64,000 nt of DNA, taken from assembly GCA_949825045.1 (NCBI GenBank), contig OX463836.1, forward strand, positions 10,557,829-10,621,828, written 5' to 3'. The notes below the pieces were generated by a model. That model saw only the letters and a list, made by a program, of their open reading frames with translations, had not been told where the DNA came from and ran no database searches. The position numbers and the translations under genes were made by a program. This DNA is from Argyresthia goedartella (lineage: Eukaryota; Arthropoda; Insecta; Lepidoptera; Argyresthiidae). Positions 1-64,000 of the stretch are shown here, piece by piece (position 1 is the first letter of the stretch; the number at the start of each line of letters is the position of its first letter).

Positions 1-90
1 TATTACTGAATCGATATCTCTTAGATATTACTGAATCGATATCTCTTAGATATTACTGAATCGATATCTCTTAGATATTACTGAATCGAT
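1..90. repeat. 25-bp tandem repeat, about 3.6 copies
   Basis: A 25-bp unit beginning TATTACTGAATCGATATCTC is repeated head to tail from the first base, so the array probably continues outside the window. The copies seen are identical. Confidence 0.95.
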
Positions 91-117
91 TTTTACAACA
101 CTAACCGTGTTACAAAA

Positions 118-345
118 AAAAATATTGGTTTGAGTTAAACGATTACCAAAAATTTCGATGCTACCAATAAATTCTAAATGACCAGAATTAGTAAATGATC
201 ACCAAATTGTGTTTGGGTAAATAACCACCAAACTTCTTTTTATGTTTTGCGCACTTAAGTTTATATTTTAAATATTTTTTGTTGTTCCATGTTCCACCTA
301 ACACGAAGGATAAAGGGGGCTTCGCTTCTAAGCTACCGCAGCAGT
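118..345 (+). mobile_element. Partial stem-loop MITE (family SL)
   Basis: Matches the fuller copies at 48112-48475 and 58018-58365. It shares the 'GATTACCAAAAA' start, 'ACCAATAAATTC', 'CACCAAACTTCTTTTTATG' and the core 'CCTAACACGAAGGATAAAG' to 'AAGCTACCGCAG'. It is truncated inside the core hairpin and abutted by a GACGG element. Confidence 0.7.
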
Positions 346-348
346 AAA

Positions 349-768
349 TAAAAAACCGGTCAAGTGCGAGTCTAAATCGCGCACGAAGGGTTCCGTACCA
401 CCGTTCAATGGAAGCGATGGTGTGGAGTGAATAGTTTGGATTTTACACAGCAAAATATTGTTTACAAAGTTATTGGTGCGGTTACTTTCGCACTCCATGT
501 ACGTAACCAGGTGCATCCATAAGTTTGTATGTGGTATTGAAAGAATTGTTGTATGGGAGCCCCCTTAAATATTTCTTTTATCCTGTTTTTTAGTATTTGT
601 TGTTATAGCGGCAACATAAATACATAATCTGTGAAAATTTCAACTCTCTAGCTAGCTAGGTTCTTGAGATACAGCCTGGTGACAGACGGACGGACGGACG
701 GACGGACGGACAGCGGAGTCTTAGTAATAGGGTCCCGTTTGGAACCCTTCGGGTACGGAACCCTAAAA
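349..768 (+). mobile_element. GACGG-family non-autonomous repeat
   Basis: Starts near 'CCGGTCAAGTGCGAGTC', carries 'GGGTTCCGTACC', 'TTGTTATAGCGGCAACA' and a (GACG)n tract, and ends 'CCCTTCGGGTACGGAACCCTA'. Near-identical copies lie at 1034-1470 and 15798-16209. No coding capacity. I believe this family is common in lepidopteran genomes (recall, not searched). Confidence 0.75.
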
Positions 769-1033
769 AGGGCGAATCCAACTGTCACGCGTGTTGGTCT
801 AGTTATATAAAAATCTGAGTTTAAATAGTTTCTGAGAAGCCCTCAGGCGTCAACCATCCTGGCTGCTGCAGCGCCCTCTGGTAGAGAAGGTGAAATCGCT
901 CTGAAATAATGGCAAAAAACCTCATCGCAATAGGTCCAGTAGTTTTCCAGGAAAATGGTAACAGACGCACATACAAACATCCTCCAACCACAAACGCATA
1001 TACCGCCTCCGTTCCATTCCGTCGGTCGTAAGT

Positions 1034-1470
1034 AAAATAAAACCGGTTAAGTGCAAGTCTAACTCGCGCACAAAGGGTTCCGTACCTAAGTACAATGGTA
1101 GGGATGGTGTGGAGTGAATAGTTTAGATTGTACATAGCAAAATGTTGTTTACAAAGTTATTGGTGCGGCTACTTTCGCATTCCATGTTCTTAACCAGGTG
1201 CATTCATAAGTTTTTATGTGGTATTGAAAGAATTGTTGTGTCCCCATACAAAATATTTATTATTATTATTATTTTAAATATTTATTTTATACTTTTTTTT
1301 AGTATTTTTTGTTTTATCGGGAACAGAAATATATAATCTGAGAAAATTTAATCTGTCTGACTATCGCGATTCATAAGATACAGCCTGGTGACAGACGGAC
1401 GGACGGACGGACAGACAGCGAAGGCTTAGTAATAGGGTCCCGTTTAGCACCCTTCGGGTACGGAACCCTA
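1034..1470 (+). mobile_element. GACGG-family non-autonomous repeat
   Basis: Second copy of the family, diverged from that at 349-768 but with the same landmarks, including (GACG)n near 1395-1415 and the terminal 'GGTACGGAACCCTA'. An AT-rich trinucleotide stretch (TTA)n is inserted around 1258-1275. Confidence 0.75.
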
Positions 1471-1519
1471 ACAATTATTAGCTAAACCTATATTACAGTA
1501 AGTAGGTAGAGTACATTCT

Positions 1520-1585
1520 TTGGCATAACAGGGCATCCTAGTGTGGGGCCAGCAGCCATGTATGTGCCTGTATATGATTGTTTAA
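1520..1585 (+). mobile_element. SINE-B tail fragment
   Basis: The string around 'GGCATCCTAGTGTGGGGCCA' followed by 'ATGTATGTGCCTGTA' matches the 3' part of the SINE-B copies at 8848-9058 and (reverse) 40065-40290 and 60605-60830. The tRNA-like head is absent. Confidence 0.55.
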
Positions 1586-1689
1586 CTGTGCCTGTGCCGA
1601 CACATAAGGTAAGGCGTGGCGCTACGTTACGGGCGCCAGGGTGATTGCCCATCGCCCCGCCATGAATAAAAGCTCTTTGTATACAAAGT

Positions 1690-2455
1690 AGAACCAATCT
1701 TTTTCGAGTATTAAAGGCGTGTCCACACTACTTCGATATTGCTTGCGGTGTTGACTAGTTGGAGCTTAAGGTCTTTCCACACTGATCCTCGACGTGTTTG
1801 CGGAGTTTTAAAATTGCAGCTGAACTAAATTAAAAACAGAAGTACCGCGTAGTTTTTTTAAATAACTGAACAATAAGCTGAAGCTGATAAAAAATAATGA
1901 TGCAATATCAATATAAGCGACTCCCAAAAATGTTAAATGGTAACCAAATTTAGCGACCCATGCAGTTTCACAGAACCTTATTGGTTGCTATAGGTCGCCT
2001 TATGTCTGAATACTAAAATTACCTTTGTTAGGTCACGCAACTTCATAATACAAGCTGAAGCCGAAGCGAAGCGGAGCGGAGCGAGGCGACCCCATGAAGC
2101 TTAGTGTAAATTTTGGTGAACATTAACCCTTTACTGCATACTAACACCCATATATGGTTTCATAGGTTTTGAACTTTATAACAAATCACTAAGGTTGAGA
2201 ATCGCGATCCATTTTGGGTCTGGCCATGCTTTAAGGGGTTAAGTAATTTGGGTTGAAAATGTATTTTTTTGGATGGAACTAATAAAAAAATTGGGTAAAA
2301 ATTTAAACAAGCCTTTTTTAACTTATGTAGCCGTGATAGGCTAGCCCCCTGTTACCAAGAATTGATTATCGAACTACCGCAATTCGTTGGCAGTTTGGTA
2401 ACACTGTTCCCCGCTGCCACTGTTACTGCAGTTAAGTATCTATCTAAGCATAATA
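1690..2455. other. Gene-free stretch
   Basis: No ORF or RNA gene is recognised. A purine-rich run of GAAGC/GGAGC repeats lies near 2055-2090, and a SINE-C-like scrap 'GGCTAGCCCCCTGTTACC' near 2339. Nothing else is supported. Confidence 0.5.
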
Positions 2456-2461
2456 TTTATC

Positions 2462-2560
2462 TGTATACGTATGTGTATCGTTGTCTGGTACCCAAGATAC
2501 AGGGAATCCTAGTTTGGGGGCTAGATCAATGTGTGTAAATAGTGTCCAAGGTATGTATAA
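2462..2560 (+). mobile_element. SINE-A tail fragment
   Basis: Contains 'TATCGTTGTCTGGTACCCAA' and 'TAGATCAATGTGTGTAAATA', which are the 3' body of the SINE-A copies at 2961-3216 and elsewhere. The tRNA head is missing, as in a 5'-truncated copy. Confidence 0.65.
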
Positions 2561-2960
2561 AAAACATTATTCATCAAACGAACATAACATTTATTACAGG
2601 CACTACACTGCCCCATGGCCTCACAGTAGGATAAAATTTCAAACAATCACAGAATACATTTTTTTAACTTTTGAAGAACTTGTGTGCTAGAGGAAGATGT
2701 CCGTATAGGAAGCCCCCGAACTATTACGTACAATGTTTACAGCCACACCAATGACGTATGGAAAATTGATTCCTGGAAAAAACCATACAATATGTGCGTT
2801 GTGTGTATGGCAGGGCACTTCCAACAGCTCGTGAAGCTCGACCAGGAAGTATTGAGCTTCCGACCGATTAGTATAGTATCAAACAAACAGACGAACATAG
2901 CCCAAAACATACAGACACATAAAAATGGAAAATACATGTACAAAGGCGAGCTTATATCTT

Positions 2961-3216
2961 GACGACCCGAATGGCCGAGTCGGCAGTGATCCTGCCTACG
3001 AAGCCGAGGGGTCGCGGGTTCGAGTCCCGTGGGGGCAAATATTTGTTTGACGAGAACGGATGTTTGTACCCTAGTCATGGTTGTTTATCTAAGTATAATA
3101 TTTATCTATATAAGTATGTGTATCGTTGTCTAGTACCCAAGATACAGGGAATCATAGTTTGGGGCTAGATCAATATGTGTAAATAGCGTCCCAAGGTATT
3201 ATTATTATTATTATAT
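2961..3216 (+). mobile_element. SINE-A, tRNA-derived, full-length
   Basis: The head 'GACCCGAATGGCCGAGTCGG' looks like an A box and 'GGTTCGAGTCCCG' like a B box of a tRNA, so the element is probably transcribed by RNA polymerase III. A tRNA-unrelated body follows, ending in (ATT)n. It seems to sit inside a LINE 3'-UTR fragment: 'CAAAGGCGAGCTTAT' lies just before it (about 2941) and 'CCAGCAAACCTA' just after (about 3241), and these are nearly contiguous in the LINE copy at 17130-17180. Other copies: 41394-41648, 43553-43806, 59147-59399, 62433-62695. Confidence 0.85.
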
Positions 3217-4435
3217 TATTTATCTAACAATTGAATTATTCCAGCAAACCTAGGATAGACAGGATGTGCTCGTTTAGCCAGTTTAATTTATTTATTTACA
3301 ATTCAACGTATTTAGGTAAAGCTAGTGTTGTATGCAATTACCATTTTTAATACAGTAAGCCTATTAAAAGGTAAGTACCCAGTTAAATATAGCTTTTTAA
3401 AGATTGATAGATACATATTTAAAATTTGAATTTGTTTAGTTGAACTTGAAGTTTTTTTTCCCTTTTATCCTAAATATTTATTTATTTATTTCCCTTATAA
3501 GGTAAGGTGTCTGTCTGTTTTTTTATCTGCTTGTTCATATTTTCAGTGATCTCTACTATATTTAACTGTAATATGCCACTGTTAAGTGTTAAGTTCACAT
3601 ATTTTGGTCTTTAGACTGTAAATGTGACCCGTGAATGTCAATAAATCTTTAAATCTTACCGTTTAATGTGGAGGAGTGAAAGATAAGTTGCTCCGATCCA
3701 ATCGGTTTCACAGTGAAAGTTGTTCATAAACGATGTCCCTAACATTGAGCTACCATTACTACGTACCAATACTATGCTAGTAATAGTAGTTCAATGGTCC
3801 CTAATATCTTCTTAAAATATGACTACATCATTCTTGTACACCCTGTATTATCACCAAAGTACCCAAAGTCCAAAACGATCCCCAAATAAAGCAGGTAATA
3901 ATAAAAAAAAAAAAAAAAAATTCACACAAAACCGTCCTCGATCGACATCTCCAGTCGGTAACGATCCGCCACAAACACACATACATACATACATTTCCAC
4001 CCTCCTCATAACACACCAAAACCAACCTTATTTTCCCGAAAACAAGGTAAAAAATTCGTTAAAACCAAACTGGAGATGGGTCTATACGACACGTTCGAAA
4101 ATTACAAAAGATTATTGATGTAAAGCTCCGATAGGTTTTATCGAATGGAAACTCTATGGCTTTGGGGATTAAGTAGAGTTTGCTTTGTGTGGGGGCGTAG
4201 TGTTATATTGTATAGATGTCCCCTTGAGTTAGCATTTGTAAACAAAACGCCTGTTATAATGTGACAGGAGCTTAGAGCAAGTATAAATGGAACTGCCTGA
4301 TGAATAAATTTTTTGTCGGTCTAACAACTGTAAGTAATATCGCCAATGTTACGTGTTTTTAATGGTTGTCTATTCTCTCAAGAGAACCTAGAAAATTGTT
4401 CCCATGCCTTTAGAGGTTTTATAACTCTTTCATTT
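3217..4435. other. Gene-free stretch
   Basis: AT-rich sequence with a LINE-fragment scrap at about 3238-3265, a poly-A run near 3903-3920 and (ACAT)n near 3978-3995. Around 3668-3725 there is similarity to 53570-53635 ('AGTTGCTC', 'CAGTGAAAGTTGTTCA'). No gene is supported. Confidence 0.5.
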
Positions 4436-4439
4436 AGGA

Positions 4440-4715
4440 GTTGTCTTTTATTTAGTGTATTTTATATAGTTGAGATATACATATATATTTTTTATTAGGT
4501 ATATTTTATTTATATTTTAAAAGTAATTTTCGTACGTATGTATACAGTTTTATTGCGCACTAGGACTGTCCTTTTTCATAAACACTCCTGTCTTGCCTAG
4601 GTTTGCTGGAAGAAATCTCTTTTTAGAGATAAGGTCGCCTTTGTCTATAAAATTTATTGTAACTGTCTGTTTATCTATGTTTTCTGTGCAATAAAGAATA
4701 TGAATATGAATTGTC
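4440..4715 (+). mobile_element. LINE 3'-end fragment
   Basis: Reverse-complement match to the 3' end of the LINE at 17066-18440, sharing 'TGCGCACTAGGACTGTCC', 'TTTGCTGGAAGAAATCTC' and 'CTGTGCAATAAAGAATATGA'. It ends in a short (GAATAT)n-like tail with an AATAAA signal, typical of a dead-on-arrival LINE insertion. Confidence 0.75.
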
Positions 4716-5097
4716 TGTCTGGGGGTACAGATATCGAAAGCTTTCTTGGCGTCTGAGCGATATGCATCAGTCTTGTTCCCATGCGCTGCTACCTCCTTCA
4801 GGCTGCACTCAGGGCGCCAAGAGACTTGGCGCCAGGTATAGTACTGACGAAGAATAGTAGATTGTACAAGGGAGCAACAAATATTTTTACGGCGAGGGCG
4901 CTATTTTGAAATCAGAGCGAAAAGAGCGATTCTATAGTAGAACCCCGAGCGATCAGCGAAGGGTTCTTTAATAGAATCGTGAGTAACCGAAGAATTATAA
5001 GTACTTCGCCCAAGGAAAAAAATAATTAGCTCCCGAGTGATACACTCAACTTTTCATCTCCTTTTATGAGAAAATAAGTAAGAGACGCTTTATACGT
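4716..5097. other. Gene-free stretch with a local inverted repeat
   Basis: 'GATTCTATAGTAGAACCC' (about 4929) and 'GGGTTCTTTAATAGAATC' (about 4961) form an imperfect hairpin. The rest is unassigned. Confidence 0.5.
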
Positions 5098-6340
5098 GGG
5101 GCGCACTATAAGTTTCCGGAATGAATATGAAAAAATACTATTAAAGGTACAAAATTAATTTATTGTTTTTCAAAATAATCTCCCTTGGCGTCTATGCACT
5201 TTTTCATTCGATGAAACCAGTTTTGAAAACTTCTGTGCCACTCCTCTGTGGTGACCTCTGAAACGTGTTTTTCATACTCCTCGACAGCCTCTTCTGGTGA
5301 TGAAAATCGTTGACCGCATAATTGGTTCTTAATTTTTGGGAACAGAAAAAAGTCACAAGGTGCCAGGTCGGGACTGTATGCAGGATGACTCATGAGTTCT
5401 ACATTTTTCGCCTTCAAAAAGTCGTTTGTCTGTCTGGCCGTGTGAGAACTAGCATTGTCGTGGTGCAGGATGATACGGCGTTTACGGTTATTTTTACGGA
5501 GTTCGTCAATAACTTCCGGCAAACAAATGGTCGTGTACCAGTCACTATTCACTGTACGACGATTCTCTAAAGCAACAGTAGCCACGTGTCCAGTTTTATT
5601 AAAAAAAGAAGCAATCATCCGCTTAGATGCACTTTTCACGCGCGCCACTTTGGTTGGTTTCGGCTCATCTTGAAAGACCCATACGCTCGATTGCTGCTTT
5701 GTTTTGGGATCGTAGCAAAAATCCATGTTTCGTCACCTGTTACTATGTCCCACACCAAATTTGACGCACCTTCGTTGAATCTGGTAAGCATGGCACTGCA
5801 CCAAGTGACGCGGTCCGTTTTTTGAGCCTCGGTCAAGTTGTGTGGGATCCACCGCGAGCACAGCTTTCTCACACCCAAATGTTTGTGTAGGATTAATTGT
5901 ATTTGACTCATGCCTATTTCTAAGGATGCGCGAATTTCATGGTAGGTCACATGCCTGTCTGTTTCAATCATACGGCGCACAGCATCGATGTTTTTGTTCG
6001 TCACTGAGATTGATACGACCACGCTTGAATTCTGCAAACCAGCTATAAACAGTTGTCTTGCATGGTGCTTCATTGCCAAAAGCTATTTCAAGCCGAGCGA
6101 TGCTCTGTTGAGCTGTCAAATTACACTTAAAATCGTAGAAAATCATACTACGAAAATTTTCCCGAGTTAAATCCATGTTGATGCAGACACACAATTTTTT
6201 AAATGGCGCCACAAGGTAAAAACAAAAGCAGATGAAACAAACTGCATTCTACAGTCAAAGAGTTCTATTTTCAAATGTTGCAATAAATTTTTAAATATTG
6301 TTTATGTAAGTGGCCAGTTCCGGAAACTTACAGTGCGCCC
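5098..6340 (-). mobile_element. mariner (Tc1/mariner) transposon, inactivated
   Basis: About 1.24 kb, a normal mariner size. The ends are inverted repeats: 'GGGCGCACTATAAGTTTCCG' at the left, and at the right the reverse complement of 'CGGAAACTTACAGTGCGCCC'. The right end is followed by TA. The inside is a frameshifted minus-strand transposase gene. Confidence 0.9.
5160..6176 (-). pseudogene. mariner transposase, frameshifted
   Basis: Reading starts at the ATG at 6176 (MDLTREN...) with the paired helix-turn-helix DNA-binding region. It then breaks near 6010-6030, continues in another frame through 'VTGDETW' (first catalytic Asp), and breaks again near 5650-5720 into a third frame. The third frame carries 'HHDNASSHTA' (second Asp) and 'YSPDLAPCDFFLFP'. 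These are hallmarks of the DD34D mariner clade. A piece is also missing in the linker after 'EFKRGR'. At least two frame breaks make it non-functional. Confidence 0.9.
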
Positions 6341-7282
6341 TATGTAGTAATAAATGAATAAGTTTAATTCATTAAAAAATACATATGAACCCAAAATTTA
6401 TGATACCAACACCAATTACACTTACAACAATCAACTTACAAACTTAAATTTATATTTGACATACTAGCGCAATTTGGAAATTTATAGTCACCGTTTTATT
6501 TGGAGCCAATATTGTTGTCGAATTATTTATATTTTCCGGGATTTTTGTGAGTAAACAAGTATGACAATATTTACCTCTTTTTTAATAGTTTCTGGACTAA
6601 ATAATACCTCCTTTCACTAAATAATACCTCCTTTCGCGCCCTTTTGTTTTTTAATGATTATTATGTTGGCGCGCCGTGCCATACTGCCAACGGCAACGTA
6701 AAGCCCAGAATTAAGTCAACTTGCGTTCGATTTCTATGAACGATTCACATTCCAAATTCAAATCCCATTCCCGCCCGCTAAAAAGTCTAGTGGAGCAAAG
6801 AGGTACTTTGCTCCCGGTAGTCGAGGAGCAAAACGACACTTTTCGAATAAAGCATAGATTACAATACAATATTAAATACAATGACACTTGTAGGCACACA
6901 CACAAAATAGTGCACGCCTAAAGAACTGCTGCTACCTTGGCAGAGCGATAAGTGAATAGATGCCGGCTCCAATTATAACTATTCTGAGGTGCCAGGAGTG
7001 AATTAGGGATGGGAATGAACAATTTAAGTTGTCGATAAATTAAATTTAGCTGTTATGCGAGGTGGCTGTGTAGTTGCTGAGGAAATTGTCATTTTGTCAC
7101 TCTTTTGACTTCGGCTCTTTGGTATCATAATTTAAATGCAACGCTATAAAATTTAAAATATTGCTCAATACGAATAGCTGGATTATCTAAGGAAGTATCT
7201 GTTCATCATCAACGTCAGATCCAGCAATTTGCTGAGCTATGCTGTTCAGATGGGAATAAGTGTGTTTATTGCTAAAATATAT
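6341..7282. other. Gene-free stretch
   Basis: No supported gene or repeat. A short direct repeat 'CTAAATAATACCTCCTTTC' occurs twice near 6597-6636. Confidence 0.5.
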
Positions 7283-7690
7283 ACATGTCACCGTAAGATA
7301 GTCAAAACCATTAGTTGATAAACTAACGCGTTAGTTGATCAACTATCGACAGATAGTAAACCAGACCGACAGGGTTTATAATTTACTTTTCTTTTGTTCT
7401 TACATGTCAACCTAACACGAAGACTATTCGGGGGCTTCGCGGCGCTCGCCCGCCCGTCTAGTCTTCACCTAAGCTACCGCAGTGTTTGCCCTGGTATTTC
7501 GTTTGCAATTCAACTTTAAACCAGTTTACTATTTAACAGTTTTAACCGTTAGTTTATCAACTAACGCGTCATATAGTAAGCAGCACGCTACAGTTTCTAC
7601 AGTTTACTAACTGTCGATAGTTGACCAACTAAGGAGAAAAAATCCGTTAGTTTATCAACTAACGGTTTTGGAAATCTTATGGTGACATAT
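7283..7690. mobile_element. MITE-1 (GTCACCGTAAG family), complete
   Basis: Ends are inverted: 'ATGTCACCGTAAGATAGTC' on the left and the complement of 'ATCTTATGGTGACATA' on the right. Inside are many short palindromes built on 'AACTAACG/CGTTAGTT' and a core 'CCTAACACGAAGACTATTCG' to 'CTTCACCTAAGCTACCGCAG' that also occurs in the SL family. No ORF. Other copies: 12491-12845, 38131-38372 (partial), 49910-51594 (split). Confidence 0.85.
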
Positions 7691-8573
7691 ACAACATCAC
7701 GTCTCTTCCCATACATATTGGTATATTGTTGGGGTTGCAATAGCGGTCATTGACGCGGCTGCTACTTCGGACCGAATCATACAAAGTATGTATCGCTAAC
7801 ACAATCATAAACAAATGCAAAGCCTATAACGGAAACAATATTTCTAGGAATACCACGGGTAGTGATTGGGAGTCAGTGCTCGTTATGGCCATGCTAACCC
7901 GAAAAGACAATAGAGGTACAGCTGTGTCCACGATTAGCCAGAAAGTTTGCTATTGCTAATTTCATTATGAAACTCCAGGACCGTCAACACTTCTACAAAC
8001 CAAATTGAATCCGCTTCTAGCAGACACTTGCCTATTATCCGACAGACTGACAGACAATCCTTTATCGTTGAAACTAAAGTTTCTCATTCGGTTGACGTTC
8101 ACAAATGTTGTTTTATGAATTTCCCACGAAAACAAACATTCCAGAAGTTTTGGAACTGGCTACTGATTTATTCACGCCTCTGAAACTTTCTTTTTAAATC
8201 GCGACGAATTTGTGTAGAAAATACTATTTTCTTAATTCTTGGAAAGGCATTCGTATTTTTTTTTTTTTTTTTCAATAAGGTATTAACTTCACTTCTGAGA
8301 AAAGCCAATTAATTTTGCAAACATTCTTCATTTATCACTTTAACATTTTGTTATATTTGCCAAGCACCATATTTGCTCTACTTGCACTTAATCGCTATAA
8401 GTATCGATCCATCGATTAATAGATCGTCCCATCACTAGGACTAAACACCATATGAAACCGTAACTGTTTAGGGTATAAAAGATATATAAATGCATTATTT
8501 GAATTTATTACTTTCACATTTTGCAATAGTTATTATTGAGACAGACAGTCAAATATCTGAGAGTGCGATATCA
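7691..8573. other. Gene-free stretch
   Basis: No gene or repeat family recognised. It contains a poly-T run near 8258-8272. Confidence 0.5.
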
Positions 8574-8790
8574 AATATCTGAGGGACTGTATGGGGTTAA
8601 TCGAGCTCAACACAGGCCTTGCTGTTAATATTTTGTAATTATTTATTAGTGCTTATTAATCATATATATATTTTTTATATTTGTTTAAGTTAAGCACAAG
8701 CAATTTTTAAAAGAGTTCTAAAAATCAATCTGTGGGATTTTCTACGCCCTTCTTACATCTACAGTAATATAGAATTTTGACTTTGACAAA
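8574..8790 (+). mobile_element. LINE 3'-end fragment (family of 50131-51431)
   Basis: Shares 'ACTGTATGGGGTTAATC', 'CTTGCTGTTAATA' and 'TCTAAAAATCAATCTGTGGG' with the 3' UTR of the LINE at 50131-51431, and ends in a short 'TTTGACTTTGAC' tail. 5'-truncated. Confidence 0.75.
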
Positions 8791-8847
8791 TCATAATTAC
8801 TTATCCTACAAATATATGGTTTACAAGTATCAAATAAATAAAATTAT

Positions 8848-9058
8848 ATGCGACCTCGGTGGCGCTGGGTTGTGGCTCTGCCTACCATGCGGGAGGTCCC
8901 GGGTTCGATCCCCGGCTGGGGGACAAATAAAAAAAAACCCAGGTCTTGGATGTTTGTATATATGTGACGTCGCTGTTTCTGGTTACCACAACACAGGGTA
9001 TCCCAGTGTGGGGCCAGAAGCAATGTACGTGCCTGTATGTAAATATTTATGTTTATAA
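8848..9058 (+). mobile_element. SINE-B, tRNA-derived
   Basis: The head 'GCGACCTCGGTGGCGCTGGG' and B-box-like 'GGTTCGATCCCCGG' are tRNA-like. The body contains 'GGATGTTTGTATATATGTGA', 'GTCGCTGTTTCTGGTTACCA' and 'CCCAGTGTGGGGCCAGA'. Reverse-orientation copies lie at 40065-40290 and 60605-60830. Confidence 0.8.
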
Positions 9059-9334
9059 GCAGGTTCCTTAAAAAACTAACGGTACTGTGTTAAATTGCGT
9101 TACGAAAATTCTGGAAAATATAAACCCAACAATGGTGTGTGAGAATAATTGCCGCGAGAGTTTCTAACCTCAAAGCCACCAATTATGAAAACGCGGGAAA
9201 TCTAAACTAGTAATTAAACCGCCGTTTATTATATCAACAAACCATATTCTGACTCGCTCTGCGGCAGCAGTACAGCGAGGGGCTTGCCTCTTACTATAAC
9301 ACGGTTAGGTTAGGTTAGGACTAAGCTCAGGCTA

Positions 9335-9525
9335 AATAAATAAATGTAGCCCATTAATGTCCCCACCTAGGGGCACAGGCCTTTACCCGGATACGAGTAA
9401 GATTAAGCCATACTCCACCAAGCTGGCTCAGTGCGGGTTGATGGAGGGGTTTTAAGGCCACTACCACGTAGCGATAGTAGCCGGGACCTACAGCTTAACG
9501 TGTCATCAAAAACACTATTATTGCA
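9335..9525 (-). mobile_element. SINE-D body (GTAGCCCATTAATGTCC family)
   Basis: Shares 'GTAGCCCATTAATGTCCCCA', 'GGGGCACAGGCCTTTA' and 'GCTGGCTCAGTGCGGGTTG' with 15436-15735 and 53895-54175. In those copies the opposite end carries a tRNA-like head read on the minus strand. This copy lacks the head. Confidence 0.7.
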
Positions 9526-10027
9526 TCAAACGCGTGACAAAGTATATCGCATGCGGCTTATGTCACGTTCGACTTACATGTCGCGTGACGTTCATTTTCT
9601 GTATTTATGAATCGTTCGTCATCGGTGTTGCCAATACATTTGTAAATGTTGACTATTCATCCGTTGCACGCAGAGAAAGTAAAAACCGATAAATACCGCA
9701 TGGGAAACGGGACTTTCAATGCTCTCATATTAGCTGCCTACTAAATCCTAGCAATAATATGGAACAAACAGGCTGTTAAATTTGCCGCAAATGTCATAAA
9801 ATTTGACGTTTTGGATTCCAATTTGAAAAAACGCGCGAAACCAGCAAAATCTGACTGACAATCTTTGTGTTGACATTAGCTTTGACGTATTTCAAGTTTA
9901 TTGTACTATTCGACTTGTGCAACGAGTGATCTGGCCACTCGTTGCAGGCGAATTACTGAAAAATAGGCAATTTGGGATGTCGAAGGAAAATCAGACATAA
10001 ATGTCACGCGAGCGATTCAAAAACAGC

Positions 10028-10232
10028 TCCAGGGGTGTTACCACAACCTCTTATGCCGATTCAGATTAGGAACCTAATTTGATCCGCAAAATTACCGTGA
10101 CAGTCTTAAAACAAGTTTCGGTATTAGGTAAATAAAGCCCATTATGGCCTATTGTTATGGAAATGGTTGGCATGGTGATGGTCTTGTTTTGAACCTAATT
10201 TGAACCGGAAAAAAGATTGTGGTAACCCCCCA
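10028..10232 (-). mobile_element. MITE-2 (GGTTACCACAA family)
   Basis: Inverted ends 'GTTACCACAA' and 'TTGTGGTAACCCC', with internal 'AACCTAATTTGATCCGCAAA' and 'CATGGTGATGG'. It is the reverse complement of the copy at 57632-57832. No coding capacity. Confidence 0.8.
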
Positions 10233-10239
10233 GGACGTC

Positions 10240-10350
10240 CAATAATGTACTTAAGTAATTTAATTATCTCACTGGTAATCGGTCAACGTTCGAACCTGCA
10301 CCTCCTGTGTGAGAAGCAAGCGTGAAACCCATTAGACCACGAAGAAATAC
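10240..10350 (-). mobile_element. SINE-D/C tRNA-like head fragment
   Basis: On the minus strand this reads 'CTTCGTGGTCTAATGGGTTT', 'CACGCTTGCTTCTCACACAG' and 'GGTGCAGGTTCGAA', the tRNA-like head shared by SINE-C and SINE-D. The body is lost. Confidence 0.65.
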
Positions 10351-12409
10351 TTCTTCTAGATTTTTTTTATGGAATTATGAAAAATACTCGATAAAAGTGT
10401 TAACATCCATCGGGCTCAAAACCCAAAAAAAACCCCAATCGATGTCTAATCTAGCACTCATTCACCCTATGACAATTTTTTACCGCATTCATTTCATTTG
10501 TAAGCATTAAAAATTCATATTAATACCTATACAGAAAAGTACCGTGGAGATCGCAGATAAATATCAGGGTTCCGTGCATAGATAATTAAAGTAATAAAAA
10601 AACCCGTGCAGCACCATACACATGATAGAAAGTCATACAGGAACCACACACTTATAAACCGAATAAATAAATAAGAATTGGCTGTATGGTCGGAAGACCT
10701 TGGCCTGTTTAGATGGAAAAAAAATACTCTTGTTTCGTTCGGTATTTTCTAAGAAAAAAATAACTGCTTTAAAGTTTATATGGACGGGCCATTTTTACAC
10801 ATCTTAGCCGGAATCCTAAAGATACTAAATTCCGACTCGCACTTTGCCAGTGCTGCCACATGGCATACATACAGACAAGCTAGTTTTCATAATGATAAAC
10901 GATAACACTCGTCGTATCCATATAAATGATGATTTTTACGTTCTGTAACATTCAGATTTTATCTATGACTCAAGCAGTTAGGTCAAACAAAGCGAAGACG
11001 AAATTAATTAAATCCGAATGTAATTCAATAAAGCAAATAATTCGATGATAAAAATATGTTTTTTTTTAAATCTAAACACAACAAAGGGGTTTCAGAGGCA
11101 CAGTTTCGACCACGTGAGGGGACGGTCATTAATTACGTGAGGTTTTCATTACGAGCCGAATCTTACCAAATCTCTCGTGGGGGAGAGGCGTGTCTTAGCA
11201 AATATCGCGTATATTTTTCCCAAAAAATACTTGCTGATGATATTGAATAAATTATGAATGAATTGAATTGAATTTATTTACATTTTGACAGGAGTTTAAT
11301 GGTCGTTTGTTTGTTTTTGTATTGGATGAATTCTTGTTTGTGTTATTAGGATTATTATTGTTTTTTTAGAATTTTCATTGTCGATCATGATTTTAATAAT
11401 TTGAGCACTAATATAATAAATGTATGTCTGTATTAATGTAATCATGTGAATGTTGTGATCGCCCCTACAAGGTATATATGTATACAGATACATTAGAACC
11501 ATATAGAAATTAAATTTAAATGTGTGGTGTGGTGTGTGGTGTTCCTTATATAGGAAAAAAAAACATACTTTACTGGATTTTGATGATGTTAATGATGTCT
11601 TTAACCTTCAATTGGTTCACTGCAGTGGCCGCTCGTCCTAAAAAGCACTGGTGCTGGGCACTCCCACGAAAATACTGATACTGTCGGACAGACAGGGAAC
11701 TACAAAAAAAATATTCTTTTCAGCTAAAACTTGCTAAAACTTTCTCTTTCTTGGGATCTAAAAATAATATTATTTTTGTTATATTTTTGTACTAAATTTG
11801 TAATAAACCATATGGTTCTTGCGTCAAAAATATTTTAAAACAGTGTGTTTCAAATTAAGAAACAATACAATTGAAGTTTTGAGCAAATAACAAAAAAAAA
11901 CCTACAATTTTTGCACTGCTCTGCGGCAGCGACTGACGTCACAGCTATGTCGCAGTGTGAGCTGTTATGAACTTTATTTCTAATGTGGTAGTGTCGAAAT
12001 TTCAACCACCACGAATCGAGTTGCTAATTTTACTGATAGTCTTATGGCCGATTTCACCAAAGACCCCTATATTTTAGGGGACACTATTTCTTTCAGGGGC
12101 CACCTAGCGGGGTGTTTCGATTTGCCCTAAGTGTAAGGGTCATCTAGGCTCCTTTGGGACCCCCTAACTATAAGAGTCCGGCCACCGAAACAATCGCTAG
12201 ACAGCTAAGAAAAAGATCTAAGTGTCCCTTAACTGTTGGTGATGTCAGGCATTAACCCCTTACGCCACTGTAGTGCGACTGTGCCGTTATAGGTTTTGAA
12301 TTTGATAAAAATGGCATGAGCTTCAAAATCGCGATGTCTTACAATAAGCAACTGCAGGCCTCGAAAGGTCAGAGCGAGGAGATGGTGCCAGCATATTGGG
12401 CTTCCTGCC
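10351..12409. other. Gene-free stretch with a LINE scrap
   Basis: At about 11577-11625, 'GATTTTGATGATGTTAATG' and 'GAATTGG/CAATTGGTTCAC' match the reverse-transcriptase region of the LINE at 50380-50432, so a tiny ORF2 remnant survives. Otherwise AT-rich and unassigned. Confidence 0.5.
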
Positions 12410-12425
12410 CCCCCCCCCCCCCCCC
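12410..12425. repeat. Poly-C tract
   Basis: An uninterrupted run of about 16 C. A similar C tract lies near 48941-48953. Length in such tracts is error-prone in assemblies. Confidence 0.85.
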
Positions 12426-12490
12426 GTCAGCAATCTTGGCGAAATTGTTTGAGTTTTTTTATTATCTAAATTATTATGATCCCTGAATGT

Positions 12491-12845
12491 ATATGTCACC
12501 GTAAGTTGATCAACTAACGGTTTTTTTCTCGTAAGTCGGTCAACTATCGAAAATTAGTAAACTGTAGTGACGTGGTAGTTGATCAACTAACGGTTAAAAC
12601 CGTTAAACTGGTTTAAACTTGAATTGCAAACGAAATTCCAGGGCAAACACTGCGGTAGCTTAGGTGAAGACTAGAGGGGGGAGCGTAGCGAGCTCCCGAA
12701 TAGTCTTCGTGTTAGGTTGACATGTAAGAACTAAAGAAACGTAAAATCTAAAGCCTGTCGGTCTGGTTTACTATCTGTCGATAGTTGATCGACTACCGCG
12801 TTAGTTTATCAACTTACGGTTTTGTCTTTTTTCCGGTGATATATA
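12491..12845. mobile_element. MITE-1, core in opposite orientation to the first copy
   Basis: Ends 'ATGTCACCGTAAGTTGATC' and 'CGGTGATATA'. The core reads 'CTGCGGTAGCTTAGGTGAAG' to 'TTCGTGTTAGGTTGACATGT', the reverse complement of the core at 7283-7690. Confidence 0.8.
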
Positions 12846-13343
12846 TAAATATAATCATAGGATCGGTTCACAAAAAACCGCCTATAAATTAGGATAAAGA
12901 TAGAGATAGCATGTGTAGATACAGAATGACGCTAGAATATAACAAATACACTTAATCCAAACCGTAATAACAGTGTTAACTCGTTAAACGCTGAGTCAAC
13001 GGAAGTGCCAACATAACGGAGGAATCCGTTAATTTCCGTTAGAGCTTTTAAAACACACTCTAAACGTGGGATTAACAAAGAGCTCCGCTAATTGGAGCCT
13101 ACTTTACTTTTTTCCTAAAAAATCTTTCGTAAACATGCTAATAATATCTTTTGTTCGATAGTAATTGGGTATGATGCCAGGTAGTAAAAATAATAATGTT
13201 GGAAGTCATCTAAATTTAAATTAAAGAATACTCGTTATTTACATATTTTTTTACAAACAACATTTTGATTAAATAAATCCAACATAAACTTTTAAATACA
13301 GTGATTTCACAATAATGTATTGTATTGAGTTTCGACAGTTCTT

Positions 13344-13745
13344 GAAAATCGGCCAAGTGTGAGTTCGACTCGCGCAAAGTTGGTTCCGCACAAATCGCAT
13401 TTTTTTGTGAAGGAAATTAAATTTGCGGTTTTCTGATTATTTTCCTGAAGGATCTTCGAGACAAATTTCATGATTCTAGCTCCACGAGAAGAATCCAAAA
13501 GGTTTTGAATCCCTCGCGAGTATCAAATAAAATTCATCAAAAAGGCGGTAACTTTAGGATGTTGACCTATAAGTAGGTTTTTTTTTTCGCAACTTCATGG
13601 GGCCACTGACTTCAGTAATTGATATTAATTTCAACTTGATACCTCCACGCGTTCCTGAGAAAAAGGGTCTTGCAGACGGGCAGACAGACAGATTAGCAGA
13701 AATTAGCAGTTTTCGGATTTTCCCAGAACTTGCTTCGTGCCAAAT
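13344..13745 (+). mobile_element. Degenerate GACGG-like repeat
   Basis: Begins 'AAATCGGCCAAGTGTGAG', has 'GGTTCCGCAC', and ends with 'GCAGACGGGCAGACAGAC' rather than a long (GACG)n tract. It looks like an old or different subfamily. Confidence 0.5.
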
Positions 13746-13769
13746 TTATTGACATACAGATCAACGGGT

Positions 13770-13885
13770 AGTGCCCGTTGTGACAAAAATAGTGACAGCT
13801 GACAAAAAAGTGTTACCGGTCAAAATAGTGACAGCTGACAAAAAAGTGCCACCGGTCAAAATGGTGATAGCTGTCAAAAAATTCA
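13770..13885. repeat. Short tandem repeat, unit about 39 bp, about 3 copies
   Basis: The unit contains 'AGTGACAGCTGACAAAAAAG' followed by '(T/C)ACCGGTCAAAAT'. Copies diverge progressively. Directly upstream of the 20-bp minisatellite. Confidence 0.75.
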
Positions 13886-14040
13886 TGATGGGAGAAAGGT
13901 TAGATGTATTATGTGAAGATGCCTCTGCCATCTCACCTGGGAAAAGATATGTTATTGTGTTGGTCAAGGGTGTGCGCGGCTGCTGTGGTGTCACTAAGGA
14001 ACAATAAAAGTAACCATAGTCACACTAGTGTGGCATTTTG

Positions 14041-14428
14041 GTGTGACTACGGTGCAGTTGGTGTGACTACGGTGCGGTTGGTGTGACTAAGGGGCGGTTG
14101 GTGTGACTGCGATGCGGTTGGTGTGACTACGGTGCGGTTGGTGTGACTAAGGTGCGGTTGGTGTGACTACGGTGCGGTTGGTGTGACTACGGTGCGGTTG
14201 GTGTGACTACGGTGCGGTTGGTGTGACTACGGTGCGGTTGGTGTGACTACGGTGCGGTTGGTGTGACTACGGTGCGGTTGGTGTGACTACGGTGCGGTTG
14301 GTGTGACTACGGTGCGGTTGGTATGACTACGGTGCGGTTGGTGTGACTAAGGTGCGGTTGGTGTGACTACGGTGCTGTTGGTGTGACTACGGTGCGGTTG
14401 GTGTAACTACGGTGCGTTTGGTGTGACG
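14041..14428. repeat. 20-bp minisatellite, about 19 copies
   Basis: Unit GTGTGACTACGGTGCGGTTG repeated without indels for almost 390 bp. Variants are single substitutions (ACTAA for ACTAC, GGGGCGG, GTATGACT, GTGCTG). The run of identical units in the middle and variants at both edges is the usual minisatellite pattern. Confidence 0.97.
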
Positions 14429-14751
14429 TTTTTCCTAATAAAAAAAGATACAGATTTTGTACCCACTTAATTTTTGCTTGGCTGGGGGCTACCCCATCGC
14501 TATAACTGCAACTGTAATTTAACAATATATAGTAAATATATTAACAATATACCCGTTAGGGAATCCTGCAGTAATAAATCATACCCCAATTATGTTAACC
14601 AATAAATATTACGTTGCATTGAACAAGCGTGTATCGCCATTATTAGTTTAAGGGGTAAGACTGAATGCCATTTTTGGAAAATGTATTATTTGGTTTTAAC
14701 GGAATGTTTTTTCAATACGGAGTAGTAGAAGTACCAGCTGTTTCTACAGCT

Positions 14752-14855
14752 CCCAGGTCGTGGATGTTTATATGTGTGTGATGTCGTTGCTTCTGGTTCC
14801 CACGACATAAGGCATCCTAGTGTGGGGCCAGAGGCAATCTATGTACCTGTGTAAA
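14752..14855 (+). mobile_element. SINE-B tail fragment
   Basis: Contains 'CAGGTCGTGGATGTTTATAT', 'TTGCTTCTGGTTCCCACGAC' and 'CATCCTAGTGTGGGGCCAGA', the SINE-B body. The tRNA head is absent. Confidence 0.65.
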
Positions 14856-14989
14856 AAAATGGGGGAAATTGTTCTTGTGAAATTACCGTTTTTAGGTTAG
14901 AATTGTTAAATACTAAACAAAGTCTAGTATTTAATCGCACATCAAAAATACTGATTTGCACAGTAAAAAAGGATCAGCAAAAACTCTTT

Positions 14990-15175
14990 TTAAGTTTTAA
15001 ATATTTTATGTGTACTCAAGTTTATGTTTTAATGTATTTTTTGTTGTAATTGCATGTTCAACCCAACACGAAGGATAAAGGGGGCCCTGCTTCGCTCACC
15101 CACCCCCTTTACTCTTCACCTAAGCTACCGCAGGATTTTGTCTTGATATTTGCTTTGCAAATCAGTATTTTTGAT
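14990..15175 (+). mobile_element. Partial SL-family element
   Basis: Contains 'ACTCAAGTTTATGTTTTAA', 'CCAACACGAAGGATAAAGGG' and 'CTTCACCTAAGCTACCGCAG'. The left and right arms of the full copies are mostly missing. Confidence 0.6.
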
Positions 15176-15274
15176 GTGCAGTTTAATATTTCCCCTAAAC
15201 AAATAAGTCAATGTACTATGAAAATTCCTCATCAAACTTTTGCTGCACGGAACCAATAACCAAAACGTCATCTT

Positions 15275-15277
<3 letters not shown>

Positions 15278-15337
<60 letters not shown>
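15278..15337. repeat. (TA)n microsatellite, about 30 units
   Basis: Uninterrupted TA dinucleotide run of about 60 bp. ORFs read through it on both strands are meaningless. Confidence 0.97.
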
Positions 15338-15342
<5 letters not shown>

Positions 15343-15435
15343 ATTTTTTCAAAAAAGCGCTCAATCAATTTTGATAAGACTTATATGGGACCACCTCTGA
15401 GGTGTGACGGAATAATCCCGTAACAAACATAATAA

Positions 15436-15735
15436 AATAATAAATGTAGCCCATTAATGTCCCCACCGAGGGGCACAGGCCTTTAACCGGATGCGAGTAA
15501 GATTAAGCCATACTCCACCACGCTGGCTCAGTGCGGGTTGATGGAGGGGTTTAACGACCACTACCACGTAGCGATAGTGGCCGGGACCTACAGCTTAACG
15601 TGTCATCCGAAACACTGAACGTTTGATACTGTACTTAAGATGAATTAATTATCTCATTGGTACATGGTCAGGATTCGAACCTGCATCTCCTGTGTCAGAA
15701 GAAAGCGTGAAACCCGTTAGACAACGAAGCACGTA
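15436..15735 (-). mobile_element. SINE-D, full-length
   Basis: The minus strand begins with a tRNA-like head ('TCACACAG/TGACACAGGAGATGCAGG' then 'TTCGAATCCTGACC') and runs into a body ending at 'GGACATTAATGGGCTAC'. The head is almost the same as that of SINE-C, but the bodies differ, so two SINE families share one tRNA-derived promoter. Confidence 0.75.
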
Positions 15736-15797
15736 ACAAATATTTAAAAAAATCGAATTGAAAACCTCTTCCTTTTTTAAGTCGTTTGAAATAAAGA

Positions 15798-16209
15798 ATA
15801 AAAACCGGCCAAGTGCGAGTGGGACTCGCGCACGAAGGGTTCCGTACCACCGTTCAATGGAAGCGATGGTGTGGAGTGAATAGTTTGGATTTTACACAGC
15901 AAAATATTGTTTACAAATTTATTGGTGCGGTTACTTTTACACTCCATGTACGTAACCAGGTGCATCCATAAGTTTGTATGTGGTATTGAAAGAATTGTTG
16001 TATGGGAGCCCCCTTAAATATTTCTTTTATCCTGTTTTTTAGTATTTGTTGTTATAGCGGCAACAGAAATACATAATCTGTGAAAATTTCAACTCTAGCT
16101 AGCTAGGTTCTTGAGATACAGCCTGGTGACAGACGGACGGACGGACGGACGGACAGCGAAGTCTTAGTAATAGGGTCCCGTTTGGAACCCTTCGGGTACG
16201 GAACCCTAA
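15798..16209 (+). mobile_element. GACGG-family repeat
   Basis: Near-identical to 349-768: 'CCGGCCAAGTGCGAGTGG', 'TTCAATGGAAGCGATGG', (GACG)n at about 16133-16153, terminal 'GGTACGGAACCCTA'. Confidence 0.8.
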
Positions 16210-16211
16210 AA

Positions 16212-16662
16212 AAGCCGGCGAAGTGCGTGTCAGATTTCGCACATTTAGGGTTCCGTATTAATTTAGAATATAAGCCAAAAAAAATTTGGTAAGGTCCTAG
16301 TACTTCACATGCAATACACATAGCCAAAAAATATCACTATCATTCTTCACCATCAAATAATTACTTTGTTTTTCATAGTTTTTCGTTTAGTTAGTTTTTA
16401 TTATTATTATCATCATTATTATCTATAGACACTCCCACACATATAGGTTCGATGAAGAAAAAACTTTTTTGTTTCAGTTCCAAGTTTTTTTTAATTTTTG
16501 TGTAAAAATCGTAAAGAGGTTCACATAATAATACATCTACATACCAAGTTTCAACTGTGTAGTCCTGATAGTTTCGGAATAAAGTTGCTGTGACATACGG
16601 ACGGACGGACAGACAGACATGACGAAACTATAAGGGCTCCTTGTTTCTCTACGGAACCCTAG
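16212..16662 (+). mobile_element. GACGG-family repeat, second subfamily
   Basis: Begins 'AAGCCGGCGAAGTGCGTGTC' with 'AGGGTTCCGTATT', has (GACG)n at about 16598-16612, and ends 'CTCTACGGAACCCTAG'. It directly abuts the previous copy, so the two form a tandem pair of related but distinct subfamilies. Confidence 0.7.
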
Positions 16663-16737
16663 ATAGTTCCAGTTATTCAAAACGTACTTCCTTTTTGCGC
16701 GATAAGGGCTTTGATGAAGGTTTCAAGGGTATCTCAT

Positions 16738-16832
16738 GCAAATGGGGTCCTATAGAATAACCGGCTAAAAGTGGGCACAATTGTGCCTCTGCCATCGCGT
16801 ATGGGAAAAGGCGCGACGCTGTGTTTTTTGTT
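16738..16832 (+). mobile_element. SINE-C tail fragment
   Basis: Contains 'GTGGGCACAATTGTGCCTCT' and 'TGCCATCGCGTATGGGAAAA', the 3' end of SINE-C (compare 63790-63840). Head missing. Confidence 0.65.
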
Positions 16833-17065
16833 GTTTGCTTTTATTTTTACTCCTTTTTCGCAAAGGCGGTATAAATTTGCGTTTCCTTCAAATTTTTTCG
16901 TACACATTTCCATTGTAAATACCTTTCGTCCCTTAAAAGCCCTTGGGAATACAAATCCCTAATTAGCTAGTCACCGGGACCTGTGTTCGTGTGGAGGTAG
17001 TATCGCGGGAGCGGCCTACAGTTTGAGCGATAAGCGATAACGTTGTGGCGAATACTCGGTTGACA

Positions 17066-18440
17066 GTTATTTTTATTCTTTATTGCACAGAAAACATAGA
17101 TAAACAGACAGTTACAATAAATTTTATAGGCAAAGGCGAGCTTATCTCTAAAAAGAGATTTCTTCCAGCAAACCTATTCAAGACAGGAGTGTTTATGAAA
17201 AAGGACAGTCCTAGTGCGCAATAAAACTGTATACATACGTACGAAAATCACTTTGAAAATATAAATAAAATATACCTAAAAAAAAAAAAAAACTCCTCTA
17301 TATAAAATACACTAGATATCATGCACATATATAAACAACAAAACATCATACATATACTTACATAAATATGATACCGATTACGGAAGAGAAAGGAAATACG
17401 CTTTCAATCTTTTCTTAAAAGTGAAAATTGAGGGACTATCCCTAATAGTGCAGGGAAGTGCGTTCCACAGTCGGATTGCCCTTAACCTAAAAGAGTGTTT
17501 GTAGGCGGCAGTGTTATGCCGAAGAGTTGACAGGAGAGACACTACTATCCCTGGGGAAAAGAAACTCAAAACGTTCTCGAAGATATGTGGGGTAGCGGGG
17601 ATTTCGCAAAATATTGAATAGATAAGAGAGAATGTGCATATCACGGCGAAGACGGATCGGAAGCCATCCCAGCTCCTTACGATACTGGGAGACATGGTCG
17701 TAGTTGCGCAGCCCTTAGACAAACCGAATCCCAAGGTTTTGAAGTCGCTCGAGTTTATTCAGTTGTTCTTCGTTCGCACTGACCCAACAAGCATCCGCGT
17801 AGTCTATTAAAGGTAGTAGAAGGGACTGAACAAGGGTGATTTTAGTCTGCCGCGGCAGGAAGTACTGCAATCTCCGTAGGGAGTAAAATGACGCAAAGAC
17901 TCGTCTGCTGACCTCACAAACATGGGGCGACCAGGACAGCAAGTTATCAAATATAACCCCAAGATTCTTAGTTTTCTCGCTGTAAGTGATTATCGTACCC
18001 TCATACATCACAGGATCGACGGGGATATTTTGTATTGTGTTAATTGAGTGCCGTGTACCCATAATCATGGCTTGAGATTTTGCCAGGTTGACAAGCAGCC
18101 CATATGAAATTGCCCATTTACTAATGTTATCGAGGTCAGCATTCAACGCCTCTACGGTTAGATTTACATCACTAAGAGAGAAATGCCGATATATTTGGAG
18201 GTCATCTGCGTAGAGATGATAAGAAGAAGTAAGAACGTCAGAGATGGAGTTAATGAATACTGAGAAGAGAAGAGGAGAAAGGATACCACCCTGCGGAACA
18301 CCCGCGGAGAGATCACACCAGTTCGTTGAGATCTCCTCAGACTTAATGCGCTGCTGGCGGTCTCTCAGGTAGGAGTCAAACCAGAGAGCCGAGTGCGAGG
18401 AGACTCTGAGCGATTTTAGAATTTCAACCAGGGATTTTAG
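17066..18440 (-). mobile_element. Truncated non-LTR retrotransposon (LINE)
   Basis: 5'-truncated LINE read on the minus strand. It holds the end of ORF2 (reverse transcriptase palm onwards), a 3' UTR shared with 4440-4715 and an AATAAA-containing tail at about 17066-17100. The T-rich plus-strand start at 17066 marks its 3' end. Confidence 0.85.
17378..18424 (-). pseudogene. LINE ORF2 C-terminal half (reverse transcriptase), frameshifted
   Basis: From about 18424 the minus strand is open with 'GVPQGGILSPLLFS' (RT motif B region) and 'YADDLQIY' (catalytic YADD) and continues through a thumb-like region to about 17715. The frame then shifts near 17715-17734, and a second frame runs to the stop at 17378. 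The 5' part of ORF2 and any ORF1 are absent. I cannot place it firmly in one clade; jockey/CR1-like is likely. Confidence 0.85.
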
Positions 18441-19034
18441 CGACTGTGAATACGAGAAATATAGACCGATACTGCAGAGGTGGCGTAAACGGTGTTGTTA
18501 GTTAGTTTCTATCGTTGGTTGTATAAATAAACTGTAGAAAAACACATCTCGATGAATACCTCAAAACCAAAAATACATAATGGTATATTATTGCAGTAAA
18601 ACTATGCTATTTTTTATGGTTTGTAATTCTCTATTTTCATCGCACAAAACAAAAAGGAAACCATAGAGGTTTTTTTGCTGACAGAGGCACAAAACTACTC
18701 CTAAGTTAAGACTCAAGTGCTTTACACATTTTTGGACATCCCTTGGCAGGGATGTAGTTACTATAGCAAACAGAACAATAGTCATTGGTTGGGCTATACA
18801 TGGAAGAGCGTAAAAATAATACCAAGTTTGGCCAAGTCAGCCACATCAGGGTAATTATCAACGAATCCCGCTTTAGTTTGCGTGCGCCGCCGTAGCTACA
18901 TCGGCTCAGAGATTATTATTATTATTATTATTACAAGCCGTTTATGTCCCACTGCTGGGCAAAGGAGATAGGGCCGTTACGTCTACTTCCCTTTACGTCC
19001 ATGTACCGTTTTGGTCCGAAAACCTTTATGACCA
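18441..19034. other. Gene-free stretch
   Basis: AT-rich with a (TTA)n run near 18913-18932. No gene or named repeat seen. The purine-rich 'CCCACTGCTGGGCAAAGG' near 18947 is the start of the RTE-type remnant that follows. Confidence 0.5.
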
Positions 19035-19690
19035 TATCCCGATTCGACTACATTCGCATACGACTACATACCGTTACGACCACATCTCATTGCGACTAAA
19101 TCCCGATTGGACCACATCGTGTTTTGTTTTGTGAAGTACAGATAAGAACAAAAGCCTCTCTCCCCTTCTTCCACTCCTGGCGGTCTTGAGCTGTCTCCCA
19201 CCAGTTTTTGTCCCAGAGACCCAATTCGTCACTCCGTCTTTTCCTGGGTCGGCCACGCTTTCTCCTTGCACCGGGAGCCCATTGCGTGGCTCTTTTGGCC
19301 CATCGGTCCGGGTGCATTCGAGCAACGTAGCCGGCCCAGTCTCACTTCAACTGGGCCGCCTTCTGAGCTACATCTTTTACTTTAGTCCTGGAGCGCAACT
19401 CCGTATTCCGGACTCTGTCTAAGAGCCGGACTCCGAGGATGCTGCGCTCCATGTTTTTTTGGCAAACCCCGAGTTTGAACCTTTGTGCGTCAGTCGAAGA
19501 CCAGGTTTGGGCTCCGTAGGTAAGGATAAGGAGAATGCACATGTCCATGAGCTTGCGTTTGAGGGACTACGGAAGTTCTCCCTTCATGAGCTCTTTCATA
19601 GACCGAAAGCTCTACCAGACATTTTCGACGTCTTTCGACTTTCTTGTCTTCTCGAGCCTGGAAAGAGAGTATTTGGCCTAGATAGATATA
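19035..19690 (-). mobile_element. RTE-type LINE ORF2 3' remnant
   Basis: On the minus strand the sequence encodes 'TYGAQTWS', 'MERSILGVRLLDR' and, in another frame, 'HPDRWAKRATQWAPG' and 'RRKRGRPRKR'. This is the C-terminal tail typical of RTE/BovB-like ORF2 proteins. Frames are broken and the rest is missing. A second copy lies at 62696-63540. Confidence 0.8.
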
Positions 19691-19699
19691 TTCAGAGAC

Positions 19700-19830
19700 A
19701 AAGATAAAGATAAATTTATTCAGATTCTTACAAAATGGTTACAAAGTAGTTGTGACCCTGGGCTATGCGCTAGTTGAAAACTGTGTTGCATAGTCCAGTT
19801 TCTTCCACATGAATCTGAATCTATGAACAC
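19700..19830 (-). mobile_element. LINE 3' tail fragment
   Basis: Minus-strand reading ends in repeated TTTATCTTTATC-type units (plus strand 'AAAGATAAAGATAAATTTAT'), the look of a LINE 3' microsatellite tail. No coding part remains. Confidence 0.4.
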
Positions 19831-20409
19831 AAGATTGTTATTGATTCCAGTTGAATAAATTTACAAAATTAAAGTAAGAAAGATTAAAAGTAATAATAAT
19901 GAATGCCATAAACTAATTCCAATTTAGTTATTATAAAACTGTTAGTTATCCTTTAACAGATCCTAGATAATGAATGGGTGCTGTGGTAAGATGATATGAC
20001 AAAAGAATCAAGAGAAAAAACTTAAAATTATAATGATCCAATTTTATAGTACAGGTTTTAAAAAGTTTTCCATCTCATCATAGGTCAGTGTTAAAAGCCA
20101 GTTTATAATTTTTATTTTAAATAAGTATAAGTTAAGATGATATATTTGAAGATTTTTTTGACTTTATTGTAGATTAGAGGTCCTTTATACGTTGTTTTTG
20201 TTTGAGCATATTTTGTACGTGTTTTGGATAGGTTAAAAATGTGGTGGAACTTAAGTTTTGCTTATATACCAGGATCAAAAGGTGCAAGTTGATGTTGATT
20301 AGTGAGTAGACTTTTGACATACAGAGCACATCGTCGTCAGTTACTAACTGGATGAGCTATAGAGCCGCTGCAAACACTTACTGTTAGCGGTTTATGCGGT
20401 TCCATAGAT
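19831..20409. other. Left flank of the Polinton, gene-free
   Basis: AT-rich, no feature recognised. It ends at the target duplication ACCATC. Confidence 0.5.
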
Positions 20410-20415
20410 ACCATC
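20410..20415. repeat. Polinton target-site duplication, left copy
   Basis: ACCATC immediately precedes the left TIR and recurs exactly after the right TIR at 36269-36274. Six bases is the length expected for Polinton integration. Confidence 0.95.
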
Positions 20416-20543
20416 AGTAGGTAGATAATGACAGTTTAAATTCACTTCACGATCGTTCGGGCCTACGGGCTCGACAGATGGATCGAAAAACCTATCGACA
20501 GATGGATCGAAAAACCTATTGACAGTTCAAATTCATTTCACGA
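20416..20543 (+). repeat. Polinton left terminal inverted repeat
   Basis: 128 bp, matching the reverse complement of 36142-36268 with a single one-base length difference (five versus four A near 20495). It contains two direct 'ACAGATGGATCGAAAA' subrepeats. In this class the polymerase is thought to start at the element ends using a protein primer. Confidence 0.95.
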
Positions 20544-20721
20544 TCGTTCGGGCCTACGGGCTCGACAGATGGATCGAAAACCTATCGACAGATGGATCGA
20601 AAAACCTATTGACAGTTCAAATTCATTTCACGATCGTTCGGGCCTACGGGCTCGACAGATGGATCGAAAACCTATCGACAGATGGATCGAAAAACCTATT
20701 GACAGTTCAAATTCATTTCAA
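20430..20721. repeat. 90-bp tandem repeats expanding the left TIR
   Basis: Units start at 20430 (91 bp), 20521 (90 bp) and 20611 (90 bp), each beginning GACAGTT(T/C)AAATTCA, followed by a 21-bp partial unit. The right end has only one full unit plus the partial one. The internal left units carry the same four-A variant as the right TIR. ORFs here are artefacts of the repeat. Confidence 0.95.
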
Positions 20722-20937
20722 TATAATTTCGGAAACTTATAATCACTCATTTGGTCCGTCTTCCGGCTAATACAATGTAGTACTCATTTTACGTACTACA
20801 CTTGCATCCAGACAAGTAATTTTAGTTTTCAATATAATTTCGGAAACCTATAATCACTCATTTGGTCCGTCTTCCGGCTAATACAATGTGGTACTCATTT
20901 TACGTACTACACTTGCATCCAGACAAGTAATTTTAGA
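20716..20937. repeat. 111-bp direct repeat, two copies, with stem-loop
   Basis: Units at 20716-20826 and 20827-20937 differ at a few positions. Each contains 'GGTCCGTCTTCCGGCTAATA' and a hairpin GTAGTAC-N9-GTACTAC (the first copy is perfect). A further 16-bp partial unit follows. Confidence 0.9.
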
Positions 20938-21067
20938 TTTTCAATATAATATCCTATTTTTAACTTACCATTTTTCTGCTCAGCTACACAAATGACTCTA
21001 CACTTTCACTTTGACAATGTAAATATATACTAAATAACAACTGAAAGGAAGCTGAAACATAAGATGT

Positions 21068-21145
21068 TTGTTTAGTCCGTCTTCCGGCTTATACCAGGTA
21101 GTTCTCCTTTCATGAACTACCCTAGTATCTAAACAACTACACCAT
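21068..21145. repeat. Stem-loop module, forward copy
   Basis: 'AGTCCGTCTTCCGGCTTATA' followed by hairpin GGTAGTTC-N9-GAACTACC. Same layout as the 111-bp repeat units but diverged. Its inverted partner lies at 22553-22605. Confidence 0.85.
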
Positions 21146-22448
21146 TAGTTTTCAGCAACACAGAGACCATCAATGCGTATTAATCCAAGAAATATGTTCG
21201 TTTTGTACTTATCCCAACCAGATCTGCTTTGTCTTTCTTGAAAGCCTGGTTCTTCAGGGAGTTTTGTAATCAAGGTGATCATAATTTAAAGGATTAACAA
21301 CACACGATGTGTCCACTAACTTCACTTCACATAAATAAATTTAAAATCTATTATTTAAAGTAAAATTTGGTGTTACCATCTTCTAAATGTTCCTTAACTG
21401 TTGCAACTTTTATCGAAATGAGACTATACAAAAACAAAACTTTAATGTTAAAGTGAGTTTGTAACGTTAACTGCACCAACTAGCACGCTGCAAGTATCAA
21501 ATATACTTCGCATGGTAAAGCGAGTCATTGAATCGTATAATATCCATGGTAAGTACAACGTATGTAAGTAAAGTACGTAATGTAACATATCATTAATGAT
21601 TATAGCTTTTACACGACACATTTTATGTGATGTTAGACGTAGGTATGATAGGGCTAGCTCATCGCCACAGTTACCAATGCCGGTTTTAATAAATTGTATC
21701 TGGTAACCCTAGTGTGATTTGCTTTCGTATAACAATGCAATCGATGACGGATGCCGGTCTCACGTTACCCGCTGGCGGTATTGTTTGTCATCACATTTAA
21801 TTGATTTTATTTTACCTCTATTATTTTTTGCATAGTCGCAAGTGTGCAAATTTATACAGGGTGTAAATGAGTATTATGTTGTAAATATAATTGAGTTTAT
21901 TTTTGCTAACAGCATAGGTTGTTGTTACTAGGTTAGGTATTTATTCTGAACAAGATTTCTGAAGGTATAACTGATAACGTAAATGAGTTATTTTATTTTT
22001 TATTTTTTTTCTTGTCCTATGAGTTGATTACTTATATCAAACGTAAGGAGTAAAACGTAAGTAATTAACTATTCTTATGATTATTTGTTCATTACACCGC
22101 AGTGAAGTTTTGTAAATATACATACCAGGAAAATATATTTATAGTTAAAATTAAAATGTTATGCATAGATAATGCTAATAAAACTTTCTCATGAATCTAG
22201 TTTTTCACGCCACTGAATAGGTATCGACAAACAATGACTTCATTATTACACCCTGTAAATTACTTGCATGCTCATCATTTATTTCCAATAAAACTGCCAA
22301 AATCGAAAGAAAAATTATCAATTACTTTTGTACCATTGTTGGTAGTAACACCAAGCTACAGACGTTCACGCTAGTGCTCGCGCTCCAGGTCCACCGCGCC
22401 CCGTCTTCATATCCCTGCTGCAAGCTGCGTATCCACTGCGTTACAATC
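21146..22448. other. Non-coding left arm of the Polinton
   Basis: No ORF is convincing. It is upstream of the plus-strand spliced gene, so it should hold that gene's promoter. The last 100 bp (about 22360-22448) is distinctly GC-richer than its surroundings, which would suit a 5' UTR or promoter region. A nested MITE is proposed at 21856-22256. Confidence 0.5.
21856..22256. mobile_element. Possible MITE nested in the Polinton left arm
   Basis: 'ACAGGGTGTAA' at the left and 'TTACACCCTGT' at the right are exact inverted repeats 401 bp apart, with AT-rich non-coding DNA between. No clear target duplication was found, so this is tentative. Confidence 0.4.
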
Positions 22449-24250
22449 ATGTCAGTAAGTTTTTTAAGTTATTTTTATAGACATAGTTCTTGACTAATTG
22501 TATGTTTTTTGTTTTGCATAGATGGTGTACAAAGCTTATAACTATTTGTTTGGATACTAGGGTAGTTCATAAAAGGAGAACTACCTGGTATAAGCCGGAA
22601 GACGGACCAAATAAGTAGTTATAACTTATTCGAAAAGCTTTATAACCTGTTTGAATGCAAGTGTAGTACGTAAAATGGGTACTACATTGTATTAGCCGGT
22701 AGACGGATCAAATGGGTTATAATAATCGAATATACCTATACCATGTAATTATTTGATATCTTACTAGTCTTTCCATGTCTTACGTTTTTACATTGTAACT
22801 AATTAATCTTAGGTACTGCAAGAGTGTTGGTAAGCTATATTCTAGTTTTATTTTCTCATTTACCTACATATGTACTTATTTTTATTTTTAGGTCGGACAC
22901 TGAGTACTACACGAAGAAGGCTGCGACTAATGAGAAGCGGAACTCGTTTGAAACGGACGACGAGGCTGCTTTCTTATGGTAAATATCATTATACCAGCTA
23001 TACGTATATCTTTATTATGCTCTCATAATATTACGTCACCCTGGTACTCACATAGACTATCATATTTTATTGTTAACAGCAACAAAAAGAAAGCCGCTAC
23101 AAAGTCAACAAAGCGTGTAGTCGAATCGGACGAGGAATCGGAGATTGTGAGGTAATTAACTTATTATTTTGAACTATAGATTTTGATAAATAACATTTTA
23201 CAAAATTGAAATATGCTACAGTGATGTTTATGTTTTCAGGAACAAAAGGAAGGTTCCCGCTAAGCCGACGGCATCAAAGCGTGTAGCCGAATCGGATGAG
23301 GAATCGGAGATTGTGAGGTAATTAAGTTTTTATTTTCAACGATAGATTTTGATAATTACATTCTACACAATTGCAATATGCTACAGTGATGTTTATGTTT
23401 TCAGGAACAAAAGGAAGGTTCCCGCTAAGCCGACGGCATCAAAGCGTGTAGCTGAATCGGATGAGGAATCGGAGATTGTGAGGTAATTAAGTTTTTATTT
23501 TCAACGATAGATTTTGATAATTACATTCTACACAATTGCAATATGCTACAGTGATGTTTATGTTTTCAGGAACAAAAGGAAGGTTCCCGCTAAGCAGACA
23601 TCATCGAAGCGTGCCGCCGAATCTGACGACGATACAGTACAAAGGTGAATATTTTTTGTGACTTTTAATACATGAATCCTAGTTCGAACCGAGCAGCAAG
23701 TATGAATAAAATAAGGCTATGTCACGACATATTATGTGTTTAGTTTTAACAGGGATTCTAAAATCTCTCTTTCTATATTTTTCTGTCAATATTTAGGTAT
23801 CTAGACGTCCAGTAAATAACTTTTGTTTTGTTTCACAGACGCAAACCGCAAAAGGACCTGAAGCCTCCAGCCAAACGCAAGGTGCAGCAGAGCGTTGTTA
23901 CTAAGAAGCCTGAAGAGAGTTGGCGCGCTTTGGATTCCGAAAGCGAGGACGAGGTGATCTGTAAGAAACCAGAGCTGAGGTCTTCATACTCGAAGCGGGT
24001 TGCCGACGGCGTCGTGCGGCGAAGTATTAAACTGGAGGGTGACCTCTACTTGGACCTGAAACTCTACCAGGTGGCGGATATCAAAGACGTGGAACCTCGC
24101 AAACGCTACGAGAAGGCGGTGCTGGCATTGAAGTATCAAGCTGACTTCAATTCACCACAACTGGGACTCCTGCGAGAGCTCTTAAAACTCTGCAAGACGT
24201 CTTTTACTGAAGAGGGATTTTTCTTCGGTGATAAGAAAAACTTAGATTAG
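22449..24250 (+). CDS. Spliced Polinton gene with amplified basic/acidic exons (unknown function)
   Basis: I propose eight exons: 22449-22454, 22813-22829, 22892-22978, 23080-23151, 23240-23317, 23405-23482, 23570-23644 and 23839-24250. They sum to 825 nt, giving 274 residues and a TAG stop. All introns obey GT-AG, and introns 2-7 are all phase 2. Exons 4-7 each encode a 24-26-residue repeat: a K/R-rich half ('NKRKVPAK', 'SKR') followed by an acidic half ('ESDEESEIV'), resembling nuclear localisation signals and CK2 sites. The last exon encodes about 137 residues, ending in a helical-looking domain around 'LYLDLKLYQVADIKD' and 'LGLLRELLKLCK'. I do not recognise the family. It lies just upstream of the polymerase on the same strand, so an early nuclear or DNA-binding role is a guess. 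Confidence 0.75.
22553..22705. repeat. Inverted stem-loop modules in intron 1
   Basis: At about 22560-22605 the reverse complement of the module at 21068-21145 occurs ('GGTAGTTC', loop, 'GAACTACC', then 'AAGCCGGAAGACGGACC'). At about 22654-22705 a reverse copy of the 111-bp-repeat module follows ('GTAGTACG' to 'GTACTAC', 'TAGCCGGTAGACGGA'). Together with the left copies the order is A-A-B...B'-A', a large imperfect inverted repeat about 2 kb across. Confidence 0.85.
23240..23644 (+). repeat. 165-bp exon-intron tandem units within the spliced gene
   Basis: Units start at 23240, 23405 and 23570 with an exact 165-bp period covering exon plus intron. Exons 5 and 6 differ by one synonymous base (GCC/GCT Ala) and their introns appear identical. 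Exon 4 with its intron (23080-23239) is an older, diverged unit, and exon 7 has a diverged 3' half. Confidence 0.95.
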
Positions 24251-24261
24251 ATTTATTGGTT

Positions 24262-24267
24262 AATAAA
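24262..24267 (+). terminator. Polyadenylation signal of the spliced gene
   Basis: AATAAA 12 bp after the TAG stop at 24248-24250. Confidence 0.7.
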
Positions 24268-24536
24268 ATTTATTTAATAAGTTTACTATGTTTACTTTAT
24301 AATTTATTAGGTAGGCAGGCATCCTTTATTGTAGGCCCCACGAAAGGTAGGTAGGTAGTAAAAATTAGGTGTAACTTAGGTACAGTCTTCACAAAATAAA
24401 AGGCTCGGTGACAGCGTCCGTGTCACTGACGTAATAAGGTTAAATTTAGTTTGGGCTACCGACCCTTTTATATTGTGGAGACTTTAGATAGGTTTTATTT
24501 ATCATTTCTTAGGTTTTGTCCTTACATATAATTAAG
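24268..24536. other. Intergenic spacer before the polymerase gene
   Basis: About 270 bp, AT-rich, with no ORF. 'TTTCTTAG' at about 24505 could be a splice acceptor for a 5'-UTR intron ahead of the polymerase ATG. Confidence 0.4.
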
Positions 24537-27500
24537 ATGTCTAATAATAGATTAGTATATTGTACATCCTGTGATGTCTCTGTAAAAAGTAAAAGTTTGT
24601 CAGCTCATTTGCGCAGCACTGTACACAAAAATAATAATGCTGTTATTAAGGGTGAGGGTCTTGAGAAGATATCCAGTGCTTTCCGCAGTCGAATCGCAAC
24701 GTACAGACTAAGCAACGTGGACTCGGGGGCGGCGGCGGGCGGCGCGGGCTCTAATGCTTGCCCTCCGAACATCTATCTGCGCTCGCTGCGGTCACGCGTA
24801 CGTGAGCTGATAGAGGCGCGGATCGGCTCCTTTAACAGCGTTAAGGTAAATTTTGAACTGTATGCTGAGTTCTCCTTACCTAAGAATGATGAACGGGAGA
24901 TTAAATCGTTCGCCACGCCCAATAAAGTGATTCACAAACATTATGATTTTGAAGATATTTACAAAAACGCTGTAAATTTGATTGTTGCAAAAATCGATGA
25001 ATTTCAGGAGAGAGACAGTGGTTGGAGTTTTGTAGCAAATTCGTATCTGGAAGTCAATATCAACAAATATAATCCACTAAGAGGTTCAAGGTTTATCGAT
25101 CTTCCTAGACCTATTAAATTAAAACGAGCGTGTGTCAATATTCAGAACTCAGATAATTTCTGTTTTCTATGGTGCATAATGGCCGCTTTATTTCCTGCAC
25201 AACAAAATTCACACCGAACGAGTTCATATCCTCATTTCGATACTGTGCTTAACACAAAAAACATGAAGTTTCCAGCAGGTTTCAGGGATGTAAAGATTTT
25301 TGAAAAGAATAACGATAACATAAGTATTAATATTTATGGTCTCAGTGAAAAGTCTGTTGTTGTAGGACCTTTATACAAATCTGTTCACAAGGGGCGGAAG
25401 CATCGTATAAATTTATTGTTTTTGGAATCGGGTGCGCTAACACATTATTGTCTTATTAAGGATTTGAGTAGGCTTGTAAGGTCTCAGATAACTAAACATG
25501 ATGGTAGAATATTTTTTTGTGATGATTGCTTGTTATTTTTTTCTAATGATAAAAAGCGTAATGAGCATGTGTGCAGTGGTGTTAAAACGTCATTGCCTGA
25601 TAAAGGGACATTGATACAGTTCAAACATTTCGAACGCATGCATGATATGCCATTTGTCATTTACGCAGATTTTGAGTCTATGTTACAACCCTGTTCGGAG
25701 AAAAACTCGAATTTTACGGAGTCGATTCAAAAACACGTTCCAGTAGCGTTCGGATATTATATTGTTTGCTCCTACGATGCGTCTTTAAATCGATATCAAT
25801 CATACCGAGGTCCGGACTGTATTCAACAGTTTTTAAAAATATTAGGCGAAGACGTTGAAACGATAAGTAAAATACTAAACGATCCTATCGACATGTTACC
25901 CCTTAATGAAAATGAGCTGAAAAACTTTTTAGAGTCGAAAAATTGTTACCTCTGTAATAAGTTAATGTTTGAAGGAAAGGTTAAAGATCATTGTCATTTG
26001 ACTGGACGCTACCGCGGGGCAGCTCATGATTATTGTAACCTTCGATTTAAGCTCCCTAAATCTTTCGTCCCAATTTTTTTCCACAACCTGTCAGGCTATG
26101 ACTGTCATTTGTTTATACGAGAGCTAGGTGAAATGCACGGAAACATAAATGTTATCGCAAGAACAAAAGAAAATTATGTGTCTTTTACAAAGTTCTTTCC
26201 TGTTAACAATAATGACTATATGGCTGTTCGTTTTGTTGACTCATTCGCATTTTTAGGTACTAGTTTAGAAAAAGTTGCAGAAAATTTAGTAATCGAAGAT
26301 TTTATCCACCTCTCTCGTTGCTACCCCGATAAACAGCAATTCGACTTATTGAGACGTAAAGGTATTTATCCTTACGAGTACATGAATAAATGGAAACGTT
26401 ATGATGAAAATAAATTACCTCCGCGTGAGTGTTTCTACAGCAGTTTAACTGATGAGGTTATTTCAGAGTCAGATTATGCTCACGCACAGTGTGTGTGGCG
26501 CTTATTCCATTTGTCAAACCTTGGTCAATATACCGATCTATACTTAAAATCAGATGTAATGCTGTTGACGGATATTTTTGAGAGTTTTAGAAAGACGTGT
26601 AAAACTAATTATAGGTTAGACCCAGCCTTTTACATAACGGCTCCCAGCTTAAGCTTCGATGCAATGCTGTTAAAAACAGAAGTAAAATTAGAATTAATAG
26701 ATGATCTGGAAATTATCAGAATGATACAAAAAGGTATTCGTGGAGGTGTTTGTTTATGTTCTACTCGCTATGCCAGTGCTAATAATAAGTACCTCTCGAA
26801 CTACAACCCCTCGAATCCTGATAATTACTTATTGTATATAGATTGTAATAATTTGTACGGATTTGCTATGTGTAGTTATTTACCACACTCTGATTTCGAA
26901 TTGATCGAAAATCCTGTGTTTCAAGTTTCTGACATTCTCTGTTTACAAGACAATTCAGATGTAGGTTACATTTTTGATGTCGATCTAGAATATCCTGAAT
27001 CTCTACATGATAATCATAACGATTTACCTTTCTGCCCACAAAAATTTGTACCGCCTGGATCTAAAACGAGTAAACTGATACCGAATTTGTATGACAAATA
27101 TAATTATGTTATGCACTATATTCATTTGAAAACGTGTCTGAAACATGGACTTAAATTAAAAAGCATACACAGAGTTATTAAATTTAAACAAGGTCCATAT
27201 TTGAAACAATATATTGATTTAAATACGGAATTGAGGCAAAAAGCTAAATCTCAATTTGAACAAGACTTTTTTAAATTATTAAACAATAGCATTTTTGGTA
27301 AAACCCTTGAGGATACGGAAAAAAGGTTAAATGTTAAATTAGTAAATCAGTGGTCTGATAAACATAACAAAACGAAAAAACATTTAGGCGCAGAGCAACT
27401 AATAGCTCGACCTAATTACCATAGCTCAACTATTTTTACTGAAAATTTTGTAGCGGTCCAGATGAATCCTGAAAAAATTACTCTCGATAAACCAATTTAC

Positions 27501-28076
27501 ATTGGTTTTTCTGTTTTGGAAATATCTAAGAGTCATATGTACGACTTTCACTATTCTGTTATGAAACCTTTTTATGGCCCTAATATAAAAATGTGTTACA
27601 CAGATACTGACAGTTTTCTGTATTCCATAACAACGAAAGATGTCTACAAAGACATAAAATACCATTTCCCTCAATACTTCGACACTAGCAACTACGCGTG
27701 TAATAATATGTATGGTATAAGGAGGCATAATAAAAAAGTGCCTGGGTTATTTAAAGATGAGCTAGGAGGTCAGCTTATAGTCGAATTTGTAGGCCTACGG
27801 TCTAAACTTTATTCCATAAAAACTGAAGATACTGAATTAAAAAAAGCTAAAGGAACCAAAAAATCTGTTGTGAAAACATTGAGTTTTAAGGACTATAAAG
27901 GTGTTTTATTAGATAATAATTTAGTTAGGAAAAAAAATATGGTATTCAGGTCATTAAAACATGAAATTTTTACACAGTCGCTTAATAAAATAGCTCTCTC
28001 AAGTAATGATGATAAGCGCATCATTCTAAAAAATAAAATATCAACTCTTTCATGGGGTCATGAATCAGCATTTTGA
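24537..28076 (+). CDS. Protein-primed family B DNA polymerase (Polinton PolB)
   Basis: Replicates the element, presumably from a protein primer at the TIRs. The start is the ATG at 24537 (1,179 residues); the frame is open slightly further 5' but without ATG. Features: a C2H2-like finger C9, C12, H24, H30; a 'DNFCFLWC' segment near 206-213 and 'THYCLIK' near 302-308; a second Cys pair C328/C331; ExoI 'YADFES' (Asp 378); an HNH/endonuclease-VII-like insert with C470, C473, 'DHCH' 484-487; ExoII 'HNLSGYD' from 516; ExoIII 'YLKSDV' (Asp 673); PolA 'DCNNLYG' from 769; PolB 'NNSIFGKT' from 916; PolC 'YTDTDS' (first Asp 1023). Exonuclease and polymerase active sites all look intact. The length is normal for Polinton PolB. 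Confidence 0.97.
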   Translation: MSNNRLVYCTSCDVSVKSKSLSAHLRSTVHKNNNAVIKGEGLEKISSAFRSRIATYRLSNVDSGAAAGGAGSNACPPNIYLRSLRSRVRELIEARIGSFNSVKVNFELYAEFSLPKNDEREIKSFATPNKVIHKHYDFEDIYKNAVNLIVAKIDEFQERDSGWSFVANSYLEVNINKYNPLRGSRFIDLPRPIKLKRACVNIQNSDNFCFLWCIMAALFPAQQNSHRTSSYPHFDTVLNTKNMKFPAGFRDVKIFEKNNDNISINIYGLSEKSVVVGPLYKSVHKGRKHRINLLFLESGALTHYCLIKDLSRLVRSQITKHDGRIFFCDDCLLFFSNDKKRNEHVCSGVKTSLPDKGTLIQFKHFERMHDMPFVIYADFESMLQPCSEKNSNFTESIQKHVPVAFGYYIVCSYDASLNRYQSYRGPDCIQQFLKILGEDVETISKILNDPIDMLPLNENELKNFLESKNCYLCNKLMFEGKVKDHCHLTGRYRGAAHDYCNLRFKLPKSFVPIFFHNLSGYDCHLFIRELGEMHGNINVIARTKENYVSFTKFFPVNNNDYMAVRFVDSFAFLGTSLEKVAENLVIEDFIHLSRCYPDKQQFDLLRRKGIYPYEYMNKWKRYDENKLPPRECFYSSLTDEVISESDYAHAQCVWRLFHLSNLGQYTDLYLKSDVMLLTDIFESFRKTCKTNYRLDPAFYITAPSLSFDAMLLKTEVKLELIDDLEIIRMIQKGIRGGVCLCSTRYASANNKYLSNYNPSNPDNYLLYIDCNNLYGFAMCSYLPHSDFELIENPVFQVSDILCLQDNSDVGYIFDVDLEYPESLHDNHNDLPFCPQKFVPPGSKTSKLIPNLYDKYNYVMHYIHLKTCLKHGLKLKSIHRVIKFKQGPYLKQYIDLNTELRQKAKSQFEQDFFKLLNNSIFGKTLEDTEKRLNVKLVNQWSDKHNKTKKHLGAEQLIARPNYHSSTIFTENFVAVQMNPEKITLDKPIYIGFSVLEISKSHMYDFHYSVMKPFYGPNIKMCYTDTDSFLYSITTKDVYKDIKYHFPQYFDTSNYACNNMYGIRRHNKKVPGLFKDELGGQLIVEFVGLRSKLYSIKTEDTELKKAKGTKKSVVKTLSFKDYKGVLLDNNLVRKKNMVFRSLKHEIFTQSLNKIALSSNDDKRIILKNKISTLSWGHESAF

Positions 28077-28094
28077 GCTGTATATGTATGAATA

Positions 28095-28245
28095 TAACTT
28101 GTCTCTAAACTATAGCTTGTAAGTGAATATTGTTTTAAAAATAAAATATCGTGCTTAGTGAATATTGTTTTAAAAATAAAATATGAATCAACATAGACTC
28201 TAAACTATAGCTTTTAAGTGAATATTGTTATATTAAAATAAAAAA
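28095..28245 (+). repeat. Duplicated 3'-end (poly-A signal) segments after PolB
   Basis: 'CTCTAAACTATAGCTT' occurs twice and 'AGTGAATATTGTT' three times, each time followed shortly by AATAAA or ATTAAAATAAA. The polymerase 3' UTR therefore carries about three tandem poly-A signals. Confidence 0.8.
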
Positions 28246-28559
28246 TGTGTTCTCGGATTATGTTTCGTGTTTCTTTTTAAGCTTAATGTTACAACATACC
28301 CTACTTAATGTCAGATATCAGCCGGAGTGGACTTGTATGTAGAGGTTAGGTACTTTAGAATGGTTTTCTAAAAGATGGAACATATCGCTTGAAAGCGATA
28401 ACGTTGAAATGATTATGATGACTAATCGCAACGTGAATATTGCACGTGTTGCGTTCAATGAACTCAATTTGAAAAATATAACAATATGTGCATATTAACG
28501 TAAGCAAAATTTTATTAAGAAATGCAAGATTAGGTGATTTGTTTTATTACAACGTGATA
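28246..28559. other. Spacer between PolB and the next plus-strand gene
   Basis: AT-rich. A 45-codon open stretch around 28355-28495 ('NVNIARVAFNELNLKN') ends at a stop just before a strong GTAAGC donor-like site (about 28500). It may be a 5' exon fragment, but no consistent splice could be built. Confidence 0.35.
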
Positions 28560-28733
28560 ATGACCATTTCTAAAGAAGGTAGCTTAAGAAGAGGACGCGG
28601 TTCATTACTCCAAGATTATGTCTATATTAAACGAGGTAAAACATACTGTTTATTTTTGGATGATTATTATAAAGTTTATTTTCGCAGTAAACTACATCAT
28701 GTTTTTTGTTTTACAGTCAATGGATCCCTCTGA
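28560..28733 (+). CDS. Small overlapping ORF, doubtful
   Basis: 57 codons starting 'MTISKEGSLRRGRG', with stop at 28733; the frame is open upstream to about 28488. Composition (basic N-terminal part, then 'YCLFLDDYYKVYF') looks protein-like, but it overlaps the start of the next gene in another frame. It may be a genuine small Polinton protein, a 5' exon, or chance. Confidence 0.3.
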   Translation: MTISKEGSLRRGRGSLLQDYVYIKRGKTYCLFLDDYYKVYFRSKLHHVFCFTVNGSL

Positions 28734-29076
28734 CTTGTGGTTCCAACACGCTCAGCCTCAAAATTATGACGACGTTCTGCAAGATTCTACACCCAGTCAA
28801 GACACCAAAGAAAAGAAAAAGAAGAAAAAGATGAGATTGGACAGAAATAAATTAAATCCGACAGTGTTGTCATCATACGTAATAACAAAGGCCCCGAAAA
28901 GACCTCTTCGTTTGATTAAGATAGAAATTTACGACTTAAATGGACCTCAGACTTGTACAGATGATAGTGTTGTAAGCGTACAGTACGTACAATCGGAAGT
29001 AGTAGATGAAATAATGGACTTGTCAGAGAATTTAGTGAATAAAATTTGTAAAAAAATATGCAATGATTCTATTTAA
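28720..29076 (+). CDS. Small basic Polinton protein, unknown
   Basis: From the ATG at 28720 (MDPSDLWF) it encodes 118 residues with a run of lysines ('EKKKKKKM') that looks like a nuclear localisation or DNA-binding patch, and an acidic C-terminal half. The frame is also open from an ATG at 28618. The extra 5' segment 28636-28716 begins GTAAAA, ends TTTTACAG and is 81 nt, so it behaves as an intron that leaves the frame unchanged; unspliced it would encode a strongly hydrophobic stretch. I do not recognise the family. It is the last plus-strand gene and converges on the late block. Confidence 0.6.
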   Translation: MDPSDLWFQHAQPQNYDDVLQDSTPSQDTKEKKKKKKMRLDRNKLNPTVLSSYVITKAPKRPLRLIKIEIYDLNGPQTCTDDSVVSVQYVQSEVVDEIMDLSENLVNKICKKICNDSI

Positions 29077-29079
29077 ATA

Positions 29080-29085
29080 AATAAA
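29080..29085 (+). terminator. Poly-A signal, plus-strand block
   Basis: AATAAA just after the TAA at 29074-29076, overlapping a second AATAAA at 29076. Confidence 0.6.
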
Positions 29086-29193
29086 ATTCACTATTAATTT
29101 ATTTTGATGTTTTATTTATGTACTTTAAGTCTTTAACCCTTGTGTAGTTTAAAGGGATGCTGAAATAAAATCAATAATTTAGGTAAACAAACA

Positions 29194-29199
29194 TTTATT
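29194..29199 (-). terminator. Poly-A signal, minus-strand block
   Basis: TTTATT on the plus strand (AATAAA on the minus strand), 60 bp beyond the stop of the last minus-strand gene. The plus and minus blocks thus end within about 120 bp of each other. Confidence 0.6.
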
Positions 29200-29258
29200 A
29201 TTAATCATTTTTTAAACTAATCGATAACACATACACTCATAAAACAAAAGTAAAATAA

Positions 29259-29747
29259 TTACATAGTTATTTGTTTATCTTTAAACCATTTTTTAATACA
29301 TAATACGTTTCTTAGAGCACAATTGGATTTGTGAGTTATACAACTGAAATCATTGAGATGTGATTTAAACATCTCAAACAACTGTTTTAAATTTGGACAT
29401 CCTTTTTCTTCTATGTTTATTATTGCACAGTTCTCACACAATTCTTTCAACCATTTTACCTTTTCTAAACCTTTAACTATTAAAAGTTTGTTCTCTAGAT
29501 ATGGTTTGATAATACTTTTGAACTGCAGAAAATCAACGTGTCCCTCACCCCATCTGTACCCGAGATTGTTTTCAATCCATTGTACACGTTTCTTTTCCAC
29601 TTCTGATAAATATCGATAAGGATACGGAGGCTTGATGAGAAATACTTGAGTGTATTCGGCTGTAGCCAACGCAAGTTCTTTAACAATGAAATCATTCTCA
29701 GCATTTTTAAAACCTTGTACGTCTACAAATAAAGTTTTTGTATTCAT
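29259..29747 (-). CDS. Conserved 162-residue Polinton-associated protein
   Basis: Starts 'LFVDVQGFKN' near residues 6-15 with 'VKELALA', 'FLIKPPYPYRYLS', 'WIENNLGYRW', a C-terminal third with several Cys, and 'CALRNVLCIKKW'. I recall many uncharacterised invertebrate and virus-derived proteins with the same 'D.QGF...KE' start and 'PP.P' motif, possibly an RNase H-fold nuclease-like domain, but this is recall, not a search. Its ATG overlaps the MCP stop as ATGA (29744-29747), so it is the last cistron of the late block. Confidence 0.75.
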   Translation of the reverse strand: MNTKTLFVDVQGFKNAENDFIVKELALATAEYTQVFLIKPPYPYRYLSEVEKKRVQWIENNLGYRWGEGHVDFLQFKSIIKPYLENKLLIVKGLEKVKWLKELCENCAIINIEEKGCPNLKQLFEMFKSHLNDFSCITHKSNCALRNVLCIKKWFKDKQITM

Positions 29748-30961
29748 GATAATTTTCTTACAATATTACTTAATGGTTTATATTCAATTAAACATTCATT
29801 CAGAATAAGACAATACGCCGACGTTTGATCAGGTATTTCTACTTCACTCTCGAGCTCTAGGCGTACATTAACCACCGGTCCAGATTTCAGATTATCGCTT
29901 TGTCTTGAACAGTCTATAACAAAAAGAGGAGCCAACTCTTTGAACTCTTTTGCACTCAACAATGGCTCAGTTCTTCTGCCGTAATAAGACTGCTGAAATC
30001 TAACGTATTGCTCGTATAATATAGCAATATTGTCGTTAGTAAAACTTACGTTCATATTGTCGTACGGAAAGTAGGTTGAGTTTAGATATACTTTTACATC
30101 ACGCAAATTACAATGATCGAATTGTGACATGTCTTTGTGAGCGTCGTTTTTGCGATTGGTCTGCAACCCTAGTATAACATATCGTGGTTTTTCAATCTGG
30201 GAAGATGTTTTGATTGACCATGTATGCTTTGTAGTTCTTGGCAGCAAGGGATATTCATACAAATCCCAATTTCTAAATGGTACTTGGATAGATCTATCCT
30301 TTTCCAACAATCGTAGAAGATTGATTCTTTCCGCGTCACTCACTTTTACATGTGGAACTCGCCATATAATTTTATGAATTTTTACGTCTTCTACGACTTC
30401 ACCGGTATTTAATTTTAGAGCATTCAGGTTTGTGTTACTGCGAAGAAGAACAAGTTCATGTTTGCAGTTGATTATAACTTTCTTATAATCTTCTGCAAAT
30501 CCTAGGATGTTACACAGAGGTATCGACGCTGAAAATTTTCCTGATTGCACGTTTTTCGTGCCATTGATATCCCAACCCCACGCTTTAGACATCTTTGACT
30601 CACTATCATTCATAGACAACAGTGACTTCATTGTAGTAGTAATTCCAGCGTTTTTAACCTTATCTACTTCAACTCCATTCAATTCATAACGAATATCTTG
30701 AAAAAAGTATAACAGCGGATTATTTGTAAACTGCACACTAGCAACCGTTTCCTTTGCAGCGTTCTTCGAAACATTGACGACACCTTCCAAATATAACGTG
30801 CTTGCCGATGGGAGTATGTACAGATCTTGTTGATTAATCGGTATACGAATTTCATCATTACGATTGAATGTAGTGACATAAGGTTTATACGAATGAATCT
30901 CAATACCATCAATGCTATTATCATAGACAGGCGCACTCAAAATATCTAGAATGTTACTCAT
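29744..30961 (-). CDS. Major capsid protein, double jelly-roll type
   Basis: 405 residues. Landmarks: 'YVTTFNRNDEIRIPIN' and 'LPSASTLYLEGVV' near the N-terminus, 'YFFQDIRYELNGVEVD' around 90-105, 'YVILGLQTNRKND' and 'CNLRDVKVYLNSTYFPYD' around 260-300, and 'YCLILNECLIEYKP' at the end. These match my memory of Polinton/adintovirus hexon-like capsid proteins, which form the trimeric capsomers of an icosahedral particle. Its ATG overlaps the stop of the preceding 47-residue ORF as ATGA (30958-30961). Intact. Confidence 0.88.
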   Translation of the reverse strand: MSNILDILSAPVYDNSIDGIEIHSYKPYVTTFNRNDEIRIPINQQDLYILPSASTLYLEGVVNVSKNAAKETVASVQFTNNPLLYFFQDIRYELNGVEVDKVKNAGITTTMKSLLSMNDSESKMSKAWGWDINGTKNVQSGKFSASIPLCNILGFAEDYKKVIINCKHELVLLRSNTNLNALKLNTGEVVEDVKIHKIIWRVPHVKVSDAERINLLRLLEKDRSIQVPFRNWDLYEYPLLPRTTKHTWSIKTSSQIEKPRYVILGLQTNRKNDAHKDMSQFDHCNLRDVKVYLNSTYFPYDNMNVSFTNDNIAILYEQYVRFQQSYYGRRTEPLLSAKEFKELAPLFVIDCSRQSDNLKSGPVVNVRLELESEVEIPDQTSAYCLILNECLIEYKPLSNIVRKLS

Positions 30962-31101
30962 GATAAAAGTCCAATTTGTTTAAGGAATTTTATATTTTTT
31001 GCAGTTAGTTTCTTCTTCTTCCAAGTCCTTTCCTTGTGAGAGATTGAAGTGTGACTAATCGTTTTTGGTAGTCGTGATAAGTTTTTATTAAAATCAATCA
31101 T
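30958..31101 (-). CDS. 47-residue basic protein between penton and capsid genes
   Basis: ATG at 31101, TGA at 30958-30960, 48 codons, exactly filling the gap between two virion genes and overlapping each by ATGA. The protein starts 'MIDFNKNLSRLPKT', has 'RTWKKKKLTAKN' and ends 'IKFLKQIGLLS'. It is strongly basic and would suit a DNA-condensing core peptide or a short capsid cement peptide; this is inference. The tail '(K)LT..N.KFL..(L/I)G' is one I recall from small Polinton ORFs. Easily missed because of its length. Confidence 0.75.
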   Translation of the reverse strand: MIDFNKNLSRLPKTISHTSISHKERTWKKKKLTAKNIKFLKQIGLLS

Positions 31102-31799
31102 TTTTTCTTAAGGTGTAAATACAGTTGAACTTCTTCACCACGTAAATTAATTAAATTATTCTTAATGTCCAATATCCTTACAGTTATGGTGCTTATGTTA
31201 TTTTGGTTTACGGGAAAATAAATAACGTTCTTTGGTATTTCTATTAACCTATAACCTGGTGGAACGTTAGGAGCAAACTCATGTATAATGTGACTTGATA
31301 TGCCATTTATATATGATCCACTCACTATATCACATTCTATTCTCACCACAGTTGTTGAAAGCATATTAACAGGATATTGTGATTCGTGTAATATATTAGC
31401 TTCAAGCGGTTGATTACCAAATCCTAACAAATTTCCTAGACTATTTTCTTTCTCAAAATGAATAGCTTTGTTGCTGATAATGTACGTTTTCAATGTATTA
31501 TTGTTGCATGATAAATTAAAGTTGATGTCTTGCAATTTTCCTTTCAGGTAGTCGTTTATATCTTGCAATTCGTATGTTCCTTCAGGAATTTCAATAACAT
31601 CATTTTCACCGTAATAAAACTTGTTATTTGTACTATCAACGTTTGGAATTGAATTAAAGGTAGATAGGTATAGCAGAGCGCACTCATATTCTCCCTCTAG
31701 TTGTAATGTAGGAGAATAATTCGTAATTAAAAGCGACGTATTGCCTGTTATTGATAGGGTGAATGACATTTTAACAATGGTGAAAATAAACGCTAACAT
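31098..31799 (-). CDS. Minor capsid (penton-like, single jelly-roll) protein
   Basis: From ATG 31799 it gives 233 residues; a second in-frame ATG at 31769 gives 223 ('MSFTLSITGN'), the more usual family start. Landmarks: 'YECALLYLSTFNSIPN', 'IEIPEGTYELQDINDYL', 'LGNLLGF', 'HIIHEFAPNVPPGYRLIE', 'VIYFPVNQ' and a C-terminal 'NLRGEEVQLYLHLKKK'. This is the Polinton penton-homologue pattern (vertex protein). The upstream ATG overlaps the protease stop as TGATG and the stop overlaps the next ORF as ATGA, which favours reinitiation and argues for 31799. Confidence 0.85.
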   Translation of the reverse strand: MLAFIFTIVKMSFTLSITGNTSLLITNYSPTLQLEGEYECALLYLSTFNSIPNVDSTNNKFYYGENDVIEIPEGTYELQDINDYLKGKLQDINFNLSCNNNTLKTYIISNKAIHFEKENSLGNLLGFGNQPLEANILHESQYPVNMLSTTVVRIECDIVSGSYINGISSHIIHEFAPNVPPGYRLIEIPKNVIYFPVNQNNISTITVRILDIKNNLINLRGEEVQLYLHLKKK

Positions 31800-32176
31800 C
31801 AATACTTTATATGTTTATTCCAAAAATCTTGCAAGTACTTTAAACATAAATGTCCACAGTTCACACTTTCATAAGTCTGATATCGAGTATAATTGTAATA
31901 CAAATTAGGAGTATTGAGATATTTCACAACTTCTACCGGCGGCTTCAAGTTTCCAAAGCTGTCAAAATATTCATAATAGTCTTTCAGTTTTATGTAGGCT
32001 ACCCAGTGTGTTCCGGCATTGTGCGAATCGTCTAAATTTATAATACCACATTCTATACTTCTTGGTTTTCGTGGTAAAGCATCTTTCATGTAAACTCCAC
32101 GAAAATATGGTATTTCTCTAGCATATTCGATGATATCTAAATTGGTCAGAGCACGCTTAGGCAGCCTGTTTATTAG
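31799..32176 (-). CDS. Adenain-like cysteine protease, -1 frame extension of the PLA2/pVI gene
   Basis: Maturation protease that should cleave virion precursors. The first ATG in frame (32089) lies inside the conserved domain: codons upstream of it encode 'ALTNLDIIEYAREIPYFRGV', which belongs to the family N-terminus. The frame opens at a TAA just before the A_AAA_AAC site and contains no ATG before 32089. Catalytic residues, numbered from that Met: His 28 ('GTHWVAY'), Asp 43 ('YFDSFG'), Cys 78 ('NCGHLC'), with Gln 71 as possible oxyanion residue. From the shift site it adds 125 residues to the upstream protein. Stop TGA at 31799-31801 overlaps the penton ATG. Confidence 0.85.
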   Translation of the reverse strand, partial: LINRLPKRALTNLDIIEYAREIPYFRGVYMKDALPRKPRSIECGIINLDDSHNAGTHWVAYIKLKDYYEYFDSFGNLKPPVEVVKYLNTPNLYYNYTRYQTYESVNCGHLCLKYLQDFWNKHIKY

Positions 32177-32904
32177 TTTTTTGATTTAATAAACAAGCCA
32201 CTACCTTTTTTGTAAGGTTTGATGTATAAGCCTCGACCCACTGAAATTGATTCCATCTTTTGATTGTGACGTTTTGATTCTCGCAAACTTTCTTGAGCAG
32301 CTTTATAATCATTAACACTTTTTGCTATTCCAGCTGCCCCTCCAGCAAGACTTCCTAAAGCAGACAACCCAGCAAAGATAGGTATTAAAGGAAGAAATCC
32401 TCCACTTTTAGGGAGAGGAATAATTCGTGGTATCCTTATGTTGTGTTTGGTATCTACATCAATTAACTTTTTGGCGACCGCATAAGCAACTTTAATAGCA
32501 CTATTACTATTTTTTGGTTTTAATTTCTGAAGATGACCTTTTATTTTAGATACCATATCTTTAAAACGTCGTACCCCAGACCCGGTTTTAAGTTTTGTCT
32601 TCATGACTTTATTAACCAACCAAGAAGCTATCTTTTCACCACGCTTAGCGTCTTTTGATCGTAGTCTCTGTTTTGTCATATTCAGTAAATCCAAATCAGC
32701 TTTATGTCGGTTTTCTAAATCAGAGAATTTCGTATACGCTATGTCGTGATGCATACATGCGTTGTCCAATAGATTGATGCCCTTATCTCCACGTGCTAGA
32801 CGCTTCACCAGCTTTGTTCCAGGACCACAATAATTATAGCCAGGTAGATGTAGCTCGATCGGTAAATTATTGATAAAACTGTTAATAAGACCTCCGCCAT
32901 GCAT
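32173..32904 (-). CDS. PLA2-domain / adenovirus pVI-like membrane-active protein
   Basis: 243 residues. The N-terminal domain has the phospholipase A2 calcium loop 'YCGPGT' (25-30) and the catalytic pair His53-Asp54 in 'CMHHDIAY', as in parvovirus-type PLA2 domains. A basic middle region follows, then a Gly/Ala/Leu-rich hydrophobic segment ('FLPLIPIFAGLSALGSLAGG', about 165-190) and a C-terminus with 'GLYIKPYKK' resembling the adenovirus pVI/pX type. 'MHGGG' at the start and 'LAGGA' inside fit the adenain cleavage pattern (M/I/L)XGG-X. Probable role: breaching host membrane during particle entry (family knowledge). The gene ends in the slippery A_AAA_AAC followed at once by TAA. Confidence 0.88.
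   Translation of the reverse strand: MHGGGLINSFINNLPIELHLPGYNYCGPGTKLVKRLARGDKGINLLDNACMHHDIAYTKFSDLENRHKADLDLLNMTKQRLRSKDAKRGEKIASWLVNKVMKTKLKTGSGVRRFKDMVSKIKGHLQKLKPKNSNSAIKVAYAVAKKLIDVDTKHNIRIPRIIPLPKSGGFLPLIPIFAGLSALGSLAGGAAGIAKSVNDYKAAQESLRESKRHNQKMESISVGRGLYIKPYKKGSGLFIKSKN
32176..32182 (-). promoter_or_regulatory. Predicted -1 ribosomal frameshift site (A_AAA_AAC)
   Basis: On the minus strand the heptamer AAAAAAC is in the correct phase of the PLA2/pVI frame (tcA AAA AAC TAA). A -1 slip enters the protease frame exactly (CTA ATA AAC...). The window between the -1 frame's upstream stop and the zero-frame stop is only about ten bases, and the heptamer fills it. I see no strong downstream hairpin by eye. 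Confidence 0.75.
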
Positions 32905-32930
32905 TACTGATAATAGACTAAGGTTATAGT

Positions 32931-33860
32931 TTATACCATTGCCTTTTTATCGATCCAACTATTTTGAGTTTCATCTAAACCTAACCATTTTACAAACAAC
33001 TTATTCCCCTTTTTTCTTATGACTTTTTCAATTAAATATACATCAGGATATTTGGTCTTCTGGAGTTCTTGATCATAAAAACTTCCTAAAATCGGTTGAC
33101 GACGACTATCTTCAATCAAATAAGTAACAGGAATCGTGTTGTTTACCTTCTTGATAAGAAATATTTCTGTCGACCAATTAGGCGTATAGCCTTTTTTAAA
33201 ACAGCTTTTGTATTTACTTATTCTTACGTTATCGCCAACACAAAATTTAGGTTTCTTAACGTGATTAGTTTTACTCTGGAACTTTTTGATATTGTCTAAT
33301 ACTTTGCTTGCATTTAACTTTGTTACTTTTGCAGGCTCCTCTTGCGTAACACGATGTTTTGTATGATTGTAAGAATGAACTACACTTTCTAATGGTTTAC
33401 CTAGCCACTTGTAACTACCTTTAAAAGAAAAATTCTTATAGAGATGTGCTTTTAATGTTCTGATTAATCTTTCCACTATGGATGCTTTTTTAACTGAATA
33501 TGTAGAATAGTGATTTATTTTGTAGGTTTTCATTAGTCTTTTGAATTCATCGTTGTAGAATTCAGTTCCCATATCTGTTTGTAGATTATTTGGTTGTCTT
33601 CTACTTTTCTGCAAGATGCTTTCGAAGACTTGACACATTTCTTGTTTAGATTTAGTTTTAAGAGGTACAGCCCACGCATATTTTGAGAAGCAATCAATAA
33701 CGACAAGAATAAACTTATAACCTTTATTATAAATTTTCAATGAAATAACATCTATCAAATCTGCCTGCCACAAATCATCAATTCCTTTGAGAAGCACTGA
33801 TCGACGAGAAAAATTTTTTCTTGCATTTTTATGTATTTCGTTTACCACCTGCTGCTTCAT
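32931..33860 (-). CDS. Retroviral-type integrase with C-terminal chromodomain
   Basis: 309 residues; it inserts the element and makes the 6-bp target duplication. Catalytic triad: Asp34 ('WQADLIDV'), Asp96 ('LQTDMGTEF') and Glu130 ('KASIVERLIRTLK'), with 33 residues between the last two. After the rve core comes a basic SH3-like region ('FCVGDNVRISKY') and a chromodomain at about 268-309 ('YLIEKVIRKKGNKLFVKWLG', 'SWIDKKAM'), likely for targeting chromatin marks. The ATG at 33860 is chosen because a stop lies just upstream in frame. It overlaps the preceding gene by 32 nt and is 26 nt from the next. Confidence 0.96.
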   Translation of the reverse strand: MKQQVVNEIHKNARKNFSRRSVLLKGIDDLWQADLIDVISLKIYNKGYKFILVVIDCFSKYAWAVPLKTKSKQEMCQVFESILQKSRRQPNNLQTDMGTEFYNDEFKRLMKTYKINHYSTYSVKKASIVERLIRTLKAHLYKNFSFKGSYKWLGKPLESVVHSYNHTKHRVTQEEPAKVTKLNASKVLDNIKKFQSKTNHVKKPKFCVGDNVRISKYKSCFKKGYTPNWSTEIFLIKKVNNTIPVTYLIEDSRRQPILGSFYDQELQKTKYPDVYLIEKVIRKKGNKLFVKWLGLDETQNSWIDKKAMV

Positions 33861-34185
33861 CTTTGTTCAACGATTTAATGATATTATCTAATTCACTCCT
33901 CGTATAAACATCCTTTATAAAGTTATTCAGCACTCCTTGTATATCTTTAATTGCTTCGTTCAGTAGAAATTGACAATCTTCCCGTAAATCTTTACTCTTC
34001 ATATCAACGTACTCCTTGTTTACGGCGTCGTCTGACTCTTGTGGTGCCTTTAAACCTTTTAATCGTGACGACTGAAGATCAAAAAGTCCTTCTTCGTTTT
34101 TGGTCAACGCATTGTCAGTAAAATCAAACAATTCAGATAAACGTAAACGTTTATGAACATGGTGACCGAATTTATCAATATTCAT
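33829..34185 (-). CDS. Small fibre-like protein with 'DAVNKEYVD' motif
   Basis: 118 residues. 'LFDLQSSRLKGLKAPQESDD' followed by 'AVNKEYVDMK' resembles the '(I/L).NL..P....DAV.K.YVD' repeat used to start trimeric coiled coils in phage tail fibres. The C-terminal half is charged and coiled-coil-like. A role as a spike or fibre on the particle is inferred from this motif only. It overlaps the integrase start by 32 nt. Confidence 0.7.
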   Translation of the reverse strand: MNIDKFGHHVHKRLRLSELFDFTDNALTKNEEGLFDLQSSRLKGLKAPQESDDAVNKEYVDMKSKDLREDCQFLLNEAIKDIQGVLNNFIKDVYTRSELDNIIKSLNKDEAAGGKRNT

Positions 34186-34266
34186 AGTACTGAGGTAGAT
34201 TACCCTAGTTATTTGTAGAGAGTTGAAGATGAAGTGCTCAAAATAATTTAAGTATGATTATTTATT

Positions 34267-35241
34267 CTAACCAAGCAAACCACTTTCTTTGAGTTCTTCT
34301 ATGATGGATATTATTTCATTATCAAGTCCAGTGTTTCCAGCGTCACGAGATGCTATAAGTAGTTTTAACCTATCCACTAGCTCATTTGGATCATCCCAGT
34401 AGACATAGTCTATATTTTTCTTCCATTTTTTTAGTACAGGTAAACCTGAACCTTGAACCTGATTGCTTTCACTATTGTCATGTTTATTAAATAGCGGTTT
34501 AATAATGTTTAAGTATTTTATTCCTTTGTTGCTTTTTACTGGTTTATTTGAGTCGTAATCTCGCCTATGTGCATTTGTCTCCAACAGCATTAACTTGTAA
34601 TTTGCCAAGTCTTCCTTTGTTATATCTGCCAAGTCTGGTAATTTTTTGGTTAGCAATTCCATCAAGCCTCGAGTCTTATTGTAATCAGATGTTCCTATTG
34701 TAATGGTTTTATCGGTGATATTTACATTCGCTGAGCCCATCAAAAGTTTTCCTCTTTCGACTCTTACTCCAAAAGGAGTATTCTTTAAATACTCCGATGT
34801 AAGCGACCATGATGAACAATTTTGGTTCTGAGTGTTTGCATCAGACTCAATCGAATTTTGAGATATATCAGATTCTTGTCCTTCATTAAAGTCGTTGTCA
34901 GAATCTTCGCCTTCCATTTCCGCTGCACGATCTAAGCTATGAGTAGGTGTCATAAATTGATCAGAACGTCTTATATTTCGTAAAGTGTCATCGGCTGCAC
35001 TCCGGTCAATGGAATCGTCGATTTCATTTTCAAATTTCGTCTCTCCATTTTTGATAGGACATGTTGTTTCTTTGCTCTCTGTTTGCCTCATAGCATCAGT
35101 AATTTTATTAAGGGGGCTAAGAACTGGTTTGAACACGTTTCCTATAGCTCTTTCATATTCTGATTCAACGTTACGCATTTTTTTAAACTTTTTCTTTACT
35201 GCTTCGGCAGCAGTTACGATTTCCTTTAAGTTATTTTCCAT
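34267..35241 (-). CDS. Conserved Polinton protein with C-terminal 'YWDDPNELVDRL' domain
   Basis: 324 residues from ATG 35241. The N-terminal part is a predicted coiled coil ('EAVKKKFKKMRNVESEYERA'), the middle is acidic and low-complexity, and the C-terminal half has 'TPFGVRVERGKLLMG', 'TRGLMELLTKKLPD', 'NYKLMLLETNAHRRDY', 'IKYLNIIKPLF', 'GSGLP' and 'DYVYWDDPNELVDRLKLLIA' to 'IISIIEELKESG'. I recall this C-terminal domain in many arthropod Polinton proteins and in a DUF (perhaps DUF8207; name from memory). Function unknown; possibly scaffold or tegument. The frame is open back to the ATPase stop without an ATG. Confidence 0.8.
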   Translation of the reverse strand: MENNLKEIVTAAEAVKKKFKKMRNVESEYERAIGNVFKPVLSPLNKITDAMRQTESKETTCPIKNGETKFENEIDDSIDRSAADDTLRNIRRSDQFMTPTHSLDRAAEMEGEDSDNDFNEGQESDISQNSIESDANTQNQNCSSWSLTSEYLKNTPFGVRVERGKLLMGSANVNITDKTITIGTSDYNKTRGLMELLTKKLPDLADITKEDLANYKLMLLETNAHRRDYDSNKPVKSNKGIKYLNIIKPLFNKHDNSESNQVQGSGLPVLKKWKKNIDYVYWDDPNELVDRLKLLIASRDAGNTGLDNEIISIIEELKESGLLG

Positions 35242-35325
35242 ATCTAAATAATATCTTGTATGCTCGTCCTCTTCTAAGCTAAGTGCTAAGCTATCGAATA
35301 AAACAGCATTTATATATACTTTCAC

Positions 35326-36012
35326 TCAGGTAAAAACGACGAACGTGTCAAACTGTTTACGATAGCACCCTTTATTTTTTTCACAATCTTTGTTTATGAC
35401 CAAGTAGCTATAAGAATCGTTCCATATTTTTGAACACATTTCTCGAAATTCGTTCCATGTCATATCCGTGTTAACATGTTCATCATATATATGTCGTAAA
35501 TTAATGTCATCTTGTTTAAAAAGTACAAGTAGGTTTGCATTGTCTCTAACAAGTTGTTTGGGTATTTTAGTATAAGTCTGGTTTAAATAAAAACAATCAA
35601 TATTTTTGTGTCTGCCCATTGCGAAATAATCACGCATGTTGTTTTGATTTTCACATGAGACATCATCAAATATAATTACTGAGTTTGATTGCGCTTCCTC
35701 CGTGCTGAGTACTTGCTGATTAGCATGGAATTTAAAGAACGATATACTCGGAACTAAACTTAAGACCTTCTCAAGAAATTCGTATTTTGGTTGATGTAAG
35801 GTTTTTGAATAAACGTAAATATTCTGGAAGTGGAGCCCGTTTTCATGTAATAGAAGACCGACCATCAGATTCGTTTTCCCGCAGTTTGACGGCCCGCATA
35901 TCAGACATCGTATGGAATTTGGTAACAGGTTACCATGGCGAAGTATTTTAGTTGAATCAGAAGTACATAATTTATCTAAGTGTAATGTACTTTTTTGTTT
36001 TAAAAATTTCAT
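35326..36012 (-). CDS. FtsK/HerA-type DNA-packaging ATPase
   Basis: 228 residues from ATG 36012. Walker A 'GPSNCGKT' at 40-47, Walker B 'VIIFDDVS' at about 112-119, and a conserved 'GRHKNIDCFYLNQTY' with a sensor-like Asn/Gln at about 140-150. This is the A32-like packaging ATPase of Polintons and NCLDVs, which would drive genome loading into the capsid. It is the first gene of the minus block, 130 bp inside the right TIR, so the right end must hold its promoter. Stop TGA is followed in the same frame by the open extension of the next gene. Confidence 0.93.
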   Translation of the reverse strand: MKFLKQKSTLHLDKLCTSDSTKILRHGNLLPNSIRCLICGPSNCGKTNLMVGLLLHENGLHFQNIYVYSKTLHQPKYEFLEKVLSLVPSISFFKFHANQQVLSTEEAQSNSVIIFDDVSCENQNNMRDYFAMGRHKNIDCFYLNQTYTKIPKQLVRDNANLLVLFKQDDINLRHIYDEHVNTDMTWNEFREMCSKIWNDSYSYLVINKDCEKNKGCYRKQFDTFVVFT

Positions 36013-36141
36013 ATTGAAATCGGTATGATTCACTTGGAAATCTGCATAAGACTACAAATATTTCGAATATTAATAACATTATATTGTGTAGCAGCCTGGT
36101 TCTGGATCAAGAATCATCCGACCCCGAACTTAGGCTCTACG
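36013..36141 (-). promoter_or_regulatory. Right subterminal region, probable promoter of the minus block
   Basis: About 130 bp between the ATPase ATG and the right TIR. AT-rich with 'ATATTCGAAATATT'-like palindromes near 36058-36070, no ORF. Its promoter role is inferred from position. Confidence 0.4.
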
Positions 36142-36268
36142 TCGTGAAATGAATTTGAACTGTCAATAGGTTTTTCGATCCATCTGTCGATAGGTTTTCG
36201 ATCCATCTGTCGAGCCCGTAGGCCCGAACGATCGTGAAGTGAATTTAAACTGTCATTATCTACCTACT
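36142..36268 (-). repeat. Polinton right terminal inverted repeat
   Basis: 127 bp, reverse complement of 20416-20543 except for one A fewer. Ends ...CTACCTACT at 36268. Confidence 0.95.
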
Positions 36269-36274
36269 ACCATC
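36269..36274. repeat. Polinton target-site duplication, right copy
   Basis: ACCATC, identical to 20410-20415. Confidence 0.95.
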
Positions 36275-36476
36275 TCCGTGTTAACATATCACAGCTGGTT
36301 AGAGCACCCTTTACACATATCACTTCCGGAGCGGCCATCAAAACGGAATTTGCATGTTTAATTTCACAAATCTTGTAAACTCGGCCAACACTACCTACCA
36401 ACTTTAGGGTTGCCAGTTTTCTTAATGACTTATGAATATTAATAAGTCATTAAGAAAATATGTAATGAATCACTGA

Positions 36477-36540
36477 AAAAAAACAATCGGTCTAGTGCAT
36501 GTCAGACTCGCCCACCAAGGGTTCCGTACCGTCGTACGAA
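36477..36540 (+). mobile_element. GACGG-family 5' fragment
   Basis: 'CAATCGGTCTAGTGCATGTC' and 'AAGGGTTCCGTACCG' match the left end of the GACGG repeats. The rest is absent. Confidence 0.55.
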
Positions 36541-36554
36541 GAAATTCAAGAACT

Positions 36555-37060
36555 CGTTTTTATAGTAGTTTATGTGACTGTTACATAATGGAGGGCATTA
36601 TAACTCGAGAGGGGGTTTATGAAACGAGCCGAAGGCGAGTTTCATAATAATATCACTCGAGAGTTTTAATGCCTAATTATGTACAGTTACATACACTAGT
36701 TTATCTACACACATATTATAAGCTCTCTTTGATGTGTTCAGGAACCGCATATTTGACCGGCATTGTGGCTCTGCAGTTGTTTAGCTTGTTCTGTAGTACC
36801 AACTTCACGCAGGCGGGCGTCGGCGTTCGAAATTTGAATGTCAGTACCAACTTCACAGACAAACTAGGGGCGGCACGGAGTCGGGCGTTGGCGTTCGAAA
36901 TTTGAATGTCATAATATGTAGAAAAACTACACATTATGGTCATAATGTGTAATTTTTCAGATAAGAAATGAGTTTTTACCAAGTAGTTTAACATTATGCT
37001 GATCGTAACGTGCGGTTTTTGTACGCAGTAAAGAGGGTTTATGATACGTGTGTAGATAAA
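36555..37060. mobile_element. Element F (TCTACACACATATTATAA family), full copy
   Basis: Non-coding. It contains a palindrome 'TTATGAAAC' - 'GAGCCGAAGGCGAG' - 'GTTTCATAA' near 36618-36648 and a second hairpin 'AAAAACTACACATTATGG' near 36921. Inverted copies are at 51610-51960 (shortened) and 56478-56990. An ORF across it is an artefact. Confidence 0.75.
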
Positions 37061-37094
37061 AATAATAATAAAACAAAAACTAATTGATTTCAAA

Positions 37095-37195
37095 TACATT
37101 ATAAGGACGTTCTTACGGTGATAGAAAACAATGGAAACCTTCAATCTCCTTAGCTGCGGCGATGGGCTAGCCCCCTGTTACGCAAAGGGGAGGTG
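37095..37195 (+). mobile_element. SINE-C body fragment
   Basis: 'AAGGACGTTCTTACGGTGAT', 'GGAAACCTTCA' and 'GATGGGCTAGCCCCCTGTTA' match the SINE-C body at 63680-63770. Confidence 0.65.
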
Positions 37196-38130
37196 CGCCT
37201 TGGGCACCCCGTAAACATGAAAAATATATATGTTTAAACGGGGTTTCGATACAAGTCCCTATTGTGTAGTATATTATAAGTTTTAGTTTAATATTATTGT
37301 TACTATATAATTTAGTTAATTTATTAATATTTTTGTAAGTAAGCACTCGTTTATTTCGTTATATTGGTACACATACACTTTAAGAAATGTTTATTTACCA
37401 GTAACTAAAAGTTTTGTTACTAGTAAGCCCTAATTTAAAGAATTGCGATCTATGACTTACTAATAACAAAACCAGGGGCATTTAGTTGTGTTAAGATACT
37501 TGAAGCTAAATTATTTTTGTTAAAATTAACTTCATCTTTTAACTTTTTCAAAGCTAATTGTTTAATTTTTTAAAAACTATCCAATCTAAATTAATAACCA
37601 AATAGTTGGTTCGACTAACTTCATGTTTTAAATTTATTTTATTTAACTTATATAAAAAATAACAAATCTGTGTAAAAATTTAAATAATTATTTTTGCTTA
37701 CGGTGATTTTACTGCTTGCTTAGTTGATAACCTGCTGCTCAGCTAGTGGTGACCAAAGCTTGTTTAAACTTTAAATTTACTGATTGGTTACTGGTAACAA
37801 TGGGCTTGTTAGAATGCTGCAAAACTGTTTCGTTATCAGCAAAGTTTCAGTTAGGTTATTGGTAACCATATGATTACAGGCTACAATGTGTGTGTCAGTA
37901 TGTAACAAAATTGTTTGGTTATTACCAAAATTTCAGTTAGGTAATTGGTAATCAAATATTTGGTGACAGGCTACAATGGGGTTCGTCAGTGTAAAATATC
38001 AAGAACTTCTTGTTATATCACTTGGCTGATCTTGGAACACTGTAACTAAGTTGAAGTTAAATTAAAACAACAAACTTGTTGCTTGATCTGGCATAATTGT
38101 TCAATTTTACACAAAATATTTTTGGTTTAT
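37196..38130. other. Gene-free AT-rich stretch
   Basis: Several 'GGTTA(T/C)TGGTAACCA' and 'AACAAA(A/C)TTGTTTGGTTA' motifs recur near 37780-37960, suggesting a degenerate local repeat. No gene. Confidence 0.5.
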
Positions 38131-38372
38131 ATATGTCACCGTAGGATTGTCAAAACCGTTAGGTGATACACTAACGTTTTTTTTCTCGTTAGTTGGTCAA
38201 CTATCGACAGATAGTAGACTGTAGCGTACTGCTTACTATATGACGCGTTAGTTGATCAACTAACGGTTAAAACCGTTAAATAGTAAACTGGTTTAAACTT
38301 GAATTGCAAACGAAATACCAGGGCAAACACTGCGGCAGCTTCAGTGAAGACTAGAGGGGGCGAGCGCAGCGA
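38131..38372. mobile_element. MITE-1, partial
   Basis: Left arm 'ATGTCACCGTAGGATTGTC' through 'CACTGCGGCAGCTTCAGTGA' and 'GACTAGAGGGGGCGAGCG'. It stops inside the core, so the right half is deleted. Confidence 0.75.
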
Positions 38373-38549
38373 AGTTTGTTTACTGGAAGAGATATCTTAG
38401 AGCTCGCCGTTGAACTCTTGATTTTTTATATGATTTATATGAATTATGTATAGATTGCAAAGCCGATGTCAAACCTTTGCGGCCGCCTACCTAAGAATAC
38501 GATTACACTGCGAAATTATCGATGTATATGTATCACGATGGTAGATTTT

Positions 38550-38690
38550 TAAAAGAGGTCTAAAAATCAATTTGTGGGAGTTTCTTCACCCTTCTGCACC
38601 CACAGTGAAGAGGCAAAAAATACATTTCCTAAGTATATGTATATATCTACAGTAATAAAAAATATTTTTATTTAGATTTTTGACTTGATT
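38550..38690 (+). mobile_element. LINE 3'-UTR fragment (family of 50131-51431)
   Basis: 'AAAGAGGTCTAAAAATCAAT', 'TGTGGGAGTTTCTTC' and 'ATATCTACAGTAATAAA' match the 3' UTR of that LINE. Confidence 0.7.
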
Positions 38691-38734
38691 TAGTTATGGG
38701 CTGGGGCAGGGAGACAGTTAGACACGTCTCTTAT

Positions 38735-38930
38735 ATGGGGTCCCCATTAAATTATCAAATCTCGTGTGGTTCATTATTTGTTGCTGTAGCGGCAACAGAA
38801 ATAAACATTCTGTGAAAATGTCAACTCTCTAGCTATGTCGGTTCATGAGATACAGCCCGCTGACGGACAGACGGACAGGCAGATGGTAATAAGATCCCGT
38901 TGGGCACCCTTTGGGGTCAGAACCCAAAAA
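38735..38930 (+). mobile_element. GACGG-family 3' half
   Basis: 'TGTAGCGGCAACAGAAATAA', 'CATGAGATACAGCC', 'GACGGACAGACGGACAGG' and the 'CCCGTTGGGCACCC' end. Left half missing. Confidence 0.7.
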
Positions 38931-39099
38931 AGGCGAATTAGGAAAAAGAACCTATGGCAACCTGACAAGAGCTGAGAGATTTCAAGCTTTCAGTTGTTCG
39001 TCGGTTTAGTTTTGACACCTCCAGAAGTCTGCTTCTGTATCTCTTGGCACAATTCGATTCCTAGCACTGTAAAATCCATCGCCACGCACTCTTTACCAT

Positions 39100-39673
39100 C
39101 GCTCAGCCACATTCCCCCTCCCCACCCCCGCAGAGTCCACGCCCTTAGGAGCTGCACAACCTTCGCTCCCTGTCCATGAAATTTTCTATAAACCCGCCTC
39201 CCCGCAAGCTGAAATCCCGAAACCCCCCGTGCTTTACTGCCAGGACCATAACATCCTTCAACACATCAAATAGCTGGAAGATAGAATGGACCAGGGCAAC
39301 CAATGGACCGAATGCTCAAACTATTGACCCAACCAGAAAACCAGAAGGTTTTATCTACCACGAAACCTATGGGGCCTTACCACAAAAAAAACCTAATGTT
39401 CAACACTTGTTTAAAACCAAAAACGTATGGGATTTGACGTTTGTTTTGAGGTTAAACGCTGTTTAATATTTTTTGTGGTAACACGGATGGTGTCGCCTGA
39501 ACAGGCTGAGGACAGGCCATGGCCGTTGCAACTACTTCCGCCACAAGTGGGGATGGAAAGATTCTGCCCTGAGAGGGCCAAACGATGGAGCACATCATCC
39601 AGCGATGCCCAATTCATCGATATCCAGTTCCATGCGAAGACCTGCTCCACAACCTAACCCGTGATGTAGTCAA
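39100..39673 (+). pseudogene. LINE ORF2 C-terminal remnant, split by a MITE
   Basis: 39160-39374 encodes a fragment around 'SWKIEWTRATN' and 'DPTRKPEGF', and 39560-39655 encodes 'QTMEHIIQRCPIHRYPV' to a TGA. This is the C-terminal Cys-containing tail of jockey/CR1-like ORF2 proteins. MITE-3 (39375-39487) sits between the two parts. Too decayed to be functional. Confidence 0.65.
39375..39487. mobile_element. MITE-3 (TTACCACAAAAAAA family)
   Basis: About 113 bp. It begins 'TTACCACAAAAAAAACC' and ends 'ATTTTTTGTGGTAA', so the ends are inverted. Internal 'GTTCAACACTTGTTTA' and 'TTTGACGTTTGTTTTGAGG'. Copies at 42560-42665 and 43433-43553. Confidence 0.8.
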
Positions 39674-40064
39674 CTGACTGAAAGATCTAAAGACACAAAT
39701 ATAGATTGCGTATCTACTGCATAAAATGACATACCATTAAAAAAAACCTTTCAAATTCCATTCACAATACTAAAATTTAAATGAAAGCTCGTGCGTAATA
39801 ATTGGTCAATTTGAAGTTGGCGAACAGCTTTCAAAACATTATTTTCAAAGGGATTAAAGTCAGAGATCAGATAATAGCTGCAGGTAATAATGTACGTCAC
39901 TGTTTCTGTTTCTGGTTACCATGACTCCATGATATGTAGCAAGGAATTAGTTATTGAATGTCAACTATGTAACCCAATTTCTCAGAAGTGACAACCCTAA
40001 CCAATCTCCAGTCGGGGTTGTCGATAGCTATAATTACTGGTCCGTGCGCGTATTTACATATCAG

Positions 40065-40290
40065 AGTTCAGGGCAGGTAAAAATGAGGTATAAGCATAAA
40101 TATATACGGGCACATGCGTTGCTTCTTCTGGCCCCACACTAGGATGCCCGGTGTCGTGGGAACCCGAAACAGCGACGTTATACACACGTAAACATCCAAG
40201 ACTGCAGGTTTTTTTTCTCCTCAGCTGGGATTCGAACCCGGGACCTCTTCCTTGGAAGGAATAGCCTCAAACCGAAAAGCCACAGAGGTA
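40065..40290 (-). mobile_element. SINE-B, reverse orientation
   Basis: Contains 'GGCCCCACACTAGGATGCC', 'AAACATCCAAGACTGCAGG' and 'GATTCGAACCCGGGACCTC', the reverse complement of the SINE-B body and B box. The head is diverged ('AAAAGCCACAGAGG'). Confidence 0.7.
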
Positions 40291-41329
40291 AATGAAGACC
40301 TAAATTGTGCTAAAAATTACGTTATTTTTTCAGTACCACAAACTTATTTATTTATATGGCATTTTTTTGGGTAGTATTTAAACGTATGATTCAGTTTTTA
40401 CTCGGCATAAATACTGGTTTTGCCTGACTTCATGAGCGTGACTAAATATACTGTCTTCGTCTAACAAAATTACTGTATTGCGTGCGCGACTAGAAATCTA
40501 CAAGCAGCAACTTGAAACCCTAATTCGAGTAACATAAAATAAAAAAACGAGTGTTGGATTTTGTTGTTCTTCTTGCATGTCCACCTACCCTGACCCACCA
40601 CTTCGCCCAGACTGCAAATCAGTGTTTTTGTTGTGCAATTCAGTATTTTTTCGCTCAGTTCAGGAAATAACGCAGTTAATACTCATTCGCTCAATTAGTT
40701 TTTTAATCGTTCGATTTATTGTTTCCCATTTTAAGAGATTAATAATTATGGCTTGGTAAAAGTCCTAAACCATTGAAAATATGGTGGTCATACGTCTGTC
40801 CATTCCGCAGTCGCTAGCGTCACTGGCAGCTGGCACACAAATGACATTTCATTCTGGCGACTAGTTCTTATTATGGCCACCAGGTCAACTAAGTTTGATA
40901 CTTTGTAAATTATTCTTAAGCCGTCATCATCAATGTTTTTTTCAAACGACTGTGTCATATCGGTGACTCAGCGACGAACTGTCACATATTTTTTTTGCTA
41001 TAGTCGGTGAGCCATTTTGCGGTATCACATTTGGCGCTCCTTGTTTTGCATACTCCTTTCGAGGTTGCCTCTTTACTGATTGGTAAACTTTATTATGTTC
41101 AGCCATGGCCCAGTAAGCAGTGAGCGACCCGTTCGCATTACCTGCTTAAGTTGCTTAAGCATTGTACCCAGTCAGGTATAACCTAGTGTGGGGTACGTGA
41201 CATACTTAAATTAAACGCATGGTTGTATTCCTAATAAGGGTAGCTGGGTAAGCAAGATCACAGAAAAATCTCACAGCCATACGGAACCCGGTGTGAAAAT
41301 TTGCTGGTTAAAAAAAACATAATTTCACG
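40291..41329. other. Gene-free stretch
   Basis: No gene. A degraded SL-like core may survive near 40560-40640 ('TTGTTCTTCTTGCATGTCCA'). Otherwise unassigned. Confidence 0.45.
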
Positions 41330-41393
41330 TGTTTTCCCATACGGGGTGGCAGGAGCATATGACAGGGGGCTAGTCCATCGCCGCAGCTATAAT
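41330..41393 (-). mobile_element. SINE-C fragment
   Basis: 'TTTTCCCATACGGGGTGGCA' and 'GGGGGCTAGTCCATCGCCGC' are the reverse complement of the SINE-C 3' body. SINE-A follows directly. Confidence 0.6.
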
Positions 41394-41648
41394 AATAATA
41401 ATAATAATACCTTGGACACCATTTACACACATTGATCTAGCCCCAAACTAGGATTCCCTGTATGTTGGGTACTAGACAACGATATACATCCTTGTATAGA
41501 TAAATATTACACTTAGATAGATAAACAACCATGACTAGGGTACAAACGTAAGTTCTCGTCAAACAAATATTTGCCACCACCGGGACTCAAACCCGGGACC
41601 CTTGGCTTCGTAGGCAGGGTCACTACCGACTCGGCCATTCGGTCGTCG
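41394..41648 (-). mobile_element. SINE-A, reverse orientation
   Basis: (AAT)n, 'CCTTGGACACCATTTACACA' and, at the far end, 'CCGACTCGGCCATTCGG' (A-box side). Slightly diverged from the copy at 2961-3216. Confidence 0.8.
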
Positions 41649-42559
41649 CTATGGATATATGCAGCTCGCATTGGAACACAACTAATGAGATTCATAAAAG
41701 TGATGCCACTATATAATGTCCCCTTGCGACTAAGAGGGCGGGCAGGCAAACAATCTAACTTACCTGATAGTATTGCGCGGACCTCACATGACGTATTCAT
41801 AGGTTTGACAAACTTTGTTCATTATTTTCAGTCGGTTTTCAAAAGGCCTATTCCCTTTTGATACGTGTCCGTAGAAGCAATTAATTATTTTATATTGAAC
41901 AGAAGTCCGCGGTAACTTCATTAGGGCCAGTTAAACAAGTTTAATTTAAGGCAAGAAAGGTTTCCAAGTTTCATTATTCAAATACAAGAGTTCACGTTAC
42001 ATTAAAAAATGTCCTTCCCCAAAATGGGAATTTGTCTCTAATAGTTTCGAAAAAATCACTCATAGTCACTTTCGCAATTTTTCACCCTGTGCGCAGCACG
42101 TTTTTTCACCACTTTCTATCGCGAAATGGCGGCGCCCGTAAAATTCGTGACCCGGTGTTAGAGATGTAGTTTTATTTTGTGGTAACACTGAAAAGTATCC
42201 TAGACAAAGAATAAGATCACGTGGCTTCCGCTTTACTATATTGCCGTGCTATATTATATTTTTTGTACTGGACAATGACGTTACTTTATTTGCAACATAA
42301 TTATCATCATCGTCATAAGAAAGCAGCGTACCGTAGACATCTGCGCTCGCTATTTACGATGTACAATTAATAACAAAGACTGTAAACAACATAGCATAGC
42401 TTCACGCATTTTCCTAACAGGGTGGCAAACATCTCAAGGGCATCAAAATGGGAAAACCGTTTCGAGATAATTATTGTCTTCTTAGATAAATTCTGTTATT
42501 TCCATTAAAAAAATATATCGCAGGATTACTGAAATATCCGAAAAAAACATAAGGTTTTA
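41649..42559. other. Gene-free stretch
   Basis: No gene recognised. 'GGGAAAACCGTTTCGAGATA' at about 42450 resembles the reverse complement of sequence at about 61620-61645 next to the satellite composite. Confidence 0.45.
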
Positions 42560-42665
42560 CTTTTACTACAAAAAATAGACCCCTGTTCAACACTTGTTTA
42601 GAGACTTTTTAAAGTGATTTGACGTTTGTTTTGAGGTTAAGCCGTGTCTAATATTTTTTGGAAAC
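42560..42665. mobile_element. MITE-3, diverged copy
   Basis: 'GTTCAACACTTGTTTAGAGA' and 'GATTTGACGTTTGTTTTGAG', ending 'ATTTTTTGGAAACACGG'. Ends are eroded compared with 39375-39487. Confidence 0.65.
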
Positions 42666-43039
42666 ACGGATAATATTCTTCATGTGTCATCTACAGCGTA
42701 GTTTGTTCAGATTCCCTTCGCCGTTCAGTTGGATATCCTCTAAAACTGCCAAGTGCCAACAGTTTTTCTTTCAGACGATAACTCAGATATCAGTTGGAAC
42801 GTGAACAAATATTGATTTTATAGTTTTTTATAATCAGAAATATCCCGCCTCCAGTAAAACCGTTCAAAAACTATGTGACAGTGACGTCACAAGGGATGTT
42901 ATTTTAAAAATATTTAAACAATTATTAGACATCTACTCATGATATTCAAATTAGTTTCTTAAAATAAAATAGTACGTATTTTATTTTAGCACGGCCAATT
43001 GTTATTCTATAACGAGTGACCTAATCAAATATCTTTATT

Positions 43040-43135
43040 ACTCTAGATATTTACATATACTTAGGAAATGTAATTTTTTGCCTCTTCTCTGCATTGGACC
43101 ACAGAGGGAGAGGCAGGGCGTAGAAACTCCCACAG
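43040..43135 (-). mobile_element. LINE 3'-UTR fragment, reverse
   Basis: 'CCTCTTCTCTGCATTGGACC' and 'GGGCGTAGAAACTCCCACA' are the reverse complement of the 3' UTR of the LINE at 51300-51400. Confidence 0.7.
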
Positions 43136-43432
43136 AGCGAAGAGGAATAACCTGTGTCTACATTTGCAGGTTGTTGAGTTAGCGTTTTATTAACAGACTT
43201 TCAAAAGTGAGGCTCATATGTCACCCACATACATAGATACACATACACACATACTACACTGGGTGGGATTCTCAAGGCGTCAAACTAACAAAGAACCAAC
43301 AACTCAAAATTGTATATATTTTTTTACATTTCTAGTAGATTATTTATGTGAGAATAAGAATAAGAATTGTTTATTTAGACAAGTTAAATATGCTAGTAAA
43401 ACCAAGAACACATATTAAAACTAGACATTAAG

Positions 43433-43553
43433 GGTCTTACCACAAAAAAATATCTCATGTTCAACACTTGTTTAGAGAGAAAATGTATGGGATTTGACGT
43501 TTCTTCTGAGGATAAGTTATGTTTAATATTTTTTTGTAGTAACATTGTAATAA
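43433..43553. mobile_element. MITE-3
   Basis: 'TTACCACAAAAAAATATC' at the left, 'ATTTTTTTGTAGTAAC' at the right, with the same internal strings as 39375-39487. Confidence 0.75.
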
Positions 43554-43806
43554 TACCTTGGATAATACCTTGGACACTATTTACACACATTGATGTAGCC
43601 CCAAACTATGCTTCCCTGTATCTTGGGTACTAGACAACGATACACATACTTATATAGATAAATATTATACTTAGATAGATAAACAACCATGACTAGGGTA
43701 CAAACATCCGTACTCATCAAACAAATATTTGCCTCCACCGGGACTCGCACCCGGGACCCTCGGCTTCGTAGGCAGCGTCACTGCTGACTCGGCCATTCGG
43801 GTCTTC
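43553..43806 (-). mobile_element. SINE-A, part of the satellite composite (first copy)
   Basis: Reverse-orientation SINE-A from '(TAA)n...CCTTGGACACTATTTACACA' to 'CGGCCATTCGGGTC'. Its 5' (head) end abuts 'TTCTAATAATAATTATTAG', exactly as in the inverted copy at about 62405-62433. Confidence 0.85.
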
Positions 43807-43854
43807 TAATAATAATTATTAGTTGTAAAAATTTACTCAAGTACATGTCAAAAC

Positions 43855-46530
43855 GAATCAAACGCGGCCAAAGTTAATGGGGTTGCGTCGCATCATGGTT
43901 CCCATGGTCACCTTCCGGCTCCATCATCAGACCCCGGATATTACCCAGGACCAATGTACTTGCTAAGAGGAATCAAACGGGCCCAAAGTTAATGGGGTTG
44001 CGTCGCATCATGGTTCCCATGGTCACCTTCCGGCTCCATCATCAGACCCCGGATATTACCCAGGACCAATGTACTTGCTAAGAGGAATCAAACGGGCCCA
44101 AAGTTAATGGGGTTGCGTCGCATCATGGTTCCCATGGTCACCTTCCGGCTCCATCATCAGACCCCGGATATTACCCAGGACCAATGTACTTGCTAAGAGG
44201 AATCAAACGGGCCCAAAGTTAATGGGGTTGCGTCGCATCATGGTTCCCATGGTCACCTTCCGGCTCCATCATCAGACCCCGGATATTACCCAGGACCAAT
44301 GTACTTGCTAAGAGGAATCAAACGGGCCCAAAGTTAATGGGGTTGCGTCGCATCATGGTTCCCATGGTCACCTTCCGGCTCCATCATCAAACCCCGGATA
44401 TTACCCAGGACCAATGTACTTGCTAAGAGGAATCAAACGGGCCCAAAGTTAATGGGGTTGCGTCGCATCATGGTTCCCATGGTCACCTTCCGGCTCCATC
44501 ATCAAACCCCGGATATTACCCAGGACCAATGTACTTGCTAAGAGGAATCAAACGGGCCCAAAGTTAATGGGGTTGCGTCGCATCATGGTTCCCATGGTCA
44601 CCTTCCGGCTCCATCATCAGACTCCGGATATTACCCAGGACCAATGTACTTGCTAAGAGGAATCAAACGGGCCCAAAGTTAATGGGGTTGCGTCGCATCA
44701 TGGTTCCCATGGTCACCTTCCGGCTCCATCATCAGACCCCGGATATTACCCAGGACCAATGTACTTGCTAAGAGGAATCAAACGGGCCCAAAGTTAATGG
44801 GGTTGCGTCGCATCATGGTTCCCATGGTCACCTTCCGGCTCCATCATCAGACCCCGGATATTACCCAGGACCAATGTACTTGCTAAGAGGAATCAAACGG
44901 GCCCAAAGTTAATGGGGTTGCGTCGCATCATGGTTCCCATGGTCACCTTCCGGCTCCATCATCAGACCCCGGATATTACCCAGGACCAATGTACTTGCTA
45001 AGAGGAATCAAACGGGCCCAAAGTTAATGGGGTTGCGTCGCATCATGGTTCCCATGGTCACCTTCCGGCTCCATCATCAAACCCCGGATATTACCCAGGA
45101 CCAATGTACTTGCTAAGAGGAATCAAATGGGCCCAAAGTTAATGGGGTTGCGTCGCATCATGGTTCCCATGGTCACCTTCCGGCTCCATCATCAGACCCC
45201 GGATATTACCCAGGACCAATGTACTTGCTAAGAGGAATCAAACGGGCCCAAAGTTAATGGGGTTGCGTCGCATCATGGTTCCCATGGTCACCTTCCGGCT
45301 CCATCATCAGACCCCGGATATTACCCAGGACCAATGTACTTGCTAAGAGGAATCAAACGGGCCCAAAGTTAATGGGGTTGCGTCGCATCATGGTTCCCAT
45401 GGTCACCTTCCGGCTCCATCATCAGACCCCGGATATTACCCAGGACCAATGTACTTGCTAAGAGGAATCAAACGGGCCCAAAGTTAATGGGGTTGCGTCG
45501 CATCATGGTTCCCATGGTCACCTTCCGGCTCCATCATCAGACCCCGGATATTACCCAGGACCAATGTACTTGCTAAGAGGAATCAAACGGGCCCAAAGTT
45601 AATGGGGTTGCGTCGCATCATGGTTCCCATGGTCACCTTCCGGCTCCATCATCAGACCCCGGATATTACCCAGGACCAATGTACTTGCTAAGAGGAATCA
45701 AACGGGCCCAAAGTTAATGGGGTTGCGTCGCATCATGGTTCCCATGGTCACCTTCCGGCTCCATCATCAGACCCCGGATATTACCCAGGACCAATGTACT
45801 TGCTAAGAGGAATCAAACGGGCCCAAAGTTAATGGGGTTGCGTCGCATCATGGTTCCCATGGTCACCTTCCGGCTCCATCATCAGACCCCGGATATTACC
45901 CAGGACCAATGTACTTGCTAAGAGGAATCAAACGGGCCCAAAGTTAATGGGGTTGCGTCGCATCATGGTTCCCATGGTCACCTTCCGGCTCCATCATCAG
46001 ACCCCGGATATTACCCAGGACCAATGTACTTGCTAAGAGGAATCAAACGGGCCCAAAGTTAATGGGGTTGCGTCGCATCATGGTTCCCATGGTCACCTTC
46101 CGGCTCCATCATCAGACCCCGGATATTACCCAGGACCAATGTACTTGCTAAGAGGAATCAAACGGGCCCAAAGTTAATGGGGTTGCGTCGCATCATGGTT
46201 CCCATGGTCACCTTCCGGCTCCATCATCAGACCCCGGATATTACCCAGGACCAATGTACTTGCTAAGAGGAATCAAACGGGCCCAAAGTTAATGGGGTTG
46301 CGTCGCATCATGGTTCCCATGGTCACCTTCCGGCTCCATCATCAGACCCCGGATATTACCCAGGACCAATGTACTTGCTAAGAGGAATCAAACGGGCCCA
46401 AAGTTAATGGGGTTGCGTCGCATCATGGTTCCCATGGTCACCTTCCGGCTCCATCATCAGACCCCGGATATTACCCAGGACCAATGTACTTGCTAAGAGG
46501 AATCAAACGGGCCCAAGCTTAATGGAGTTG
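43855..46530. repeat. 115-bp satellite array, about 23 copies
   Basis: Exact 115-bp period: landmark 'GGGGTTGCGTCGCATCATGG' recurs from about 43880 to 46528 (2645 bp = 23 x 115). Copies are nearly identical; rare variants are 'ATCAAACCCC' for 'ATCAGACCCC', one 'AGACTCC' and one 'AAATGGG'. The terminal units are diverged, as expected for an array homogenised from within. A second array lies at 61795-62375. Confidence 0.97.
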
Positions 46531-46672
46531 CATCTTTTTATTTCAGGATTCCCATGGCCAACTCCCTGATCCATCATCCGATCAGCTCCATGTCATATAA
46601 ATATTGCCTCGTCATCGGATTTACATATGCATGCAAAATTTCAGCTCAATTGGCCATGTAAAAAAAAAAACC
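46531..46672. mobile_element. Right flank of the satellite composite
   Basis: 'CATGGCCAACTCCCTGATCC', 'CATCCGATCAGCTCCATGTC' and 'GCCTCGTCATCGGATTTACA' recur inverted at about 61660-61760. This non-repeated sequence travels with the satellite in both places. Confidence 0.85.
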
Positions 46673-47104
46673 ATAGTTCCATACCATGGTATAAAACGAC
46701 AGTCTTTTGTACGAGTATACCTTTATATTTTTTTATAATAATATATTAAATACTAGTTAGGACTACATTCAAGCCGTACATCGAAACATTGAAAAAGAGT
46801 TTTGTGTATGTACTCAGTTTAAAGAAATTCTTTCCACATTGAAACCGGAAGTGGATAGAAATTAAGTAACTTATGTACAAAAATAAAATGAAATATGATA
46901 AAAAAACTTAATATTATTTATTATAATTCGAATGAACAATTATTAATCGTATAATAACAAATAACTAAGCACAAAACTCAATACCTGCAATTCAAGATCT
47001 TTTCCGATAAGATTGGGAAAGTCCAGTTTTCACCGATAAACAAATAAAACAAAATGGCTAAGAAAATGGCCATACCAATAATTTCTTGTATTTCTTTTAA
47101 TTTT
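46673..47104. other. Gene-free AT-rich stretch
   Basis: No gene or repeat recognised. Confidence 0.5.
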
Positions 47105-47275
47105 TAAAAACCGGTATGTTCATTATTTATTGTTATAGCGGCAATATAAATATCCACCTATTTCGGTTGATCCGGTAGAGCCCGGTGACGGACGGGCAGA
47201 CGGACGGACGGACGGACAGCGGAGGCTTAGTAATAGGGTCCCGTTTGGCACCCTTCGGGTTCGGCACCCTAAAAG
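47105..47275 (+). mobile_element. GACGG-family 3' half
   Basis: 'TTGTTATAGCGGCAATATAA', (GACG)n at about 47190-47215 and 'CACCCTTCGGGTTCGGCACC' end. Confidence 0.7.
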
Positions 47276-47822
47276 TAAATATTGAAACCTATTTATTGGA
47301 AATTGGAAATTACATGTCAGGTTAAAATAAAATTCTAATACAATTGTAAATACACTAGTACGACAAATGTCATCAGTTGAATTTATTTATTTACATTGCA
47401 AACTATAGTCATAATTTATGTCATCTTTTTTTTGTTTGTGTGTGTGTGTGTGTGTCTTTTTATCATTTTATTATCATTCTAATCATAATTGTTTTCTTTT
47501 CAGGTAAGCGCCACTAAAAATCTGTACCTCGCGCAGAAAACTCATAAATATTAAGTAAGTGGTTATTTATTTATTGCAACACATTGAGCAGTTCAGCACC
47601 CATTTTTCACAAGATTCCGTGTTATTATTTAATAAAGTAAGTTGTTAAGGTAAATGTAATTAATGCTTTTTGAAGACATCCTAATGAATTGTAATGTAAA
47701 CTGAAATAAAGCTGTATTTTGTTATTAATATTAAATATTAGGCAATTCGTAATTATATTGCACGGCTTACCAAAAAAACTAGGTTAGTACAGTAGGAAAC
47801 GCAATTACCTGGGTCATAAATT

Positions 47823-48107
47823 ATAAAGAGCTCCGTGGTCGGATGGGTTTCACGCTTGCTTCTCGCACAGGAGATGCAGGTTCGATTCCTGACCATGTAC
47901 CAATGAGATAATTAATTTCTCTTAAGTACACTATACGGACGTTCTAACGGTGGTGCAAAACATCGTGAGGAAACCTTCATTACTCCATAGCTGCGGCGTT
48001 GGGCTAACCCCCTGTCGCGCAAAAATGACGACTATTGAATAACTGACTAAAAGTGGGGAAAATTGTGCCTCTGCCACCCCTTATGGGAAAAGGCGTAACG
48101 CTATGTT
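47823..48107 (+). mobile_element. SINE-C, full-length
   Basis: tRNA-like head 'AGCTCCGTGGTCGGATGGGT' with 'GCAGGTTCGATTCCTGACC' (B box), then the body 'CATCGTGAGGAAACCTTCAT' and a terminal 'AATTGTGCCTCTGCC'. Full partner at 63581-63853. Confidence 0.8.
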
Positions 48108-48111
48108 GTCA

Positions 48112-48475
48112 AATTATAAAGGCTTATGTTTAAACGATTGCCAAAAACGCACCTATTTTACTACCAATAAATTCGAAATGACTGCCAGAATGGATAAATG
48201 TCTACCAAATTATTATTGTGTTTGGATAAATGATCACCAAACTTCTTTTTATGTTTTGTGTACTTAAGTTTATGTTTTAAGTATTTTTTGTTGTTCTTAC
48301 ATGTTCAACGTAACACGAAGGATAAAGGGTGCTTCGCTTCGCTCACCCCCTTTACCCTTCACCTAAGCTATCGCAGTATTTTGCCCTGATATTTTTTGCA
48401 ACTTTTGGTGTTCATTTATCCATTTTGGGTAGGAAAAACATATTTTGGTGATCATTATATTTGTTGCCAACACAG
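48112..48475. mobile_element. SL-family element, full
   Basis: Runs from 'TTTAAACGATTGCCAAAAAC' to 'TTTTGGTGATCATTATAT' with the core 'TAACACGAAGGATAAAGGG' to 'CTTCACCTAAGCTATCGCAG', whose G-rich and C-rich halves form a hairpin. Best matched by 58018-58365. Confidence 0.75.
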
Positions 48476-49689
48476 ACTTGAATAGTAGGGTCAGGGCACG
48501 GAGCGCTTGAAAGTGTCGCTACAAAAACAGTACAAAATCGGGAAAATTGTACTGTTTGCAATCAGTCGCGCTTGGACGGTGACAGCCGATTGACATATCG
48601 GCAGCAAAAACAAAAATGGTGACCTGCGACGTAAAAAGGTGTAAATCATACCCAAATCGCAAAACACAAAAACAGGGAGTGTCGTATCACAAGTAAATAT
48701 TATATTTTCAATTACTATTGGCTTTTAATTGATTATCTATAAAATATTGTTCTCGAAAAAATCCTCAAACGAAAATCAACCATTCGACTGACGTAACTTT
48801 GTAGCGACGCGCGACGCACAGTGAAACTGCCCGCTTCCTATATTTGAAAAACGATCCGATTTGGTTATTTTTCTATTCGTGATGTCAAGATTAATATTCG
48901 TAATGTCATTAGATTACTATTCGTAATGTCATTTGGTTACCCCCCCCCCCCCCTAACTAATTCATAACTATTTCTATGATTAGGTAGTTTATTACTTATA
49001 AATTAAAATCAAGATCTTAAATTTCAAGTCATGCTACTAATGTGTATCTGTGAGCTTACATCCTCTTTCATAATTTAACGGCAAAGACAAAAATTGATAT
49101 GCCTATTTAATTATGTTTCAACTTTTTATTAATTAAACATGAGCTAATTGCGTGAGACCTCGCCCCTTAAGTAAAATTTTAGCGAGATATATTTTATTTC
49201 TACTCCTAATCACTGATTAAAAGTCACCGGGTATTTGAGAGTTATCCGTAGATCAACTTTCCTAATATTGTGTCTATACACCACAAATCGGAACGTGACC
49301 GACCGTGACGCCGTTACAATTTTTCGTACTGTCTTAGTTCCGACGAATTCCGACAGGGGCGCTATTTTTCTTAGCCTCAAAATGGTAAGAAATTTAGTAC
49401 GGGAAGGCCTATCCTTAGTATTTATATCGATGGTTGCCAATTATAAATTGTATTGGTCTTTGTAAATGTATTTTTAACCTTGTAATGAGAATTTCCATGT
49501 GCAATAATAACATACGAAATATACGGAAAAAAATAGGTAATACGTACATTATTTATTAGCTATCTATAAATTTACATATTTGTCAATTCACGAGTGAATC
49601 AAAATGGCGGTGTTCTGCGCAGGTAACTATGGTAACGCGGTGCAAGAAGTTGTAATTGAGCTGCTGCGCATGCGTCAAGTTATTCGGCG
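48476..49689. other. Gene-free stretch
   Basis: A 76-codon open frame near 49210-49465 exists on both strands, but I find no motif and no support. A C tract lies at about 48941-48953. Nothing else assigned. Confidence 0.45.
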
Positions 49690-49900
49690 CGAGGTATAAC
49701 AAAGTTGACAGTTATAATTCGACGATTTCCCTTGACTTTCCCTGCCTATTGACAAAATAACACGATATTCCACTCAAAACAAACAATGCTTATATACCGT
49801 AGCTATTGAGATGACGTCTCCTTTCTTTTTGCTGGGCGGTCGGCTGATTTGTACGGAGGAATGAAAATAAAGTTGCTCTGTTCATTTTCATAGTTAAAGT
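49690..49900 (+). repeat. Dispersed repeat shared with 53410-53640
   Basis: 'ATTTCCCTTGACTTTCCCTG', 'TTGACAAAATAACACGATAT' and 'ATATACCGTAGCTATTGAGA' recur at 53440-53520 with few changes, and the adjoining 'GTTGCTCTG' region also matches. Identity unknown; non-coding. Confidence 0.7.
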
Positions 49901-50130
49901 TGTTTTATGTATGTCACAGGAAGATAGTCAAAAACGTCAGGTAGTTGAACAACTATCGACAAATAGTAAACCAGACCGACAGGGTTTAGAATTTACGTTT
50001 CTTTTGTTGTTACATGTCAACCTAAGACGAAGACTATTCGGGGGCTTCGCTGCGCTCGCCCCCTCTAGTCTTCACCTAAGCTACCGCAGTGTTTGCCCTG
50101 GTATTTCATTTGCAATTCAAGTTTAAACCA

Positions 50131-51431
50131 TTACGGAGTTAGAAATAAAGCGTTGGATCTACTAAGATCATACCTAAGCAATAGAATTCAAAAGGCAGAA
50201 GTTAACGGCGTAAAATCTGATGGATCGGGTGTTAAAATTGGCGTTCCACAAGGTTTCATATTAGGCCCTTTCTTATTCCTGGTATATATTAATGATCTGC
50301 CTTTCATGGTGGAGAAATTAACTGACATAGTGTTGTTTGCTGATGATACTTCAATGGTCTTCAAAATTGAAAGACAAAAAGGAGATTTTGATGATGTTAA
50401 TGGTGTATTGTCTTTAACCTTGAATTGGTTCACAGTTAATAATTTATTGTTAAACGCTGGTAAAACCAAGTGTATCAAATTCTCACTTCCAAATGTCAGG
50501 CAAGTTGAGACCAGTTTGGTGTTAGACAACAGCACGTTAGAATTGGTAAATGATACGAAGTTTCTTGGAATAACCATTGATAGTAAATTGCAGTGGGGAC
50601 CCCACATAGATAAATTGGCTGGTAAATTAAGTTCTGCGGCTTACGCTGTTAGGAACATCAGACAAAGCACGGATGTGGCTACATCTAGGCTAGTATATTT
50701 TAGTTACTTTCATAGTGTGATGTCCTATGGTATCTTGTTGTGGGGGAAAGCAGCGGATATTCAAACTATTTTTATTTTACAGAAAAGAGCTATTCGAGCA
50801 ATTTATAATTTAAAACGAACAGACTCCTTAAGAGAGCTTTTTAAAGAAATTGACATACTAACAGTAGCTAGTCAATTTATTTTCGAAAATATAATGTATG
50901 TACGCAAGAACCTTACAACATTTTCCAAACTTAGCGACAGCTGTAATGTTAACCTAGGAAATAATCACAGACTATGTGCGCCCCGTTTTAGACTCGCGAA
51001 GGTTAGCAATTCTTTCAAGGGTCAGTGCATTCTCTACTACAATAAGATACCTCTGGAGATTTTGAAATTGCAATTTGAGCAATTTAAAAAGCATGTTAAA
51101 GCGACTTTGTCGAAAAAGGGATATTACAATGTTCAAGATTACTTAAATGACAGGACTGTATGGGGTTAATCTGGCTCAACACAGTCCTTGCTGTTAATAA
51201 TTTTGTAATTATTTATTCCTGCTTATTAATCATAACAATTAAATTTTTCATATTTGTATTAGTTAAGCACAACCTATTTTTAAAAGAGATCTAAAAATAA
51301 ATCTGTGGGAGTTTCTACGCCCTTCTTCTCCCACAGTGGTCCAATGTAGAGAAGAGGCAAAAAATGACGTTTGCTAAGTATATGTAAATATCTACAGTAA
51401 TAAAGTACTTTGACTATTGACTATTGACTAT
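50131..51431 (+). mobile_element. Truncated non-LTR retrotransposon inside MITE-1
   Basis: 5'-truncated: ORF2 starts mid reverse transcriptase, followed by a 3' UTR with 'TGTGGGAGTTTCTACGCC' and a tail of GACTATT repeats (about 51412-51431). The 3' UTR family recurs at 8574, 38550, 43040 (reverse) and 52745. Confidence 0.9.
50132..51169 (+). pseudogene. LINE ORF2 reverse transcriptase, C-terminal part, open
   Basis: About 345 codons in one open frame from the truncation to the TAA at 51169. It carries 'GVPQGFILGPFLFLVYIND' and the catalytic 'FADDTSM', then 'TKFLGITIDSKLQWGPHI' and 'KRAIRAIYNLK', the usual order of jockey/CR1-type ORF2. The endonuclease and N-terminal RT are missing. The intact frame suggests a fairly recent insertion. 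An ATG-initiated reading starts in MITE sequence (50093) and is not meaningful. Confidence 0.85.
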
Positions 51432-51609
51432 TAACCAGTTTACTATTTAACGGTTTTAATTTAACCGTTAGTTTATCAACTAACGCGTCATATAGTAAGC
51501 AGTACGCTATAGTTTACTATCTGTCGATAGTTGACCGACTACTGAGAAATAAAACGTCAGTTTGTCAACTAAAGGTTTTGACAATCTTACAGTGTTTACA
51601 GTTGTCTTA

Positions 51610-51960
51610 CTAAGAATTAACTGTGAGCCATGGCAAACCCTCTTTACTGCGTCCAAAAACCGCAAGTTACGACCAGCATAATGATATACTACTTGGTAAA
51701 AACTCGTTTCTTATCTGAATATTGATTCAAATTTCGAACGTCGACGCCCGCCTGCGTGTCGCCACTAGTTTGTCTGTGAAGTTGGTACTACTGAACAAGC
51801 TAAACAAGTGCAGAGCAATTATCAATGCCACAATGCCGATCGAACATGCGGTTCCTGAACACATCAAAGAGAGCTTGTGATATGTGTGTAGATAAACTAG
51901 TGTATGTAACTGTACATCATTAGGCATTATGTATCAGTCACATAAATTACTATTAAATGC
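51610..51960. mobile_element. Element F, shortened, inverted relative to 36555
   Basis: 'AACCCTCTTTACTGCGTCC', 'ATTTCGAACGTCGACGCCCG', 'CACATCAAAGAGAGCTTGTG' and 'AGATAAACTAGTGTATGTAA' match the reverse complement of 36555-37060. The section with the GAGCCGAAGG palindrome is deleted. Confidence 0.7.
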
Positions 51961-52370
51961 CTGGTTAACTTCTCGTGTTAATTCGTGGCTTTATTTTCTA
52001 CTGCCTAACATCTCGTGTTAGATCGGAGAATAAAATATCAATTACCTCGTGGTTGGTCGCCGTCTCTTGAATGCAGTACACGACTTTTAGCCCTTACTTT
52101 ATTTTCGTCGCCATTGGCCCTCTTTTGACTCCGAAGGTACTTTTATTTAAAGGTACCGTTTGGACGGAAGCTTGTTCGGATACCTAAAGCATAGAGTAAT
52201 AATATAAAGAAGAGTGTCCATCGCCATACAAAGCACCGTACATCGAAAAATAGTTCATTGGTAACAATGTAGATGTCGCCCATAGTATTTTCCATCACTA
52301 AATTGTAATTTCAATCTTCACCACAATCTCAATGTTTTCAATGTATTTGTAATAATCGCCGTTCTTATCA
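51961..52370. other. Gene-free stretch
   Basis: No gene or repeat recognised. 'TTCTCGTGTTA' and 'CATCTCGTGTTAG' recur near 51968 and 52011. Confidence 0.45.
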
Positions 52371-52448
52371 GCAAGGTGGATGGCCGAGCGGTTCCTCTTC
52401 AGACTTTCAAGCGGTTGATCGTGGTTCGATCCCCAGTGCGGACAAATT
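52371..52448 (+). other. tRNA-like sequence (tRNA-derived repeat or pseudogene)
   Basis: 'GGTGGATGGCCGAGCGGTTC' resembles a type-II (Leu/Ser-like) D-arm region and 'GTGGTTCGATCCCCAGTGC' a T-arm. The presumed acceptor ends do not pair well, so a working tRNA is unlikely; a SINE head is more likely. Confidence 0.45.
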
Positions 52449-52744
52449 ACGTTTTGTATGTTGTTTGTAAGGTTTTATTTATTGAGTCAAAGTTTTTTTT
52501 TATTTATTTAATGTAGTTACTGCAAATAGTATTGCGATCAACTTTTGTAATTAACTTTCTAACACGTTTACGGTGTTACACGCGTATTTTTAGGGTTACC
52601 TTAAAAATGAATTAACTAACTAATTAATTAACCTTTCTTCCGGAGCACGATGTTTTGTTCGGGATGGCTAGTCTCTTTGTATTATAAGTGTATGCCTAAA
52701 GTATTGATACCGGGTACCGGAATGCTACTTTAACGTCAGATACC

Positions 52745-53150
52745 TTTAAAAAGACCCGGTCAAGACCGCAGATCTTGAAATTGCCATTTGAGCAATTTAA
52801 AAACCAAGCGACTTTGTCGAAAAAGGGATATTACAATGTTCAAGATTACTTAAATGATGGGTCTGTATGGGGTTAATCTGGCTCAACCTAATAGACCTTG
52901 CTGTTAATAATTTTGTAATTATTTATTCCTGCTTATTAATTATGATAATGACTAAATATTATATTTTGTATTAGTTTAGCATAAGCAATTTTTAAAAAGA
53001 GATCTAAAAATCAATCTGTGGGAGTTTCTACGCCCTTCTTCTCCCACAGTGGTCCAATGTAGAGAAGGGGCAAAAAATGGCGATTGCTTTGTATATGTAA
53101 ATATCTACAGTAATAAAGACTTGGAATTTGGAATTTGGAATTTGGCTTTT
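52745..53150 (+). mobile_element. LINE 3'-end fragment
   Basis: Starts in the last ORF2 codons ('CAAGATTACTTAAATGATGG', then 'TCTGTATGGGGTTAATCTGG'), runs through the 3' UTR and ends in TTTGGAA repeats at about 53127-53147. The tail unit differs from the GACTATT tail of the copy at 50131-51431. Confidence 0.8.
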
Positions 53151-53409
53151 TAAAGTTACCTTTTCAGTCCCTGCGCGACCTTCTTTTCGGCAAATTTTTG
53201 AGGTAACTTGCTGAAAAAGCGGAAAGAGTATACGCAAAGATTTTCCTAATTGTCGCGCGCGCACAATGACGTTTGGCAGTTGGCAGGAGTGAGTTTGACA
53301 GGCAGTGGATACCACCTGTTTTTTTTTTGTCTGAAGACTAGGTGCGGGCACGTTCGAGCGTATCAGGGCTTACTACATGCTCAATGTAAATCTCGGAGAC
53401 GGAGCCAAG

Positions 53410-53640
53410 GTAATTAACAGTTATAATTCGGTAATTTCCCTTGACTTTCCCTGCCTATTGACAAAATAACGCGATATTCCACTTATAACAAACAATGCGA
53501 ATATACCGTAGCTATTGAGAGGACATCTTCATTTATTTTCCGCCGGGCGGTGGGCAGCATTGTAAGTTGGAGTGAAAAATGAGTTGCTCTGATCAAATCT
53601 GTTTCATAGTGAAAGTTGTTCAGAACGATGAGGCCTATCA
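53410..53640 (+). repeat. Dispersed repeat shared with 49690-49900
   Basis: See the partner. The 3' part ('AGTTGCTCTGATCAAATCTG', 'ATAGTGAAAGTTGTTCAG') also matches 3668-3725. Non-coding, unknown class. Confidence 0.7.
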
Positions 53641-53664
53641 AAAGCTCCTGGGTTTAACATTAAA

Positions 53665-53862
53665 GAATTATTATGTGGGAGCCCCGTTGAGTATTTTTTT
53701 ATTCTGTTTTTCAGTATTTGTTGTTATAGCGGCAACAGAAATACATCATCTGCGAAAATTTCAACTGCATAACTATCACGGTTCATGAGTTACAGCCTGG
53801 TGATAGACGGACAGACAGACGGACAGGTCCCGTTTGGCACCCTTCGCGTACGGAACCCTAGA
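53665..53862 (+). mobile_element. GACGG-family 3' half
   Basis: 'TTGTTATAGCGGCAACAGAA', 'GACGGACAGACAGACGGACA' and 'CGTACGGAACCCTAG'. A deletion removes the 'TTAGTAATAGG' segment before 'GTCCCGTTTGGC'. Confidence 0.75.
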
Positions 53863-53894
53863 AACCGCTGAGGGGTTCCCCCTCTAGCGAAAAG

Positions 53895-54175
53895 TTAATA
53901 TAAACGTAACCCATTAATGGCCCCGACGAGGGGCACAGGCCTTTACCCGGATACGAGTAAGAGTTAGCCATTCTCCACCACGCTGGCTCAGTGCGGGTTG
54001 ATGGAGGGGTTTTACGGCCAGTAGCACGTAGCGATAGTAGCCGGGACCTACAGCTTCACGTGTCATCCGAAACACTGAATGTCCGATACCATAATTAAGA
54101 TAAATTAATTATCTCATTGGTACATGGTCAGGATTCGAACCTGCATCTCCTGTGTGAGAAGCAAGCGTGATACCT
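53895..54175 (-). mobile_element. SINE-D, nearly complete
   Basis: 'GGGGCACAGGCCTTTACCCG', 'GCTGGCTCAGTGCGGGTTG' and, at the tRNA-like end, 'GGATTCGAACCTGCATCTCC'. Confidence 0.75.
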
Positions 54176-55335
54176 CTTTTAATAAACTCAATAAATAATT
54201 TCTCCGACTTCTCAGCTAAAAATTTCAAGCCATAAGGTTGAAAATCTGGTAGGAAGTACAATCCCTCAGTCCTTTTAAAGTTTACTCACCTGGATTTTAA
54301 AGTCACCGATTTAAACAAGTACCTACTATAAAAATGCAAAACAATCCCAATATAAGTACGCTACGTAAGCAACTGTTTCTTACAGAAGATATATTTTCCT
54401 TTCGGCACGGACAAAAGCCAGTATATTTCAAGACTGCCCCAATATTACATAAAATCTCTCCCCAACTGGAAGTTATTTCTCACTGGCCGCCCCTCTAAAA
54501 CCAAGATTAATGATACGCGATCAACTGTGCTTCTATCGACGGGCCTTGTATTAGAAATCATAACTTTTCTTCTAAACAGCTATAAAGACCTCTGTGGAGT
54601 GGTGGCCAGGGGTCTGCCTCATACGCGGTCGGTCCCGGGTTTTATTTCATTTGTACACCTTTCGTCTGTGGCGGCGACCGGATTCCGGATCGAAATTTTC
54701 ATGGGTTTTGAACTTTATTATCAAGCAATAAGGTCCAAAATCGCGGGTTAATCAGTGTAAATATTAATTATATCAAATAATCCGGAAAAAGGAAAGAAAA
54801 AACCCTGTATCGTGGATTAATTGAAGAGATTATACAAATGGAATTATTATTAAAGTTATTTTAGTGTGAACACTATATGTTGCCATAAATTGTGTTGTCG
54901 AATTGTATTCAACAATAAATCATACTCGTAAAATCGATTAACAAAGAATTGATTGATTCTAGCCTGGTCATCGCATAAAAAGGCTGAAGGGACACACTTA
55001 CTTCCTACGACAATAGTTGCATGTAAGTGCTTTAGTGTGTCGCAGAGAAATGGTGACTTAGGTTATTGTAGACGTGACTAAAAAGCGGTTTTTCTTGGTC
55101 TTTGGTAAAATTTGACTACAAATTTTTATTAGACGAATGATTAATGACAATATAGGTTTAATTGTTAATTGATAATAATAATTTAAAAAAAACTTTTCAC
55201 CTCAGCAGCTCAAACGAGAGGGTTTTGCTGCGAGTAAACAGTGTGCAAAGCTAAACTTGGGATATTACTTAAAAACATCAATTAGTCAAACGAATCGAAA
55301 CACCTTTCAAATATTTGTGAATTGGATGCAGCAAA
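54176..55335. other. Gene-free stretch
   Basis: No gene. A weak tRNA-like scrap ('GGGTCTGCCTCATACGCGG', 'GGTCCCGGGTT') near 54605-54640 may be a SINE-B head. Otherwise unassigned. Confidence 0.45.
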
Positions 55336-55863
55336 GAGTCTGGCAGGCTAAGGAAGGAGCAGTGGCCACTGTGAGATTTTATGTTTTTTTTTACACGTTT
55401 GTTCGTTACCATGACAATGACAGATTTTTTGCGTAGATGCACCCAACCCAATGAAACAATTTTTGGTGTGTTGAAAGATATTTGTTTGTTTGTTTTGAAT
55501 TATAATTTTCATGGGTGGTGCCTTTCAAGGAACCTGTCAAAAATAAATGTCAAAAAAAAATGTGTTTTTTTTTCTGGAATTTTTCAACCAACTCTTTTGT
55601 AAATAATACATTAGAGTATAATTTAACTCAATGTACATAGATACTAGTTGTTTTCAATATTCTGGCTACAATAGCTTAGGAGAAATTAGACTTTGAAATA
55701 ACCTCTGCAGGTTTGACGTTTTTGTCAAAATCTCGGAAAGTATTCATGGTAGCCGGCTGTAAATTGGAGCGCAGCCTAGTTAAATGGTAACGAACAAACG
55801 TGTAAAAAAAAACAGTAAATCTCACAGTGGCCACTGCTCCTTCCTTAGCCTGCCAGACCCTTT
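55336..55863. mobile_element. Foldback element with about 78-bp inverted arms
   Basis: The left arm 55336-55413 ('GTCTGGCAGGCTAAGGAAGG', 'AGTGGCCACTGTGAGATTT', 'ACACGTTTGTTCGTTACCAT') and the right arm 55785-55863 are near-perfect reverse complements. The roughly 370-bp spacer is AT-rich and non-coding. Confidence 0.85.
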
Positions 55864-55871
55864 GGCTATCC

Positions 55872-55919
55872 AAAATCGAAATTGATTTTTTTTTTGACAA
55901 AAAAAAATCAATTTCGATT
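55872..55919. repeat. Perfect A/T-rich hairpin
   Basis: 'AATCGAAATTGATTTTTTTT' and its inverse 'AAAAAAAATCAATTTCGATT' are separated by a few bases. Close to the right arm of the foldback element. Confidence 0.85.
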
Positions 55920-56477
55920 ATTTCCGTTTGTTTTGGTATTATCCCTAGTGTTTAAAAAGTGGATTTTATGAAGTTTTGGGTTATCTGTTTATTTCACTTT
56001 TAAGATTTTGTGAACTATAGCGCCTTGAAATCCACCAGCTCTTTTCAGATTGCTGTAGGTTGTATTTACAAACCTCGTTTTGTTAGTGGCTGCTCTTCCG
56101 TCTCCTCTTCTATGGACGAAATCTGTGCTTTGTTCCCAAAGTAGAACTTTGCATAGCGGTTCTTTGAATATAACTGGACTCAGGGTAAGTGCGGTTCTCC
56201 CGCGTCTCGTTTTTCTTAATGCTTGTTACCTCAAAACTGGTACTGTTTACGAACCGATTTCATATTTTTTTTATTTTAATTGAAAGTTTGACCATCCATA
56301 TTGATACCATTTTTTTTTTATTAGAAATCCGTCCATTAGTTTGTTTTCTGAAGCAAAAATAATGGAATTATGATGTCATCGAGGTAAGCGAAATTGCGTA
56401 TAATTACTTTATTGCGACTTATCAGTGGTGGTCAAGGTCATTGTCGTAAGATGAATACTATCTATAAGTGCCGTATA
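55920..56477. other. Gene-free stretch
   Basis: No gene or repeat recognised. Confidence 0.45.
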
Positions 56478-56990
56478 TTCGTTTATCTACACACGTATCA
56501 TAAACCCTCTTTACTGCGTTCAAAAACCGCACGTTACGATCAGCATTATGTTAAACTACTTGGTAAAAACTCGTTTAGTATCTGGAAAACTACACATAAT
56601 GGTCATTATGTGTAGTTTTTCTACATATAATGACATTCAAATTTCGAACGCCGACGCCCACCCGCGTGCCGTCCCTAGTTTGTCTGTGAAGTTGGTACTG
56701 ACATTCAAATTTCGAACGCCGACGCCCGTCTGCTTGAAGTTGGTACTAAAGAACAAGCTAAACAATTGCAGAACTACAATGCCGGTCAAACATGCGGTTC
56801 CTGAACACATCAAAGAGAGCTTATGATATGTGTGTAGATAAACTAGTGTATGTAACTGTACATAATTAGGCATTAAAACTCTCGAGTGATATTATTATGA
56901 AACTCGCCTTCGGCTCGTTTCATAAACCCACTCTCGAGTTTTAATTCCCTCCATTATGCAGCAGTCACATAAACTACTATTATAATGTCG
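56478..56990. mobile_element. Element F, full copy, inverted relative to 36555
   Basis: 'TATCTACACACGTATCATAA', 'AAACTACACATAATGGTCAT', 'CACATCAAAGAGAGCTTATG' and the palindrome 'GAAACTCGCCTTCGGCTCG' near 56898. Same length as 36555-37060. Confidence 0.75.
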
Positions 56991-57631
56991 TGTAATATAT
57001 GTGGACTTGACTGTCAGACAGACAGATCTCGGAGCCTTGTTTTCGTGTATTTTGATGACATCCGCATCTCGACCGGGGAGGAAGAAATAGGGCTTGTTTT
57101 TCAAAAGTGTTTACCTTGGTGGATTATATGTGGTGTTAAGTGGTGTGGCGCTTGATATAAGCGGCAACATGCGACGCTCCACATCCCCGTGACCCCTTGT
57201 TGCCTGAAACGTAGTAGTCGATGCTGGTATGGTATGGGTGTGCAGCCTCTTCTATCTTGTAGCCTCAGTCCAATAGTTTCATCATCATCTTGTACAAAGA
57301 CGACATTCGCAGCCCGACAGGGACGGAGGAAATAGGGCATGACTTTAAAATAGTTTAAAAAATATATTTGACTTGGCGATTATTGTCTTATAAGCGAAGG
57401 ACGTTTAATTATTTTTTGTTGAGAAAATGCCACTTTTCTGTACAAAAATTCGGTGAAAACCTAAAAAAGTGAAATTCGATTTTAATTTCAAACAAAGAAA
57501 CATTTTGTTATTAAAAATCTCAGTAGTAAGCCCTTTTTTTATTGTTTATGAAAATATATACTTTGCATAAACTTGACCTGAAAATTACTTCAGAAATAAA
57601 TCGGAAAGCGTGCGTGGCGTTCACAAGAGGT
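56991..57631. other. Gene-free stretch
   Basis: Two related segments, 'CATCCGCATCTCGACCGGGG' (57058) and 'GACATTCGCAGCCCGACAGG' (57301), each followed by 'GAGGAA(G)AAATAGGGC', form an imperfect direct repeat. No gene. Confidence 0.5.
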
Positions 57632-57832
57632 ACAGGTGGGTTACCACAAACTTTTTCCGATTCAAATTAGGTTCAAAACAAGAACATCACCATGGCAACC
57701 GTTTCCATTCCAATTCGCCATAATGGGCTTTATTTACCTAATACCAAGACTTGTTTTAAGACGGTCACGGTAATTTTGCGGATCAAATTAGGTTCCTAAT
57801 CTGAATCGGCATAAGACGTTGTGGTAACCCCC
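57632..57832 (+). mobile_element. MITE-2, complete
   Basis: 'GGGTTACCACAAACTTTTTC' to 'GACGTTGTGGTAACCCCCC'. The terminal inverted repeat is GGGTTACCACAA. Internal 'CACCATGGCAACCGTTTCC' and 'TTTGCGGATCAAATTAGG'. Confidence 0.85.
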
Positions 57833-58017
57833 CAGTACGCGTACTTAAACTTGACCTCTCGACACTTCTCGGTTGTAGTCGCTGGAAGTGATCAAGATGT
57901 CCTGGATACTTGAAACTTGGCACAGAGGTGATCGTGATTACACTCATCACGATCACTAAGGGAAACATCGGAAAACAGTTAATTGTATTAGATGTACGAG
58001 TAAAGAATGGCTTGTAT

Positions 58018-58365
58018 TTAAACGATTACCAAAAACGCACCTATTTTACTACCAATAAATTCGAAATGACTGCCAGAATGGATAAATGTCCACCAAATTG
58101 TGTTTGGATAAATGATCACCAAACTTCTTTTTATGTTTGGTGTACTTAAGTTTATGTTTTAAGTATTTTTTGTTGTTCTTACATGTTCAACCTAACACGA
58201 AGGATAAAGGGGGCTTCGCTTCGCTCACCCCCTTTACCCTTCACCTAAGCTACCGCAGTATTTTGCCCTGATATTTTTTGCAACTTTTGGTGTTCACTTA
58301 TCCATTTTGGGTAGGAAAAAAATATTTTGGTGGTCATTATATTAGTTGCCTTAAAGAAACTGATT
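58018..58365. mobile_element. SL-family element, full
   Basis: 'TTTAAACGATTACCAAAAAC' to 'ATTTTGGTGGTCATTATATT'. The core hairpin is 'AAGGATAAAGGGGGC' with 'CCCCCTTTACCCTT'. About 90% like 48112-48475 by eye. Confidence 0.75.
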
Positions 58366-58644
58366 TACGATTAAGGTGCCGTGCTTCTCGGAAGTTTGTC
58401 AGTCGTATCATATAAAATGTACGGAAGACAAATGTATGTTTACACTTTTATGTGTGTGCCGCCATGAGTTTTGCACCCGCAGCATGCCCAGCGCGGCGCC
58501 GGGTGGTGGTAAGAGCAGGACAGCATACCTATAACGCATAGCTCTGTCACTATCATCGGTTAGATGACCCCTCGATTGACTAAGTGTACCCTGGGTACCC
58601 AAAGTCCCGTTATAAGTTTCGAATTGTATAACCATGGCATAAGG

Positions 58645-58830
58645 TTTAAAATAGCGACTCCTCAAAAAATCGCAACGTTTCGTGCGGTAATGTATCGTCA
58701 CGCCTTTTCCCATATGGGGTCGCAGAGGCACAATTAGGCCCACGTTTAGCCAGTGATTCAATCCTCCATTTTGCGTGGCAGGGGTTTAGCCCATCGCCGC
58801 AGCTACGGAGATTGTAGTTTCCTCTCAATG
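58645..58830 (-). mobile_element. SINE-C fragment, reverse
   Basis: 'CGCCTTTTCCCATATGGGGT', 'CGCAGAGGCACAATTAGGCC' and 'TTAGCCCATCGCCGCAGCTA'. tRNA head missing. Confidence 0.65.
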
Positions 58831-59005
58831 GTTTCTGTTCAATAAAAGGTAGATCCCACCTGGGAAACCTAAATGATGATGTGACAGGGGATACCACCTC
58901 GTGGCATCCGAATGCCGAACCCCCAAACTAGCTGATGCACGTGGCTCAGTCTGCTACAAAGCCACGTGTGATGATGACTGCAGATGTAGGGGTCCAGTGC
59001 CAGCC

Positions 59006-59463
59006 AGACCAGGGGGTTACCACAATCTTTTTCCGGTTAAAATTAGGCTCAAAACAAGCACATCACCATGGCAACCATTTCCATTCCAATTCGCCAAAAT
59101 GGGCTAGACTTGTTTTAAGACGGTCACGGTAATTTTGCGGATCAAATAATAATAATAATACCTTGGACACTATTTACACACATTGATCTAGCCCCAAACT
59201 AGGATTCCCTGTATCTTGGGTACTAGACAACGATACACATACTTATGTAGATAAATATTATACTTAGATAGATAAACAACCATGACTAGGGTACAATCAT
59301 CCGTTCTCATCAAACAAATATATGCTCCCACCGGGACTCGAACCCGGGACCCTTGGCTTCGTAGGCAGGGTCACTGCCGACTCGGCCATTCGGGTCGTGT
59401 TTCCTAATACTTAGGTTCCTAAGCTGCATTGGCATAAGACGTTGTGGTAGCCCCCGGAGCTCC
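59006..59463 (+). mobile_element. MITE-2 split by SINE-A
   Basis: The left part 59006-59146 ('GGGGGTTACCACAATC' to 'TTTTGCGGATCAAA') and the right part from about 59400 ('GGTTCCTAAGCTGCATTGG' to 'GACGTTGTGGTAGCCCCC') form one MITE-2 interrupted by SINE-A. Confidence 0.85.
59147..59399 (-). mobile_element. SINE-A inserted in MITE-2
   Basis: (TAA)n, 'CCTTGGACACTATTTACACA' ... 'GGACTCGAACCCGGGACCC', 'CGGCCATTCGGGTC'. Complete, reverse orientation. Confidence 0.85.
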
Positions 59464-59811
59464 CAGCTGGATCCCGACGGCACCTGGACTTAGATAGTTG
59501 GGCCACCAACCACGAGTACGTGGTAACTCACCGCGCCGCGAAACTATCCTCTCCGCGAGGGCTGTGGCGTGAATGATGTGACCAATTCAAACACTGACTA
59601 TAGTTTGATGTTTATGTCGCAGTTGGTTGGTTAAATCAGACACTAACTAACTCTCTACACCTATAATTAAATACTGACGTTGAACCAAGTCACTAGCATT
59701 TTGATTTAAAGCATCGTCGAAAACGTTTAACAATCTGTCTTAGCGAAAGCCGGCGGAAAGTTGGAAAACACGATGGCGTCACGACAACAGCTGATTTGCA
59801 CAGCTTATATC

Positions 59812-59930
59812 AGGGTAAAACATTGCGGTAGCTTAGGTGAAGGGTAACCTTCGTGTTCGGTTGAACATGTAAGAACAACAAAAGATACTTAAAACATAAA
59901 GTTAAGTACACATAAAAAAAATGTATATGT
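59812..59930 (-). mobile_element. SL-family fragment
   Basis: 'CATTGCGGTAGCTTAGGTGA', 'TTCGTGTTCGGTTGAACATG' and 'AACATAAAGTTAAGTACACA' are the reverse complement of the SL core and left arm; the C-rich half of the hairpin is deleted. Confidence 0.6.
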
Positions 59931-60604
59931 CTTGTTGCCTAGGAACGTTTAGACAACTCGTTAAACTTTTCGTTCACTCACTTGCCTGACGGCATTTTAG
60001 TGACTTGGTTAAATGTCGGTATTTAATTAACGGTCTCGAGAGTAACTTAAGTGTCTGATTTAACCACCTAACTGCGACATTTACACTGGTTGTCTATTGT
60101 CCTAGGACACGTTCTAGGAGAACAGAAAGAAAAGAATGAAAGATTTAGTGATGTGACGATATGAGCAAACAGATAGAAAAATGATTTCAATCGATCGGCT
60201 GTCGTTAATATCGATCTTTTACAAAATAAAACATCATGTTAATTTGTATTAACAGTTTCCGTCATCCGATTTATCAGTTATAATAAGTATCACTCAGGCA
60301 ACACGACACGCTATGACTTGCACAACTGAATGAATGAGTTGTTGTTACATTAACAACGAGAAATAACATTCGGAGATCGGCAATATGTTGCCAGCGCAAT
60401 ATGGCGATACGATGCTGTTAACACTATTGATATGAAACGCACTGGGTGGCGGAATCGCGGCTGTCGGTTTTTGTTGTACGCACGGCATTCGAAAAAGATG
60501 TAGATTTGAAATGTGTGCAGCCTTGAAATAACCCCAACGAGGGGCATGGGTCTATGCCCGTCGTAATCTTTACTTACCGTACAACATTAGGGCTTGGCCA
60601 ATGC

Positions 60605-60830
60605 ATACACTTTAAAAAAATAAATATATAAAGGCACATAAAATGTATCTGGCCCCATACTAGGACACCGTGTGTCGTGGTAACCAGAAACAGCGACATC
60701 ACTCACATATAAACATCCAAGACCTGGGCGTTATTTTCTTTATCTCCAGCCGGGGATCCAACCCGGGACCTCTCGCATGGCATGCTAGGCAGAGCCACTG
60801 CCGCAGCGCCACAGAGTTCCGTCGAATTAG
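60605..60830 (-). mobile_element. SINE-B, reverse, full
   Basis: 'TGGCCCCATACTAGGACACC', 'AACCAGAAACAGCGACATCA', 'AAACATCCAAGACCTGGGC' and 'GATCCAACCCGGGACCTC' to 'GGCAGAGCCACTGCC'. Confidence 0.75.
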
Positions 60831-61620
60831 TTCTAAAAACTGAAAATGCGGAACAAGGTAAAGGATATTTAGCTCTGTCCCTTATTGCCAGCCTTTATGG
60901 GAAATCTTTACTATGCATGTTTCACTACTTTAAACGCCAAACGCAGCGTTTCAAACGCCGAACGCGGCGTCTCAACCGCACAGGCAGCGACAATTAACCC
61001 CGAACTAAGTGATTATGGCCGCTTCGGGGGTTAAAACTGCGCGGTCACTAATGATGGCCGAGATGGATTGTTGCCGTTTCGGCGGTTAATTAGATCGCTT
61101 TATGATAATGATTGGAGCATAGAATAACTCTTTCTTCTCGCTCCTTCCTTAACATAAAACAAGGTGAACCGCGCTCCGTACAAATGGACATATGCGCAGC
61201 AACTCAATAACATCTTTTTGCGCCGGGGGGGAACCGAAGCAAGGCGTCCGTTAATTAACTCGGGTAATTACCCGAGGCGTTTTTGACGATTTTCTGATTC
61301 CAACAACGGCGTGATTTTGTGATATTTGGCTTGACAAACCCCCCCTCCCCGAATTATGAGATTTTTCAAAATTCGAAATTTGGTCATAAAAGGCTCAATT
61401 TGCTTTATTATTTCTATTAAAGCCTAGTATTTAGGATTGATTATATCGCAATCTGGAATCACAGTGATATAATTTCTCAATAAATACAAATGGGAAATAC
61501 TGCTGTTACCTTGGCATATTTTAGGCAAGTAACCATATTTAGGACAAATGAAGTAGGTAAATTATGTTTTTTACGGATATTTTTAGTTGCGACTACCGGA
61601 ATTCAGTTAGGAACACAATT
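60831..61620. other. Gene-free stretch
   Basis: A short GC-rich direct repeat 'AACGC(C/G)(A)AACGC(A/G)GCGT' lies near 60933-60970. No gene supported. Confidence 0.45.
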
Positions 61621-61624
61621 ATCT

Positions 61625-61794
61625 CGAAATGGTTTTCTCAGTTTTTTTTTACATGGCCAATTGAACTGATATTTTGCATGATGTAAATCCGATGACGAGG
61701 CAGTATTTATATGACATGGAGCTGATCGGATGATGGATCAGGGAGTTGGCCATGGGAACCCTGAAATAAAACGATGCAACTCCATTAAGCTTGG
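61625..61794. mobile_element. Flank of the satellite composite, second copy
   Basis: Reverse complement of 46531-46672 ('TACATGGCCAATTGAACTGA', 'GATGATGGATCAGGGAGTTG', 'GGCCATGGGAACCCTGAAAT'). Confidence 0.85.
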
Positions 61795-62375
61795 GCCCGT
61801 GTGATTCCTCTTAGCAAGTACATTGGTCCTGGGTAATATCCGGGGTCTGATGATGGAGCCGGAAGGTGACCATGGGACCCATGATGCGACGCAACCCCAT
61901 TAACTTTGGGCCCGTGTGATTCCTCTTAGCAAGTACATTGGTCCTGGGTAATATCCGGGGTCTGATGATGGAGCCGGAAGGTGACCATGGGAACCATGAT
62001 GCGACGCAACCCCATTAACTTTGGGCCCGTTTGATTCCTCTTAGCAAGTACATTGGTCCTGGGTAATATCCGGGGTCTGATGATGGAGCCGGAAGGTGAC
62101 CATGGGACCCATGATGCGACGCAACCCCATTAACTTTGGGCCCGTGTGATTCCTCTTAGCAAGTACATTGGTCCTGGGTAATATCCGGGGTCTGATGATG
62201 GAGCCGGAAGGTGACCATGGGAACCATGATGCGACGCAACCCCATTAACTTTGGGCCCGTTTGATTCCTCTTAGCAAGTACATTGGTCCTGGGTAATATC
62301 CGGGGTCTGATGATGGAGCCGGAAGGTGACCATGGGAACCATGATGCGACGCAACCCCATTAACTTTGGCCGCGT
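61795..62375. repeat. 115-bp satellite array, inverted, 5 copies with dimer pattern
   Basis: Landmark 'GCGACGCAACCCCATTAA' at 61891, 62006, 62121, 62236 and 62351 gives an exact 115-bp period. Units alternate between 'CATGGGACCC' and 'CATGGGAACC', and in step between 'CCGTGTGATTCC' and 'CCGTTTGATTCC', so the array is partly built from a 230-bp dimer. Confidence 0.95.
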
Positions 62376-62432
62376 TTGATTCGTTTTGACATGTACTTGA
62401 GTAAATTTTTACAACTAATAATTATTATTAGA

Positions 62433-62695
62433 AGACCCGAATGGCCGAGTCGGCAGTGACCCTACCTACGAAGCCAAGGGTCCCGGCTTCGAGTCCCGGT
62501 CGAGGCAAATATTTGTTTGATGGGAACGGATGTATATACCCTGGTCATGGTTGTTTATCTATCTGAGTATTATATTTATCTATATAAGTATCTGTATCGT
62601 TGTCTAGTACCCAAGATACAGGGAAGCATAGTTTGGGGCTAGACCAATGTGTAAATAGTGTCCAAGGTATTATTATTATTATTAATTTTTAAGAG
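62433..62695 (+). mobile_element. SINE-A, part of the satellite composite (second copy)
   Basis: 'GACCCGAATGGCCGAGTCGG' to 'GTGTCCAAGGTATTATTA'. Its head abuts 'ATAATTATTATTAGAA', as in the first copy. Confidence 0.85.
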
Positions 62696-63072
62696 CCCAA
62701 CGGGTCCCACTGCTGGGCAAAGGCCTCTCTCCCCCTTTTCCACTCTTTGCTGTCCTGAGCGGTTACCTACCAGCTCGTATCCCGGAGACCTAACTCATCA
62801 CTCCATATTCTCCTGGGTCGGCCACGCTTTCTCTTTGCCCTGGTAGTCCATTGCGCGGATATCTTAGCCCATCGAGCAACGTGGCTGGCCCAGTACCACT
62901 TCAACTGGGCCGCCTTCTGAGCTACATCTGTTACTTTCCTGGAGTCCTGGAGCGCAACTCCGTATTCCTGACCCTATCTAAGAGCTGGACTCCGAGGATG
63001 CTGCGCTTCATGTTTCTTTGGCAAACCCCGAGTTTTAATCTCCAGTCAAAGACCAGGTTCGGGCTCCGTAGG

Positions 63073-63305
63073 TACAGTCAGCATCAGATATATGTGAGCA
63101 GGTTAGCTACTCAAAAAGATCTACACATCTTAAAAAATCATAAATATCGATACAGCCAAAATGACAAAATCATGTCAACACCCTCAGAGTTAACTTGGAT
63201 GTTGACATAATTTTGACACTTTGACTGTATCGATATTTCTGATTTGTTAAGATGTGTAGATCATTTTGAGTAGCTAACCTGCTCACATATATCTGATGCT
63301 GACTT
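63073..63305. mobile_element. Palindromic foldback MITE inside the RTE remnant
   Basis: The left arm 'GTCAGCATCAGATATATGTG', 'AGCAGGTTAGCTACTCAAAA' has its inverse at 63245-63303 ('GAGTAGCTAACCTGCTCACA'). Arms are about 80 bp, loop about 70 bp. No coding capacity. Confidence 0.85.
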
Positions 63306-63375
63306 TACAACACGATTAAAATCAGTTAACGATTCGGCCAACCTCGGAAATTGTCGTGAATCCCTCATCTCTAAC

Positions 63376-63415
<40 letters not shown>

Positions 63416-63472
63416 CGGATTTAGGCGATGATATCCGAGAAAAGCCGAATCTTTAAATGGTTTTAATCGTAT
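63306..63472. mobile_element. Short MITE with (GA)n core inside the RTE remnant
   Basis: The ends 'TTACAACACGATTAAAATC' and the complement of 'GGTTTTAATCGTATTGTAA' are inverted, with 'GATTCGGC' inside. The centre holds a (GA)n tract at about 63379-63412. Confidence 0.65.
63379..63412. repeat. (GA)n microsatellite
   Basis: About 16-17 uninterrupted GA units. Confidence 0.95.
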
Positions 63473-63580
63473 TGTAAGGATGGGGAGAATGCACATGTCC
63501 AAGAGGTTTGAGGGACGACGGAAGTTCTCCCTTCACTAATAATATAAAAGCCATTTTCTTTTTATGAATCACCTTATAGC

Positions 63581-63853
63581 TCCGTGGTCTGATGGGTTTC
63601 ACGCTTGCTTCTCACACAGGAGATGCAGGTTCGATTCCTGACCATGTACCAATGAGATAATTAATTTATCTTAAGTGCATTTCACGGACGTTCTAACGGT
63701 GATGGAAAATATCGTGAGGAAACCTTCATTACTCCAGAGCTGCGGTGATGGGCTAGCCCCCTGTCACGCAAAATGGAGTATTGAATAACTGGCTCAAAGT
63801 GGGCACAATTGTGCCTCTGCCATCCCGTATTTGAAAAGGCGTGGTACTATGTT
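63581..63853 (+). mobile_element. SINE-C, full-length
   Basis: 'AGCTCCGTGGTCTGATGGGT', 'GCAGGTTCGATTCCTGACC', 'GATGGGCTAGCCCCCTGTCA' and 'GCACAATTGTGCCTCTGCCA'. The tRNA-like head is the same type as in SINE-D. Confidence 0.8.
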
Positions 63854-64000
63854 ATATTGAATAAACTTATTTATTATAAATTAGAAAATTTTCATGTCTG
63901 CCAGTTTCAAACTGGAATCTAGCTAACGGTTGCAATTAGTAACAGACTTTATACGTCATAATCTAGGGTAATCTCAAAGGGCTTAGTTCAAAAATTCATT

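What the first reader, a model, noticed from the sequence alone, without database searches (positions are those of the whole stretch)
32170..32190. Canonical -1 frameshift site fuses the PLA2/pVI-like protein to the adenain-like protease
The protease domain clearly extends upstream of its first ATG (32089), and its frame is opened by a stop only about ten bases before the zero-frame stop. That tiny overlap contains A_AAA_AAC in exactly the right phase, followed at once by the zero-frame TAA. Termination would give the 243-residue structural protein; slippage would give a 368-residue form carrying the protease. This is retrovirus-like control of protease dose in a DNA transposon-virus. I do not know of a prior description.
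Basis: partly seen in the sequence, partly recalled or inferred. Interest (0 to 1): 0.9.

Follow-up and report, generated by a model that had tools for sequence, protein, structure and literature searches.

The report
Frameshift-made protease in Polintons
A virus-like DNA element in this genome appears to make its capsid-processing protease by having ribosomes slip back one base at a short slippery sequence, the trick retroviruses use, and all but two of the related copies that we read in the same genome have kept that sequence.

Summary
On the minus strand the 243-residue PLA2-like ORF ends TCA AAA AAC TAA; the -1 frame opens after a TAA ten bases earlier and runs 125 codons past the slip as an adenain-fold protease (pLDDT 89.7; best PDB match adenovirus 2 proteinase). 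Its first ATG lies inside the first beta strand. The heptamer is conserved: 97 of 99 loci read in this genome keep it in phase. In 11 lineages (protease identity down to 53%) AAAAAACT is the only invariant stretch from -60 to +15 (ungapped, anchored on the heptamer). Of 240 PLA2-like homologues listed by two protein searches, 231 carry KN in the last six residues, and the residue before K always has an NNA codon (0 of 231 violations; 66 of 231 one residue upstream). In 21 of 93 loci (two lineages) the -1 stop abuts the heptamer. Programmed -1 frameshifting is the best explanation. Not shown: translation, efficiency, or a conserved RNA stimulator (two lineages share a weak pseudoknot candidate). 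This PLA2X-adenain fusion appeared in no paper searched; one preprint suggests a Hexon-Adenain analogue, and the main adintovirus paper could not be read.

The parts
32176..32182 (-). slippery heptamer A_AAA_AAC, in zero-frame phase (TCA AAA AAC)
   Evidence: conserved:
32173..32175 (-). zero-frame stop TAA directly 3' of the heptamer
   Evidence: stop directly after the heptamer in 85 of 93 loci
32186..32188 (-). -1 frame stop TAA that opens the protease frame
32173..32904 (-). zero-frame ORF, 243 aa, PLA2-like protein (CAP / PLA2X of insect Polintons), PF08398 E 5.6e-15
31799..32176 (-). -1 frame after the slip, 125 codons plus stop: adenain-like cysteine protease (His60, Asp75, Gln103, Cys110 counted from 32185)
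32087..32089 (-). first ATG of the protease frame (residue 33), inside the first beta strand
20416..36268 (.). whole Polinton element, 15,853 bp, termini AGTAGGTAGATAATGACAG in inverted orientation
20410..20415 (+). target-site duplication ACCATC, left copy (right copy 36269-36274)
29744..30961 (-). major capsid protein ORF, double jelly-roll (PF21738 E 3.6e-110)
32931..33860 (-). integrase ORF (rve E 8.3e-13) with a chromodomain match below Pfam's cut-off
35326..36033 (-). packaging ATPase-like ORF (Pox_A32 E 1.3e-5)
24516..28076 (+). 1186-aa ORF in the place of the Polinton DNA polymerase; only an endonuclease VII-like stretch was recognised

Best explanation
Programmed -1 ribosomal frameshifting makes the capsid-maturation protease. 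Most ribosomes that translate the PLA2-like virion protein terminate at TAA directly after A_AAA_AAC (243 aa). A minority, with tRNA-Lys and tRNA-Asn on AAA AAC, slip back one base, read CTA instead of meeting TAA, and add 125 residues, giving a 368-residue PLA2X-protease fusion. The fusion would carry a small dose of protease into the assembling particle, as Gag-Pro does in retroviruses, and presumably releases itself during maturation. Shown by sequence: site, phase, frames, predicted fold, deep nucleotide-level conservation. Inferred: that ribosomes slip, how often, packaging by fusion, and self-release.
For: (1) Exact canonical site in a 10-base overlap. (2) DNA level: the heptamer lies in the protease frame in 97 of 99 loci of this genome, window included: 93 of the 94 that my motif caught plus 4 of the 5 it missed (seen). 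The two without it are L044 (its PLA2 match is also broken) and L092, both A_AAA_TAC. Many loci are near-identical copies; by lineage, 11 of 11 representatives keep it (I chose the representatives, and left out decayed L092). (3) These lineages have pairwise protease identities of 53-91%; from -60 to +15 around the site only AAAAAACT is invariant (ungapped, so upstream columns beyond the first indel are not aligned; the gapped alignment of 11 sequences also has AAAAAACT as eight consecutive invariant columns). Of 46 (protease) and 36 (PLA2-like tail) invariant residues in seven lineages, 5 and 5 use a single codon; the final AAA and AAC are among them, although Asn is AAC only 33% and Lys AAA 78% of the time in the element. 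(4) Protein level: KN within the last six residues in 231 of the 240 homologues listed (of 2388 and 604 found); the residue before K never lacks an NNA codon (0 of 231; control position 66 of 231; one row per cluster below 65% identity 0 of 15 against 8 of 15). (5) 13 of 25 protease homologues that extend 6 or more residues upstream of the LP block show KKL at the fixed place where AAA AAA CTN would be read. (6) A start at the first ATG would lose helix 15-21 and most of strand 28-33; 72 of 93 loci (7 of 11 lineages) have no ATG before the FRGV block, and in 21 of 93 (lineages H and K) the -1 stop touches the heptamer. (7) A_AAA_AAC is named among the most shifty heptamers on mammalian ribosomes (PMC5009743, passage).
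Against: No downstream stimulatory structure is shared: folding z-scores between -1.4 and +1.3 in nine representatives, -0.7 to +0.9 in five, -0.7 for a 97-nt window stretch. A home-made pseudoknot scan found weak candidates in 4 of 9 (window and L040 with a similar second stem, each reached by 2 of 40 shuffles; L051 3 of 40, L046 6 of 40) and none in 5 of 9. Nine of 240 homologues lack KN in the last six residues; three of them keep KN further in. 12 of 25 extended protease homologues do not have KKL at that place. Lineage B has TAATG and lineage F an upstream ATG in the protease frame, C and D an ATG in the helix, so there a separate start is conceivable. No RNA, ribosome or protein data. 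All DNA evidence comes from one genome.
Confidence: 0.9

Rival explanations
1. The protease is translated separately, from an internal or non-AUG start (termination-reinitiation at the stop, e.g. TAATG in lineage B, or leaky scanning).
For: Lineage B has an ATG overlapping the stop; lineage F has an ATG 21 codons upstream of the heptamer; C and D have one 17 codons after it; many database protease models begin with Met next to the junction.
Against: The ATG is not conserved, the heptamer is: 72 of 93 loci (7 of 11 lineages) have no ATG before the FRGV block; 27 of 120 listed database protease models start within or after the LP block, 13 of them at the equivalent of Met33 (a gene caller's choice, so only suggestive). 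Reinitiation does not explain why NNA AAA AAC is frozen in phase while the flanks vary.
Confidence: 0.05
2. A spliced transcript joins an upstream exon to the protease frame.
For: An AG (AAACAG) lies just 3' of the site in the window.
Against: The stretch before it is A-rich, without a pyrimidine tract. The AG is not conserved: lineages E and F have CGG in its place. In lineages H and K the -1 stop abuts the heptamer, so an acceptor would have to lie in the few variable codons between it and the domain. The frozen heptamer stays unexplained. No transcript was examined.
Confidence: 0.02
3. Transcriptional slippage on the A run puts a fraction of mRNAs in the protease frame.
For: All intact sites are runs of 6 to 8 A (66, 6 and 21 of 93 loci with 6, 7 and 8 A).
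Against: Six A is a short run for this (recalled); the run is followed by an invariant C and lies in the phase X_XXY_YYZ whatever its length. A polymerase would not need that phase or the C.
Confidence: 0.03

Closest known systems
Retroviral gag-pro -1 frameshifting (beta- and deltaretroviruses)
   Same: A -1 frameshift at the end of a structural gene appends the maturation protease; A_AAA_AAC is, from recall, the heptamer at MMTV and bovine leukemia virus gag-pro (no call shows those letters).
   Different: Here a DNA virus/transposon with an adenain-fold cysteine protease; the zero-frame partner is a PLA2-like protein, not the shell protein; no shared stimulatory structure was found.
Predicted slippery sites in adintovirus Penton ORFs and potential 'Hexon-Adenain (Hexain)' fusions (PMC11071296, 2024 preprint; passages read)
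   Same: Same virus group in the wide sense, -1 frameshifting suggested, one case joining adenain to a virion protein.
   Different: KnotInFrame predictions for Penton and Hexon, no conservation evidence in the passages read; PLA2X-protease is not mentioned there ('PLA2' has 0 occurrences).
[quoted passage not shown] passages read)
   Different: Described as separate ORFs; the two mentions of 'frameshift' in that paper concern errantiviruses.
Adenovirus adenain with its pVI C-terminal cofactor peptide (PMC4246237 and PMC4740752, starts of abstracts in the search listing only)
   Same: A virion protein tail and the protease are linked for activity.
   Different: In adenovirus the link is a cleaved 11-residue peptide; here it would be a translational fusion. 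Analogy only.

Membership tests
Programmed -1 ribosomal frameshift cassette | X_XXY_YYZ heptamer in zero-frame phase | tested here: met
Programmed -1 ribosomal frameshift cassette | -1 ORF overlapping the zero frame and encoding a conserved protein | tested here: met
Programmed -1 ribosomal frameshift cassette | nucleotide-level conservation of the site in divergent relatives | tested here: met
   DNA from one genome only
Programmed -1 ribosomal frameshift cassette | downstream stimulatory RNA structure (common, not universal; recalled) | tested here: inconclusive
   no structure shared by the lineages; window and L040 have a weak pseudoknot candidate with a similar second stem; long-range elements not tested
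Programmed -1 ribosomal frameshift cassette | transframe product detected | not testable with these tools
   needs reporter, ribosome profiling or mass spectrometry
Polinton/Maverick (adintovirus, Eupolintoviridae) | AGT-type termini, inverted repeats and 6-bp target-site duplication (6 bp recalled; AGT in a PMC8097293 passage) | tested here: met
Polinton/Maverick (adintovirus, Eupolintoviridae) | integrase, double jelly-roll capsid protein, packaging ATPase, adenain | tested here: met
Polinton/Maverick (adintovirus, Eupolintoviridae) | protein-primed DNA polymerase B | tested here: inconclusive
   1186-aa ORF of the right size and place, but only an endonuclease VII-like stretch was found and no PDB match
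Adenain / peptidase C5 | fold and catalytic His, Asp/Glu, Gln, Cys | tested here: met
   Foldseek 1nln E 4.0e-6, TM (query) 0.74; His60, Gln103, Cys110 in 28 of 28 rows, Asp75 in 25 of 28 (their catalytic role is recalled); Pfam C5 matched weakly in 21 of 28 rows, not in the window's own

The most novel reading that the evidence does not exclude
In a large clade of animal Polintons the maturation protease has no start of its own and is made only as a frameshift fusion to the PLA2X/pVI-like protein: an independent DNA-virus invention of gag-pro control that outlived even loss of the PLA2 domain (lineages H and F), in which the fused tail may also play the role that the pVI peptide plays for adenovirus protease.
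Probability: 0.5. Interest if true: 0.85.

Novelty: new variant of a known kind. Interest (0 to 1): 0.8.

Why it matters
[quoted passage not shown] A frozen frameshift signal that doses a capsid protease is a specific, easily tested sign that these elements were selected to make particles; it would correct the gene model of PRO in a whole family, and it is a convergent case with retroviruses.

Tried and rejected
Chance heptamer: rejected by conservation. Separate ATG, splicing, transcriptional slippage: see rivals. Hairpin or pseudoknot 3' of the site: none shared. DNA from other species: viral contigs, genome contigs and phages gave no Polinton of this kind; L061 is from another virus group, with a 119-aa PLA2-like ORF and no protease ORF beside it in the 4.3 kb held. 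So the DNA evidence is from one genome; other species enter through protein ends only. The model of the PLA2-like protein was too poor to use (mean pLDDT 56.5). Literature: eight searches on frameshifting or these viruses listed no paper on a PLA2-protease frameshift; I opened passages of 12 papers (PMC5803895, PMC8097293, PMC11071296, PMC5009743, PMC8310308, PMC12567637, PMC8363768, PMC4028283, PMC11071308, PMC10120064, PMC12721341, PMC9683012), none read whole; most listed papers were not opened. The adintovirus paper of 2021 (10.1093/ve/veaa055) is not held and unread. A regular expression of mine missed five loci; I counted these. Of the 335 FRGVFMR places 38 were read.

Full report
What was claimed. 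A -1 frameshift site A_AAA_AAC fuses a PLA2-like protein to an adenain-like protease in a Polinton. I checked the site, its context, and its fate in relatives.

The site. On the minus strand the ORF 32904-32173 ends ...AAA TCA AAA AAC TAA TAA. In frame -1 a TAA at 32188-32186 is followed by ATC AAA AAA CTA ATA AAC AGG CTG... and stays open to 31802. Between the two stops lie ten bases, which hold the heptamer at 32182-32176.

The element. Termini AGTAGGTAGATAATGACAG in inverted orientation at 20416 and 36268, flanked by a perfect 6-bp duplication ACCATC, with integrase, double jelly-roll capsid protein, ATPase-like and PLA2-like ORFs. It is a Polinton of 15,853 bp. The polymerase ORF could not be confirmed by profile or PDB sequence search.

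The protease. The window's own -1 frame matches nothing in Pfam above cut-off, but 21 of 28 family rows touch Peptidase_C5 weakly, the family profile finds adenovirus proteinase in the PDB at 1.2e-5, and the predicted structure (pLDDT 89.7) matches adenovirus 2 proteinase (E 4.0e-6, TM 0.74) and the adenain of a turtle adintovirus (E 4.4e-8). His60, Gln103 and Cys110 are in 28 of 28 rows, Asp75 in 25. The first ATG codes residue 33, the last residue of strand 28-33; a start there would lose helix 15-21 and that strand, including family-invariant columns.

Relatives in the same genome, DNA level. A protein search scored 150 of 686 candidates: 58 at 100% (the window included), 21 at 99%, 71 at 79-89% identity. 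A second query and a pattern for FRGVFMR (335 places, 0 in the reversed control) brought in more distant lineages. I read 98 loci and the window. The heptamer sits in the protease frame in 97 of 99; L044 and L092 carry a T in the run. Most loci are copies of a few families, so lineages matter more: 11 representatives (A-K) with pairwise protease identities of 53-91% all have NNA AAA AAC in the zero frame, with TCA, GCA, CAA, ATA, ACA or AAA as the first codon. Between -60 and +15, ungapped, the only invariant bases are AAAAAACT; tail length and residues vary upstream and the linker varies downstream. Only 5 of 46 and 5 of 36 invariant residues keep one codon in seven lineages, the final Lys AAA and Asn AAC among them.

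Entry into the -1 frame. Upstream of the heptamer the -1 frame is open for 0 to 22 codons. In lineages H and K (19 and 2 of 93 loci) it reads TAA AAA AAA CTA, the stop touching the heptamer: the frame can only be entered there or later, and no ATG follows before the FRGV block. In 72 of 93 loci, 7 of 11 lineages, no ATG precedes that block. Lineage B has TAATG (8 loci), C and D an ATG inside the helix (7 loci), F an ATG 21 codons upstream (6 loci). So starts come and go and the heptamer stays.

Other species, protein level. Two searches with PLA2-like proteins (2388 and 604 hits, the best 120 of each listed, no overlap) show KN within the last six residues in 231 of 240, directly before the stop in 225. 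The nine others: P0314, P0328, P0347 keep KN before a longer tail; P0311, P0337, P0343 end KKKK, KKKD, KKKKL; P0252, P0351, P0359 lack it. The residue before K is never one without an NNA codon, 0 of 231, against 66 of 231 at the residue before that; one row per cluster below 80% identity 0 of 125 against 39 of 125, below 65% 0 of 15 against 8 of 15 (rows without KN, 3 and 1, are outside these). This is a nucleotide signature seen through protein. Of 120 listed protease homologues, 27 models start within or after the LP block, 13 at the equivalent of Met33; of 25 that reach at least six residues upstream of that block 13 have KKL exactly where AAA AAA CTN would be read, 12 do not. Named members include CAP of Spodoptera frugiperda and PLA2X of 'Spodoptera moth adintovirus 2'.

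A telling detail. In lineages F and H the zero-frame ORF is short (158 and 161 aa) and lacks the PLA2 domain; in H the integrase ORF ends about 100 bases upstream, so the domain is gone; for F the PLA2 query matched only from residue 106 on. Tail and heptamer are kept. The conserved point is therefore the C-terminal half and the protease, not the lipase.

Mechanism. Slippage of tRNA-Lys and tRNA-Asn from A AAA AAC is the standard reading of such a site; A_AAA_AAC is named among the most shifty on mammalian ribosomes (PMC5009743, passage). A stop directly 3' of the heptamer in 85 of 93 loci may matter for the pause; this is inference. No hairpin or pseudoknot is shared; window and L040 have a weak pseudoknot candidate with a similar second stem, reached by 2 of 40 shuffles each, and five of nine representatives have none. 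Either the efficiency is low, which would suit a protease, or a distant element acts. Packaging of the protease by fusion and its self-release are inferred by analogy with Gag-Pro.

Known or new. Frameshifting is known and so are Polinton CAP and PRO genes (PMC5803895, passages). Eight literature searches listed no description of this fusion; PMC11071296 (passages) comes nearest with predicted slippery sites in Penton and potential Hexon-Adenain fusions. In the passages opened of PMC10120064, PMC12721341 and PMC9683012 'frameshift' means error, search setting or decay. The 2021 adintovirus paper was not available. I file it as a new variant of a known kind.

Noticed in passing
genome G000: At least 58 copies, the window included, encode an identical protease segment and 21 more differ slightly: a sign of a very recent burst of this Polinton.
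   Followed up: partly
L052, L062; P0241-P0267: Some Polinton lineages have lost the PLA2 domain but keep the C-terminal half of the protein and the frameshift tail.
   Followed up: partly
window 32239-32176 (minus strand): The tail GRGLYIKPYKKGSGLF of the PLA2-like protein is strongly conserved just before the frameshift site; a possible protease cleavage or cofactor segment.
   Followed up: no
window 20416-20935 and 22537-22725: Complex subterminal repeats: pieces of the terminal inverted repeat recur on the left, and there is a second inverted set inside.
   Followed up: no
L061 (IMGVR_UViG_3300046323_000841): A viral contig with a 119-aa PLA2-like ORF and no protease ORF next to it in the 4.3 kb held.
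   Followed up: partly
window 24516-28076: The 1186-aa ORF in the polymerase position carries an endonuclease VII-like stretch (residues 474-509) and matched no polymerase family by profile.
   Followed up: partly
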